Assembly (NCBI GenBank): GCA_014871385.1
Contig: CM026423.1
Coordinates: 23,359,067-23,423,066 of the forward strand
Direction of reading: 5' to 3'
Length of the DNA stretch: 64,000 nt
Origin: Ceratodon purpureus
Lineage: Eukaryota; Streptophyta; Bryopsida; Pseudoditrichales; Ditrichaceae
Below, piece by piece: positions 1 to 64,000 of the stretch. The translations under genes were made by a program, and so were the position numbers. Position 1 is the stretch's first letter. Each line of letters opens with the position of its first letter. Below the pieces are notes generated by a model. The model was not told the DNA's origin, did no database searches, and saw nothing but the letters and a program-made list of their open reading frames with translations.

Positions 1-1249
1 ACCAGTGTGGGGGCTGATCCTCCCCAGGCGATTAGAAGGTGGAAATCATAGTCTAAATGTGTGAGGAGCTTTTGGAAAAAAAAATCTCTTCAAAAGCTGT
101 AAACGTCTAAAAGAAATTGGTCTTGCAATCACTGTCGGAACACGGAAACTTGTTTATTTTCCGATTAACACCAAAAACAAGTTAAAATTCCATTCCTGTC
201 CCTGTGATTCTGAGTATCATTCTAGGGACTCAATAGTGTTTTGTCAAATATATTCTTTTAAGCGATCCAATTTGATTATTTATTTCAACACCATATTTGT
301 TAAATTGAGACTTTTCATAGTCTCAATCTAATGCTTGACTTTACATTTTTCATTGATTTCTTGATTGAATCTATATTTATCACAATTTTTTTGACTATAC
401 ATCGGAAGACTATCATTGAATTGAGGATAATCTACAATCAGAAAGTCAAAAAAGTTCAAATTGTCTCAAAAAAATTGCTAAAATTGTATGCAAAAAGTCT
501 CAAAGTTCTAAAACTGTCTCAAAATAACAAATATGGTCATTTTCCTTCTTTCGGTAGTTTAGTCAACAAACCCCAACGTATCCGGTCGGGAGTCACCTCA
601 CAACTAACCTGGAAGACTCTAGCTAGTAGGTCATATAAGTGATTTCCTTTCGATCCGTAAGACTACAACGACACACCGATCCGGATCCAGGAGAACTAGG
701 ATCCAGCTATCTCCAGGCAACTCATTTCACCCCCTCAATCCTCTTTCTCAGTGACTGCAGAACCTCTTCAAAAGTTCAAGGAGCCCAATCAAGTACCCCT
801 CGATCTGCTGCGACCTTAGCGACGGCTATTCCGCTTGAGATTAATTAGAGGCTCGGAAGGTGAGGCTTCATCTCCTACGACAGCCAGCTCAATCCTTCTG
901 CTCAATCTCGAAACCTAGACGGTCCAAGTCCTGCCCTACAACTTCCGTCACCTTTGCATCTGGTCTACAGTAGAACTCTTACTATCCTCCCGGATCATTC
1001 ACACTTAGACAAAAGTCATACACAGTGAAGAAAACACATTTGTTATACTGATAAGGAATATAGGGAGGAATCATACAAAAACAAAGATCCGGCAGTCGCC
1101 CTGAGCCCCACTTAAGTAAGCTCTAGCTTCCACAAAAGCGGCGGCGCGGAAAGTTCCATCAAAAACCTTAATTCCCAATTAACTAACCAAAATCCTATCA
1201 CTGCAACTATTCCGGATCTCAGATCCGACTTCTATCCCTATTAAACCGG
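1..1249. other. no supportable gene
   Basis: AT-rich at the left and mixed toward the right. Only short open frames without recognisable protein features are present. It is probably the 3' flank of the decayed minus-strand gene that follows. Confidence 0.4.
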
Positions 1250-3560
1250 AAAGTGACAGGTGGCAGAACTACTCCATTTTTGTCTTCTTCAACTTCCTCT
1301 TCTCGTCCTTGGACCACTTCGGCTTCTGCTCCGATCTTATCGCCTTCCGCGCTTTTCATGCAGCCTTCTCCGCCGCCTTCTTCTGACTCTCGTAAAACGG
1401 GTCAGGATCCGCTTCGGAGGGGACTTCGTCGGAGTTCCAACTGGGATCGACGTCCGAGTAGGTGTTTTGGTCGTCCTGGAAGGAAAACTTGCTGAAGAGT
1501 CAAAATCCGCGGGCTCTTCTTCAGCATCGGATCCCAAATCAATCCGGGCAATTTTGACTGCGGCCGGCCGCTTCTTCAACCTCTCGCTCCAGCCTACCTC
1601 TTCGGATGGTGCTGGTGAATCCGACAGTGGAATCACTCTCGGCGTCGAAGTGACGTTAAAAGTCTGGGAAGTGGAGGAAGGAGTGATTTTCTGATGATGC
1701 CCGGATGGAGATGGAAGTACTTCACATTCCAAGCCCACTTCCGTTACTAGCAATCGCTCCCTTCTCGGACTCACCAGGATGTCTGCAACCGGAGCCGGCG
1801 CGGGAATGAATGTCCGCGTTGTCTTCTCGATCTCCAACTGCTCACACCATTGGGACCGGATCACTTCCATATGGAGAAGGGTGATTACCTTGGATTTCTG
1901 AACCGAGCAAGGCTTTGGGGACGGAAGTCGTGCGAATTCCTGTCGGACCTCTTCCAGTCTCATCACCTCCGGAGATCATTTCCAAGATGATCCTCCGGAC
2001 TGGTCTTCATTCACCCGGGATGAGTGAGCTGTCTCCCTCTCCATTGACCTGGGCCGCTTGAACTTCGTCTGCCACGGCGCTGCGTTGGACTCCCTTCCTT
2101 CTTAATGATGACCGAAGGGGATCCGGGGGTGGACGGAAGCATCACCCGCATTGTAGGTTGCGGCTCCAACAACTTTTGCATGAGCTCCAGGGTCTTTGTC
2201 ATCGCCGTGTCAAATTTTCACATAATGGTGACGATCTTCTTCATGTGGGCCTTGCCATTATCTCTCAGGAAATCTTCATCAAATAAGCGTGCCTTGTTGA
2301 TGATGTTTCCCGGTTGTTCGACAAGGAACCAGATCTTATTGAGCCTATCTACTCTTGATTTGTGTGAAATTGCCGGGCCTCCTTGCTCTTGACCGCCAAT
2401 TCCGCTGATAGGTCCACCATCCAGATCTCCAGCCGTTCCTTCTCTACCCGAAGTTGAGGTTGCGTCTTCAGCGCTTCGATCCTCCAAAGCAGATTCTGTG
2501 GCTGACAGTTGTCCATTGCCACGCAGGCCCTCCAGAGCTGTGACTCGATTTGCTCGTAATTAGCCTATGCAATCCGGATGTCTTCCTGGAGTACCTCGAA
2601 AGGGTCATCCGAAAACCTGTGCACGGAAGTGGCTGTCTCGAGCAAAACCACGTCCTTTGGGGCTGAAGGTTCCGCTTGCTCCGAGGTCGTTGCTGGGATC
2701 GCGACTTGGAGTGCGATCTTGCCAGAGTCGGCTTCCAAGGTGGTTCCACTTCGGTTTCTACCTTAGTCGACTCTGTATCCATCTTGTCCTCTCCCGCTTG
2801 ATCGGCTTCGCTGTCGTTGACCTTGCTGAAATCCATCTAGTGCTTTGCCACCTTGAAATCCGCATCTTCCTCTTCTAACAAACATCCGTACTTCTCATAT
2901 AGATGAAATAGGAAGGGAGTGATGGGGGAGGGCTTCTTCCCGATTCCGGGAATTAGCTTTCAGACGATATCGTGGACGATCAGAGCCCAGTTAGCCTCTC
3001 TCTAGAGTCTGAACGGAAAGTGCACCAGAGATGGTGTTTCCTACCATCATTGTGATCCTGCTTGACTTTTCCGGATACAGGGTTGGAACTACGAAAGCTA
3101 AGATCTGCCTCTTCTTCAAATCCTTATAGTCGGTTACTAGGTATCCGTCCTTTGGATTAATCTTCCCTACAAATTTTCCGAGAACGTACCTATTCGACCT
3201 AGCCGCCCAATCCGTTCCTTGCAGGATGAAGTTGTAAACACTTGCCTACATCATGGTCGTCCATAAATTTCGATGACCTCAGTAGGTGTTGTCCCACTGT
3301 TTCCCGTGACCCTCCACTAACTTCCGCACCATCGCCTCGTTTTTCAATGGCCACGGCCAGGTCCGGATACTCTCACATCGTATCTGGGTGAGATCCGCTA
3401 TTAGCTCTTGCATCAAGTATTCCTCTTCCGGAATCGCAGGGTTAATGGTTCTGATCACTATAGGAACCATCTCTAACACTTTGCGTCACTTGCTATCCGA
3501 CCTCACACGACCCAACAGCAAGAAACTCGGTGATCCAACTACCGGTGAACCGGAAGCAAC
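1250..3560 (-). pseudogene. decayed transposon protein gene, element 1
   Basis: A string of minus-strand open segments broken by stops and frameshifts. A segment near 3479-3279 contains LEMVPIVIRTINPAIPEEE. Translation continues past a stop through a region around 3250-3030 with motifs such as YNFILQGTDW and DYKDLKKRQILAF. Further left come an acidic S/T-rich stretch near 2836-2760 and a segment 2487-2011, in one frame apart from a TGA at 2218-2220, that includes KSRVDRLNKIWFLVEQPGN. The last segment (1966-1337) ends in an Arg-rich tail. I do not recognise the family. The layout (globular N-terminal part, then charged low complexity) resembles gag-like or transposon accessory proteins. It reads leftward from the repeat array at 3803, which would be its 5' region. 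It is certainly interrupted; function unknown. Confidence 0.45.
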
Positions 3561-3802
3561 ACCTCACTACTCGTCTACTCTCTAGTTATAACTTGCAGTT
3601 GGCAAAAAAACTTCCAAATCCTAAAACTTCCCCGCTTATATATCCCGCGGATCATTATTGCAATGCGGCGCTTATTTGCCGCCGCCATTGTACCGATCCA
3701 ACCGTTATCCGGTAATCATTACAACTGCGTCGGATAGGATCTCGGACGCGGTTACTGTAACGGTCAACCTTGACCGGATTGGATCTAGGGAAAGTTTGCA
3801 TG

Positions 3803-3905
3803 TGAGCAGAGAGCGAAGAGCGAAGAGCAGAGAGGAGAGAAAGGAGAGCAGAGAATTGACCTTTAGCCAAATTTTCAAAAGTAAAGTAGATCCCATAACC
3901 GTGGG
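3803..3905 (+). promoter_or_regulatory. divergent promoter-like cassette, copy 1
   Basis: A tandem GAGCAGAGAGCGAAGAGC-type array (3803-3851) is followed by the box CCCATAACCGTGGG (3892-3905). The same pair of signals occurs at 6806, 53114, 56835 and 60390, always in this orientation, mostly with a minus-strand gene to the left and a plus-strand gene to the right. Position and conservation suggest a bidirectional regulatory region of one element family. Confidence 0.5.
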
Positions 3906-4023
3906 AAAATGCTTTAAAAAAGCAATATTTTGTTACTTTGTTTTGGAAAAAGTATGTAATTCCGTGGAATTCTGGGTTGTCACTAGTAAAAAAATAATTA
4001 CATCTGTTTTTTAACGTACAAAT

Positions 4024-4055
4024 TAGGGCTGATGTCAGGATGACGTCATGCATAC
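4024..4055 (+). promoter_or_regulatory. conserved block with TGACGTCA palindrome
   Basis: The segment reads ATTAGGGCTGATGTCA, then a perfect TGACGTCA palindrome at 4041-4048. An almost identical block lies at 53332-53362 with TGACGTCA at 53351-53358. TGACGTCA is the classic binding site of bZIP factors. Its retention at the same place in two diverged elements suggests a promoter element for the plus-strand genes at 4500 and 54068. Confidence 0.45.
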
Positions 4056-4499
4056 AATCCTTTAGATTTGGTCCCTTATTGCATGTAGATACGAGTATTC
4101 CAGCATCATGTTTTTGGATAACAACAGTAAATATTGCATAGGATTATATAAATAATTGTAGGAAAAACAAATTTCACAAAAGGTAAAATTAAAGGTCTGA
4201 AAACTTCGTGGAATATTTCAAAGTTTGTGTACAATAATGGAGCTGCTAAAACCAAGATGTATACCATGTCAGAGTGTTTGTCTTCATCGTAGATTTCTCG
4301 GTCTTTAAATAAGACCACAGCTAGCTTAAGTGTCTAGCAACGATCTATATAAACCTTAGCAGACGTCCTTGACGTTGTATTAGCTCAATGATTTGTTTAG
4401 AACATAACCTTGTACTTGCTAGGCAGTTGTTTGAAGGTATAAGCGATTCATTTGAGGTCGTTGCTTGTGAAACGATTTTACAGGATTTTGCTTAAGCGG

Positions 4500-4931
4500 A
4501 TGGCGGATTGGCCTGACCCCTGGGATCATTTAGGTAGTAGTACAACGCAAGCTTGGACTCCTCCGATGGTAATCACGTTTGAAGACGTCGAGAACGCTTG
4601 TGTTGTGCCGAAGCTGTGGAAGTGTGAGATTGACAGCAGTCTTGAATACGCATGCCTTCGGCTAGCGAGGTGGGACTACGTTTCGCACAGGGGTCGCCAT
4701 TGGATTCCAAAGGACAAATATGAAGCAAATCGATTCAACATCAAGAGGAATGTTTTTAGGAGTTCTTGGTCACTTGCAAATCCAAATAACAACGACAGAT
4801 TAGAGACAACGTCCCTTGGAGAACTTAGTTGCCTTGAGTTAGATCAGTTGAGGTCATTGCTATGGGCAAATGGGAATCAGGTCTTGGATGTGCCGGAAGG
4901 AGAGAAAATGTCTCCGAGAGATGGTATCTAG
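4500..4931 (+). CDS. hypothetical protein, element 1 (143 aa)
   Basis: An uninterrupted frame begins at ATG 4500 (MADWPDPWDHL); the open frame extends upstream to 4452 but only from a TTG. The protein is Trp-rich and hydrophilic, with no signal peptide or membrane segment. The middle part (KLWKCEID, WDYVSHRGRHWIPKDKYEANRF) has aromatic and basic residues spaced as in a small folded domain, and the C-terminus is Leu-rich and then acidic. I do not recognise the family. It is transcribed away from the cassette at 3803-3905 and converges on the methyltransferase-like gene at 5417-6795. This is the position that the RING-like gene occupies relative to its cassette in element 2. Probable transposon-encoded accessory protein. 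Confidence 0.45.
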   Translation: MADWPDPWDHLGSSTTQAWTPPMVITFEDVENACVVPKLWKCEIDSSLEYACLRLARWDYVSHRGRHWIPKDKYEANRFNIKRNVFRSSWSLANPNNNDRLETTSLGELSCLELDQLRSLLWANGNQVLDVPEGEKMSPRDGI

Positions 4932-5416
4932 ATCTCTCCCAAGAATAGATAACATGGATATAGTAATGAGAAATGTTGTTGATTGATAAAGAAAGTAATT
5001 ATAGTTTTTATATATTTTGAACATTTCAGTTGTAACAATTCATTCTTCACGTTATTGTTTTCTGGTGTTCTGGATATAATATTCTAAAAGAAACAACTTC
5101 ATAACTGAAGTGGTTTTCCCTTATATGAGCTCCAGAAGTATGTAATTCTGAAATCAGTATTTTCAGAATTACATTGGCCCTTGTTCTGTATGTCCTTCAT
5201 AACTAGACCATAAACATCACCTTAAGATATTAAAAAATTTAACCGAATACATGTCACATGTTTGATGTTGTTTAAACTCATAAGAATTGAGAGCCTAGAA
5301 GTCTCTTAGCTGTAGTCCTTTACATACACGAATATAAAATGGATATTTAAATGCTAAAAACTTAAAGAGGTTTGCGAATGAGAAGTCGAAGGAATATGTA
5401 ATAAACTCCAATCAAA
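4932..5416. other. convergent intergenic region
   Basis: AT-rich spacer between two convergent genes. No gene or repeat was seen; it probably holds the two polyadenylation regions. Confidence 0.4.
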
Positions 5417-6795
5417 TCAGATCAAATCAGATGAAAACACCAATAGATTGAAGCCTCCCTCAAAGTCACGAGATGCTATAATCGCTACTTCCACTCTTGG
5501 AACTCGATAACTTTGAATCTCTCCTTCTACAGCCTCTGTATCGATGAATGCAAGGGCCCTAGGTTCACAACTAGTAGGTCGACTAGGAACATATCTAACG
5601 GCACCAGATTGAAGCGCTTGTGCTAAGTCCTCTGCATATTCCGGAAGTATATAAGGCTGAATCGGACAGGAATTCAGACGCCACGATGGAATGGACACGG
5701 GCCATGGCCTACGTCGCAGTGTTGCCGCAACTACTCTGCAATATAAAATGGATAGTGGTTAGATCGAGTAGGTGGAGTTGCATTCAGAAGCAATGCTAAG
5801 ATAAATAGCACAAAAGATAGAAAGTCTAGAGTAAAACTTACAGTACTTAGATTGTCTTGCTCTCTTGGGTGGTGCTTTCTCAGCTGCTACCTCTCTAAGA
5901 TGTTTAGGAGGGCCCATGGGAGATTTTGTAGCCATATATGGTTTGAGAATGGCGTTGAATATGGCTTCGTCATCCTCAAAAGCTATGATATGACGACCAA
6001 TATCCTAGCATGCCTTGATTGAGGCCCCTGAAACTCAAAGTGTAGCGAAGAAGTGAGAGTCTGCGGAAAAAATGAGAGGTCATGGAAATGCAGAATCATG
6101 TAATGAATGGTTACCTGTTCCTGCCTTCCAGTCGAGGACTATGCCGCCGGGCTTCGACAGCTCTCCAATTATGCTCTGCATCATCACAGGGTCTTTCTCC
6201 CTTAGTCCTCTCCAAGGAACCTCCTCATTCTTGAGCTGCGAATTCACATCAGTGAGCTTGAACACGACATCACTCACGGTTATATTGAGGTCGCCATGTA
6301 CGAGCTCGGATTTCTTCGTTTGAAAGGAGAAATTAGATGGCGGCTGGCCACCACGAATGAAGACGCGAATCCATAATCGAAGAGATTGCAGTCAAACAAA
6401 ACAAGTGAGTATAAATAAGCAGAATGGTTTTCAGTAAGCAAAGACAAGGATTGGTTAAGATGTAGATACCAAGTTCTAAGGGTTCGTACTAGGAGAAGCC
6501 AAGCCGAGAACATTGATGCCCCACCAGTCATTGTGCAGCAGAAAGCCACTAGCCTTCGCTTCATCGAGAATCTCCGCAGCCAGCTTGTGATCATTGTTGT
6601 GGATGATGCAGAGAGCACCATCATTCTCCAAGTAAAGTTTTGCAAATTTGAAGATGTTCTACACATACTCCTCATCACGAGAGTTCCAAGGTGGAATGAC
6701 GTCGAGGGATCAGATACCGAGGGGACGGGAATACTCTCAGGGATGTCGGCAATGATCAAATAGACTCCCAAATGCTTCTCTTCTTTGCGAGGGAG
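5417..6795 (-). pseudogene. N6/N4 amino-methyltransferase-like DNA methylase, broken
   Basis: Reading leftward, exon 1 (about 6795-6470) gives YLIIADIPES, in the place of the DPPW/DPPY catalytic motif IV. In another frame it continues as PPWNSRDEEYV, then LYLENDGALCIIHNNDHKL and GFLLHNDWWGINVLG. Exon 2 (about 6380-6115) has LRLWIRVFIRGG and then REKDPVMMQ with KPGGIVLDWKAGTG, the S-adenosylmethionine-binding FxGxG-type motif I. Exon 3 (6028-5842) has GRHIIAFEDDEAIFNAIL. A final exon (5736-5417) gives a C-terminal extension not recognised. Motif IV before motif I is the beta-class order of the N6_N4_Mtase family, which methylates adenine or cytosine amino groups in DNA. Splice sites at 6470, 6115/6028 and 5842 are GT/AG. 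Stops at 6659-6661, 6476-6478 and 6005-6007 plus a frame change show the copy is dead. The C-terminal exon and exact exon 2 start are uncertain. Confidence 0.6.
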
Positions 6796-6805
6796 ACTTG
6801 TATGC

Positions 6806-6963
6806 AAGCAGAGAGCAGAGAGCGGAGAGCGGAGAGTAAAAAATGGGGTCTGAAAACTAAAAACAGTAATTTTTTTACTAAAATTAGAAAATTGTAATAT
6901 TTTGAGAATATTCTTCCAATGTTATCTTTTTTAAAGGTGAATTTAAGACCTATGACCGTGGAA
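6806..6963 (+). promoter_or_regulatory. divergent promoter-like cassette, copy 2
   Basis: A GCAGAGAGCGGAGAGCGG array (6806-6837) is followed by CCTATGACCGTGGAA (6949-6963). It lies between the methyltransferase-like gene (minus) and the small gene at 7255 (plus). The sequence between array and box resembles that of copy 4 at 56835 (shared AAACAGTAAT and TTTTGAGAATATT). Confidence 0.5.
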
Positions 6964-7254
6964 TTTTTTGAAATATTCATGACAATATACGACATTTTGA
7001 TCCTATTACCGTTTTATTGTTTTAAATATTTTTGGTGGAGAAAAATAAATTGACGCATTTCTGTGAATTTCTGGTTGTTATTGATTGCATTCCGTTTGAT
7101 GAATGTTGGTGTAGGGTGAAATGTCCGTGATCTAAGGGCGCCAAGTCAATGCCTTAAGATATTTAAGTTAAAGGTGAGAAGAATGTCGTCTTCATTTTTG
7201 CCTCCCTTTTTGTTTTGGGTAAGGGACACTTCTCTTTTGTATTGATCCACGATT

Positions 7255-7709
7255 ATGGAGGACGTCAAGGTGGTTGCTATTTTCCTTGGTGATGTTGTTG
7301 GCCCGTTTCAACCTTACGTGGAGGTTGAGGGGTAGACGAGGTGTTTGGATGTGGCGAAGCACTTACACTTCCGGAGGTCGTGGATGTTAAAGTTGAGTTG
7401 GGAACAGACCCTTCAGTGTTACGAGATCCTAGGGAGATCATAGTGGTGGACGACGAGGTGGAGAAGCCGTTGCCAGCTCATGCATACTCTAAGGTTGGAA
7501 AGATCCCACCCGGGACTTATTCGAGGGAAGCACTTAAAGGGTCAAGTGGGAGTAGTCCATTGTTGAAACGTCCCTACCTAGGTTTAGGATTGCCTAGAGT
7601 GGGACCCAAAATGGACAAAAATGTAGCTTCACACGTAGTAGAGTCTGATGTTGGTAGATATGCTGAGAATGCAAAGGGCAAAACTAAACGCATTAAGTAC
7701 AGAGAATGA
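7255..7709 (+). pseudogene. small basic-tailed element protein, frameshifted copy
   Basis: The ATG at 7255 starts MEDVKVV...FLGDVVGPFQPY and runs into a stop. The rest continues in another frame with AHAYSKVGKIPPGTYSREAL, LLKRP and the C-terminus ENAKGKTKRIKYRE. The gene at 58046-58489 has the same start (SLGDVLGPFHPY), the same core and the same tail (ENAKGIPKRIKYKE), so this is a frameshifted homologue. The basic tail could be a nuclear localisation signal. I do not recognise the family. It is followed by noncoding sequence (7880-8035) that also matches element 2 (58620-58750), after which homology stops. Confidence 0.6.
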
Positions 7710-8049
7710 AATTCCTATTTGCAGCAGTCCCTTGGTTGAATTAAAGTGATGACTTACTATAATATTTCCGTGCTTAACGGGGTGAAGGGTACAAGTGGTC
7801 GAATGTAGTAATGTGACATGCATTGCATTATTAGTTGGACCAATTACTAGGCGTGGCAATCAATGTGGATAGTCAGACCCTATATATTAAAAAAGACAAT
7901 ACAAATATGTATTGCTGACTCAATACAGGGAGTAATTCAAATAGCAACTACTGTGCAACCTAGTTGCCACCGTCCACATGAAAGAACATGGACTAAAAGT
8001 AGCTTGCCCCCTAATTTCTTGCTAAAGGGACCAAAGACCAGGAGCACCT

Positions 8050-10611
8050 AGAAGAGCGCCAGCAATTTGAGGAAGAACAACGACACCAGGTAGAAGATGA
8101 TCATAGACGGTGGCTCCAAGACGAACACTGGCGGCGACTGGACGAGGAGCAGAGGCAGCAGCTCAGCAAAGGGAGGGAAGATCACAAAGAAGGCGAAACC
8201 CTAGAAGACGACAAACAACTAGGAGGTAACCCAGAGAATCGGAGCGGCAATCAAGAAGCAGTTTGCTACAGCAAGAAAAACACAGGTGAGGCAATTGGAC
8301 GAAGGAGTAGGAGGCTCCACCATCCCGGGAAAAGAGCTCCTCAAACAAAAGAAGACGAAGGGGAATCGAGTCGAGGATAGGAACAACAGCAGCAACGCCA
8401 AGATCAGCACCAACGGCCTGGTCAGGTAAAATTAACAACTGAAAACTTTTGGAAAGTTTTTCAGCTCGGATATGAAGGAGATCAGGAGGGGTGTTATTCG
8501 GGTCGTCATAGGATAGAACTGTTTAGAGACAATAGGACTGCAGATAGAGAAGTGACAAGAAAGAAGGCGAAGATAGAGGAAATTGGGAGTGGGCTGGAAG
8601 TTCCAGAACCCCTGCTCACTTTTAGGGACTGTGGCAGAGACGAAACAGCCAGAGATAGAGTAGACAATAGGCGAAGACCAAGGGAGAAGATAAGAAACAA
8701 AGCCGCAGTCAAAGTAAGGACGAGAAAACCAGGGCAATAGAGGAGAAGGGGAGAGAAGGGTACTCTCCACGGATACATAACAAGACCGGCAACAGGAGGA
8801 CAGATGGAGGAGAGAAGGGTACTCTCCACGGATACATAACAAGACCGGCAACAGGAGGATAGATGGAGGAGATAGAGCTGCAGGAAGGGGAGGGAGCGCC
8901 ACCATAGCAGACACAAGGGGTTTCCGAAGGGGACCTGGTGAAAGAACCAGAAGTAAGGACAAAGCTGTTGAGGGCAGGGACATGGGTCAGAAGGAAGCAA
9001 ACGCAGGCACTGGCCATAGCCCCCAAGCAAGTCACCATCACCCGGAACAAGAAGAGGAAGATAAAGCTTACCTTCCTCCCTTTAGAGTACTGGAAGGCGT
9101 GGAGAGATCTGAAAGACGACCTCTGGGTTGAGAAGGTTAGCCTGGGGTCATTTTATGAGTATACATGGGGAGTGCCAAGGGCAGAATTAGTCTCGGACTT
9201 CGTAGAGGGGTTCCAGTATGGGGGGAGAGCACAATAAAGTGTACCACAAAGTGCAACATGTGACCACCAACAAGTGAATATGAAGTGTGCTGTTTTTTAA
9301 GGCTCAAAGCTGATTTTGAGCATTTTGGTGTAGTTTTTGAGCATTTTCGTCACTTTTTAAGGTGTCACAAGGTATCTTACAGGCATCTCCATAAGAAAAA
9401 CATCTTCAATTGAAACTTAATTTGACCGCTAGTTCTAAATCATGAAAATGAAGATGTTCTTTTTTCACTTTTTTTTTTCCCGACCATTCGCAAACATCAG
9501 AAAATTATTTTTTGAGCATTTGAACACCACAATATTTGAAGGGAAGAGCCCCAAAAGTTTCGCCCAAAACAGTGTCCAGAAAACGTCACGACGGTACTTT
9601 TGGTACACTTTATGGGTCCAAACTGTTGGAACCCCCGCATTTCTAGAATGGTACCTTAAGAACGGAGTGGACAGCGAAATTAAATGTGACTTTCGAGGAA
9701 TCCATAAACATTTCTCTTCACTTTCGCAAATAATCCCATTCACTTGAACCGACTTCGCGGTATCCGTTCCACTTCTAAACCTCGATGTCTTGTCTCGCAC
9801 ATTTGGGAAGTTCAAGAGAATCAAGTCTATTTTTGAAATCCATAACTAAATTTTGAATCAACATAACTTAGATCCCACTTTCTTGAGTGTTTATAAGAAG
9901 GGCTGAAATTGTCAAATAGTTAAGCACTTTTTTGGTACACTTTATTGTGCTTGCCCCCTATGTGAAGGGTGAGAAGACCGAGTATACTACTCCGATCAGA
10001 GCCTCGGTGAGAGGAGTTCCAGTGGAGATTATTGCGTGGACTATACAACAGGCATTGGGGATAGAGGGGAGCAGGATAGCAGCGATCCCCAAGGCTAGTG
10101 GAGAATTGGACACGAGGCACATGAAGATGTTTGGCCTCACCCGGGCAGATCACACTTCCGATAAGACCAGAATCAAGGGGTTCGATGAACCATACCAGGA
10201 CAGGGTAAGGGCGCTGGTGGAGGTTCTATGCATGAAGAAGAAATCGCTCTATGCCACTAACGAATTACTAGAGAATATGTATCAGGTAGTTAAGAAGGGC
10301 GACCACAACTGGGCCCCTTGATTCTTTCTAGCCTACGAAGAATGCTCATCAGGGTCCATACCAGCCCAACAAGGGAGATTAAGGGGGCAGAGCTGATTGA
10401 TGCCTTACTGAAGAACTGGTTTCCCGATGAGGAGACCTATGTGGATCCACAACCGGGCCAAGAAGAGGAGGAGGAGGAGGATGACGAGAGCGAGGGCCAG
10501 CCAGATGCAACACCACCGAGGCCAGAAGGGGAGTCTCCGCCAGATGTCATCAGCGGTGAGGGGTCGAAGGGGGCCCGTGGACAACAGCTCGGTCGAGGAG
10601 GGAAGGACTAG
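8050..10611 (+). pseudogene. gag-like gene interrupted by MITE
   Basis: An open Gln/Glu-rich segment (from 8050, without its own ATG) leads into 8938-9237, which encodes LEYWKAWRDLKDDLW and FVEGFQYGG. The frame is interrupted by the insertion at 9228-9951 and resumes as VLAPYVKGEKTEY, RGVPVEIIAWTIQQALGI and CMKKKSLYATNELL. A frameshift near 10316 leads to an acidic run (QEEEEEEDDESEG). The RGVPVEI...I..ALGI pattern resembles the gag-like plant transposon protein domain found in many plant retroelements; I base this on pattern only. It would act as a structural or nucleic-acid-binding protein of the element. It is not functional as it stands. Confidence 0.45.
9228..9951. mobile_element. MITE-like insertion, 724 bp
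   Basis: The left end starts AGCACAATAAAGTGTACCA and the right end is its exact reverse complement for 19 bp, with a further imperfect AAAGTGC. A related copy of the terminal motif (GGTACACTTTAT) also lies inside near 9602. It splits the gag-like frame. No transposase is encoded. The target duplication is not clear, so the superfamily is unresolved. Confidence 0.65.
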
Positions 10612-11124
10612 CAAGAGGGAGTCGAGCGACAGTCATTGTCATCCTCCGGGCAGGTGAAGAAAACACGAGGGCAGAAAAGGAGGGCACAGTCATCCCCATC
10701 CACTCCTAAGGGCCAGGGGCAGAAGTTCAAGAGACTGCAAAGAATGGAGACCAGACCTAGATACAAGGACAGTTCTTCGGAGCCAATGGACTCCAGGGAA
10801 GCAGAAGAGGTTGAGAGGGGCGCCATTACTTCCAACATTAGGAACGTCCCCTAGCGAAAGGGAAAGGCAAAGAAACATAAGAAGATAGGACGGATCCCAC
10901 GTGAGACACCAGTGGAGGCGTCCCGGACATTGCTAACTCTACGCACCACCCAATGAGCAGAAGCTCAAGATCCCTAGGAACCAGTAGCAGAGGAGGCACC
11001 AATAGGTCAGGAGGTTTGGGCTTCTACGACAGACCAGGCAACACCCCTAGCAGACCCGCACCCTACAGGTATGTTATCCCCTTGGAATCTTGGAGAAGCA
11101 TTTCAGTCAACGGAGGCAGAAAAA

Positions 11125-11703
11125 TTCGAGATAAGTACAGGACTCGCCAGACTAGCAGAGCAGATGAAGGTCTAGGTGACGGAGACAGGGCAACTCCAGG
11201 ACTTACAGTCTAGGAGGGACAGCAGAACGCCAACCTATGAGGAGCTGATCACTAGGAACAAGGCATTGGAGGGGCAGGTTAGTCAGCAGACAGTTCAGCT
11301 TCAGGCTGCGAGTCGGGAGTTAACGGAGCTGAAAGCAACATGGGCGGACACCAGAAAGAAGCTCACTATCTTCACTAAAGAACAACGCAAGGAGAAGGCC
11401 AGATGGGTTGCCGAAGGGGGAGAACTTGAAGGCAGACGAAGGCAACGATTGGAGAAGGAGTTGGAGATGAATGCCTGTCTTAGAGATTACGACCGCCTAG
11501 CCCAAGATAACCAGCAGCTACGACGACAACTGGAGGTAGCCGGGACCTATGCTACTCCAGCCAGTAAGGGCCTGGCTAGACATCTCTTGGCGACAACCAA
11601 GAAACAGGTCTGCGAGGAGTTAAAGGCCTACATAGAAGACCAGGATCGCTTCAACAAATATTTGGTTCATTTTTCCGAAGCCTTCCCTGCTTTTGTATAC
11701 TAA
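11125..11703 (+). pseudogene. coiled-coil retroelement protein, plus copy
   Basis: The frame encodes a long heptad-rich alpha-helical protein: ELITRNKALEGQVSQQTVQL, ATWADTRKKLTIFTKEQRKE, DYDRLAQDNQQLRRQLEVAG, KKQVCEELKAYIEDQDRFN. It has an internal stop before 11176 (QMKV*VTETGQLQDL). It is homologous along its length to the minus-strand protein at 13016-13600. The stop after FVY is followed in the same frame by SDDEQ, and the minus copy also has a stop codon there followed by SDEEQ. Likely a gag-associated structural protein; no enzyme motif is visible. Confidence 0.5.
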
Positions 11704-12057
11704 TCTGACGACGAACAGGAAGTGCCAGAGGAGACGGGGGAGTAGATTTCAAGTGGGAGGGAACTGGTGGCATCTGCCCCACTACAGGCAGCCGACCCAG
11801 TTCCGGCATGTCCGAATAACCAGGGGGGACCAGTACTGCCAGCTACTCGAGAACATGTAACACCAGGATCTGGACGAGCAGTAGTAGCTTTGCCAAGGAC
11901 AGCATTGATACCAGTCTCGGCAGTGGGACCAGACTCGGCACTCGGATTAGTCTCGGCAGCAAGGGGACCAGTGGTGACCAGGACACCGCCAGGACTAGAG
12001 GCAACACTAGGAGTTCAAGAGGAGGCCGCCACCAGGACTACAACAACTAGTGGCTAG
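11704..12057 (+). pseudogene. Pro/Ala-rich downstream segment of retroelement
   Basis: The frame after the coiled-coil stop continues as a low-complexity segment rich in Pro, Ala, Gly and Thr, interrupted once near 11743. The minus copy has a comparable segment (GGPVSAPSRPVGSPG) after its stop. Probably a disordered tail region. Confidence 0.3.
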
Positions 12058-12193
12058 TGGAATAGATTTACAAGGAATACTTGTAGGACCAGTAGTGAAC
12101 TTGTTGTATCATTCTTTTGACACTTTTTTATTTTTGATTAACTACGTAAAAACCGGAGTATCTGAGGGCAGATGCAGACTAATAGGGGGATAA

Positions 12194-12807
12194 TGTTAAC
12201 GGGATTTTTCTCCTTAGGATTTATACTAGGAGCAGTAAATTAGGAGCAGGAACAGTAAACTGCCAGGAGCAGTAAAACAGTTAGTTACTGTCCAGTTACT
12301 AGTTACTGTGTTTTGGATGAAGTTTTGACAGTTGGATGAAAAATCTACTTGGATGAAAAACGGACAGATTGGATGACAACGGCTAGGGTTTGGGGGATAG
12401 TGAGGAGTGAGGCCGTGGCGGCTCTCACTCTCTCTCTCACTTCTCTTGGGAGTTTGTGTGGCTATGGAGGTTGGAGTGCAGTTTTAGAGGTTAGGGGGAG
12501 TTATGATAGCAAGACCAGGATTGATAGAGGCAGGACTGATTGTACTTGGAGGATAGTAATGATGAGAAAAGGGATCTTTTGATCATTGGTTTTGGTGCAC
12601 ATTAAATGCTAGGGTTTGTAAGAAAGGTGTGTTGGATGAGCTTGCATTCATGATAACTAAGGGCAGATTGTGGATATATTGCTTGCAGCCCAGGAGCAGG
12701 TTAGTTAGAGTAGAAGAACTAGGTGGGTACTAAAATTTCAAAGGGTTCTCTTTTGGTTTGGACAATAAAACTAGATTTACAGGGTGAGACTAAATCACCC
12801 TTTAACA
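12194..12807 (+). repeat. 3' LTR (614 bp)
   Basis: It begins TGTTAACGGG and ends CCCTTTAACA, so its outer bases are TG...CA within an inverted TGTTAA/TTAACA. A purine-rich tract precedes it. It contains repeated GGAGCAGTAAA and TTGGATGAAAA motifs and a CT-rich block, all found in the same order on the opposite strand at 31428-30700. Confidence 0.7.
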
Positions 12808-14040
12808 GTCCTCCCGTTGTTGATGGGCCGACGTCTCCTTGCTCCTGACAGATGGAGATGGTACTGGCCCGGGGCTTCCGACTGGTCGAGAAGGAGCTGA
12901 TACTGGTCCCCCAATAGGATCTAGAGAGGCCACTACTCCCTCAACTATGCAGTTAACCGCCTCTAGCTCTGTGCAGGAAATTGGTTCCGTCTCCTTGGCT
13001 TGACCCTGCTCCTCATCAGACTAATACACGAAGGTGGGGAAGGCTGAAGGCAGCAGCGAACCGTACCAAATACATGTTGTACCGCTCCTGGTCTTCGGTG
13101 TAGGCCTTAAACTCTTCACAAACCTGCTTCTTCAAGGTGGACAGGAGATGCCATGCTAGACCCTTAATTGCTAATGAAGTATTGGTTTCAACTACCTCCA
13201 GTTGACGACGGAGCTGTTGGTTCTCTAGTGCCAGTCTGTCATAATCATGGAGTCGTGCATTCGTCCTTAGTTCCAGATCCAACCTCTGTCTTTGCCTCTC
13301 CTCAACCTGCTCTCCTTGAGCTGCCCATTTGGCCCGTTCCTTACGTTGTTCTTCAGTGAACACGGTTAGTTTGCGCCTGGTCTCAGCCCAGGTGGTCTTC
13401 AGATCGGCCAACTCCTGCCCAGCTACCTGTAATTGGGCGGCCAAATCTATGTTCTTCTTCTCCAGCTCTTGGCTATAGCGGGCCAGGTCCTCATAAGTTG
13501 GCCTCTGATTTTCCAGCCGAGGCTGTAAATCCTTCAAGCGCCCCGTCTCCTCCACCCATTGGTGCATCTGGCCCATGAGTTGCTTCAATCCGGCAGTCAC
13601 TTCTGATTTCTCCCCACGTGCTGGCGAGAATACTCATCCAAGGTTCCTTGGTGGTAGAGCTTTTGCAATATTGGAATTTGGCAACCCCACCAGTCTGCCC
13701 TTGTCGTGCATGGGTTGAATGGAACTCCTGGTCATCCTGCGGTCCTTCGACTGAGGGTTGAGGTTGGAGATCATCGGGTGGTGGTGCAGCTAGTCGTTTG
13801 AGGGAGTTGGCGAGGTAGATGCAGACGAGAAAGCATCGAAGGCATGAGGGATGTAGGCCGGATGTGTAGCAGGGACTGCATTGTTCGTGTCTTCGGCAAG
13901 CAAGTTTAGGGTTTAAGGTGATGGGGAAGAAGGGAAGGGCAAACCACGATCGAATACAAACAAGTGGTGCATCTTTAATTTGCGATGTGGAAGACTGTTG
14001 AGGCACTATTAATGTCGTCAATAGCAATCAAAGAGGTTTT
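12808..14040 (-). pseudogene. coiled-coil retroelement protein, minus copy
   Basis: The best segment (13600-13016) encodes ETGRLKDLQ, PTYEDLARYSQELEKKN, TWAETRRKLTVFTEEQRKER, DYDRLALENQQLRRQLEVVE and KKQVCEEFKAYTEDQERYN, an extended coiled coil homologous to the plus copy at 11125-11703. Upstream (toward 14027) lies a Pro/Gln-rich open segment. Downstream (13015-12820) the frame reads on through SDEEQ and a Pro-rich tail. No pol motifs occur. A four-base insertion relative to the plus copy shifts the last codons. It belongs to a minus-strand retroelement whose LTR is probably the one at 31428, now 16 kb away because of the giant hAT insertion. Confidence 0.5.
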
Positions 14041-14314
14041 ATTTGGTTGCTCATGTAATCGATGAAGGGAATAATAAAACCATAATGAAACTTTGGATTT
14101 GTGAATATTCAGCATCTGAATATGAGTTTGATGAATGTAATTTGAAGATTATACATTGGAAATCATCATTCTATAAATGTTATCCACGCGAACATTGCGA
14201 ACGTCCTGAGAAATCCATGTATAATGGAGTATACCTCTCTGGATTCAAAGACTCTATAATGTACACATGGAGTACACTTTTGAACATATTGATAGGGAGT
14301 ACATTTACAAATGT

Positions 14315-14322
14315 GTTTACAA
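14315..14322. repeat. target-site duplication, left copy
   Basis: GTTTACAA directly precedes the CAGGGTTGT terminus. An identical octamer follows the other terminus at 30604-30611. Eight base pairs is the length typical of hAT elements. Confidence 0.9.
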
Positions 14323-14400
14323 CAGGGTTGTCACGGTTGTCCGGGACGCTCGGGACGTGGGGACGTCCGCGGACGTCCGCCAGCGCCAGGGGACGTCCTG
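14323..14400 (+). repeat. left terminus and subterminal repeats of giant hAT
   Basis: CAGGGTTGTC at the end, then a cluster of GGGACG, GGACGTCC and CGGACGTCC copies within 80 bp. The matching cluster is at the right end. Confidence 0.75.
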
Positions 14401-14459
14401 TGACTTAGAAAAAAAAAATCACCCGCATAGGTTTCACCCCGGGGTGAAACCACATCTTC

Positions 14460-14840
14460 TACGCGGCGGAGGGGTTGCGGGGGAGGGTGCGGCCGTTGCC
14501 GCAGAGCGGGGGGGGGGCCGTCGGACGCGTCGGGAAGGGGCCGTCCCCGGCGACGGCCCCTTGCCGTCGCCGCGGTGGGGGCGGCCGTCCCCGGCGACGG
14601 CCCCTTGCCGTCGCCGCGGTGGGGGGGGCCGTCCCCGGCGACGGCCCCTTGCCGTTGCCGCGGTGGGGGGGGCCGTCCCCGGCGACGGCCCCTTGCCGTC
14701 GCCGCGGTGGGGGGGGCCGTCCCCGGCGACGGCCCCTTGCCGTCGCCGCGGAGCGGGGGGCCGTCCCCGGCGACGGCCCCTTCGACGGCCGTGACAGTCC
14801 ATGATCGGACGGCCCCTCGTTGACTTACGGCCTCGACGGC
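14460..14840. repeat. GC-rich island 1 with 44-bp tandem repeat
   Basis: Six tandem units of 43-45 bp, starting at 14541, 14584, 14629, 14673, 14717 and 14761. Each contains CCGTCCCCGGCGACGGCCCC, which can pair with itself as a hairpin. It lies 260 bp upstream of the transposase start. Long arginine/proline open frames across it come from its composition and are not genes. Confidence 0.8.
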
Positions 14841-15102
14841 CGTCCTCCGCTGATTTTTAGGGCTTACCCCTTGGCATTTCATGGAATGAGTATAAAAGAC
14901 CCCTCCTGAAAGTTGCCATTACACTTCTGAATTGTACTCCATGTGCTACTAGTTGCACTAATATACGTGTGTATCTGTTGCATGGTGAACGGCGGCGTTC
15001 AAAAGTGTGTTGAATTGGAGCTTCTTCGGAGGCTCTAGTTCTCTTGAGGACGTGGTACCCCGATTTTTTGAAGTTTTTCCGGGCGATCTATCAAGTGCAC
15101 CA

Positions 15103-18087
15103 ATGGCGTCTAAAAGTTACTCCCCATGGTATACCGAAGTTCATATGATCGATGCGGAGAAGAAGAAGACTGAGATGGTTCAATGTATGCTATGCAAGAA
15201 CACTTTCGCAAAGAGGATTGAGCGGATGCTTAGTCATTTGGGCTATGACAAAGTTCTAGGGCTACGGACTAGTGGAGTAGGTCGTTGCACTAATTTGTCA
15301 CCCGCTATACTGTCCTTGTTCAAGAATTGCGGTGGCAAATTCCCTAACGACTCCAGAATATTCATGTCGAAGCAGAGTACTTCCCCGGTGACTCGTGGCA
15401 ATATATCCCCGAGAGTGAACACTCCCATGGATGTGGACTCATGCGCTGGATCCCGGGTTTCAACTCGGAAGAAAGAACCCGTCTTATTGGGTGAGGGTGT
15501 ACCTTCCATTTCCACTCTTCCGGGGGAAGGTAGTGGACAGTTTCCTCCTTTGAAGGCAAAGAGGCAATCTACCCTTCAAGAGGGCTTCAAAGAGACTCAG
15601 AGGCGGGAATGCGACAAAGCATGGGCCACATGTTTTTACAAGAACAGTATCCCGTTTAACGTGGCTCGGAGTGCCTCTTTCAAGGACGCGGTGTTGAAGA
15701 CGTCCAACATGAAGAGATCATACACACCTCCATCTTACCACCATCTCCGAACAAATTTACTAGCCCAAGCAAGGACTGATTTGGAGACTTCCTTGAATGA
15801 TAGGATTTTTTCAAGTGTTAGGAAGTACGGGGGAACGTTGGCCCTGGATGGGTGGACTTCTGTAAGCAGTCGCCCTCTAATAAACGCAATGCTGGTATCT
15901 CCAGCTGGTGAGTTATTCTTGGGAGCCGTTGACACGAGTGGGAAAGAGAAGGATGCTGTTTTCGTAGCAACCGTCATTGAGAAGTTTATCCAACAAGTTG
16001 GAGAACGGAACATCATTCAAGTATGCTACGATAATGCTCCGGTGATGCTTAATGCCGGAAAGTTGGTCCAAGCACTCTATCCATCCATATTTGTCCAAGG
16101 ATGTGCTGCCCATGCGATGGACCTTTTGTTGGAGGATTGGAGTAAGATGAAGTGGGTGAAGGAGCTCCTAGATCGGGCTAAGAACTTGGTTAAGTTCATA
16201 AAGATAAGGCAAATGCCACTCTCGGTATTTCGAAAGCACGAGGCAAAACTTAGCTTGCTGATGCCTGGTCAGACTAGGTTTGCATCGCACTACATTATGA
16301 TTTCGCGTCTACTGAAGGTTCGAGGAGCATTGGAGCAGAGCGTTGTGGATCCTGACTGGAGAAACTACGAAACGAAGAAGACCTTATCTGCCCGTGACAA
16401 AGCGAAGATCTCACGCGATGTTAAGAGGGTTGTCTTGGATGACGTTTTCTGGGAGCAATGTGCAAACTTCAAGTGGATGACGAGTCCCGTTGTATATGCC
16501 CTACGAGAGTTTGATGCGAAGGAATCGGCATTGGGTAAAGCCTACGTCGTTCTCCGCAACCTTGAGAAGCATGTTCTCTCTTTACGCCATGAGCCCTTCA
16601 AACTAGACTCAGACAATGGTGATTACTGCGAGGACTCATTTTACGAGCGTAAAGCCATGATTACATCACCCTTACAGTGTGCTGCTGCGCTTCTAAACCC
16701 TTATCTTATTGACGATGAGGACCTTCGCAATGATACTGATGCAATGGCATCGGCGAAGGAGGTCTTGTTGTCGATGGCTCCTCCGACACTGAAGGAAGTG
16801 GTCATAGAAGAGTTCTTTGCATTTCGTGAAGCTTATCCTCCGTTTCGTGACGTACGTGAATCCTCTAAGTCACAACTGCCGCCTTCTGGTTGGTGGGATA
16901 TATACGGATCCGCTGGTAAATTCATTTCCCCAATTGCAAAAAGGATTTTAGCTCAGCCCCTGTCTTCTTCTTCATGCGAGCGGAATTGGAGTAGCTACTC
17001 CTTTGTCCACGACAGGAAGCGAAACCGTTTACTTCCGGAGAGGGCTAATGACCTCGTGTTTGTGTATACAAATTCCAAGATAATTTCCCAGTCCAAGTTG
17101 AGTGCCTTAGGCAGGTTCTACGGGGAGTTGGAGGGGAAGGAGGATCCGAAGGCCGTGGAAACCGAGGATGTTGACAACTCTAGTGAGTCTGATGTTGATC
17201 TACCCTTCGATGATCTATCAATTGACCCCCCCATCGAGGCCCCAGTCGACGACCTCGAGGTGTCTCCGAAAGGAAAATCCCGTTGTTCTCCTGCGCCAAT
17301 GGAGCGTGCTTTCGAGTATGATGATGTCGAAGAAGAAGGTACCAACGAGGAGGATACGATTCCTCTTTCCTCTTTTTTGAATGGAGACGGTTTATTAAAC
17401 AGTGATAAGATTCTCCGGGGAGGATCCTCTCATACTACCGTGGATTTGGTCATACCAAAGAAAGAGGGAGACCCCACCATTGATACTTCTAAGGTTGTTT
17501 CTCCAAACTTCAACCGCCTGAAGGACGATATGGTTCCACCCACTACAAAGGAGGATGTGCCCGTACCCGTATCGGGTGCATCTCGCACATTGTTTGGAAC
17601 TGCAAAGACTAGGGTCCAAGTTGGTCGGTTCGAATCGTCCACGAGGTTGGTTGAGTTGTCTAAAAAAATGAAGGCAGATGCTAAGGCTGCTGAAGTAGCG
17701 GAGAAATGTAGGAAGAGATTGGTCCGAACCCGACAAGCGGACCCGGGCCTCCTCTCTACTGATGACGGACTTCCAATTGGGAATCTCTTTGGGCCGAAGT
17801 TGGCTTTGGGAAAACCGGACATATTTCCTGAGAAACCCCCTGCTAGAGCCACGTCCAAGCGAAAGGCTGTAGACAAGACTCAGAAGGTGTTGGCTTTCAA
17901 TCCTGGGAGGCCAAAAACTCCTTTGGATGACCCGAATGGCCCAAAGAAATTCCTGAACCCATTCGAGTCAAAGAAGAAGACTAAGGCGAGGGTGAAGAAG
18001 GTACGCGAGAGCGATGGCGATGACGAATACGATTCTTCCGGTCCTAGTGGGGCCGAAGTGAAGGACGACAGCGATTATGTGGCCTGA
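15103..18087 (+). CDS. hAT transposase (994 aa)
   Basis: The start chosen is ATG 15103 (MASKSYSPW); the open frame extends to a GTG at 15007. Residues 26-46 (CMLC...H) form a BED-type zinc finger for DNA binding. A DUF659/hAT core follows: LALDGWTS with Asp249, VCYDNAPVM with Asp310, and GCAAHAMDLLLEDW. The C-terminal hAT dimerisation motif LSSSSCERNWSSYSFVHDRK carries the presumed third catalytic residue, Glu626. These give the D-D-E triad that cuts and joins the element ends. After about residue 680 there is an unusual tail of some 310 residues, acidic then Lys/Pro-rich, with no fold I recognise and an acidic C-terminus. The frame is uninterrupted. It is the only transposase in the element, so it is the likely driver of the whole 16-kb unit. 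Confidence 0.93.
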   Translation: MASKSYSPWYTEVHMIDAEKKKTEMVQCMLCKNTFAKRIERMLSHLGYDKVLGLRTSGVGRCTNLSPAILSLFKNCGGKFPNDSRIFMSKQSTSPVTRGNISPRVNTPMDVDSCAGSRVSTRKKEPVLLGEGVPSISTLPGEGSGQFPPLKAKRQSTLQEGFKETQRRECDKAWATCFYKNSIPFNVARSASFKDAVLKTSNMKRSYTPPSYHHLRTNLLAQARTDLETSLNDRIFSSVRKYGGTLALDGWTSVSSRPLINAMLVSPAGELFLGAVDTSGKEKDAVFVATVIEKFIQQVGERNIIQVCYDNAPVMLNAGKLVQALYPSIFVQGCAAHAMDLLLEDWSKMKWVKELLDRAKNLVKFIKIRQMPLSVFRKHEAKLSLLMPGQTRFASHYIMISRLLKVRGALEQSVVDPDWRNYETKKTLSARDKAKISRDVKRVVLDDVFWEQCANFKWMTSPVVYALREFDAKESALGKAYVVLRNLEKHVLSLRHEPFKLDSDNGDYCEDSFYERKAMITSPLQCAAALLNPYLIDDEDLRNDTDAMASAKEVLLSMAPPTLKEVVIEEFFAFREAYPPFRDVRESSKSQLPPSGWWDIYGSAGKFISPIAKRILAQPLSSSSCERNWSSYSFVHDRKRNRLLPERANDLVFVYTNSKIISQSKLSALGRFYGELEGKEDPKAVETEDVDNSSESDVDLPFDDLSIDPPIEAPVDDLEVSPKGKSRCSPAPMERAFEYDDVEEEGTNEEDTIPLSSFLNGDGLLNSDKILRGGSSHTTVDLVIPKKEGDPTIDTSKVVSPNFNRLKDDMVPPTTKEDVPVPVSGASRTLFGTAKTRVQVGRFESSTRLVELSKKMKADAKAAEVAEKCRKRLVRTRQADPGLLSTDDGLPIGNLFGPKLALGKPDIFPEKPPARATSKRKAVDKTQKVLAFNPGRPKTPLDDPNGPKKFLNPFESKKKTKARVKKVRESDGDDEYDSSGPSGAEVKDDSDYVA

Positions 18088-18601
18088 TTGGGCACGATAG
18101 TTAGAAGGCGGCATTTCCAGTGCACCACCCTAGAATGCCACTCTTTTATGAATGTCCATTTCTAGAAACCATTATCATATCATATACATTTAACTTTTAA
18201 GCGGTGGTGCTTGCCTCCTCAATATTGTCCTCCACGTTGTGTACTTATGTTTACTTTGATTGTACTTCTCGCAATTTCTTTCTTGTAATGAATGTACAAA
18301 ATCTACATATGAAGTTCGATGCATCTAAGTACTAACAACTCTTTCAACACAAATGCAACTCCGAGAAAACATAAATGAAATTGTATTAAAACCAGAGGTA
18401 ATTTTTGTATTAAGTGCCATCCTCCAGTCGTTAACTATTTTCTGAAGAGCATCGTCAAACTTCTTAGTGATCACCCAGTAGCATAGGTCCGAATATTTGA
18501 AGGATTCCTCTGTAAAAGTGCGACGATGCTGAATGGCTTCTTCTAGTTTGGCCAATACAAGTGCCCTCCCAACCGGGGTTCTGTCATACATCTTGTACTC
18601 A
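18088..18601. other. convergent 3' region between transposase and RING gene
   Basis: About 510 bp of AT-rich noncoding sequence between two convergent stop codons. A short minus-strand frame (18591-18325) has no recognisable features. Confidence 0.4.
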
Positions 18602-21313
18602 TCAAGTTGGCCATAGTCCCGTGGGCCGTTCTACTTCTCTTCTCTTACCGTCGGCATCTACCACAACTTCCGGTTTTGGAGACCGGAAGAAGCGATTGCC
18701 ATGCATACTCCAATGTCCACCGAAGTTCCTACAAAAAAATTCTCGGTCCTTGGCATCCGGAATTTCACGTGCCCTCATCTCCACCTCATAGTCGTGTGTC
18801 ATCCATGAAAGATCGTCCATTCCGGCATCGTTAGCCGTAGATAGTTGGTGAGTCATTGTCTCCGGGTTCCAAGCCAGTGATTTGCCCCAATCATAATAAT
18901 TCAGCTCTTTCTTAGGTAGTTGGTCTAGTGGTAAATTCCACCGATCAAACTCATGCCCAGGCGGCATCACGTGTTGTAGTCCCAGCATCTCGTAAAAACG
19001 TGAACTAATTGGGGAGCGGCACATAACACACTGTTTGTTGTTTAAAGCAGCCTTCGCGATGCAGGTTATGTGGAACTTGTGATTACAATTTCCCATCTCA
19101 AAGGCCCCTTCCGGCCCAAAATATTGTTGACAGATGGGACACGTTTCCTTCGAATATTCCTCCGACGGTTTGCGGGTATGGATAACCACACGTTTCGATT
19201 CATCCAAATGAGATGATAGTACATCGTACGGCATCCACCCCTCCTCGACCTCTAGCGCCCAGTCGATGACCCCTTCTTTATTTTTGGAACTATGTAATGT
19301 GCGCTCCATCATTTCTCCTACATCGCGCCATATCGTGATTTTTGTAGCATCCTCGCCGCCCTTGGCTGCTGCCTTGTTATACTTCTGTAAAGATGATTGG
19401 ATAGCTTCTTCGACATCCATAGAAGTAATTGCACATTTCTTCATATCCTGTTGTGCTCTAGAGACTATTGTCTCCTTATCTCGTAGTTTGTGGACCCAAC
19501 CAAGCCATGATAATGCCCTTATGGAAGATGGTGTATCATCTACCATCTGTATAGTGGTCTTCAGCCTTTCCAGTTCCGTACGGGCCTCGTCTCTTTCCCT
19601 TCTAGCCACCTCCAAATCCCGTAAAAGAATGTCTAATTCTATTGAATCATCCATTGGCCCTTTTCCTCTATCCTCATGTCCAGGTGTTGCTTGGCTAGAG
19701 CCAATGTCCAATGGAACTGGACCAGATGTCATTTTAGACTTCTGAGACGCCATCCCTTGTGTGGCCCCATCTCCACTTTTATTTGAAAATTTAGAAAGGC
19801 CAAGGTCATCGGAATCCTCACCATCGCTCAGTACTTCAATGATACGATCCTTTCCTTCCACCTTCACCACTTCCTTCTTCACCGCAGGCTTCACTTCTTT
19901 TATTTTGTTTTTCTCCTTAACTATCGGGTGGAATTTTTCGCACTCTTCCAATTGTGCACTCCAATTCATCTTCACTATGTCCAAGCTTTTTTTCAAACTC
20001 TTGATTAGTTGCGTTGCCTCCATTAAATCCTTACTTAGGGCCACGTTCTCTTCGCCTAATTTCACACGGTCTTCCAGAAGAGGCTTAATGGAAGATGCCA
20101 AAGTGTCAAAGCCAAGGGCTCCCTGTATCATGCCCGGAGTGATACTTCCAAATGCATGAGCCATATTTATGAGATCTGGTGCCATAGCGCCTAATACGGA
20201 AGCCCCTTCTTTCAGGGTGTGTGCAATCTTCAACACATTATGAATTTGTTGCACTTCCTCCGTGGTTTTTCCTACAGCGTCTCCCTCTGTGGTATTCTCT
20301 AAGCCCCCACGCTGTTCATCAGAGGACACCTCCGTCAATTTGATGCTAAAATCTAGTAACTCCTTCAATGATTCGTTGTTTGGCATCGACTTCACCAGCT
20401 CCATAATCTCCGAAATGGAATGAACTGCATCCTTTGTGCTATCCTCTTCGGTAGGCACTTGTACTATTGCCAAGGAACTTGGACCATCATCCACTGAACG
20501 AGGGTTGGAGCATCCGGCTTCCGCAGCCGTAAGATGTGTTGAGCAGTCATTGTCCACCTCCACTTCCACCTCATCTACGGCTGCCTTGCCCTTTGTATCG
20601 TTGGAAGATTTCACCGTGATTCCCAGGTCTGCTCTAGGAATAGTAGGGACATTAGTTTCTGTGGCAACTAGGAACATCGTAGCGATCACATTGGCAATGG
20701 CAACGGGCTTCTTTTCCTCTGGACGATGCGGAGTTTTATTCTGTAATTTTTTTACTTCATTCTTCGGAAAGCTCTTTAGATGTGGCCACTGCCGCTTTCG
20801 GAACTCCGCTACGACCTTCTTTGCTTCCAAAGGATCGATCAGATATAAATCCGGAATGTCTCTTACCATCCATCCAATTTTCAACGGCCTGTCTTTCGTA
20901 GTGGGGTACGTACACCAACTAATCTTCCGCTTCAATATTAGCTCCGCATATACCATACTGCAAATGGTATAATTGAAATGGCCTTTGCTGGGCTTCCGTT
21001 GCCCAAACATAGTAGTCCAGACTTCATATGCCCGATGCAAGAAATGGTCATCCATGCATGACCAGGGCTTGCAACTAAAAGTCCGTGTGTTCATCTCGTG
21101 TTCTTCTCGGGGCCACAACTTGTCAATGTGATACATCTTCACATACTTCTTGCACTCCTTGAAAGTCCAGAAAATCTCCCCTACAGATTTCCAGCCTTCT
21201 TCTGCTACAATGTTTTTGTTGTCTAGGATCTCCCAAGAAAAGTTGTGGCACATTCCCTTCGGCCTGTTCCTCTTCCCGGTTCCTCCAATCTCATCATGTT
21301 CCGGATCCGCCAT
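18602..21313 (-). CDS. RING-finger coiled-coil protein, giant hAT cargo (903 aa)
   Basis: One uninterrupted frame from ATG 21313 (MADPEHDEIGG). Residues about 20-185 form an N-terminal domain (CKKYVKMYHIDKLWP at 54, NYTICSMVYAELILKRKISW near 114-133) shared with the neighbouring cargo protein at 25476. The middle is acidic and low complexity, with coiled-coil stretches around 410-480 and 560-600. Residues 725-762 form a RING-H2-type finger: CPIC, NCNHKFHITC, CVMC, with all eight zinc ligands present. About 140 further residues follow. RING-H2 fingers usually recruit E2 enzymes in ubiquitin ligases, so an E3 ligase acting on host or transposition proteins is plausible but unproven. It converges on the transposase gene and is read from GC-rich island 2. 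Confidence 0.88.
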   Translation of the reverse strand: MADPEHDEIGGTGKRNRPKGMCHNFSWEILDNKNIVAEEGWKSVGEIFWTFKECKKYVKMYHIDKLWPREEHEMNTRTFSCKPWSCMDDHFLHRAYEVWTTMFGQRKPSKGHFNYTICSMVYAELILKRKISWCTYPTTKDRPLKIGWMVRDIPDLYLIDPLEAKKVVAEFRKRQWPHLKSFPKNEVKKLQNKTPHRPEEKKPVAIANVIATMFLVATETNVPTIPRADLGITVKSSNDTKGKAAVDEVEVEVDNDCSTHLTAAEAGCSNPRSVDDGPSSLAIVQVPTEEDSTKDAVHSISEIMELVKSMPNNESLKELLDFSIKLTEVSSDEQRGGLENTTEGDAVGKTTEEVQQIHNVLKIAHTLKEGASVLGAMAPDLINMAHAFGSITPGMIQGALGFDTLASSIKPLLEDRVKLGEENVALSKDLMEATQLIKSLKKSLDIVKMNWSAQLEECEKFHPIVKEKNKIKEVKPAVKKEVVKVEGKDRIIEVLSDGEDSDDLGLSKFSNKSGDGATQGMASQKSKMTSGPVPLDIGSSQATPGHEDRGKGPMDDSIELDILLRDLEVARRERDEARTELERLKTTIQMVDDTPSSIRALSWLGWVHKLRDKETIVSRAQQDMKKCAITSMDVEEAIQSSLQKYNKAAAKGGEDATKITIWRDVGEMMERTLHSSKNKEGVIDWALEVEEGWMPYDVLSSHLDESKRVVIHTRKPSEEYSKETCPICQQYFGPEGAFEMGNCNHKFHITCIAKAALNNKQCVMCRSPISSRFYEMLGLQHVMPPGHEFDRWNLPLDQLPKKELNYYDWGKSLAWNPETMTHQLSTANDAGMDDLSWMTHDYEVEMRAREIPDAKDREFFCRNFGGHWSMHGNRFFRSPKPEVVVDADGKRREVERPTGLWPT

Positions 21314-21539
21314 AGTAACCTCGTTTTAAACAAAAACGATATGGTTTTGTTTTAAAGAAAACAAGGAGTTGATAAATGACGTTTACAAAATAACAAATAC
21401 AGAAAATTCAAAAATCCCCCCCCCACAATAAAAAGGGACCCCCATCTCCTCACCCCCACGTACCAACAAGCTCCGAAGTGAATTGGGAAACTGTAGCAAT
21501 AGGAGAGGGACTATTGAGGAGAGTGAAGTGAGGAAGTGG

Positions 21540-22095
21540 GGGACGGCCGTCGCCATATATGGCGACGGCCCCCAACCCTACGGCCGTCCCCCCGAGCCTA
21601 GTGCCGTCGCCCCCCGATCCTACGGCCGCGGCCAATGGCCGTCGTCCCGAACCTGACGACGGCCGTTGGGGGACATCGGGTCGGGGGCCACGGCGACGGC
21701 CGCGGAGGCCCGTGCCTCCGCGGCCGTCCGATCGGGCCGTGTCCTCGGCGACGGCCGTCCGATGAAGGCCGTCGCCGAGGGGACGGCCTTGGAGACGGCC
21801 TCCGAGGGGGCGGCTTGCGGCCCTCCGATCGCGGCCGTCCCCGCGGCCGTCGCCGTCCGATGGCCGCCGACCGCGCGGGGACGGCCGCGGGGACGGCCTT
21901 GGAGACGGCCGCGGGGACGGCACCGTCGGCGACAGCCCGCGGCTGTCCGATCGGGGCCGTCTCCAAGGCGACGGCCGTTCGATCACGGCCGCGATCGAAG
22001 GGCCGTCCCCGCGGACGGGCCCTCGCGGAGACGGCCCACGGCCCTGGAAACGGCCCCCGACCGTGGGGACGAGGCCGTCGCGGCCGCGGGAAATT
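21540..22095. repeat. GC-rich island 2
   Basis: Dense interspersed GGCCGTC/GACGGCC repeats with (C)GCGGCCG units, about 230 bp upstream of the RING gene start. Composition and word content match islands 1, 3 and 4. Open frames on both strands here are composition artefacts. Confidence 0.75.
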
Positions 22096-24340
22096 TCCCT
22101 CTCCCCCTTTTTTAAAATACAAATGAAAAGAACATATAATGCTACATCTTCCGACCACATATTACACTAAACCTGTTAATTTCTTTCACCAATTAAAATG
22201 AGAACAGCAGTTAATGTAAACATGAATTAAAATACTTCATGGTATGCAAAGCATCTAAATTCTTCAACGAGTCATTATTCCGTACGCTCCACTGAAGTTA
22301 ATGTATGTGTCATTTATTCGAATCATTATTTCTGTTGTTTCTATCGTACGCATTTCAAGGTGGTCTATCATCGCACTTTAGAAGTTCCTTGCAGAAATCG
22401 AACTCATCTAAACTTGTTTCAGAAATTGTAATCTAAATAGTTCTCCGTCTTCTTATTCTCCGCTTTGAATTTTTGTTTTTTTAAATACATAAGTGCTTCT
22501 ATTATACTTTCATTAAACGGCTTCATATTCTCAATTTAATTCGAGTTACCATCTCTTTATGTACTTTTAACGTTCCTCCCTCTATACAATTTCCACTTTC
22601 GAATATTGTTTTCATTTACCTCTTCTTTATTTTCCTCTATGTTTATTCCCCTCTAGTTTATGCCTTTTTTTTAACGTCTAATTTGTCTAATATAGAACTC
22701 CAACCCTCGAAGCTCCATAAATGTCATTTCGTGAATTTCTTTTTTCGTCTAATTCTTTTTTCGTCTATTATTTTGATGGTTCACTCATTTGTTTACTTAT
22801 GAATATACTTCTACTTCACAGCTTTCCCCAAGTGTATCGATACGTTATTTCTTAATATTACACCCGTCGTTGTTATAGTTCTAATATTCATATCCGTCCT
22901 CAAACCTCTTGTTCTTTGTGTTGTTCATTAATTTAATTAATTACTATTCCGAAACAATACCACCCTACGAAACATCGTTCATCAGTATTTTTAGTATTCC
23001 AATAATATATATATATATATTTCTAAAATTATGTCCCGTCAATATACGTTTTCGTGTAATAATTTTATTTCCGTACTTGTAGCTCCAAGTATTTCACGTC
23101 GTGACTTTTTAATTTTTCCTTGGTACAGTATAGTCTATGTGTCTCTATGAATTATTGTGCTTGTTAAATTCTCTCATTGTGTCATTAGTAAGTGATTACT
23201 TTTGTACGTATGTACTATACATTGTACAAGTTAGAATCCAATTCCATATTTATATTTACGTTAAAGTGTATATGAATAAACATATATTTGTATAGTGTAT
23301 AATGTAAATGTGTTACCTAATTTATTTATTTCATTTCATATAAGTTGCAAGGTACAACTCAATTCTCGGCGTTGGAAACTAGAATTGTTTATAAAAACAA
23401 TGATTTCAATTTTAGTCGTTCACAAATTGGCATTATTCAGTGACGGTTGAATGTTTTCTGTTTTAATTTTGTTTTTTACTATTATCCCTTCCTCATCTCA
23501 TAATGTGAGCTAGTGATTTTTTTTATTTTTTTTTTAATGATAACACAGTACTATGGTATGGAAGTTTGTAAAATAAAAGACATTAAAGAGCAAGGAGAGT
23601 TTTTATATTTCATATAACTCTAAACCAGGCATGAGAAATTAGAATTGGACCATTTGTTATGAAAACAATGATTTGAGTTTTATTCCTCCCATGAATTGCA
23701 TAATCCCAAGAGAATTGAATGTTTGTTTTGGTTTTCTTCACTTTATTATTATCTCCAGTTCTCTCATAATCTAAACTACTATTTATGTTTTTATTTTTGA
23801 TTCTACCATAATACTAAAGAACGAGAGTATGTAAAATTAAAGAAATAAAACTGGGGTAAATCATTCCATTAAAAATTAGAGTCAAAGAATCTATATAAAT
23901 ATTTTCATTGTATACCACTATTCAAGAAGAAATTGGATCTATATTTCTAAGAGATTTATGAAACCGTGAACCGGTGAAATATAAATGCAAATCTCTTAAC
24001 CATTTAAACGTAAGGTGCACCGCATGAAAAACCAAGTGTGTACATCAATTTATGCGTTGAATTACTTCTAGTGCATTCTCTCCGCGATGTTCCTCTTATC
24101 ATATTGTTGTTGACATTTACTCTTTTGATTCGTTAGTATAAAATGTTAATTCATTACCGTATGCTAAAACATGAGTAACTTCGTTTCTTTAAATGACAAT
24201 TGGTAAAAACTGTTTTAGTGTACCCACAATGTTTACGGTTCTTTCCATTCAATAGGATATATATTCTTCTTCATAAACGTGTTCACATTATTTGTAGATC
24301 CTAGGGGGTTATCCACCCCCAAAGAACCAAAATATCACAT
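22096..24340. other. AT-rich central spacer of giant hAT
   Basis: About 2.2 kb with stops in all frames, homopolymer runs and a short (TA)n near 23007. No gene, LTR or inverted repeat was seen. It separates the two divergently transcribed halves of the element. Confidence 0.5.
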
Positions 24341-24559
24341 AGTTCATTGGATCCCAATTTCAAACGTCCACCCCACCTCCCCGATCACAGGATCTTCAGG
24401 ACATTCCCCACAATATCCGGGATATGTCTCAATTTTCCATTTGTAGGAGATATGCTGTCCAAAGAATCCCAAGTGGGATTGTTTGGGACAAGAAGGAGGG
24501 GGGAGAGTAGGGGAGGAGGGGGGGGAGGAGAGGAGAGAAAACACAAGGGGAGGGGAGTT

Positions 24560-25075
24560 CCTTCGACCCTCCCCCCCCCCCCGGCTGTCCCCGTGGACGG
24601 CCACGGCCGACCCCGCGTAGACGGCCGTCGCCCACGGCCGTCGGATCTTCTCCGACGAGAAGATCCCACGGCTGCGGACGACGGCCGTCCCCGGGGACGG
24701 CCGCGGCCGACCCTGCGTGGACGGCCTTGGCCGACACCGCGGTCGCAGCCCCCCGACCCTGGGGTCGGCCGCGGCCCTCCCCGCGGGGACGGCCACGGCC
24801 GACCCCGCGGTCGGAAGGTCCGTCCGCGTGGACGGCCCTGGCCGACCGCGGGGTGGAGCAAGGCCGTCCCCGCGGTGGGCCACGGCCGACCCCGGGGACG
24901 CCCGTCGGCGTGGTCGGCCGTCCCGACCGCGGGGCGGCGGTCCACCGACGCACCCTTTGGGGAGCGGTCGCGGCCGCACGACCGGTCGCGGCCGCGATCG
25001 TGGACGGCCGCGACCGCTCCCGCGACGGACCAGTTACGGCCGTTGGATTCTCCATTCCCCGAGATCCAACGGCCG
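24560..25075. repeat. GC-rich island 3
   Basis: GGCCGACC and GGCCGTC words in both orientations plus a poly-C run near 24571. It ends about 400 bp upstream of the shared-domain gene at 25476. GGCCGA words are more frequent here than in island 1. Confidence 0.75.
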
Positions 25076-25475
25076 TAGGGGGGCCGTCGTTTGACCTAAC
25101 TGGCTACCTAGGGGTTCGGGCCAGCATAAATGGCTGGCCCTTCTTCCTTTTTCTTCACTTGGGTGCTCGTGCTACATGTGCTGGATTTACTTCAGCTCAG
25201 TTGCGTTCCTCCAAGCTTTTACTACTTCCCCACGGGTTATCGTGGGATTGTGTTTAGGGTTGTCAGCACCATTTGTTGGTTATTATGAAACCAACAATAT
25301 AGTGCTTCATACGTACGGTTTTTTGGCAGGAGTTCTGGGTTTTGTTTTAGTCCTTATGCACTAGATATATACGAGATTAAATCAACTTTTATACGGTGGG
25401 GAGAAGTTACAGGCATTGTTACGAGGTTAATTCGATACACGGTATTCACAGCTACTCGCTTACCGGACTTTCGCC

Positions 25476-26978
25476 ATGCCTCGTAACGACCGGGGAGGAC
25501 CCTCCACTCCTAAAAGGAAACACCCCTTGGATCCATACGCTACGAATGACCCTGATTGTGTAGCAGAGATTGGATGGGAGGGGGAACCATCACCATGGCG
25601 GATGGTAACTTGCAAGGAATATGTCAAGATGAAGCACCTCATGAAGTTGATCCCAGTACATCTACGTACCGAGGCTGCGGAGAAACAAGCAACACGGGGA
25701 GAGATCAGGATCGACAATTGTGAAAGTAATCATTTCAAAATTCGATACAACAAGGTTTTTCGAGCAGCACGAATCCAGAACTCCCGACCTCATATCATGT
25801 TGTATTCGAATATGGCAATGGTGTGGGCGGAGATAGTCTTACACAAGAGGGTTGACTGGACCACAGTCTCGGGCCTGAGGACAGATAGAATGAACAGAGA
25901 CAGCATGGATCTTGTAACAGACTAGAGTGGACATAGCGATTGTCCCCCATTACATATTTCAAACCGTCGGAGTCCACCGGCACAAGATGCAGGAATACAA
26001 ACTCTAGCCATCGAATATAATGATGAGGAACAGGAGAGACGTCGTTTAAGCTATGATGATGAAGACAACTATCGAGGGCGTCGCTCAAACGAAAATCCCA
26101 GGAATCGCAGAGGGCATCGTGCCTGAGAGTCATCACGTACCAACCATGAGGAGTATGGACAAAGCTCTGCCCACGGGGGACACCGTTCGCTAGATCGTCA
26201 GGACATGGGACCCCACGAACAAGGCTATGGCCACGGGGAACCGGAAGGAGCTGATTTACCCTTTGAGTTTGCGAATGGTGCGTATGGACCCTATGGGGGA
26301 CGACCGTGGCCAGATTATGCAACGGGATCAAGATACTTTAGTAACTATGACGACGGCTGGTCGGAAATACCGAGTCCTCCAAGGAGTGCTAGTCCGCGCC
26401 ATCGAACACCTCCGAGAGAGGTACCTCACGGTTATTCCCCAGATCGCGAAGAAGATACGCAGAGACTGGGACGTGATGATTACGCAACTCCCCCTCCATA
26501 CCGCGGATATGGTGGTCATGGTACCCCATCTGCCCTATTTGCAGAAGATGATTACAGATCATCTTCGCGGACTCCGCCTGGAATATTTCCTCCACCTCTA
26601 GGTTATCACACCGACGGTACTGATCACAATAGCGGGGACAACCGCAACGTACTTCATCGCGATGACAGAGTACCACCTCCTCCTTTTGGATACCCTCCCG
26701 GTCGAGTTGTAAGAGATAGCTATTTTGAGGAAGAACTAGAGTTGGAGCGAACAAGGCAAAATTACGTACTACAGATGGAGAATCATGCGTTTCACCTTAG
26801 ACGGGATAATCGAAGATTGATGGAGGAGAGAGAGAGACTTCTGAGAGCCTCCACAAATTCTGCAAGGCACGGGCTACAAGAAACGTACGATCGGGGAGGT
26901 CCAAGCGAACTCCCCAATGATGGGAACTATTATCATCCATATGACTACAATGGGTTAGGGTGGAGGGGAGACTATTAG
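25476..26978 (+). CDS. shared-domain protein, giant hAT cargo
   Basis: ATG 25476 starts MPRNDRGGPSTPKRKH. Residues 46-130 (CKEYVKMKHLMKLIP, MVWAEIVLHKRVDW) align with residues 54-135 of the RING protein in order and spacing, so the two genes share an N-terminal domain. The same frame runs on to 26978 as an Arg/Tyr/Pro/Asp/Gly-rich disordered part and a final coiled coil (ELELERTRQNYVLQMENHAF, LMEERERLLRA). Two stops lie in the way, TAG 25923-25925 and TGA 26124-26126. A GT-AG intron at 25914-26129 (216 bp) would remove both and keep the frame, giving 428 residues; alternatively both are point mutations in CAG and CGA codons. The acceptor has a poor pyrimidine tract, so the question is open. 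No RING is present. Function unknown. Confidence 0.65.
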
Positions 26979-27927
26979 AATGGGGTGCATGGTAGTACTT
27001 TCTACAGCATCGGAGCGTACCGAGACTTTAATGTGGACTTCGCATATTACAAATTTACAACGGAAAGTAAAAGATGCAAGCATAGTATGTACGTAGTTCG
27101 CAGTTTTGTAGATGGAGGTTTAAAATGTACGGACTCAAGAATACTGGCACGTGCCACATTTTGCAAGTAGAATAGATATAATTAGTGTTTTAGAGTGTAG
27201 TTGTGTTGTCTTTTATATTGTAGTTGTCTTCACATTTGAAAGGAATTTACCTTTTTAATATTCTTGTAGCCGTATTCGAAGTGCACATTACTATCAATAT
27301 CACTATTTTTAAAATGACACTTCCTATTGACATGGGTTACGAGTCTATGACTTACGAGCACTAGAATATAATGAATCTCAAGACAAGTATGCAAAATAAT
27401 TTTCAATTATTTTTTTGGCTAAATTAATAAGAATATCGTGAATGATATTTTTTGATGGATGCATATTTATATCTAAGGTATTTGTTTGTACAGGGGATTA
27501 TGAGCAATCATGTTTTGCGGCCCTTACGCTTTCGTCTTCACGAAAAGAACTTCAGTATACGCTTGCCAATATTTGTAAGAATAAAAATTACAAAGCATAA
27601 CGGTTACAATTCACATATCGCATCATTTTCATAATTAGAATTGAGAGTATCGACTTTTAGCTAGATGTGTGGAGCCAATCCGTTTTCCTCATAATACAAG
27701 GGGTAGAAATAGACCAATCTTAGTACAGAGACCATATTTGAACCAAATGCAAGTAAACTTTATAAACAAAATATTGACCGGTGTACAAGAATTGAGATTC
27801 CAACATCTCATAATAATATAGAGTGTAAATATGACTATTCACTACTAAGAGCTATGCCCGCCGTCCGGTAACAAAAAAAACATTATGCTTTTATAGGAAT
27901 ACGGAAAGGTAGATATGTAACTCCATA
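26979..27927. other. convergent 3' region
   Basis: AT-rich spacer between the shared-domain gene and the kinase-like gene. Only short featureless frames (26985-27170, 27452-27634). Confidence 0.4.
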
Positions 27928-29403
27928 TCAGTAACCCTCGCGATAGTGCTCGATGGGAGTGGGCCAGTTGTGTGTATCTCTAAAACGGTTAATAAGATGT
28001 CCGAGTCCACCAATCGTTCCTCTGTTGTTTTGGCAAACTCTCTCAAGGTAACCTTCGAAAACCATTGCGAGTTCTCCGATATTCTGGAAATGGCGTGTTT
28101 CTACTGGCTCGGCTTCGTGGTATGCCGTGCACATGTTGCCCCTGTTGATCTTCGCCGCTATCTTCGCAGCTGCGAAATCCTCCGATGCAACCGTCAAATC
28201 TGGAATGATTTTAATATCTTGGTTTTCCTTGTGTACGTATACCACGCGAGGATCCACCCAGTATCGCCTCCTCATAGTCTCCTCCTTCTGATGGACACTC
28301 TCAAAAACCCAAGGCGACCTTCTGTTCTCTAGTGTCTTGGTCATCAAGCCCCAATCACAAACCCCGATGTAGATCTTGGACTCATCTTCCGGAAAGTGAA
28401 GTAGGATGTTGTCCGGTGACAAGTCATTGTGGAGGTAACCGTATTTGTGTACGGCATCTATGATGTTACACAATGCCCAAGCAAGCTCTGTACGCTTACT
28501 TCGGAAAAGTTGGAGACGCTTCCCTAGAATCGGACTGTCGTCTGCATTCTCTCTGAAGATGTAGTCGATGGGGAGGTCACCCGGGGCCTCGTTGTCTCTC
28601 TGTAGCATGGCTCGAAGGGTCCCACCGTTCCACCAGAACATGAATCCCACATGTTCCAACTGATGAATGGCCTGGAAGCGGATGACACCAGGATGGGGAA
28701 TCCTTATCGCAAGAGATTCATTGTTGTGGTCCACACGTGCCAAATCCGGCCTCATAGACCAATTGATCGGCCGTTTCTCAGCAAACTCCCAGTACGGTGG
28801 GATTTCCGGGTTTCCCTCGATACGAACGCTACGTATGGTAGCATAACCACCTCTCTGGACTTCCTTGTCCAAGTAATAGAAAATTGCAAAGTCTGCCAAG
28901 ATAGTCAAATGTCGTTTACGTAAGTCAGCCGCCGTCTCCATCCCAATCGGAGAATTCCACCAAGTAATAGACGCCCGTCGATGCTTTCTTGAGCTATGGG
29001 GCGCCATTAGTCTCGTGAAGCAATCTGCCTTTGCAATAGTATCCTTGAAGGCCTGGACTCCCCCCCTTTGCGCCTTTGCATACTTAGTAATAACCTCTTT
29101 AGCATTCCATAACGCATCGTGTCCACGTTGTGACACGAAATGATCGTAACCGGGCTTCTGTGTATCCGAATGCCAGCACGGATCCATCAAACGATTCCTA
29201 ATCTTTGTCTCCATCTCTGACTTGAATTTCCTGGGCCCATCTTCCTCATACCGAACGTAACGACTATTCAATGAAACAAGGGTATTCTCCTGGTAAAATT
29301 CCACGATGAATGCCACAATATAATCCTTGCAACGTAAGCTCGGCATGTCATCGAATTTGTTCGCCCATTCCCCCACATTCTTCTGCTTCTTATTCTTCGG
29401 CAT
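27928..29403 (-). CDS. protein-kinase-like protein, giant hAT cargo (491 aa)
   Basis: A single uninterrupted frame from ATG 29403 (MPKNKKQKNVGEW). The first 180 residues are an unrecognised, mainly helical region. From residue 185 come GGYATIRSVRI (glycine-loop position), then an N-lobe-like stretch and GFMFWWNGGTLRAML (hinge position). The catalytic loop is YLHNDLSPDNILLHF with Asp327 and the downstream Asn, and the metal site is CDWGLM with Asp350 (DWG in place of DFG, HND in place of HRD). The catalytic and metal-binding aspartates are kept, so activity is possible; I could not place the N-lobe lysine with certainty. It lies at the right side of the element, read from island 4 and converging on the shared-domain gene. 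A host origin followed by capture is possible. Confidence 0.75.
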   Translation of the reverse strand: MPKNKKQKNVGEWANKFDDMPSLRCKDYIVAFIVEFYQENTLVSLNSRYVRYEEDGPRKFKSEMETKIRNRLMDPCWHSDTQKPGYDHFVSQRGHDALWNAKEVITKYAKAQRGGVQAFKDTIAKADCFTRLMAPHSSRKHRRASITWWNSPIGMETAADLRKRHLTILADFAIFYYLDKEVQRGGYATIRSVRIEGNPEIPPYWEFAEKRPINWSMRPDLARVDHNNESLAIRIPHPGVIRFQAIHQLEHVGFMFWWNGGTLRAMLQRDNEAPGDLPIDYIFRENADDSPILGKRLQLFRSKRTELAWALCNIIDAVHKYGYLHNDLSPDNILLHFPEDESKIYIGVCDWGLMTKTLENRRSPWVFESVHQKEETMRRRYWVDPRVVYVHKENQDIKIIPDLTVASEDFAAAKIAAKINRGNMCTAYHEAEPVETRHFQNIGELAMVFEGYLERVCQNNRGTIGGLGHLINRFRDTHNWPTPIEHYREGY

Positions 29404-29689
29404 CGTGGAAAGCCTTCAAGGCTTCAAGAAATCATAACCGCAACTCCAAAGAAACCCTCAATTCCCACAATGATTAATAAGAGCAATACAAATCCAAAGG
29501 GTTTTGAAAAAAACCGTTTAAAAATTCGAAAAGTCCCCCCCCCCCCCCCCCCCCAAATGAAGGACCCCTTTCCTCCCGGTGAGAACGACCAACGGAGAAG
29601 GATCAAGTCCCCCACCAGTAGCAATCAGCCTCACTCGAAAAGGGAGAAAAAAGGTAAAAAATGAAGAGGCGGCTTCCCCTTATATAGGG

Positions 29690-30460
29690 GAAGCCGACCT
29701 CGCGGCCGTCCCCACGGCCGTCCCCGCGGCCGTCCGATCTACGCCCCCGCGGCCGTCCGATCGGGCGCGACTCCGCCCGAAGGCGCCGGCCGTCCGATCG
29801 GACGGCCGCGTCGGGCGATGGCGCCGCGTGGCCGTCCGACCGACGCGGCCGTCTCCGCGGTCGGCCCCGTCTGCACGCGGTCGGCCACGCGGACGGCCGT
29901 GTCTCCCCGCGGTCGCCCACGCGGACGGCCGCGGGATCGGACAGCCCTCCGTGGCGGCCATGGTCGGCCGCGGAGGGCCGTCCGATCCAGTGGCCGTCCC
30001 CGCGGCCGACCGCGGAGACGGCCGCCCGATCGGACGGCCCACCCAGGCCGACCATGGCTGCCGCGGGCCGTCCGATCCCGCGGCCGTCGCCGTTGCCGAC
30101 CGCGGGGACGGCCACGGGGACGGCCGCGGGATCGGACGGCCCGCGGTCGGCCGCGCCGATCGAGCATTCCCCGATGGCCTGCGCCGGGATCGATCCGGGC
30201 CGTCGGATCCCGCGGCCGTCCCCGAGGCCGTCCCCGCGGTCGGCCGCGGCGACGGCCGTGGGATCCGACGGCCCTGGAGGGCCGCCCACATCCGACGGCC
30301 CGCGATGTGCTAGCACGGCCGCATCTTGGCCGTCGGATCGACGTGCGGCCGTCCGCAACGACCCCGCGGCCGTCTCCGCGGCCGTCCCCGCGGCCGTCCC
30401 CGCGAACGGACGGCCGAGATGAGGCGTGGTGGCGGGATCGGCCGATCGGACGGCTGGGGA
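29690..30460. repeat. GC-rich island 4
   Basis: About 770 bp of GGCCGTC, GCGGCCGTCC and GGATCGGACGG words upstream of the kinase-like gene, partly organised as longer interspersed units (CGCGGGATCGGACGGCC recurs). A poly-C run (29535-29554) lies between it and the gene. Confidence 0.75.
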
Positions 30461-30504
30461 ATGTTTTTACTCCTCCGGGGTCGCAAAATTATTACCGCGG
30501 CGTA

Positions 30505-30603
30505 ATTCTCGAGCGTCGGGGACGCCACGTCCGGGACGGGGGACGTCCGGGTCGGACGTCTTGACGTCCGGAGCCGGGTCGGACGTCTATTTGAACAACC
30601 CTG
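30505..30603 (-). repeat. right terminus and subterminal repeats of giant hAT
   Basis: ACGTCC/GGACGT copies recur about every 10-20 bp (30505-30587), followed by the terminus ACAACCCTG. This mirrors the left end. Confidence 0.75.
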
Positions 30604-30611
30604 GTTTACAA
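30604..30611. repeat. target-site duplication, right copy
   Basis: GTTTACAA, identical to 14315-14322. Confidence 0.9.
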
Positions 30612-30699
30612 GGAGTACATTTTCGAACTGGCAGTTGTGAAAGGAATATTTTCCTTACTCCTTCAAAAAATGAATATTGTCCTAAACTCTCTGAAATCT

Positions 30700-31428
30700 T
30701 GCGAAAAATATTGTACTGCCTCTGAAACAGCCCAAAATCCTGGTCCTAGATCTGAACTGCCAACTTAGATCTACTCAAATCCTGGTGGTATTATTCTAGA
30801 TCTGATACTTTTGTCTACTCTCCTTGGTCTGATCTACAATACCCACTCATTTAAACACCAGATCCACTGGACCTACCAAGCGAATTCACTAACTTGGTCC
30901 TTCAAACCCTCAAAACTGCAACTTCAGACATTTACACCCAAATGTAATCAATTCCTTTCCATTACTCACTGTAAATCCGTACATGATTCTGCTCCCTACT
31001 GATATTACTGTCTGGGACCCCTAGGGTCCTGAAAACTGCTCTAACAGCACCTCCCTACAGTCCTACAACATGTCCTACACACAAACTACCATCTAAGAGC
31101 TCTGAACTGAGAGGGAGAGAGAGAGAATGAGCTTCGCAACCCCCTCTCCCACAACCCCATCCAAAACCCTAGCCGCCACCCCAAAACCCTAACTGCCAAC
31201 AGTTTTCATCCAACCACCTGATTTCATCCATCTGACATTTTTCATCCATTTGATAGTTTTTATCCATCTGGCAGTTTTCATCCAAAACATGCAGTTTTCA
31301 TCCAAACAGAGTTATTGCAGGGCAGGACAGTAACTTAATAGTTTACTGCCCCCTAGTAACTGCAGCTTTACTACTCTTCCTACAGCTTTACTGCCCCTCT
31401 ATTCTACTACCTTAAATCCCGGTTAACA
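30700..31428 (-). repeat. LTR remnant, minus strand
   Basis: The reverse complement starts TGTTAACCGGGATTT and carries GGCAGTAAAG, repeated TTGGATGAAAA and a CT/GA-rich block in the same order as the LTR at 12194-12807. The inner end has diverged and is not resolved. Before the hAT insertion it adjoined the minus-strand coiled-coil gene, so it is probably that element's 5' LTR. Confidence 0.5.
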
Positions 31429-31439
31429 GCAGTGCATCC

Positions 31440-34400
31440 GAAAGAGTCAATTTATCCTTGAAGTAAACAGTGTCGAGAATGACACGGACACAAGGACTCC
31501 TCCGTATTGACATGAAAAGTCAATGTCATTTTTTGAGAACTTTGTCCAAAGTGACTCTTTTGCAAGTCATTTACCATGTCCTTAAATACCAAATTTCTAC
31601 TAGTGAAGGTGCAATGTAGAATAATGTTTTACTTTATGAAGATAAAGTCTGGTGCTTCCACTTTGAAGGTTGTCTTATTGTCCAAAAGAGTTGCCAATGG
31701 ATACTAATTTTGGGTATGTCCAATATATTATAGGTTTATAGGTTTGAATATGTGTTACAATTGCTATGAAATTAGATTACTTTTGTAATTAAATTCTTTT
31801 AATTTCTTACAATATAATTTTAAGCATTTAATGCATATTATAATTAAAAATGGTTCAATTGATTTTTGTAGTCATATCTCTTAAAGGGCCTTAACATCAA
31901 CTAAGATTTATATATATAGTATAGAATGCCAAAAAGACTTGTGTTCATTTTTCAAACTTTATATTTGGTGAGCCATTCAAGTAGAATAAACATTGACTGT
32001 TTGAGCTACACTTTTCACTAAATGCTTGTTATAAAATACCTATATTTACTCTCATTATAAAAGCATTTTCATCGCAAACTCGTCAAAAACTCTTATCATA
32101 GGGCCTTGGCAAGGTGCCGAGAATATGGAGGGGCATAATAACGTACTTGCGCCCCGATAGAAACCTGCCAATAGGCGCCCCAATAGAAACCTACCAATAG
32201 GTATTGGATATGAATTCCAATGCATGCGTGGTAGGTCATGCAACCCTATTTAGATTGTGTCGCGCTTTGGATCAAATAATTTGTTAATTTTGTGCTGGTA
32301 AGTGCCACTGACCATGTATAGCGTGAGGAAATTATCTCACGGTATATGGGAAAAATTTGGCGAGACTGGATGCTCTTTGGAGTGGCCCGCTAGGTTGATG
32401 TGACTCATGTGAGACATAGAGTTCATTGATGAGCTGTTTTGATGAAGGGCCTGGCAATGTCCGTTGACGGAGGTTGTTAGCATTGCCATTGGTCCTTGGG
32501 GACGCTGTAACTTCACTTTAGCTAAAGAATGGAAAATTTAAAAATAGAAGTTGGCTTGAATGGGATATAGGAGTAGGAAACAATATGTACCACATATGAT
32601 GGTGTTTATCAACTCTCTCATGCTGTAAAAATTTATGTTTCCCGTTGTTCACTTCCTGTTACACAGATCCCGGTCGACACGGTGTGCAACTTGATATAAG
32701 TTATTCAATTGACTGTTCAACGAGCTCACAACTCCATGCAGTGTGCACTGATGCAGTGTGGGCCTGGCACCATAGAAATCTCCATGCACTGGACCGCCTT
32801 CACGTGGGGATACCTTAGTCAAACCAATGCAGGGCAGGGCTCCCGCAATCAGCAAATCCCGCAAGATGTTTTCATCGAATCAACCGCACAGTTACATTTT
32901 AGAGATTTCACCGCTCGCACTGGTCAAATGATACACCCACTGTCCAATGTTTGTATATCCTTTTCCCGGAAAGTGTAGATAATAATTGTCGTTGTCGGAG
33001 ACTCATGCCCTTGCCGACTTCCAAAATCTCCAAATGCCCACTGACTGCCAACCTGTACACGCACTCAAGATTTTGAACATGAGACATGAACATGGGATTG
33101 ATGTGAGAAATCTCATACTCTAGTACTCGTACTAACTTATGTTCCTCAGAAATGAAGAATGTTGCTGGATTCAAATGCCACAATTGCATATAATGAAGAC
33201 TGTATCAGGTCCAATGCAGACTGTTGGTAGAGGTGAAGTCACGGTATTGGGTGCATTTGATGTGATGCACAATCTAGAAAAATCTCTGTTTTCATCTACC
33301 GGTAAGGTACGTGGAGAAAGGTGTAACTTTCGTCGAAGTAGATTTTGATCGAATAGCTACTACTAAGCTAGCGGGGACTCGGGAGCCGAGGATGTAGAGT
33401 TTACATAGTTCGTAATGGGACCTAAACTGAAGTAGTCGTAGCATCCGACTGCCAGGTGGAATGTAGGCAAGAGCTAGTTGTTGGATTTGGGGTGCAGTTA
33501 CGGGTTTTAGGTGCATAAGCGTTGTTTGGGTGTTTGCAATTAATTGTTGCTCAACTTGGTCGACTTCAGAAGCACGTCTCCATGGCCAGGATCTCGTCAA
33601 AGCAGCGCTTCGTGGCTTCACCCACCATGCTCGGCGACGAATTGGCTGCCTTCCTCTGAGGCTTTGCGGAATTAGGCTTTGCGACGTAGCGGTGGTCGCA
33701 ACGAGCTACGAATTGTCTTCATCGCTCAGGTACAGCGGAAGTTTGAAGCCTTTCTCTGTTGGCAATTTCACCGTCTCATGTTGTTGGCGACGCTCGTTGA
33801 AGATTTGTTGGAGGTCGAGATTTTGATTTCTTGCTTTGTTCGTGTTCCATTTTGACACGATTCTGTGAATCATCTGAGAGGTTTTGGTTTGTCTTCTCGT
33901 CTGGAGTTTTTCCGGCTTTTTTGTGAGCCTGGAGATAAGACGAGTTCTGGAGTTGCACAGGATTGTGATAAGTCTGCATGTGAAGTTCTGGAAAGGAGCT
34001 TGTTAATTGTGAAATTGGAGTGCTGGAAATGATGTGATCGATGAGACGCATGTAATGGCTTCGTGTTGCCGTTTGCTCTCCCCTTTAAAGTTTGAAGTTC
34101 TGGTGGTTGTTGCTTTATGCGAGTTAAGTTTAAGTAGACCAATCCTCTGATTGGTTGTGTGAAATTCTTTACAAAGAAAAGTGTTAGTTCGACATCTAGT
34201 AGCTAAGTATTGGAGTATTTGCAGGAAAGACGATCTGACAAACAGAAGGATGCGGTGATTATGCTTTAGAGAGACGTATGTGTGGTAGTATTTGTGGATT
34301 TAGGATGCCTTAAACTTAACAGCGACAAGATGTTTACGTGAGAATTTGCTTCAACAAGCCTTGCCTCTGCAGGTGGCGTGGTGAGGTCACGCCGCAGCTA

Positions 34401-34491
34401 TCTTGAGGTTCCAAACTCATGTTCTTGACAGAGTGAAATCCTAGCTTCGGGACGAATCCAGACATTGGGATTGATTTCCAGGGCAAGCAAG
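31440..34491. other. upstream region of callose synthase
   Basis: About 3 kb with no gene I can support. Short frames on both strands (for example 33292-33621 minus) lack family features. The last few hundred bases before 34492 probably hold promoter and 5' untranslated sequence. Confidence 0.4.
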
Positions 34492-37400
34492 ATGGCGGAT
34501 CCCGGGCCAGGGCTCGGTCCTGTCTACAATATTCTGCCAGTAGACTTTCCGCAGGTCGAACATGCCGGAATGTTGTTTCCAGAGGTGCTATGTTCTTTGC
34601 CCTAATTGAGAGCTTCTTTCATTGGCTGCAGTCTAAAATTGAACTTGAACCCTTTTCCATGTGCACTCTCTGTATAAACGTTCACATTTTATACCTTGTT
34701 CACTATTATATAGTAAGAAAATGTCACCTTATTGTCCTTGAAATTGGCTGGAAACTGATTACTATGGTCAAACATTTTCAATTTTTCCTGTACTCAGACA
34801 CAGAAAAGCGCTGATCAAGTTCGAGTTCTTGCAGTTTATTGAACTTGCTTATTCGAAGCATACAAACTAATTGGAGTTATCATTGCACTTCACCTGCAGT
34901 TCGCTGCAACTTTTAAAAAAGAATCTACTCCATATGGACTGTCCAAAGTGCTTTTCAATATAACCTCAGTAATGGACACCGTGATTCTGGGTGCAGTGCA
35001 TGTCATTAAAGGGATTAAACATCCTTTCTGTGAAACAAAGTAGATGCATAAGATTCAACTTTCTGAGATATTTAGGGTCACATATGTCGCTAATCAACTT
35101 TTGAACAATTCTATGGCTTTTAGGTTAAGGCAGCACTGGCTGCTTTGCGTAATATTCCACCGGGGTCTCGTGCATCAGATATGCTGGAATGGCTCGGTGG
35201 ATTCTTCGGTTTTCAGGTTGATCTCTTACTATCTGCAGAGCTAGATTTCCGTAGTCCTGAAATTTGTACCTGGTAAAAATTCACATGTGCTAGTCTGGGT
35301 TTTCACTTGGACTGGAGCATTTTTCCAACTCTTAAACTTGACTTCAACTCAGTGTGTATTATTACAAGACAAACACCAATCCTTTGTCTTGTTGATAAAA
35401 GGTCAAATTAGTTGTCTAGCTACATGTTCTAGTCAGATGTCGACTACACAACCCGACAATGACTTAATTGATTATATCCAACTTACTCTAGTGTCTTCTG
35501 TCACGTGAAACAGGCAGATAACGTAAGGAATCAACGCGAGCATCTTGTTCTTCTTCTTGCCAATGGATTGATGCACTTGTTTCCAGTAGAGACGTCTATC
35601 GACGAGAATTACACGGTATGACAATACTAGACGATTCCCATAATTTTGTGTCATTGCTTTTTTGGATCTGCTAGAACATTTCTCAGCATTTTCCATAGTG
35701 CTCTGGAGTCACTGTGTATTGCCAGTTATTGTGATTGATAATTTGCACTGCAATTTCGCACCTGGTTTCAGCAGAGCCAGTTCTGTTTTTGTTTTGTACC
35801 AGCCGGCTTCTCAAGTGGTTACATGACACAATTACTTCAGAGTTGCCAGTCATGCATAATGTGGTGTTTTCGTGGGTTCAATAGCTTGAATCCTAGTGTC
35901 TGTCTTTCACTTTTTTCCTGTCTGGTTATACATCAAAAGAATCCTCGGAACCGCTCGAGAACGCAATTAAATCTTGTTAAAATTTTCTAATCTGTTTGTG
36001 ATCTCAGAAGCTCTTTCGTAACTTGTCATAATAGCTGCACGTTCATGAAATTTCTGGCTGTACTGTATGTTGCAGCTGGAAGCCAATGTTGTCAGAATGA
36101 TTCGAAAGAAGGTGACAGGAAATTACGTCAAATGGTGCAGGTTCATCGGCCGCAAGAACAATATGAAGTAGCTTCTCAATCACTTCTTGTCATGGCTGTT
36201 AACTACCTGTCCAATGCGTTGCTAGCCATGGATTTTCTGTTTGCTGTTGACTGATAGACTCTATGAAATCTCTTTTATACCCGAGTGGCGTAGTGCACTC
36301 TCAATGGGTTCCCTGCACTTCGCCTTTCATTGATGAGTACGGGTTCCAGCTTGGGAGGATAGTTTTGTACATCTTACACCAGATTTTCTTTGGTTCGACC
36401 TGTTTCTGTACTGGAACTCTTCTATGGAAACGTGAAGAGGAAGTTTTCCTTTTCACATTTCACAGCTTAGCTCTGCATCTTTCACAGATAAAAATTTGCC
36501 AATTGCAGTACCAGCGTTGAAAGCTGACGCTTTTGGTTTCCCAGGCTCATGAAAAGAAGACGGGGACGACAGGAACAAGATGAGGATCAGGAAGAGGAAA
36601 TCGGGCGAGAGTTGATGTATATATGTCTATTTCTCTTGATTTGGGGAGAGGCTGCCAATTTAAGGTTTATGCCTGAGTGTCTATGTTTCATATATCATAA
36701 TGTAAAACTTCTTCACCTGCCCTGTAACGACTCTGTAAAGGTTCAATTATTAATACTCTCAGAATCTTCTGTTACATTTAAGATTTGTAGCATTTTAGCG
36801 ATGTTCCACATCGTTCTTTGGCTACTAGTACATCCTGAGGTGGTGACAGAGAGCAATCAGTCAACTGACTCAATTTGGACATAAGCGATTTTTTATACTT
36901 ACATTGTTATCACTTTCAGTAGACTATTTTAGACAGATACTGAATGGCCAATTATTTTTTGGGTTGACTTAGACTCTTGAACTCGATTAGCGTAACTGTA
37001 TCTAAAAGAATGCACTGAATAGCATAATTATCTTTCTAAGTAGTTTACTTCTCTAACGCGTACTTTAATCCTGCAGTTGCTGATATCACCTTGAATTGAA
37101 ATCACATGATTCGCCTTGCAGATGCTTGTCGAACTGAATGAAGTGCTATATAACTCCGACTATGATGCTGAGGCGCTTGTAGAACCTAGTTCTGCAGGAT
37201 CAAACGGTTTTCTTAACCACATTATCGTTCCCATCTACGAAGTTGTCAAAGCGGTAAGGCATCTATTCTTCTGTACCTAGATACGCATGCATGCTTATTC
37301 GATATGTTATCGTTCATACACCTTTCTACATAAACCTGGTAGTTTGTCTTAATCTGCCTAGGACTCTTATTTGATATCTATCATACTGCACAGCAAGAGA

Positions 37401-39214
37401 ATTAAATAATGTTTTTTGTAACCGTCGCTTCACCAATTTTCACGTCATGTTGAGAATACATTACAAGATCTCATTGAGTCTTTGCTTTTGATGGTCAGTC
37501 ACTTATGACAAGAAAGAAAGTTGCGATGTCATTGATGCTCGACGACACGTGGACAAGTTAGGTCACATAATATTAGTGCTTTCGTAAACATAATTAGAAT
37601 TTGAGAAAATGATGAATGAGAATTTCTTTGGTTTGTTGTTGACGGCATTCCTGAACCTTACCTGAACCCAAACCTGTACAGGAGGCAGATTCGAATTCTG
37701 GAGGATCAGCTCCTCACTCATCATGGAGGAATTATGACGATATGAATGAATACTTTTGGTAACTTGAACTGTCGACCAACTGGGTTGCATTGACATAATT
37801 CGATAATTGTGTAGTACATGCGGACTTCTAGCTGATTGATTGGTAACAATAACTTCAACTGTGAGCTTCACTAAGACCTACAGGAGACATTGATTTAGTA
37901 TGTGGAACCTTTGATACGTAACCAAAGGTTCTTTTGCTTACAAAATAGTTTGCAGGAGCTCCCGTTGTTTCGATCAACTGCAATGGCCAATCCGACGAGA
38001 TTGCAGCTACCTTAAAGAGCCTAAAAAAGTGAGAGGATATCTCGTAAGTCTCGGACTGCCTGTGATCTTCAACTTGTTTGTGTCGGTCGCATCTTGTCTG
38101 CAAGTTATATTTATTACAATGATTTTTGTTCATTATAGGCAAATTTATTTGCCATTCGCCTAAGGTTATACTTAACTGATGTGTATTCCGACTAACTACG
38201 GTACATTCTGATCGTTTATCTTGTAATATTTGAGCAGCTATTGCGCTATGTGATGTTCTCTTTGGTGGATTCAATGTTTGACCTGTAGTAATACGCAGAA
38301 GTTGGTATTCAAAGCAATTTTTGAAATTTGACGGTTTAACTATTCGGCACAAGAGGACATATTTTGAAAATAACTAAAGTGATTACGCATGCTATATTGG
38401 TTTTCTTATTTCCATAAGCTGTATGTTACGGCAATTCTTTACCAATCTTAATGAGAAAGTGTGGCCCTGATAGAATCGCGGAACGAAAGTTCAACATCAT
38501 AAGGTGGGAAAGACTGGCTTTGTCGAACAACGCTCATTCTGGTACATTTATCGTAATTTTGATCGCCTATGGGTGGCGCAGATTCTTTTTCTTCAGGTAG
38601 GTGGTGAGCACTGTAAGCTTGCTGTTTTTCGGTCATGTTAGTAATCATGATGTCACATTATTAGACTGGTTACTAGAGCTTCCTTACGATGTGCATTTTT
38701 ATTACATATGTTTACTGTGATCACTTCAAATTGTATAGTGAGGGCTTGTATTTGTATCTATAGACAAAAGTCTTGAGTTATCACTGTAGAGAACAACTTG
38801 TTTATGACATGAATATTTTTAGTGAAATTTAAGAGAGGAAATGGAGCAGTTTCTTTTCCACTATTTTGAATTCAAGGAATAAAGAGAGGCAGTCAGAGGC
38901 AGATGAAAGTCATACACTCAAAATCTTGACCATGTTCTCTGTCAGGCGTCTGTTATAACTTTGTGGCACAATGGCGGACTTCCTTGGATTGAGCTGCAAA
39001 AGCCCGATCCTCTAGCACGTTTTCTGAGTATATTCATCACTTGGTCACTTTTGCGAGTTTTACAAAGTACGGTGTCTATGTTTCCTCGCTTAATCTTGTA
39101 GATTAAAAAATGGTCCCAGTTGTTCAGTATTTTCATCCTAGCTGCGTAATATTCGTCGTTATTATGACTTTCCAGCGAGTATTTTGGTTAAACTGCAGTA
39201 CAGACTCATCTAGT

Positions 39215-39250
<36 letters not shown>

Positions 39251-42200
39251 ACACAAACAAGTAACTTTATTACTCGTTGCAAACGAAAGGTACAATGCCA
39301 AGCGGACTCATCTAGTGTTTTGTGGGCAACAAATTAATGAACATTTAACTTACAGGTTTGCTTGACATTGGGAGCCAATACAGCCTTGTCTCAAGAGAAA
39401 CATTACTTACTGGAGTGCGTATGGTTTTGAAGCTACTGGTAGCCACTACGTGGGGGATTCTTTTCATCATTTACTACAGGTGTGAAGCAGTCCATTTTTA
39501 GTTTGTTTCTCGAAAAATCAATAGTAGTGGTCTTCCTTTTTTCACAGCTCTACTGTCAAGTATGATTTTGATGTTGTCACTAAGCATAATCTACAAACAT
39601 ATTTTACTGCTCTGAATGTCCAAACAATACTAGGTTCTGTTCATAACATTATGTCTTGGTGTCTTGACAAGGGACCATATGAACTGCATTTATGTATAAT
39701 TTGCATCATAGATACCATTGTTGGCGTGAACAGGAGGATGTGGTGGCAACGAAATGTTGATGGCTATTGGACAGTCTATGCCAACAATAGGTTGCATGAG
39801 TACTTGTACATATGTGCAGTCTTCATTGTACCAGAAGTTCTTGCTCTCGTACTCTTCGTTTTGCCGTGGGTACGGAATTTTGTCGAGAATTCAAGCTGGA
39901 GGATTCTTCATGTTCTAACGTGGTGGTTTCAGGTGTGTACACAACTTATTCCAATAATATTATAAGATTCGCAAAATAATTCACAAGTTTTGTTTTAAAG
40001 TGGTTGTAAGAACATCCAGTTTGGCATGGATCTGTCTTTGTTTTTTCTTTTTTTCTTTTTTTCTTTTTTCTTGGATCTATCTTGTAGCTTAACATGTTAA
40101 AGTTGTAATTTCATTTTTTTTTTTACCTCCACATCTTAAAATAAACATTAGTCACACGAAGCGTATTTCATCGTTTCATCTTTATCAATGGGTGATGCGT
40201 CCCCGCGAAATTTCAGTGCTCGTTCTACTGGAAAACTTGTAGCAGATAAGAAAGTTTTAGTCTGCAAACCCTCGTTTCTCCTGTTATATGTGCAGAGTCG
40301 TCTGTTTGTTGCCCGAGGTTTGCGTGAAGGCGTGAGGGATGCTTTGAAGTGAGTATTTATACCATCTCTAATTTTATATACGCAATTAGCATCTACTCTG
40401 TATCTATGAAATTTCCTAAGCCTTGCATAATTCTTGATGGAGACAGTTGAGTTCTAAAACCAAACTTTTGATCTGTGCGTTCTCCAGCACAAACCCTACT
40501 CATCGATGGCTTGTTTTCCCTTACTAATAATATTTCTTTTTGTAATTGATGCTAGATACACTTTGTTTTGGCTCTCCGTACTAGCGTCTAAATGTGCGTT
40601 CAGCTACTGGCTTCAGGTATTCTTTCAGTGCCAATATCATCACGTTCTTTAGCTATTTGACCTTGATTTTAACATTTGGTTACAATGTTTCTTTGGGAAT
40701 TCCATCACGGTTAGGCTATGGCCAATGTGGAAGTAATCTTGTTCGTGTTACCTACCGAGGCGGCGGACAGATTAGACCTTTAATTGCACCAACTAAGCAA
40801 ATTCTTCGGGCCAACAATATCACGTACCGGTGGCATGAGTTTTTTCCCAATGGTATGTGTTGTATCTACTGGTATTTTCTTTGTATCGAAATATTAACCT
40901 TCCCGTACGAGTCCTTCTTAGGGGGTGCAATAGAGTGGTAGCACCTTACTTATATTTGAGCTTCATTGTGCTATTTTGAATGAAATTTGAAGTCATCTTT
41001 TCTAATTTTTTCCTTGAACAGCTAGCTGGAACTTCTCTAGCCAAATATTGTATTTTGCATAGTTGGTGCTTTCTTCGAATTGGTCGTTGTTTTGCAGGAT
41101 CTCGAGCAGCGATTGTTGCACTGTGGGCTCCTGTACTTATGGTGAGCTAATCGAACTCGAACTTTAGTATACGAATTTAAAGCTAATTTCTATTACCGTT
41201 TGAATGCTCTGGGTCGCACCATGCAACTACCTAAAGAAAGGAAGAAAAAGATGCCTGGGTAGCACTCCCAAAGATTAGGAAACGAAGGTCCGTTTAAGTT
41301 TATGGGACGAAAATGTTGGACTTTTTGGAAGCAAAATAACATGCTTTAATTATGTATTATTTTAAATTAAGTAATACAGGATATGTTCAGAATAATGTAA
41401 GATTCATATTAATAGTGTTCATAGAATATACTATGAATGTGTTTTCAAGTTATGGAATTGGCATCACCCCTCAAAACCACGGTCCCTCAAAAATAACCCC
41501 TTTTGCCAGTATGTTCAACCTGTCACAAATCAACAACTCTACAAATCTGAATTTTTTTTTTATAAAGAAAGATGAGTAAATTTGTGACATTTTTGTACTC
41601 ACTTGTACACAAATTATGATCACGTACGTCATTTGAGGAACTACTGCTTTGATCGTCCATCACTAAATCTGTATTTCGAATGAACTGGATTAGATTTACT
41701 TCATGGACTTGCAAATCTGGTATTGCATCTGGTCTTCTGGCGTTGGAGCTTTTGTGGGTCTTCTGCAGCATCTTGGAGAGGTTTGCTTTTACATTCTCAT
41801 TATCGTTGTGTTCTGCATTCAATCACAACTAGACATTTGAAATTTCTTCTTTGTTGAGAATCACTATTCCTTCCTTCGGAAATTTGACAATACAACCCAA
41901 GAGTAAATGTATGAATAAATTTTAATTTGATTAATCAGATTCGGAACATTCATCAACTGAGGTTGCGATTCAAGATTTTTCCGTATGCATTTGCTCTCAG
42001 TCTCCTGCCACCGATAATTGATGGACATATGACGTAAGGCTCTTGTTCATTGCAAACTTTTATGAACATCTCCAAATCTCCCTTTGTGAAGCGTTGGTTA
42101 ACACATGAAACTTGTTAAATACGTCTTAATTCTTCAATAATTTGCTGTGTCACACTCTTTCGGATCACTTTGATTGTTGAACATCTATGAAAAATACGAT

Positions 42201-45200
42201 GATGCTGAGACCGTGCTTGGAGCAGTTTGTGGGAAAATGCGAAGATCCGGATCAATCGGTTCAGGCTCAGATATGGATGGTCTGGGATACATAATAAGGT
42301 TAGGCATACTTTGATTCCAGCTTTTGTTTATCGCCATGATTGTCAGAAATTGAACGAACAGTCAATTAGTGATACTCCACGATTCGGCGATACAATACGC
42401 TACAAAGATTTTTAATTATTTTATATAGAGATTTAAAATGGGAAACTTGAAACAAAGACTTGTAAGTTTCTCTTTTCAGAATCTTTTTGCTGCACAACAG
42501 CAGGTTTTCTGTCCAAAATCGAACTGAACATTGTAGACAAGCTACCATCAATATTTGTTGATGGTTTTCCTTGTTGGCAGGTGAAATGGGATGACTGGAA
42601 TGCAGTACGATTTTCTCATGCATGGAACGTAATCGTGAAAAACTTTCGTGAGGAGGACCTCATAAGTGACAGGTTTTGTCTTCTACGTGCATTTTTATTT
42701 ATTTATTGATTTAATTTTGTCTAAGACGTATTTCAAACCGTCATTTGTTTCTGTGTTAGATGAACTATCTTCCTTTCTACGAACTAGTCTATGATGCTGT
42801 CACGACTGAAATCGCTGTTATATTACTTGATGTACTATGTTGGTTGCTATGCCACTCTCGATGAATGGTTAACTGCTGTAGGGCTGCGCGTTTAGAACTA
42901 CTGCAGTATATTTCTTGTGGTTGTTACTTCATATCTGGGGCCCAGCCCTCATTATCATATTATATTGTATCCATTCATAAGAACAACAAACTACTGGGTA
43001 TTTGATTTGTGTTTCTTGTCTTTTAAAGGAGCTTATGAACTCATATGATGATAGTTTCAAACTAGCGCTTTAAATTCCTTCGAGCACTTACTACTGTATG
43101 TCGACGCAGGGAAGTAGAGCTTTTGGAAGTTCCAGATGTTAAAGGTTCCTGGGGGGTTAGCGTTTTCCAATGGCCTTCAGCTTTGTTAAATAATCAGGTA
43201 TTCATTCTAGAAATGATCAGTATGGTTGTTAATCTCGTAGAATTTTCGCAGCCTCGATAGATGTCTAGATCGGTATTACCCTCAGCAAGATTTTAACGCT
43301 TTTTTAAAAATGAGGGGCAAGATTTTAATACCATCGCAAGGGTACCAAAGAACCACAGCCAAGTCATCGGAGAAGGGTTACTGCTTGGCACTTTCAGTGG
43401 GGATGAAGTAGGGTATAACTCAGGCTATCAGTGTCACTGCAAATACACAATTAGTTAATGATATGCTTGCTCGTTGGACCTATTACTTCTCTAATTGAAT
43501 TTGAGTAAACATCCAGCGTGAAAAAGTGGGAAACAACCTCTCACAATCTGGTGTGTCATTGCCTTCCTTGCAGATCCTACAACTTCTGATTAATGACGTT
43601 CAGTACTTCAAGGGGAATGACAAAATGTTATGGGGTATAATTAGCAAGAATGAATATCGAAGGTGCGCAGTCGTAGAGAGCTACGAAAGTGTTAAGCATA
43701 TACTACTTCGGAAGCTTCTCAAAAATGACTCAGTGGAGTTCAAGATAATCCAGAATTTTTTTGATGAGATAGATGCATCCATACGTAACGACAGGTTTAC
43801 ATCTTCTTTTCTTCTCCGGGAGCTCTTAAACGTCCATGCTCGGGTAGTACACCTGATCGAGGTGTTGTTAGATAAGCCAGCTGCAAGCCAAATTCAAGAG
43901 GTGAGACATCCAATTCGCTTCACTGGAATAGTCGTTGTATGTATGTCGTAGATGCGACGTATGTTTTTACGGTTCACTCTGACCTGTATGCATCTAGCCT
44001 TATGTGAGCACATGTTGTCTATAATGTTTCATCCTTCTTTTGTGCAATGACGGATCCTCCTAATGTAGAGTCCATATTCCATCATAATATCATCCAGTTT
44101 TAGAGTACGTATGTTTTGAAGTGTATTCGTTCCGCTCGAAGTTCTAACCCTTGTAATGTAGGTGGTGGATGCATTACAAAGCTTGTATGAGTGTTTGGTC
44201 GAGGACTTTCCAAGGGACTCTGGCATAAAGGAGAACATTAAAGGACATCTTGATGAAAGAAACAAGGAAACGGAGTTGTTTATGGACGCTGTGACACTTC
44301 CAAACAAAGGCGATAAACCGTTTTTCAAGCATCTTCTGAGACTCCACACAACATTGAGCACAAGGGACCCTCTTCTTAATGTGCCCAAGGGATTAGAGGC
44401 TCGACGGCGAATATCTTTCTTCGGCAATTCCCTCTTCATGACGATGCCGCGAGCACCACAGGTTCTTTTCAGTACCACTGGTTCACATTTTCTGGTGGTG
44501 TCACTTTGACTCTTTTTCGTCTTGCCTGTTCAGACAGAGTGTGTAAGGGAAATTAATAAGGTGATGATGAGATCACTTCTAAGTTCTTGTTCCTATTTTA
44601 CAACTATTTTCTCATTATATGTTATTTCACTTTCCAGAGCTAGACATCTGACGATGTGAAAAATACAGGCTTCGTTGCTTGATTTCTTGAGCAATCTAGG
44701 TTCTATGCATCTCCAGACACTGATCCTGTTTTTATCTATGAATGAGTGGAATCTTTCTCGAAGGGTTGGATTACATAAATTGTTATACTGAAGGCTCCTT
44801 TTTGTACCATTGTGCATGGTTGAAGTAGGTAGTTCAATCTAGTTGGTTAAATCCAACTTTCTTGCAGAAAATAGACGAACAAATTAGAACGAAATCCGCT
44901 TTATCAGTGCATATCAGACGGTGAATGAGCACTTGAATGCATAAACTTTGCATTGATGCTGGACAGTAGTGCATGGGTTAATCACTTTACAAAGGCGCAA
45001 TTTCTTCTTAAAACGCTCATGCTTTGAACATTTGATAACGTATGTGTAGGTGGATCGAATGCTGGCGTTTAGTGTTTTGACACCTTACTATTCCGAGGAA
45101 GTTATCTTCAGCACGAAGGCATTGAAAGAAGAGAACGAGGATGGAATAACTATATTATTTTATCTACAGAAGATTTTTCCAGGTACTCAACTGCTTCAAC

Positions 45201-48200
45201 TTGATCCAGTCGATTCAATGCAGTATAAAGATATTTAATCTGAATTGTAGGGGTTTATACTAGGTTTTACAGCTCATTTAAAACAGTTCTAAACGAAATC
45301 AAGTTATGGTTAGAAAATGGAATAAAGTTTTGCTACTGATAAACAAATTCCTCCTCACATTGCTTATGACATGCGTACATTGGATGACGAGTTACACATG
45401 TGAACAGATTCGAAACTGTATTGGTCGCTTTAAGTTTCTGTTGTAGAATGTCTGCACGGAGAACTGGACTAATTTGGGGTGCTTATTTTCAGAGGATTGG
45501 GCGAACTTTCTCGAGCGTATGAAAAAAGAGGACCTTACAGAGCAAATCTTATGGGAGAAAGATGATGCAATTGAAATACGCCTTTGGGCTTCATACAGAG
45601 GACAGACGCTGGCACGTACTGTTCGCGGCATGATGTACTATCAGAGGTGTGCTATTGTCAGCATTCTGAAATTTCCTGGTTTATACTGTGGCATTGCAGC
45701 ATGGCCTAAGAAACATTGAGTTCTGTTGAATCACGAGAAGAACAATAGCCATGTAGACTGAACATTTGTCATCACTTACACTCCATGACGTCTCTCCAGG
45801 CCCGTGTTAAGCTTGTGTTTACTGGTTTCTTTTATGGATTGACGAGAGTATCCTTCTTTTTCTGCAGGGCCCTCGAAGTACAGGCATTTCTAGACACAGC
45901 CCAGCCTGAAGACTTTGACTTGGTTGGAAAAAGAGAACCTTTACAGCGAGGCGGCAGTACAAACAGCATGGGCTCTTTTGGTTCCGAGAATGAAATGGCC
46001 CAGATGATGAACCGAAAGCACAAGGAAAGACAATTTCTTGCAGCTGCTAGCATGAAATTCACATACGTCGTGACCTGTCAGATTTATGGTCAGCAGAAGA
46101 AGAATAACGATTACCAGGCAGCAGATATACTACGTCTAATGAAAAAATATCAAGACCTGCGAATCGCGTACGTGGATGAAGAACGGATGGAGAAGGGCGT
46201 GAAGTACTATTCTGTTCTAGTTAAGTACGACCCTGACTTGAGAAAGGAAGTGGAAATTTACAGAATACAATTGCCTGGTCCATTGAAACTGGGAGAAGGG
46301 AAGCCAGAAAATCAGAATCATGCCCTCATATTCACAAGAGGTAATGCAGTTCAAACAATTGACATGAATCAGGTACGCCCGATTCCAACTCCGGGTATAT
46401 TGCGGATGATTTTTTCTACAGTTTGAAATACTCATAGAATTCTCGAAGCTGGAGATTTTTCTTTCCATCGTAACTGCAGAAAGTATTCAACAGATAGTAC
46501 ATGACCAAAGTCCTCAGCCGTGAGCACCATCGACACTGTTAGCTGTTCTGTGCAATGTTGAAATTTTATGGACCAAATAAATCGCTACTTCGAAAATTTA
46601 ATCAATCAAAGAAGTTGATTGGAGCTCTCTGTGAGGATTCTTGTGTTCCACATATGTGAACTAATTGGGATGCTGAAAACATATCCTGGATTTTATCTCC
46701 ATTCGCTTCCTCGCCCGGCGGTTAATTGCTTTTAAGTCTGGTTACAAGCAATGAAGTATGATTTCTTAAAGAAATTATTGTAATTGGAAATACATTATAA
46801 CTTTCCAAGTTTGTTTGCAGGAAATGTACTTTGAGGAGGCACTTAAGATGAGAAACTTGCTCGAAGAGTTCAATCGCTTTCATGGAATCCGGAAGCCCAC
46901 CATTTTAGGCGTTCGGGAACATGTCTTTACGGGATCAGTTTCGTCATTAGCATGGTTCATGTCTGCTCAAGAAACAGTGTTTGTTACCCTCAATCAACGT
47001 GTTTATGCCAATCCTCTCAGAATCCGGATGCACTACGGGCATCCTGATGTGTTTGATCGATTATGGTTCTTGGGTCGAGGTGGTATCAGCAAAGCATCTC
47101 GAACAATCAATATTAGTGAGGACATCTTTGCAGGCTTCAATTGCACTCTTCGTGGCGGGACCGTCACTCATCACGAGTATATTCAGGTGACGGCGAAGTA
47201 TCACCTTATAATTCACGACGGTGATATTGGAAGAAATAGACAGAAACATTTAAAGCTCATTTCTAGTCACAATTCTTCGCTTTGATTACTGTCTCCCATC
47301 AAGCTGATAAAAAAAAATCCAACTTTCGTATCTTGCTGATGTTGTTTATTCCATAGGTTGGCAAGGGTCGAGACGTTGGATTGAACCAAATTGCCATGTT
47401 CGAAGCAAAAGTGGCGAGTGGGAATGGGGAGCAGATGCTGAGCCGCGATGTTTATCGTCTGGGCCACCACCTGGATTTCTTTCGCATGTTGTCTTTCTAC
47501 TACACCACAGTTGGTTTTTTTGTGAGCAATATGATGATTGTACTTACTGTGTTCGTCTTCCTCTGGGGCCGTGTGTATTTGGCCCTGAGTGGCATCGAAA
47601 GATCGTTAACAACAGGATCAAATGCTCTTGCAAATGCGGCATTGACCGCAACTTTAAACCAGCAGCTTGTGGTGCAGTTGGGTTTGCTAACTGCTCTACC
47701 GATGCTTGTGGAGGATGCCTTGGAGCACGGATTCACTACAGCTCTGTGGAACATTATTACCATGCAACTCCAGCTAGCGTCTCTATTTTTCACGTTTGAG
47801 ATGGGTACGCGGAGTCACTACTTTGGACGCACTCTTCTACATGGTGGTGCTAAGGTACGCCTAGCGACTTCGTTCCATATGTACTCTGCTTTGACCTCAG
47901 ACTTAAAACTAAATATGCTAAAAACTGAAGTAGGAAGTAATTTACAGCACTGTCGGCGTCGAGATTTGTACTAAAAAGTAAACGTTTATCACCCACTTGA
48001 CATGAAACTGCATAATTCAGTATCCTGAGACAGTCGATGAATTTGGATGCTCGGATAGACGATTATGATAATGCTTGTATAAGTGATAAGTGACTTGTTA
48101 TCGTTTAATTATTAATATTCATTGAGTTCAGCATGATTAATTGTGTGAGTTCAGCATATGGTCGAAAATCAGCTTCTCTTCTTTATCTTTGTCTTGTACA

Positions 48201-49311
48201 GTTTATAGTTCTGCTTTTAATGGGAGTACAGGAATCAGAGGATATTTTATGCTTGCATAAGTCTAAATGTAAGTCGACCAATGCTGATGTGTTGCAAACA
48301 TTGGGGTTACAGTCAGAAAAATCACCATCACTACTTGTCTTGAGTGTCGTATCTTTGCAGTATAGAGCAACAGGGCGGACGTTTGTGGTCAAGCACGAGA
48401 AATTTGCAGAAATGTACCGGCTGTACTCCAGAAGCCACTTTACAAAAGGCATCGAGCTCCTGATGCTCCTGTTCTGTTATCTGGCGTACGGGGTTATAAC
48501 CTCGTCGGCCACGTACATTGTGGTGATGGTCTCGAGCTGGTTTCTGGCCTTCACGTGGATCATGGCACCTTTCATTTTTAATCCTTCGGGGTTCGATTGG
48601 TTAAAGACCGTGGAAGACTTTGATGATTTTATTCAGTGGTTGTGGTTCAAGGGAGAATTGTTCGTGAAAGTGGAGCAGAGTTGGGAAGTGTGGTGGGAGG
48701 AGGAGCAATCACATTTCCGAACCACCGGATTGTGGGGAAAATTGTTAGAGATTCTACTCGACTTGCGCTTCTTCATTTTCCAGTACGGCATTGTGTATCA
48801 TCTCCAGATTACCGGCAACAACACAAGTATCTTTGTCTACCTCTTATCCTGGACTTACATGCTTGCTGCTGTGTTGCTCCACCTCGTTATCTCAAATGCC
48901 AGTGAACACTACGCCGCCAACAAGCATGGTCTTTATCGCTCGATTCAACTGGTGACAATTCTTGTAGTTGTGGTGATTTTGATTGTTCTCTACACCCAAA
49001 CGAATTTCACATTCCTGGACATTTTCGCAAGTTTTCTTGCCTTCTTACCCACAGGCTGGGGCATCATCCAGATCTGTCTCGTATTGCGGCAACCCTTTTT
49101 GGAGAACACCAAAGTCTGGAAAACAATCACTGCTGTTGCACGTCTGTATGATCTGGGTATGGGTTTGATCATCATGACTCCTGTGGCTGTCCTTTCATGG
49201 TTGCCTGGTTTCCAGGCTATGCAGACCCGGATCCTGTACAATGAGGCCTTTAGCCGGGGCCTTCAGATCTCTCGTTTGTTGGCTGGAAAGAGAAATCTAC
49301 ACACTGATTGA
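34492..49311 (+). CDS. callose synthase (1,3-beta-glucan synthase, GT48), 29 exons
   Basis: The enzyme makes callose from UDP-glucose at the plasma membrane. Exons joined by GT-AG sites: 34492-34584, 35124-35216, 35514-35615, 36076-36167, 36545-36701, 37122-37253, 37682-37758, 37956-38043, 38504-38596, 38946-39066, 39356-39479, 39734-39932, 40296-40348, 40556-40616, 40771-40852, 41098-41141, 41694-41780, 41939-42033, 42226-42298, 42581-42672, 43110-43197, 43574-43900, 44162-44461, 45050-45182, 45493-45646, 45868-46372, 46821-47186, 47357-47854, 48361-49311. The sum is 5,280 bp with no stop, 1,759 residues. FKS1-type landmarks are [15 protein letters not shown] and [13 protein letters not shown] membrane block follows. 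The catalytic loop has [79 protein letters not shown] and [11 protein letters not shown]. The C-terminus is a multi-pass region. The N-terminus is short (about 60 residues before NVRNQREHL), as in the CalS11/12 type. Exon 19's acceptor could also be 42223. Confidence 0.95.
39220..39304 (-). mobile_element. retroposon tail in callose synthase intron 10
   Basis: A run of about 30 T followed by some 55 bp, flanked by 17-bp direct repeats GACTCATCTAGTGTTTT at 39203-39219 and 39305-39321. This is the hallmark of a 5'-truncated, poly(A)-tailed retroposon on the minus strand. Its sequence next to the tail (TTGCAAACGAAAGGTACAA) resembles the element starting near 49735. Confidence 0.75.
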
Positions 49312-49689
49312 AATGTAAACCTCACACTACCTCAACCCTCTTGCTTTGCGGGCTTTGCAACGCAGTGCAGGTTCACATGTAGATAATTGATGTGATATTA
49401 TAGAGCTTTAGGCTGTACAGAATCATTCCAAGGGCTTGCAAGAATAATTAGAATGCACCCTTACAGTATTATACATGCCAGTGTATACGCGTTAGGTTCC
49501 AGAAGCGCTGCCAAACAGTATCATGGCTCTTTCCTTAGGCTCAAGCTGGAGTAGAACTGAATGGAACGACCTTGAAATGATTCAGGTATTCTATGATACT
49601 AGGAACATGTTAGTAGTCTCGTGTGTCCTGTTCCTTCAAATAAACTTGACTCAGGTCAAATCTAGATTTCAGTGCAGCTTAGACATTGT
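49312..49689. other. 3' flank of callose synthase
   Basis: Noncoding; probably the 3' untranslated region and polyadenylation region. No repeat was seen. Confidence 0.4.
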
Positions 49690-50200
49690 CTTGTTTATTT
49701 TTTTATTTTATTTTTTATTTTATTTTATTTTTAAACGCAAATTAACGACTTCATTGCAAGGAAAGTAAATTACAACCCACATCAGACCTGAGTCCTGGGC
49801 GAGGGGAAAGAGGACTTCTGGACAAAGTGACACACTAGCAATCAGAACCAGTAAAGTATTAGGCCCTTCGATGGGATCAGCTTCCATCTCACCTTGAGAT
49901 CCTGTCTATGACCAAGGATACCGCGTGACATCCAGACAGAGTCAAAAGCCTGGCACAGGTTCTCCTGTATTTGGACTTCTGTGGTGGACCTTTTAATTGC
50001 TGTTAAGAGTACTCTTCTAAGCTATTCTACCGTAATCTAGGAGAGATTCCCAGGCAAACTCTCTACATTTTGGGGGTGGCCAGCACTCCTCGTCACTGAT
50101 CGGGAAGGTTTTGGGCTCAATGAGTCCATAGCCTCTCCTTGGGCAACATGACAAGCTCTAAGTCTTTTTCTCCCGGCTACATGGAGGAGATTGTAAAATT
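49690..50200 (-). mobile_element. putative LINE/SINE 3' portion with (AAAAT)n tail
   Basis: Read on the minus strand, the segment ends in an A-rich tail of AAAAT units (49695-49733). The 40 bp before the tail (TTGCAAGGAAAGTAAATTACAA on the plus strand) match the retroposon in callose synthase intron 10 in order. No open frame and no clear target duplication were found, so class and left limit are uncertain. Confidence 0.4.
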
Positions 50201-50501
50201 CATCAAGTGTGAAACGTCTATTTTTTTCTATTGGTTGGTCTAAAACTTTGAAAATAAAATTTCAACCAGTAGAAAAACCCCCTTTTCTCAATTGAATCAG
50301 TTAACATCCATGGCAGGAGTTGAACCTGATGCCCATCACCAGTTGATAGCCATGGATCCTTATAAGCTCTCACATGTTTTGCAAGAGAAACTCATGTGAG
50401 AGGTTATAAGGGTCGCCCTTCTATGGTATGATATGAGAGAAAGGTGACCTCTATTGTACTAAACAATTATGAAAAAAAAATTAAAACAAAATTATGTGAA
50501 G

Positions 50502-53181
50502 CTACAAGTCAAAGTCAGCATCATCACATTCAAGGCTCTCGTGTCCAGAAAGGTATCTTTCCGGGTGAGAAAACAGAAATCTAAATTTTCTAGAATTTTT
50601 CCACAAAGCAATGGCTTCAATTAAGATAGAATTACAATTAACAAGCTTACCTTGCATTGCAATCCTTATCACAGATTCTAAGTTTTTAGATTGCAAATTA
50701 CTACGAAATTTGGTTTTAATGCAATTCTGAATGGAAAAGGCTCTTTCACATTGAGCTGTACTTACATATTGTACTCTTGCTATGTCAGCAAGAATCCGCA
50801 GATTAGCATATTTTAATTGAAGGGAGTGATTCCAACTTACCATGGACCACAAATCATGGAAAGTTTTCTCACGCCATTATATTGACGCTTGGATCTTGTA
50901 TGCAAGGAACTCTCTCATTAAAGCATCAGCATTGATCACGGGAGCAAACTTCTTCTCTCCAATGATTTTCTCCTTCTCAAAGTGCTCACAAATCTTCTCT
51001 AACTCAGTCACATCCCAACTTTTCAAACCAACTTGCCTAGAAGGCAACTCACATGAGTTTAGTACTTTAAAACAAGAAATTACATCATTTTCTTGAAATC
51101 TAGCTTCCAACCTTTTACACACTTCCTCAGCAAAAGAAGTTTAGAATGCCAAAGCTTCTACCAAATCAGCTCCTATTCTATCTCTGATCATTTCAACATC
51201 ATGAAATTTAGAACCACGGATTTCAGAGGATAATCTCTGAAGATAACCTCCTGGAAGACCAAATGAAGGATAATATGATAACCAACATCATCATTGAAAG
51301 TAGACTCATTCAAGTCAGTCATTAGGGGAAAAATGGGGTCTCCAACGGGCCTTTGGTCGGAATCCGTGCCTCAAAATTTAGCCATGCCCGTGCACTTTAC
51401 CTGCTGGCACCAATGGTGCCAGCAGGTCGCCAAATTGGCGTTTGGGGGGTCCAGCCAATCGCTTGCAGCGAAGGCGTTGCCCATTGTTGTCATCCCATTG
51501 GACAATACGAGCAGTAATGACACTGTCAACGAGCGTGTGCCCATTGTTGTCACCCCATTGGAGAGTAGCGGATTCTGTTGTCAGCGGAGCGAATTTTGTT
51601 GTCAGTGGGCAGGATATCCACCAATGAGATTTCGCAGAGAGGTGTCAGCGGGCAGCAGTTCACCTACCTTCGGGTTGTCTTACAAGGCCCGTTGGAGACC
51701 TCATTTTTCCCCTAATGACTTTCAATGATGAAGGACATTTTGATTGATGTAATTTCAAATTTAATTAGTGCACCCACGATACTAACATCCACAGATTTAT
51801 ACTGAAATGTCCTACTTAGGATGGACAAACTATGCAAGATATCAGCCAAAAAGTACAGGCAATATACATATTTGAAAGTTCTTAATTTATTGTACAACAA
51901 ACCTATACCAGCATTATCATCATTATGGGGAACATCACGAAAATAAGTGATGATACTTTCAAGTGAATCACATAAAGTAGTAACAATCTGCCCCTTGAAA
52001 GCCATCAAATTTTTTGAAATTTTTTTGATGTCTTTTGAGTATCAAACAATTCTTTTTTGATGGCAGCTAGTTTACATTTAGCTTTAGAGGACTTCTTGAA
52101 AGTTGAAATGTGCAGCAGTATCATTCAACATCTTATTTATGACTTTAGAAACTTCTTTGCAAGATCTACTTCCAACAGCATCTAGGGAAGCAAGATTAGT
52201 CCTATGTTGCAACACAATGGACAGAAAGTTGAAAAGGATTTACTTCCCTCTTCAATTTGATGGCAACTCCATTCCTGCAACCTACCATGAGAGCTACACC
52301 ATCTGATCCAAAACCAACAAATTTCTCCAAATCCAATCGTCACTGCTTTAGATTTATTAGTAAAACATCAAAATTCACAGCAGTATCTTTTTTTCCTTTA
52401 AAAATATCCAACAGTCCAAGAAATGCAACACAAGACACACCATCCTCAAGAAATGTAGCAAAAACCACTAAGTGACATGTCATAGTTATGTCAGTGGACT
52501 CATCAACCATTATACCATAGTATGGAGAGTTTCTAACCCTATCTAACATTTTTCTATGGATAACACTAGATATGCAAATTAACATGTCAGCACATGCCTT
52601 GTCATCATGGTACAATGAAGGAGTGATTTCAGTTTTGAGATCTACTAGAAGATCACATGATGGAGTAAACTTATTGAAAGGAATGGTGTTCATTCCTATG
52701 TAGTAAGTTGCCTTGAAAAGTGATAGAAGGGCATTGTCTGCTGCTTTGGCTTGCTCTGCAATATGCTTCTCCATTCTTTTACTTCATGCTTGAGCTGCCT
52801 ATGCCAATTTTCTGTAATCCACACTAAGGGAGTGATCATGGAATGTTGAATACTTGATGTTCCTGAGCCATCTCTAAAAAAGGCTCCACGGCCTCCTCCT
52901 GCCCTACAAACTTTGCAAAATGTTCTACCTAACTCTGAATTGAACTCTTACCAATAAAAGTCTTGCAACCACTTATCCTTCCACAACCTGTTTGCAGCTT
53001 GGATAGTAGTGATACTATTACTGCCCTCATCTGAATGTGTGGCGCCGGCAGAAGTGGCTCCAAGGGCTAATTGTGCGACCTCTACCTCTAGCTCAGCGGG
53101 GAAAGTTAGCATGCGAGCGGTGAGCGGAGAGCAGAGAGCAGAGAGCGGCAATTGGAGAGCAGAGATTTGACTTGTCATCAA
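50502..53181 (-). pseudogene. decayed hAT transposase (BED/ZNF862-like type)
   Basis: Read leftward, the N-terminal part has NRLWKDKWLQDFYW (near 52990), typical of the zinc-finger start of this hAT group. At 52774-52340 comes YIGMNTIPFNKF and the catalytic-region motif YYGIMVDESTDIT. At 51122-50502 the C-terminal dimerisation part appears, with YVSTAQCERAFSIQNCIKTKFR. At least two stops (50877-50879 and near 51141) and frame breaks interrupt it, and a MITE sits at 51317-51720. It is a different hAT lineage from the giant element's transposase. It reads away from the cassette at 53114 and may be the former transposase of element 2 or an unrelated insertion; no terminal repeats were found to decide. 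Confidence 0.7.
51317..51720. mobile_element. MITE inside the decayed hAT gene (404 bp)
   Basis: Terminal inverted repeats of 37 bp (51317-51353 and 51684-51720) start AGTCATTAGGGGAAAAAT and differ at one base. Weaker inverted similarity (CATCATTGAAAGT) continues outside both ends. No coding capacity. The target duplication is not resolved. Confidence 0.75.
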
Positions 53182-53216
53182 GTATTTTGAAAAAGTATGT
53201 ACCCTATTACCGTGGA
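53114..53216 (+). promoter_or_regulatory. divergent promoter-like cassette, copy 3
   Basis: A GAGCGGTGAGCGGAGAGC array (53114-53165) then CCTATTACCGTGGA (53203-53216). About 60 bp on, GTATGTAATTCCGTGGAA also matches copy 1 (3952 region). It lies between the decayed hAT gene and the RING-like gene. Confidence 0.5.
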
Positions 53217-53331
53217 TAGATACTAAATTTAAAGTTCTATTTTTAGATTTTAAAAACTAAGAGTATGTAATTCCGTGGAAATAATTATCTGTAACTAAAT
53301 TATTTATTCTGATTTAGATTCTGTTGGTAAA

Positions 53332-53362
53332 ATTAGGGCTGATGTCATGATGACGTCATGTC
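53332..53362 (+). promoter_or_regulatory. conserved block with TGACGTCA palindrome
   Basis: Second copy of the block at 4024-4055, with TGACGTCA at 53351-53358. It lies about 710 bp upstream of the RING-like gene start. Confidence 0.45.
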
Positions 53363-54067
53363 TATTTATAGACATCTTGCGCTTTTTTAATAACATCATT
53401 GTGGTAAAATGAATCTAAAACAATTGATTCTGCATATTTCCGAAGAAGACGTCCAAAAAATATATGTGCAGGCAGCAGCACAATGAGATATCGGAAATGA
53501 ATATTGATGAATTACAAAATATCAAATGATAAGCTCAAAGTAAAGTAAATTCAATAATACAAATTTTGTACGACCTCAAAGTATATCAGTCATGAATCTA
53601 TAGTGAGTAAAAGGTAGTGTTCAAAGGGTTCCATTGGATGAATGGATGCAGACTCATACTGTTTCAGTAGAGCTTCTGAGAATCATAGATTAGGGGTGTA
53701 GATTAGGGGATATAATCTATAATTCCAACGTCTTAAGGCGTTTCATTGTACCCCAAGCCAATATGTACTTTGCTAATGACTGTTGAAGTCCGAGCAGTCC
53801 AATTTAAATGATGTTTTTTTAATAGTTCAAATGAATGTGCCTCCTATAATTCAATGTTTTCACACAGTCATGATTTGAATGTTTAATATGCTCATGTGGT
53901 TTGCGGCTTGGATCAACATACACCATAATTACTCACTGGGCTCACGTTTCTTCTCCTTGTGTACAAGTGTGATAGAGCTCCTTCTTCTATGGTAATGCAG
54001 AGTTTTTGCGAGGTGTTTTTCACAAGCATAGAGAAAGGTCAGGGCAGGGTCTGTTCTAGATACGAGA

Positions 54068-55555
54068 ATGACAGGGAAGAGGAAGAAGGGGAGTAAGCAG
54101 CATAGGACCAGACAGCATTGTTCTACGCTCCGTGTTCTTGATGTCCAGGAGGTTAGTGACGACAACACTAGGAGTGATGGTGAGGGTGGCAGTGACCGTG
54201 TTTTCAGCACTGAAGAGTTCTCCGACCCATTTGAACTCGGAGACATCGAGGAGGAAGTGCGTCAACGCATGCTTGACGCTGCTCCAATGCTAATGGGTCG
54301 TGATGCCGTGTATGGAAAGGAGTTCTTTACTACTGTGGTGGGCCTTTCGGATGAGGGGCCGCTTCTACGTGATGTTTCCAAGTGCTATACCTTTATCTCG
54401 GATGAAGAGGTCACTGCAGTGTGGAAGGAAGGAGTTTCCAAGGGGCGTTACGACTTCTCTAAGTGCGAAGACGAGGAGCAACTCAAGATTTTCGGGCAGC
54501 AGTATTTCAAAGTTTACGGTAATAGACCCCACAACAACTATTTCTGCCTTCGTCATCTCAAGGCATGCTTTGCTACTTTTGTTCACGGAAAATCAGTGAA
54601 TTGGTGCGCTGAGGCATTGGACCGCCATGAAGCTCGACTGAAGAACGCATGGAGAAATCCGACTAAGCTAGGACCAGTCGCCACTAGATGCCAAGTTGAG
54701 GGCCTCATCACGATTATCAAGGATTTGTGCGGTACAAGTAAGGGCCGGGGAGAAACTGATCTTCAAATTCGTGAGATCCAGGCAGCATTGGAAGTGGAGC
54801 AGTAGAAGATTGAGGTTGTGAAGGATGTGGAGGAGCGTCTTCATCAATTGCGAGAGAGGTACAATGGTTGCCTCGCAAGGATGAGTGCTAAATCCTCTGA
54901 TATTGCAGAAGAAGATCTGAACAGCAGATACGTTTCAAAGCTTAAGGAGGCGCGGCAAGTTCTACGTTCAGAGGGTGCCACAGAATTATACAAGAGAACA
55001 ATCCAAGAGTCAGAGGAATTGCACAAGGAACTGTCTGAGATGAGGGAGGCTGAAGCTCTAATCCGGGAGAATGTTGTACAACTGGAATTAGCTATGGGTA
55101 ACGAAGCAAGAGCCTTGGAGGGAGCTATCGAAGAGTTACAAATCAGTCAGGCAGCAGTCACAGTCGCAAGGGCACAGATGCTAAGCCTAAAAACTCCAAG
55201 GAGGTTTCAGTATCCGAAGCAGCAATCAATTCCACCATTGGGTTATCCAGGTAAGAATGGTTGTGCTTATTGTGGTCAGGGTTTCATATGGAAAGCCGCT
55301 GTTCTATCTTCTTGTGGCTGTTTTCTTCATCCTCCGTGTGCAGCAGAGATGATATCATGCCGAAACTATCGATGCAAGGTTTGCAAAGACCTGCTCCTAG
55401 CATCATCACCAATTCACCTTGCGGAACCATGGGTTGCCCAGTTCGGTGGCAAGTTAAACACACAACAAGAAATTGAGGTTACAAGCTTCAAGGCAGTTTT
55501 GAAGGCCGCAAGTGATAGCATCAATGCTCCAACAGTCACTGGTACCAAGAGTTGA
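54068..55555 (+). pseudogene. RING-like coiled-coil protein, element 2, one in-frame stop
   Basis: ATG 54068 (MTGKRKKGSKQH) opens a frame that runs to 55555 with a single TAG at 54803-54805; both halves are otherwise intact (495 codons). The N-terminal third has a region HNNYFCLRHLKACF...VNW (residues 155-179) that matches, loosely, the domain shared by the two giant-hAT cargo proteins. The middle (about 250-380) is a long coiled coil. Near the C-terminus a zinc-finger pattern CAYCGQGF...SSCGCFLHPPC...CKVCKDLL has the ligands of a RING-type finger. The overall plan (N-domain, coiled coil, RING) equals that of the protein at 18602-21313. The stop may be a nonsense mutation of a CAG codon or a readthrough site; a nearby 68-bp GT-AG option would break the frame. 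Confidence 0.6.
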
Positions 55556-55912
55556 TAATACCACCACGACTTATCATAGATAACAATAGATCTTAAGTAT
55601 ATTGAGATATGATAATCCGGCTTTATTTAATTTTTCATCTAGATGTATGTAGTATCATAGGAGCAGCAGTACGAGCATATATGAGGTAAAGATTATGGTT
55701 AAATGACGAGCCATTGAATGGTTCAGATGTAAAATTCTCAAGAAGAGTCATGGTCAGAAAACTCTGAATTGACGATGTTTAGGCATTAATGTATATTGTT
55801 TTGAATATTAGTTGCAACGTAGACCACTGCACTGAAAAGTTCTGATATTCCTAATATACTGATTTTGTTTTTTATCTTGAACATGCCATTAGAAATGTTT
55901 TCACACATGATG
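55556..55912. other. 3' spacer, element 2
   Basis: AT-rich noncoding sequence after the RING-like gene; nothing recognisable. Confidence 0.4.
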
Positions 55913-56520
55913 GAGGGGTAAGGGGAGAGGGAATGAGGGACAACAAGGGAGTGTTAAGGAAGTGGGATAGGGAGAGACCGCGAGGGAAGAGTGACTAGGT
56001 GGGACAGGGAGTGACCGCGAGGGGAGGGGGGGTTAGGGGGAGGGATAGGGAGGGTTCAGGGAGTGGGACATGGATTGACTGGGAGGGGTGAGGAGGGGTT
56101 AGGGGGGGGGGATAGGGAGTGGTCACGGAGTGGGACAGGGAGTGACTAGGAGGGGTGAAGGGGGGTTAGGGGGAGGGATAGGGAGTGTTCAGGGAGTGGG
56201 ACAGGGAGTGACGGGGAGGGGTGAGGGGGGGTTAGGGGGGGAAATAGGGAGTGTTCAGGGAGTGGGACAAGGAGTTACCGCGAGGGGTGAGGGTGCGTTA
56301 GGGGGAGAAATAGGGAGTGTTCAGGGAGTGGAACAGGGAGTGACGGGGAGGGGTGAGGGGGGTTTAGGGATGGGATAGGGAGTGACCGCGACGAGTGGGT
56401 GGGGTGTAGGAGTTGGGATAGGGAGTCACCGCGAGGGAGTGGGCTCGTGTGAGACCGCGATAGGGGTGGTTAGGGGGTTTATCGGGGGAGGGGTTTAGGG
56501 TGTTTAGGGTGCTAAGTGGG
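55913..56520 (+). repeat. G-rich minisatellite (about 66-bp unit)
   Basis: The unit begins around GTTCAGGGAGTGGGAC at 56054, 56121, 56187, 56252 and 56319 (spacings 65-67 bp), with degenerate units on both sides. Each unit has several G runs and GGTTAGGG-like words, so the G strand could form quadruplexes. Because 66 is a multiple of three, a 22-residue repeat is open in one frame (56130-56378); I regard that as incidental. Confidence 0.8.
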
Positions 56521-56834
56521 ATTCTGCAGATAGGGAAATTAAAGGCAAGTGGGTAGGGGGGAGTAATAGACTAATAGCATGCGATTAAAAACAGGGAGTG
56601 ACATCGAAGCTAGCGCCGTTGCCGGCAGTGAGGTATGGGATGACTGAATTGTTTTAAAGAGAGGGACAAATATCGATTGTCTCATCAAAATCGACGCATG
56701 AAATGAAAAATCCTCAATATCGAAAATACTCAATGAGAATCCAATACAAAATCCAGAGAATGTGGATTACAAGGAATGTGGAATCCTAAAATGAACGTCT
56801 TGTAATACTAACTTCTCGGGGGTAGCTTGTATGG

Positions 56835-57050
56835 TAGCGGCGAGCGGCGAGCGGAGAGCGGCGAGCGGAGAGCGGCGAGCGGAGATTTGGTGAGCGACGA
56901 GCAGAAAATAGAGGTCTAAATCTAAAAACAGTAATATTATTACTAAAAATAAAAACTATTATTAGGAAATTCGAATATTCTCAGAATATTTTTAGAATAT
57001 TTTGAGAATATTACTATTTTTGGTAATAATTATGACCCTATAACCGTGGA
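56835..57050 (+). promoter_or_regulatory. divergent promoter-like cassette, copy 4
   Basis: A GCGGCGAGCGGAGAGCGG array (56835-56886) then CCTATAACCGTGGA (57037-57050). The intervening sequence resembles copy 2. The gene at 58046, homologous to that at 7255, lies downstream as in element 1. Confidence 0.5.
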
Positions 57051-57644
57051 CTGGAATTCACTATTTCTGATAATTTTCAATCCAAGTCTTCTGTCCCTTT
57101 CTTTAATGTTAAAATGATCGAATAACTGAATTTCAAATCCTAGGTCATTTTCTTCACATTACTACATTTCTACTTCAATTCTTTGTTTAATTATTTGAAT
57201 CAACTACTCTTTCGACATTCTTCAATTCTACCCATCTTTTCAATTCCAATACTAACTGTCGTTTTATAATCTCTAGTAAATGTCTTACAGTGTTGATGTT
57301 AATCGGCACTTAATCTTCCATTTTTTGGTGTTCAATTTTCTCTAATGTATATATTTATTTTATTGATTTTTCATTTGTGTTATTCTCTTCTTGGTTTTAT
57401 TTTTAAATACTATTTACGGTTCGTTTTAATGCATCATCTAGAAGTTGCATTTATTATCTTATATTTATTTAATTTTTAATTTTTTTAAACATTTTCTCTT
57501 TTAACTCTTTCTTATCATTTATTCTTTTTATCTTTAATCGTTTTTTAATTATTTTCAACTTTCATATCTTTATCTTTTCATTGTTTTTATTTTGTATTAT
57601 CATTAATTTTAGTTTATTTTACACTGTTTTCTTTCTTTTCTTCA

Positions 57645-57687
<43 letters not shown>

Positions 57688-58045
57688 CATCTTTTATCTT
57701 TTTTGATTTCTAATTTTTTTAATCACTTTTTTTTTTTCATTCGTCCTCTAATTTACTATCTTCTAAGTCTTTAGTTTTTCATTTTTTATCTTTTATCTTC
57801 TGAAAGACCTTCTAGTTCACTCTCCATTGATGGTTTAGGGTATTTTGTCTACAAATTAATCAAAATAGTGATGACAAACCTACTCATGCCATGGAGTGTT
57901 ATAATATTTAAACCTTCTTATATATCCCACTATTCAAGGGCGCCGAGCATCTACCTCCTCAATATTTAAGTAGTGGCAGTAGAAGCTCTCATCCTCTTTG
58001 TTTGTGCACTTCTTGAATCAAGTTCCAAGAAGAGCGTGTTGTGAC
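57051..58045. other. AT-rich leader of the small basic-tailed gene
   Basis: Very T-rich noncoding sequence with a (TA)n microsatellite at about 57650-57682. No gene was seen. Confidence 0.5.
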
Positions 58046-58489
58046 ATGGAAGTTGCTGGGGAAACCACTATCTCACTTGGTGATGTCCTTGGCCCATTTC
58101 ATCCGTATGAGGAGGTCCAGGAGGAAGAGGAGTTGAATGGGTGCAGTGAAGGGCATTCTGAAATTGATGGCGTGGAAGCAAAAATAGATGTGATAGGAGA
58201 CATAGTGGCTGTAGAAGAGCCACGCGTACCCGTGGAGGAACCGATTGTCCCTTTGGCACCTCATGCATACTCCAAGGTCGGGAAGATTCCACCGGGGACT
58301 TATTCTAGGGAGGCATTACGTGGAAAGAGTGAAGATATTTTATTGTTGAAACGTCCCCGCCTACGACAAGTGGCAATTACGGAACGAACAATGAATGTCA
58401 ATGTAGCTTGTCCTGTAGTGCAGGAGGTAGTTCGTGATTGTGCTGAAAATGCGAAGGGGATACCTAAACGCATTAAGTACAAGGAATAA
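58046..58489 (+). CDS. small basic-tailed element protein, intact copy (147 aa)
   Basis: ATG 58046 starts MEVAGETTISLGDVLGPFHP. The open frame extends further upstream, but this start matches the homologue at 7255. The protein is acidic in the middle (EEVQEEEELNG, VEEPRVPVEEP), then has PHAYSKVGKIPPGTYSREAL and LLKRPRLRQ, and ends in ENAKGIPKRIKYKE, a basic tail that could direct it to the nucleus. The conserved core and tail are shared with the frameshifted copy in element 1, the only gene visibly common to both elements. It converges on the SWIM-finger gene. No known family is recognised and no catalytic motif is visible; a small accessory protein of the element is the most that can be said. 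Confidence 0.6.
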   Translation: MEVAGETTISLGDVLGPFHPYEEVQEEEELNGCSEGHSEIDGVEAKIDVIGDIVAVEEPRVPVEEPIVPLAPHAYSKVGKIPPGTYSREALRGKSEDILLLKRPRLRQVAITERTMNVNVACPVVQEVVRDCAENAKGIPKRIKYKE

Positions 58490-58748
58490 AATCTATATTT
58501 AAATGTATTCATGGAGTGAGTACAGTCCAATTGTGCATTGATATAAATAACATATGCCAGTTGTTGAAATGAATGCTATTGTAACACAATGTAATAAATG
58601 TGAATGACAAAACCTTTATATTGAAATAGGCAATACGAGATTTGTATTGCTGACTCAGTACAAGGAAAAATTCAATCATCAAAGGCTAAGTATACGCATG
58701 AACCACTGTCCACTATGCATACTTGAGACCATAATAGTATAGTGCCTC

Positions 58749-60248
58749 CTATTTTATGGCCAAGGGGTGTGTCAAGATTCCGCTCTCTAGGACTAGCTTG
58801 ACTTCGTTGAAACTAAAGGTAGGCGCATGGATGAAAAGCTCGGCCTCCGGATTACGGTTGCAGACCTTTAAAAGGATGTAATAAATATGTTTACAGTATG
58901 AAAACTGTATCTTACCTCGAAACTTAGTCATCGTCTTCCTGAATGCTGGACAAGTGCAACTCGGGTAAGAGGTGATGGTGATGTTGTACTGTGTGATGTT
59001 TGGAGCAACGCCCGAATCCAGCCCGATGATGCAATCATGGCCTGGATGAGGTATCATGGTGATGGAACGGAGGCGAGCCTTGAGGGACTGAGAGGAGCCC
59101 ATGGAGAGTCGCTGCGCCGGGTTAGGTCGAGTTGCTGTGCGTTTGACCATCTTCCCATCTCGCTTACCTGGGTAGCGGTCAGCCTCTGCTGGAATCGGCA
59201 ACGAGGCGAGGTTTGCAGGAGGCGGAGCAGACGAGAAGAGACGTCTTGGGGAGACTGGCTTCTTCGGCGGGAGTTGGAACCCTGCGGCTTCAAGGGCGAG
59301 GATCTCATTGAGCTTCAGGTTAGTACCTAGTTTTACTGGCCACACCTCTGGAATCGGCGGCACTTCGAGGTCCTTGGAGTAGTGTGCAACCCACTTGCGC
59401 CTTGTGCCTTTCACGCAGCGCTCAATATCATCGGAGCAGAAGAAAAACTCTGTCCTCTCAACCGTATTCCTGCGATAGTTAGTCCAAACTCCGGTGTAGG
59501 TCGGTGCAGCAGTGAAGTTTGGGCCCCTGACGATTCTCTCAGTGCACTTCTTTTTTGTACCAGCTCTTTGGGCCCAGCAGCACTTTGCAGAAGCTTTGTG
59601 AAGTCTTGCAATGTGCCACTCCTTCACATCAACCTTGGTTTCTTCAACAGCGTTGACATGGCGAACGCCGACCTCGTTCACAAGAGACGTTGGGGGCGAG
59701 TAAGCTTCTTGGGCGGGAGATTCTTGGGCCTCTTCTTCTTCAGAATCGTCCTCGACGATGATGGGCAGCTGGACAGTGCGAGCTCGAACGTTGCGTCCAA
59801 CACCTCTAGGACGTGAGAAGTTAACCTTGTCTGGTCGGTGTGACTCCTCGTCAGCTCCAATGGGAACGTCCGCCTTACGCTTCTGTGATCCAAACACCTC
59901 TGCTCCGGCCAGGACAGGCTGACGGGTGCAGAACTCATCTGCACCAGGCATATCCAGCATGGGATCTTTAAGGACTTTAGGATTTCTTGTTTTCTTCGCC
60001 AAGCGTTCCGCCATTCAAAGCTTGAGTTCCTTCTTCGAAGGTCCTGTTCCGCCTACATCTCCTTTCAGGAACTGATAGTAGTTTACAACCTGCAGAAAGC
60101 CCCGAACGTAATCATCGACAGTCGCAACATAGAGGTCGCTGCCGTTGTTACCTGATGCTTGTAACCACTTATTGTGAACTGTTTCGGCGAGGTTACAGGT
60201 CGGCATCTCTGTGAGTTCTTCTTCAGTAAATTTCTGCAGTTTGAGCAA
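58749..60248 (-). pseudogene. SWIM zinc-finger protein, transposase-like C-terminal part
   Basis: A minus-strand frame runs from ATG 60248 (MLKLQKFTEEELTEMPTC) to 58749 with one TGA at 60015-60017; the next codon is an ATG opening 421 residues. Before the stop, CNLAETVHNKWLQASG and DLYVATVDDYVRGFLQ resemble the region around the last acidic residue of MULE-type transposases, where Glu precedes a conserved Asn. After it come an acidic linker (EDDSEEEEAQE) and a long basic region. Near the C-terminus lies a SWIM finger, CTCPAF...CKHIYYILLK, which in MULE transposases and FAR1-like proteins binds DNA. The first catalytic aspartates are not seen upstream, so the protein looks truncated or reduced. 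It reads from the cassette at 60390. The family assignment beyond SWIM is tentative. Confidence 0.6.
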
Positions 60249-60389
60249 TTACAATAATTAGAATCAATTATAGAAGTGATGTCGATTAAATTTACCTCAA
60301 CAGAAAACAAGTACAGCAACAGGGTTTAGTAGCATCATACCGCAGACATGAATCCACCCCATTGACGATAGCGGGGGAAATGCTATTCT

Positions 60390-60547
60390 GCGAGCCTTGA
60401 GCGGTGAGCGGAGAGCGGTGAGCGGTAAGTTTGCGGATATTTTGATGTTTTTGGTGAAGTTTCTCACACTCTATAAGTGCAGCATGTTGGTTTTATTTTT
60501 ATTTTTATTTTCAAAAAGCATGACCTTAAAAACACCTATCACCGTGC
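60390..60547 (+). promoter_or_regulatory. divergent promoter-like cassette, copy 5
   Basis: A GAGCGGTGAGCGGAGAGCGG array (60390-60425) then CCTATCACCGTGC (60535-60547). The SWIM gene lies to the left. No plus-strand gene is visible to the right, so the element may end or be truncated here. Confidence 0.45.
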
Positions 60548-60599
60548 GTGCCTATTCCCGTGCATGCATGGATACAGATTTAGGTAATGAAGACTATCA

Positions 60600-61020
60600 G
60601 ATTATTCAGGAATTTTTTATGAATACAGTCTTATCCTTTGCTTAGTATCTAAGTCTATTATCAATATAAAGTAAGTCTAATATCAATATAAAGTATAGCC
60701 ATGTAAGAGAGACAAAGGATAAATTCTTGACCACTATTAGACTACTTGGAATTGTCTCCATTAATAGAATGGATTTCAATTTAGTCGTTGAGTCTATTAT
60801 AATTATAAGGTCTAGGTGGAAAGAGAGATAAAAAGACTGCTCAGCAACTGCAGATTTTCTTTTTTCAGATTTTTTGTTTTATCCGATTTGAATTTGTTTA
60901 TGTCAGTTTGGGAATGGCCCCGGCGATTACCCTTTGCGAGGTACGACGTCCATTGTTTTCTCTCGGGAAGTATAACACACCGAAGCCACTGCCCAAGTGA
61001 CGAAATTATAATGTTGCAGG
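60600..61020. other. AT-rich region with a repeat fragment
   Basis: Noncoding. At 60817-60858 there is a diverged copy of the AAAAGACTGC...GCAACTGCAG repeat found at 61830 and 62378. Confidence 0.4.
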
Positions 61021-61023
61021 TTC

Positions 61024-61697
61024 GGTTATATCGAAGTGAAATCCAGGGTTTACAATGCTTATGGGATAATGTGCTTTGCTTTGCGAGTTAATAATGTGGT
61101 TTGGGAGTTAATAATGTGGTTAATAATTTCGTCAAAACAGTTTGAAGTGCTGCGGTCTCGACAGCCGGACAAGTGCTGCGTACTTGAAGCAGAAATTACT
61201 GTGATTGCATTAAATAGTGTGACTGCATGGGTTAAAAATATAAATAATTACTCTGACTGCATTAGTTAGTGTGACTGCATGGGTTAAAAATATAAAAAAT
61301 TACTGTGCTTGCAAATAACATTACTTGATGTCAAGACTGCTTGGATATAATTGACCAACTTCATCTTAGAGAACGAACTTGAATTAAAGGGCAGGCCTGT
61401 GAGAATGGACATTTTGTGATTCGAACTTAGGATATGGCTTAGTGGGTTTCGTCTCCCAAAAAAAAAACAACAAATAAGTCGTATACCATTCAAAAAAAAA
61501 AGAAAGGGAATTAAAATAAAAATCAAGTTATAGACCATGAAGGGAAAAACAATTTCAGAAAGAAATGGAATAAGTTTAATAACATGTACGAAGAAGGGGA
61601 AAGAGAATAAGCATGAAAGAAAGAAAAGAATGTAATAAATTAAATGATTATGTGACTTCAGTTAAAATGTAACATAGCACAAGATGCGTAATACGGT
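61024..61697 (+). repeat. direct repeat A, copy 1 (674 bp)
   Basis: Starts GGTTATATCGAAGTG and ends AATACGGT. Copy 2 (62687-63360) has the same length and only a few substitutions, so the duplication is recent. Identical short frames inside both copies are not taken as genes. Confidence 0.85.
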
Positions 61698-61700
61698 TTA

Positions 61701-62660
61701 GGGTACTCTTAATATAATAATCGAAGTGATTATGTACCTTAAGTTAGAATGTAACATAGAAGAAAATAGGTAATATCTTGCAGTCGATACATAGATTTAG
61801 GAAGTAAAACAACATTCTTAGAGTCTACGCGAAAAGAGAGAGAAAAAGACTGCGAAGCAACTGCAGGTTTTTTTGGTAGGGACCCCTGGTGGGGGATATG
61901 AAACTGCTTAGTGTGTGTTGTTAGTGGGATTCGAACCAGAGCCCTTTGAAGCAACCTCGCTGCCCTTCAAATAATGCCTCGGTGCCAAGGACCAATGCTG
62001 GGGGGCTCCAACTCTGGTCAGTGCATGACGTTGTTCTTCTCAGTTCAAGAGGAACACAGAATAGTTTAGATTTTAATTAGTTACTTCTTACATTTACGAA
62101 TTGATAACTGATAAGTCTCTACAAAGCGGCTTCTGTAATTTACGAATTGATAACTGTTAAGTCTCTAGAAAGGGGCTCCTATAAGAACCACAGTCTCTAT
62201 GAACAATCTCGCTCTAATCTTCCATTTTAGCAACAAAATGGTTGCTTAAAGGTATTCTTAATATAATAAAGTAAATCAGTAGGTGACTTGAGTTAAAACA
62301 TAACATAGTAGAAAATAGGTAATGTGGACCACTGGATACATAGATTCAGGAGGTAAAACAACATTTCTAGGGTCTAGGCGAAAAGAGAGAGAAAAAGACT
62401 GCGAAGCAACTGCAGATTTTTTTGTAATTAATGGGATTCGAACCCAGAGCCCTTTCAGGCATACTCGCTGCATTGATTTGTAAGTTGCATTGTGTGCCCC
62501 TCTAGCAAGCCTCGCAGCCCTTGGCATCATGCCTCGGTGCCGAGGACTCCCACTAGGGGCTCGAACTCTGGTCTTTTTATGTTGATTTGTAAGCAACCTC
62601 GCAGCCCTTGGCATAAGGCCCCGGTCCGAGGACTCCCGCTGGGGGCTCGAACTCTGGTCC
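61701..62660 (-). repeat. SINE-like tRNA-related repeats
   Basis: Two diverged copies (about 61701-61960 and 62255-62480) share CTCTTAATATAATAA, AGAAAATAGGTAAT and AAAAAGACTGCGAAGCAACT. Read on the minus strand they include GGGTTCGAATCCC (near 62440) and GAGTTCGAGCCCC (near 62555 and 62650), which match the B box of tRNA-type promoters. They are not intact tRNA genes. Confidence 0.5.
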
Positions 62661-62686
62661 TTTTACATTGAGTTTTACGTGGCATT

Positions 62687-63360
62687 GGTTATATCGAAGT
62701 GAAATCCAGGGTTTACAATGCTTATGGGATAATGTGCTTTGCCTTGCGAGTTAATAATGTGGTTTGGGAGTTAATAATGTGGTTAATAATTTCGTCAAAA
62801 CAGTTTGAAGTGCTGCGGTCTCGACAGCCGGACAAGTGCTGCGTACTTGAAGCAGAAATTACTGTGATTGCATTAAATAGTGTGACTGCATGGGTTAAAA
62901 ATATAAATAATTACTCTGACTGCATTAGTTAGTGTGACTGCATGGGTTAAAAATATAAAAAATTACTGTGCTTGCAAATAACATTACTTGATGTCAAGAC
63001 TGCTTGGATATAATTGACCAACTTCATCTTAGAGAACGAACTTGAATTAAAGGGCAGGCCTGTGAAAATGGACATTTCGTGATTCGAACTTAGGATATGG
63101 CTTAGTGGGTTTCGTCTCCCAAAAAAAAAACAACAAATAAGTCGTATACCATTCAAAAAAAAAAGAAAGGGAATTAAAATAAAAATCAAGTTATAGACCA
63201 TGAAGGGAAAAACAATTTCAGAAAGAAATGGAATAAGTTTAATAACATGTACGAAGAAGGGGAAAAAGAATAAGCATGAAAGAAAGAAAAGAATGTAATA
63301 AATTAAATGATTATGTGACTTCAGTTAAAATGTAACATAGCACAAGATGCGTAATACGGT
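62687..63360 (+). repeat. direct repeat A, copy 2 (674 bp)
   Basis: Near-identical to 61024-61697, and directly followed by the partial third copy. Confidence 0.85.
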
Positions 63361-63754
63361 GTCAAGACTGCTTGGATATAATTGACCAACTTCATCTTAG
63401 AGAACGAACTTAAATTAAAGGGCAGGCCTGTGAGAATGGACATTCGGTGATTCGAACTTAGGATATGGCTTAGTGGGTTTCGTCTCCCAAAATAAAAACA
63501 ACAAATAAGTCGTATACCATTTAAAATAAAAAAGAAAGCTAATTTAAATACAAATCAAATAAGCATGACGAGAAAAACAATTCCAGAAAGAAATGGAATA
63601 TGTTTAATAACATTTACGAAGAAGGGGAAAACCAATAAGCGTGAAAGAAAGAAAAGAATATAAGAAATTAAATGATTATGTGGCTTCAGTTAAAATGTAA
63701 CATAGCAGAAGATGCGTAATACGGTTTAGGGTACTCTTAATATAATAATCGAGT
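63361..63754 (+). repeat. direct repeat A, partial copy 3
   Basis: Corresponds to about 61330-61725 of copy 1, more diverged than copy 2. It joins copy 2 at ACGGT|GTCAAGACTG and runs past the copy 2 end point into TTTAGGGTACTCTTAATATAATAATCGA. Confidence 0.8.
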
Positions 63755-64000
63755 TAATCAAATGTATTCATGATTTTCTAAGTCTCTGTGAATTCCATTT
63801 TTTTAATGTTAACGAATCAGCGTAGACTGTGCTATTTGAGCTCATACGTCTTTCATTAACTATTCGCTTACAATCTTAACCATACATGGGTAAAATCAAA
63901 ACAAAGATAATTCCGGGCTTGCCCCTGTCAAAGGCCATCTGAACTGTACTGTTTCGTGCTGGAGTATCAAGAACTGACATTTTCGTGTGAAACTTAAATC

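Follow-up and report, generated by a model that had tools for sequence, protein, structure and literature searches.

A four-gene hAT transposon in Ceratodon purpureus

The window, i.e. the whole stretch of 64,000 nucleotides that was analysed, is placed at C3:23359067-23423066 of the Ceratodon purpureus genome (362,488,568 bp, 151 contigs). The interval 14323..30603, counted from the first letter of the window, is a large hAT DNA transposon of this moss with four genes, namely: a hAT transposase gene, a RING-H2 gene, a gene whose product has an N-terminal domain in common with the RING protein (gene 3), and a protein-kinase-like gene. They are arranged as two convergent pairs with an AT-rich spacer of 2 kb between them, and GC-rich blocks flank the spacer on both sides. 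The element and its close copies are referred to as family I, and a more distant group as family II. The features are as follows:

14315..14322: left 8-bp target-site duplication GTTTACAA (sequence read)
14323..30603: whole element, family I, 16,281 bp (ends, flanks, copy comparison)
14323..14331, + strand: left terminal inverted repeat CAGGGTTGT, 9 bp (identical 9 bp in family II)
14361..14398: subterminal repeats of the left end, made up of three GGACGTCC palindromes (GGACGTC 6 times over both strands; 0.07 on average and at most 2 in shuffles)
14414..14865: GC-rich block 1, ahead of the transposase gene (17 GGCCGTC in 14330-14860)
15103..18087, + strand: hAT transposase, 994 aa, open frame (Pfam domains, alignment, copies)
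18412..21313, - strand: RING-H2 gene, start codon at 21313; frameshift near 18617, last ~90 residues absent
19016..19144, - strand: RING-H2 finger (Pfam and alignment; coordinates by hand)
20909..21223, - strand: N-terminal domain of the RING protein, common with gene 3 (coordinates by hand from the alignment)
21507..22121: GC-rich block 2, ahead of the RING gene (23 GGCCGTC in 21450-22110)
24483..25105: GC-rich block 3, ahead of gene 3 (14 GGCCGTC in 24420-25110)
25476..26978, + strand: gene 3, common N-terminal domain and long tail; stops at 25923-25925 and 26124-26126
25545..25865, + strand: N-terminal domain of gene 3
27928..29403, - strand: protein-kinase-like gene, 491 aa, open frame (Pfam, relatives, alignment, copies)
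29651..30613: GC-rich block 4, ahead of the kinase gene and extending to the right end (31 GGCCGTC in 29600-30560)
30541..30587: subterminal repeats of the right end (GGACGTC 5 times over both strands; 0.22 on average and at most 3 in shuffles)
30595..30603, - strand: right terminal inverted repeat, 9 bp (sequence read)
30604..30611: right 8-bp target-site duplication GTTTACAA (sequence read)

Short inverted ends of the CAGGG type are a trait of the hAT superfamily. Position 14323 is the only place on the + strand of the window where CAGGGTTGT occurs, and ACAACCCTG likewise has a single occurrence, ending at 30603. When the window was scanned for perfect 9-bp inverted ends with perfect 8-bp direct repeats, 200-30,000 bp apart, four pairs were returned, and the 14323..30603 element is the only one of them with hAT-type (CAGGG) ends. 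The inverted termini and identical 8-bp flanks given in a preliminary description of this DNA were thus confirmed, at a length of 16,281 bp. No convincing inverted ends with a duplication were seen for a second transposon at 53-60 kb of the window.

The proteins encoded by the element

The transposase matches the Pfam families DUF659 (E 1.5e-35) and Dimer_Tnp_hAT (E 5.7e-10); the latter, the hAT C-terminal dimerisation domain, scores 39.3 bits against a curated cut-off of 21.4 (28.4 bits in family II). D287, D348 and E664, as well as C372/H375, are invariant in 14/14 aligned rows (window and 13/25 hits, with residue numbering from window:14989-18084), so that the D-D-E hAT transposase proposed earlier is confirmed by both domains and residues. 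The CxxH signature is named in PMC9587614. In two hits outside the alignment, P0005 and P0015, the catalytic E is replaced by K, as judged by eye. An N-terminal BED zinc finger scores 13.6 bits, under its cut-off of 20.6, and its C66, C69 and H83 are invariant in the 14 rows. Among solved structures the best match is Hermes at E 0.13-0.2, the transposase profile giving no match at 0.1.

The RING protein contains a zf-RING_2 domain (32.0 bits vs. a cut-off of 27.3), all eight zinc ligands of which are invariant in 9/9 rows (window and all 8 hits); the best solved structure for the RING profile is the RNF24 RING (E 1.5e-5). The claimed RING protein is therefore upheld, and judged from its sequence it would be ubiquitin-ligase-like. 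Residues 968-1058 of its relatives have no counterpart in the window element, where ~425 bp present in two further copies of the element (a and b, see below) are missing near 18407-18412.

Gene 3 and the RING protein have an N-terminal domain (N-domain) in common, with a BLASTP E value of 1e-9 that improves to 1.8e-21 with an HMM built without gene 3, which bears out the shared-domain protein of the preliminary description. In a six-frame scan of the window with the N-domain HMM, only the RING and gene 3 ORFs match well, and the next best match is at E 0.05. The ORF at 54032-55555 was considered as a further member of the shared-domain family, but this is not supported (BLASTP E 0.042 at best, and no match to the N-domain HMM). 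Gene 3 of the window is interrupted by an in-frame TAG at 25923 and a TGA at 26124, whereas copies a and b have an uninterrupted frame of 500 aa. Accordingly, it is not three of the four frames that are unbroken, as had been stated, but just two (transposase and kinase), RING having a frameshift and a deletion and gene 3 two stops.

For the kinase-like protein, the Pkinase match in family I (23.8 bits) stays under the cut-off of 31.7, while that in family II (41.7 bits) is over it. K214, E233, D331, N336, D354 and G356, which were assigned by eye as the Lys, Glu, catalytic Asp, Asn and DFG-type Asp-x-Gly residues, are kept in 15/15 kinase rows (window and 14 of 120 listed hits). Across the conserved catalytic and zinc-binding residues, the one exception among the aligned rows is one kinase glycine in one row. 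The kinase profile matches a MAP kinase among solved structures (E 0.00099). The proposed kinase-like nature is thus retained as a prediction from the kept motif residues, though the Pfam score falls short.

Further copies of family I

Genome-wide, CAGGGTTGT is found at 1901 + 1927 places, compared to 934 + 1020 for the pattern read backwards. The first 100 listed places, which span 0-9.93 Mb of C1, were used as a sample; adjacent opposite-strand pairs 3-17 kb apart were picked from it by eye, and all 17 resulting intervals were taken. An exact 8-bp duplication is present in 15/18 intervals (the 17 and the window). L026 and L029 have one duplication in common and are therefore not independent, and the family-II copies 12a and 12b have one right flank in common.

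Three of the intervals are full-length copies of the window element, namely: copy a (C1:6868207-6884996, 16,790 bp, duplication CGTGGGCA), copy b (C1:9171281-9188042, 16,762 bp, duplication GCTCAAAG) and copy c (C1:3992289-4009092, 16,804 bp, duplication GTAATGAC). All four genes, in an identical order, are found in 4/4 full-length copies, at four different insertion sites. In copy b all four frames are open (994, 1056, 500 and 491 aa). No full kinase frame was found in copy a, and the kinase match of copy c is split into two adjoining pieces at residue 395, the other genes of c giving single tblastn matches; the kinase frame is hence intact in 2/4 copies. Because three further full-length copies keep the gene set and order, and each is flanked by a perfect 8-bp duplication of its own, the claim of a single mobile unit is supported. 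By extrapolation from this one stretch, three copies in 9.93 Mb would correspond to roughly a hundred in the genome, which is a guess.

The preliminary description had proposed a search for other copies in the same genome and for part-copies with their own ends. The former yielded the three four-gene copies in the first 9.9 Mb of one contig; as to the latter, the 17 intervals contain one shortened family-II copy and short derivatives for which no gene was detected, and no separate halves of the element. Of the seven short intervals (4.2-5.1 kb) with family-I-type ends, L024-L029 show no gene match to family-I queries at E 1e-5, and L035 shows none at 100 bits. L030 does not match the family-I queries either. 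L022 (9,576 bp, same 9-bp ends) was rejected as a member of family I, since 0/5 family-I queries match it and it lacks a duplication.

The insertion had also been called recent. Its duplication is indeed perfect, but the support for a young age is weak because two of the four genes are broken and the window diverges more from a and b (~2-6%) than a does from b (~1-3%).

A second, deeply diverged family

Four other intervals, 12a, 12b, 10.8 and 12.4 (C1:4255773, 4292861, 5262100 and 1819937, respectively), are 10.8-12.4 kb long and have CAGGGTTGT-type 9-bp ends that enclose RING, kinase and transposase genes. In 12b the three frames are open (793, 526 and 1094 aa), whereas the 12a RING and the 10.8 transposase are interrupted (each outside one frame). 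In the sole pair compared between the families, 12b and copy b, there is no blastn match at 1e-10. At the protein level, identity between the families is 33.7% for the transposase, 26.2% for RING and 28.3% for the kinase. Family II nevertheless has the DUF659 and Dimer_Tnp_hAT domains, a zf-RING_2 match of 27.9 bits that is just over the cut-off, the Pkinase match given above, and the N-domain in its RING protein (HMM E 2.1e-26). Its gene order is unlike that of family I, and gene 3 was not found in its copies. A shortened member, L023 (5,662 bp), retains parts of the transposase and RING genes and is flanked by a duplication of its own.

The linkage of transposase and RING genes extends to other sequences. 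On L001, a contig of 6,291 bp, the 3' part of a hAT transposase precedes an N-domain/RING gene of the same orientation; this contig is filed as a cyanobacterial MAG and is probably a stray eukaryotic contig. Two transposase/RING pairs of hits, P0003/P0027 (7,321, ena) and P0009/P0028 (8,444, jgi), come from contigs equal in length and source, from which we infer that the two genes are linked there; with jittered lengths, two or more such coincidences occur in 0.0001 of trials. Furthermore, transposase and RING identities fall together (76.8/66.8, 48.9/42.5 and 30.2/26.1). For the kinase, no contig matches the transposase and RING lists by length (62/120 listed by script, the others by eye). 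L002 and L003 are hAT fragments with no RING gene in their ORF lists, and four scans of viral contigs yielded no relatives.

GC-rich blocks and family-specific motifs

The four GC-rich blocks of the window element have a G+C content of 74-77%, and their inner edges lie 194-371 bp upstream of the start codons (threshold 66% in family I, 62% in family II). Outside the element, the same threshold finds two weaker blocks (64-65% G+C, at 10476-10612 and 55962-56477). The heptamer GGCCGTC is enriched in the four stretches, where counts of 17, 23, 14 and 31 compare with 0.57-1.09 on average, and 4-7 at most, in first-order Markov sequences, and 85/85 of its occurrences in the whole window fall between the element ends. 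A different heptamer, GGACGTC, marks the termini: with both strands counted, and hence palindromes twice, it occurs 6 times in the first and 5 times in the last 100 bp of the element, 0 times in the internal blocks, once elsewhere in the element and 17 times in the window.

In family II, GC-rich blocks are likewise located at the ends and ahead of each gene, and the motif in them is GGCGCGA. In all eight copies examined, the motif of the copy's own family is confined to the blocks (GGCCGTC in family I: 85/85, 106/106, 105/105 and 101/101; GGCGCGA in family II: 56/56, 54/54, 29/29 and 57/57), while the other family's motif is nearly absent (2 GGCGCGA per family-I copy and 0-1 GGCCGTC per family-II copy). 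It should be noted that the motifs were chosen post hoc among enriched words, that shuffle controls cover GGCCGTC and GGACGTC only, and that GGCGCGA was selected among the most frequent words in the blocks of 12b.

The CpG observed/expected ratio is 1.06-1.33 in the blocks, compared to 0.67-0.68 in the flanks. High CpG does not single out the arrays, however, because the ratios of the motif-free AT-rich spacer at 22200-24300 (1.15) and of the genes (0.75-0.94) also exceed those of the flanks.

Selection on the element genes

Nei-Gojobori dN/dS ratios were obtained within each family. For 12b vs. 10.8, the ratio is 0.48 for RING (bootstrap 0.32-0.70) and 0.64 for the kinase (0.41-1.11); for the family-II transposase vs. 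L023 it is 0.33-0.37, with intervals reaching above 1. In family I, comparison of the window with a and b gives 0.56-0.64 for the transposase, again with intervals reaching above 1, and 0.86-0.89 for RING; gene 3 is at 0.33 (intervals 0.13-1.06 and 0.08-0.97) and the kinase, for the window vs. b, at 0.41 (0.16-1.53). The a-b and 12a-12b ratios are meaningless because they rest on three changes or fewer. Purifying selection is thus supported for one accessory gene, the family-II RING, and both the family-II kinase and the family-I RING are inseparable from neutrality.

A probable conserved core set of genes

The preliminary description had spoken of regulatory cargo. The extra genes are there as claimed, but because the deeply diverged family II also carries transposase, RING and kinase genes, they are better read as a conserved core set. 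The RING and kinase genes seem to be functional components that belong to the element, as opposed to chance riders, and it is highly probable that the unit with its core set represents an old multi-gene hAT lineage that keeps its accessory genes. To the explanation as a whole, i.e. a four-gene hAT unit with a diverged sister family, in which transposition, the core set, an array reader and the RING and kinase activities are steps that we infer, we assign a probability of about 0.8.

As to mechanism, the transposase would bind the GGACGTC-bearing ends, excise the whole unit and reinsert it, with the genes serving as core functions of an old lineage. RING or gene 3 may, via the N-domain, recognise the arrays of their own family, so that the promoters would stay active or unmethylated, and the targets modified by RING and the kinase may be the transposase itself or host factors of silencing, repair or transcription. 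That an N-domain protein reads its family's arrays is a tentative proposal. Similarly tentative is the full picture, in which an ancient plant hAT lineage would encode its own post-translational and promoter control (RING-H2, kinase and an N-domain reader that co-evolves with the arrays) to escape silencing, as an independent counterpart of VANC within another transposon superfamily. By analogy, the strategy would be that of VANC anti-silencing in the VANDAL elements of Arabidopsis, achieved by presumably unrelated proteins.

Another role for the accessory proteins, to which we give somewhat less than an even chance, is that they belong to the transposition machinery (transposase level, cell-cycle timing, repair or re-insertion), the arrays being ordinary promoters and subterminal sites with no anti-silencing function. 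Many hAT transposases bind subterminal repeats, which counts for this possibility, but the end motif is distinct from the promoter-array motif and missing from the internal blocks, and arrays that are family-specific fit recognition by a co-evolving protein. Accessory proteins are known elsewhere from the available text of two reports, namely KolX, nucleases and helicases in Kolobok (PMC9587614) and an alpha-kinase in IS3EU (PMC12730594), which also favours a role in transposition.

It is improbable that an ordinary hAT took up host RING and kinase genes as riders without a role. Such capture exists, as the excerpted account of a fungal hAT with histone H3 indicates (PMC6710886), and the broken RING and gene 3 of the window and the family-I RING ratio of 0.86-0.89 would suit it. 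Against it are the same gene types in family II at 34/26/28% identity, in another order and with a GC-rich block ahead of each, the transposase-RING linkage on three more contigs (one read directly, two deduced from lengths), the four open frames of copy b, and the family-II RING ratio of 0.48 with an interval below 1.

That neighbouring hAT units, one with transposase and RING and the other with gene 3 and kinase, were joined or nested inside one outer pair of ends is hardly credible and was rejected: the two convergent gene pairs, the AT-rich spacer flanked by GC-rich blocks, the one-mismatch end-like word TAGGGTTGT at 25255, just beyond block 3, and five two-mismatch end-like words within 21.3-24.6 kb would agree with it, but all end-like words between 21.3 and 24.6 kb have two or more mismatches, the GGACGTC end motif is missing from the internal blocks, RING and gene 3 have a common domain in opposite halves, and 4/4 copies show the same whole structure with their own duplications, with no half alone in 17 intervals.

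Relation to known systems

The moss elements agree with DUF659-type members of the superfamily in their short CAGGG ends, 8-bp duplications, D-D-E residues with CxxH, and DUF659 and dimerisation domains. Typical hAT elements are a few kb long with one gene, whereas the moss elements reach 10.8-16.8 kb, contain three or four genes and have an array ahead of each gene. VANDAL elements, unlike the moss hAT, are of the MULE type. According to the available part of the VANDAL21/VANC report on Arabidopsis (PMC5735166), they resemble the moss elements in having accessory genes and a short family-specific motif in non-coding tandem repeats, and VANC targets are short motifs that have accumulated as tandem repeats. 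The likeness concerns a proposed mode of action, both array binding and demethylation by the moss proteins being putative.

The other comparisons are likewise drawn from excerpts of the reports. The hAT with histone H3 in Pseudocercospora fijiensis (PMC6710886) is also a DUF659 hAT with 8-bp duplications and an extra gene inside its 9.5-9.9 kb; it differs in that the gene is a single host housekeeping gene and the transposon copies are inactivated by RIP, and no RING or kinase is reported in the excerpt. The fungal TET/JBP transposons hAT7 and IS3EU (PMC12730594) resemble the moss elements in carrying genes for regulatory enzymes, including an alpha-kinase beside the transposase in IS3EU, but they encode different proteins and make 7-bp (hAT7) or 6-bp (IS3EU) duplications, compared to 8 bp in the moss. 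In addition, TET genes are said there to move between transposon families (PMC12730594), whereas here, in the pairs compared, RING identity declines along with transposase identity. Kolobok lineages (PMC9587614) have lineage-specific accessory proteins beside a DDD/E transposase, but these are KolX, nucleases or helicases, and the duplications are TTAA (4 bp). DNA transposons with extra genes are known already, while a RING or protein-kinase gene inside a hAT element was not found in the literature searched (open-licence PubMed Central, mostly at the title or abstract level).

Since RING and kinase genes are kept across families of this hAT lineage that share only 34% of their transposase residues, signalling by ubiquitin and phosphorylation may belong to its lifestyle, and the family-specific arrays permit a direct test of which element protein reads which array. 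There is also a consequence for annotation, in that kinase and RING genes annotated in mosses may be transposon genes, which matters for gene counts on moss chromosomes. One example is KC19_VG055000 of Ceratodon purpureus, the best database relative of the kinase, which is 96% identical to the element kinase and may be such a gene. Its KC19_VG prefix stands for the V sex chromosome. The many copies may swell the annotated gene content of moss chromosomes, sex chromosomes included; the cluster of KC19_VG055000 at 90% identity has 126 member sequences.

Related copies and contigs outside the window

One of the full-length family-I copies elsewhere in the moss genome (copy a, L012-L013) encodes a kinase whose first 84 residues are 98.8% identical to the window kinase. 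Beyond residue 84, the DNA is still about 96% identical to that of the window, yet the reading frames followed there give a protein identity of only about 65%.

Two copies of the second, diverged family, 12a and 12b (L016-L019, G000:C1:4255710-4304880, on another contig of the same genome), lie 37 kb apart and are 98.9% identical. Since they also have a common right flank, the pair probably arose by local duplication, with the element included.

On the same contig, a 9,576-bp interval (L022, G000:C1:7215225-7224930) is bounded by the 9-bp ends of the element, its identical ends, CAGGGTTGTTTGGACCCAAGTGCG, being longer. No match to the family-I genes was found within it, and no 8-bp duplication was detected at its ends. 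It possibly represents a further family, or two ends that belong to different elements.

Outside the moss genome, a contig from a cyanobacterial MAG (L001, CADCWO010000266.1) carries a hAT transposase gene and a RING gene, and is therefore probably a stray eukaryotic contig.

Other features of the window

Two ORFs on opposite strands, which resemble each other by eye, lie immediately left of the element:

11176-11703, + strand, coiled-coil-like ORF
13016-13633, - strand, coiled-coil-like ORF

To the right, ORFs at 45749-49311 look like exons of a putative plant callose synthase when read by eye.

Another unit of similar look to the element spans 53113-60435 and contains the following:

53113, 56826 and 60390, GAGCGG-type blocks
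54032-55555, + strand, ORF with one in-frame TAG and, by eye, a C-terminal Cys/His cluster
55962-56477, G-rich tandem block of a 66-bp repeat
58752-60014, - strand, SWIM-like protein, weak match (E 0.086)

A search for convincing ends with a duplication around this unit found none, and by BLASTP its ORF at 54032-55555 is not similar to the RING gene (E 0.042).

At the right side of the window (61024-63752), a 300-bp direct repeat is present in two 100% identical copies spaced 1,663 bp apart, each containing CAGGGTTTACAA (at 61044 and 62707), together with additional repeats of 87-99% identity.
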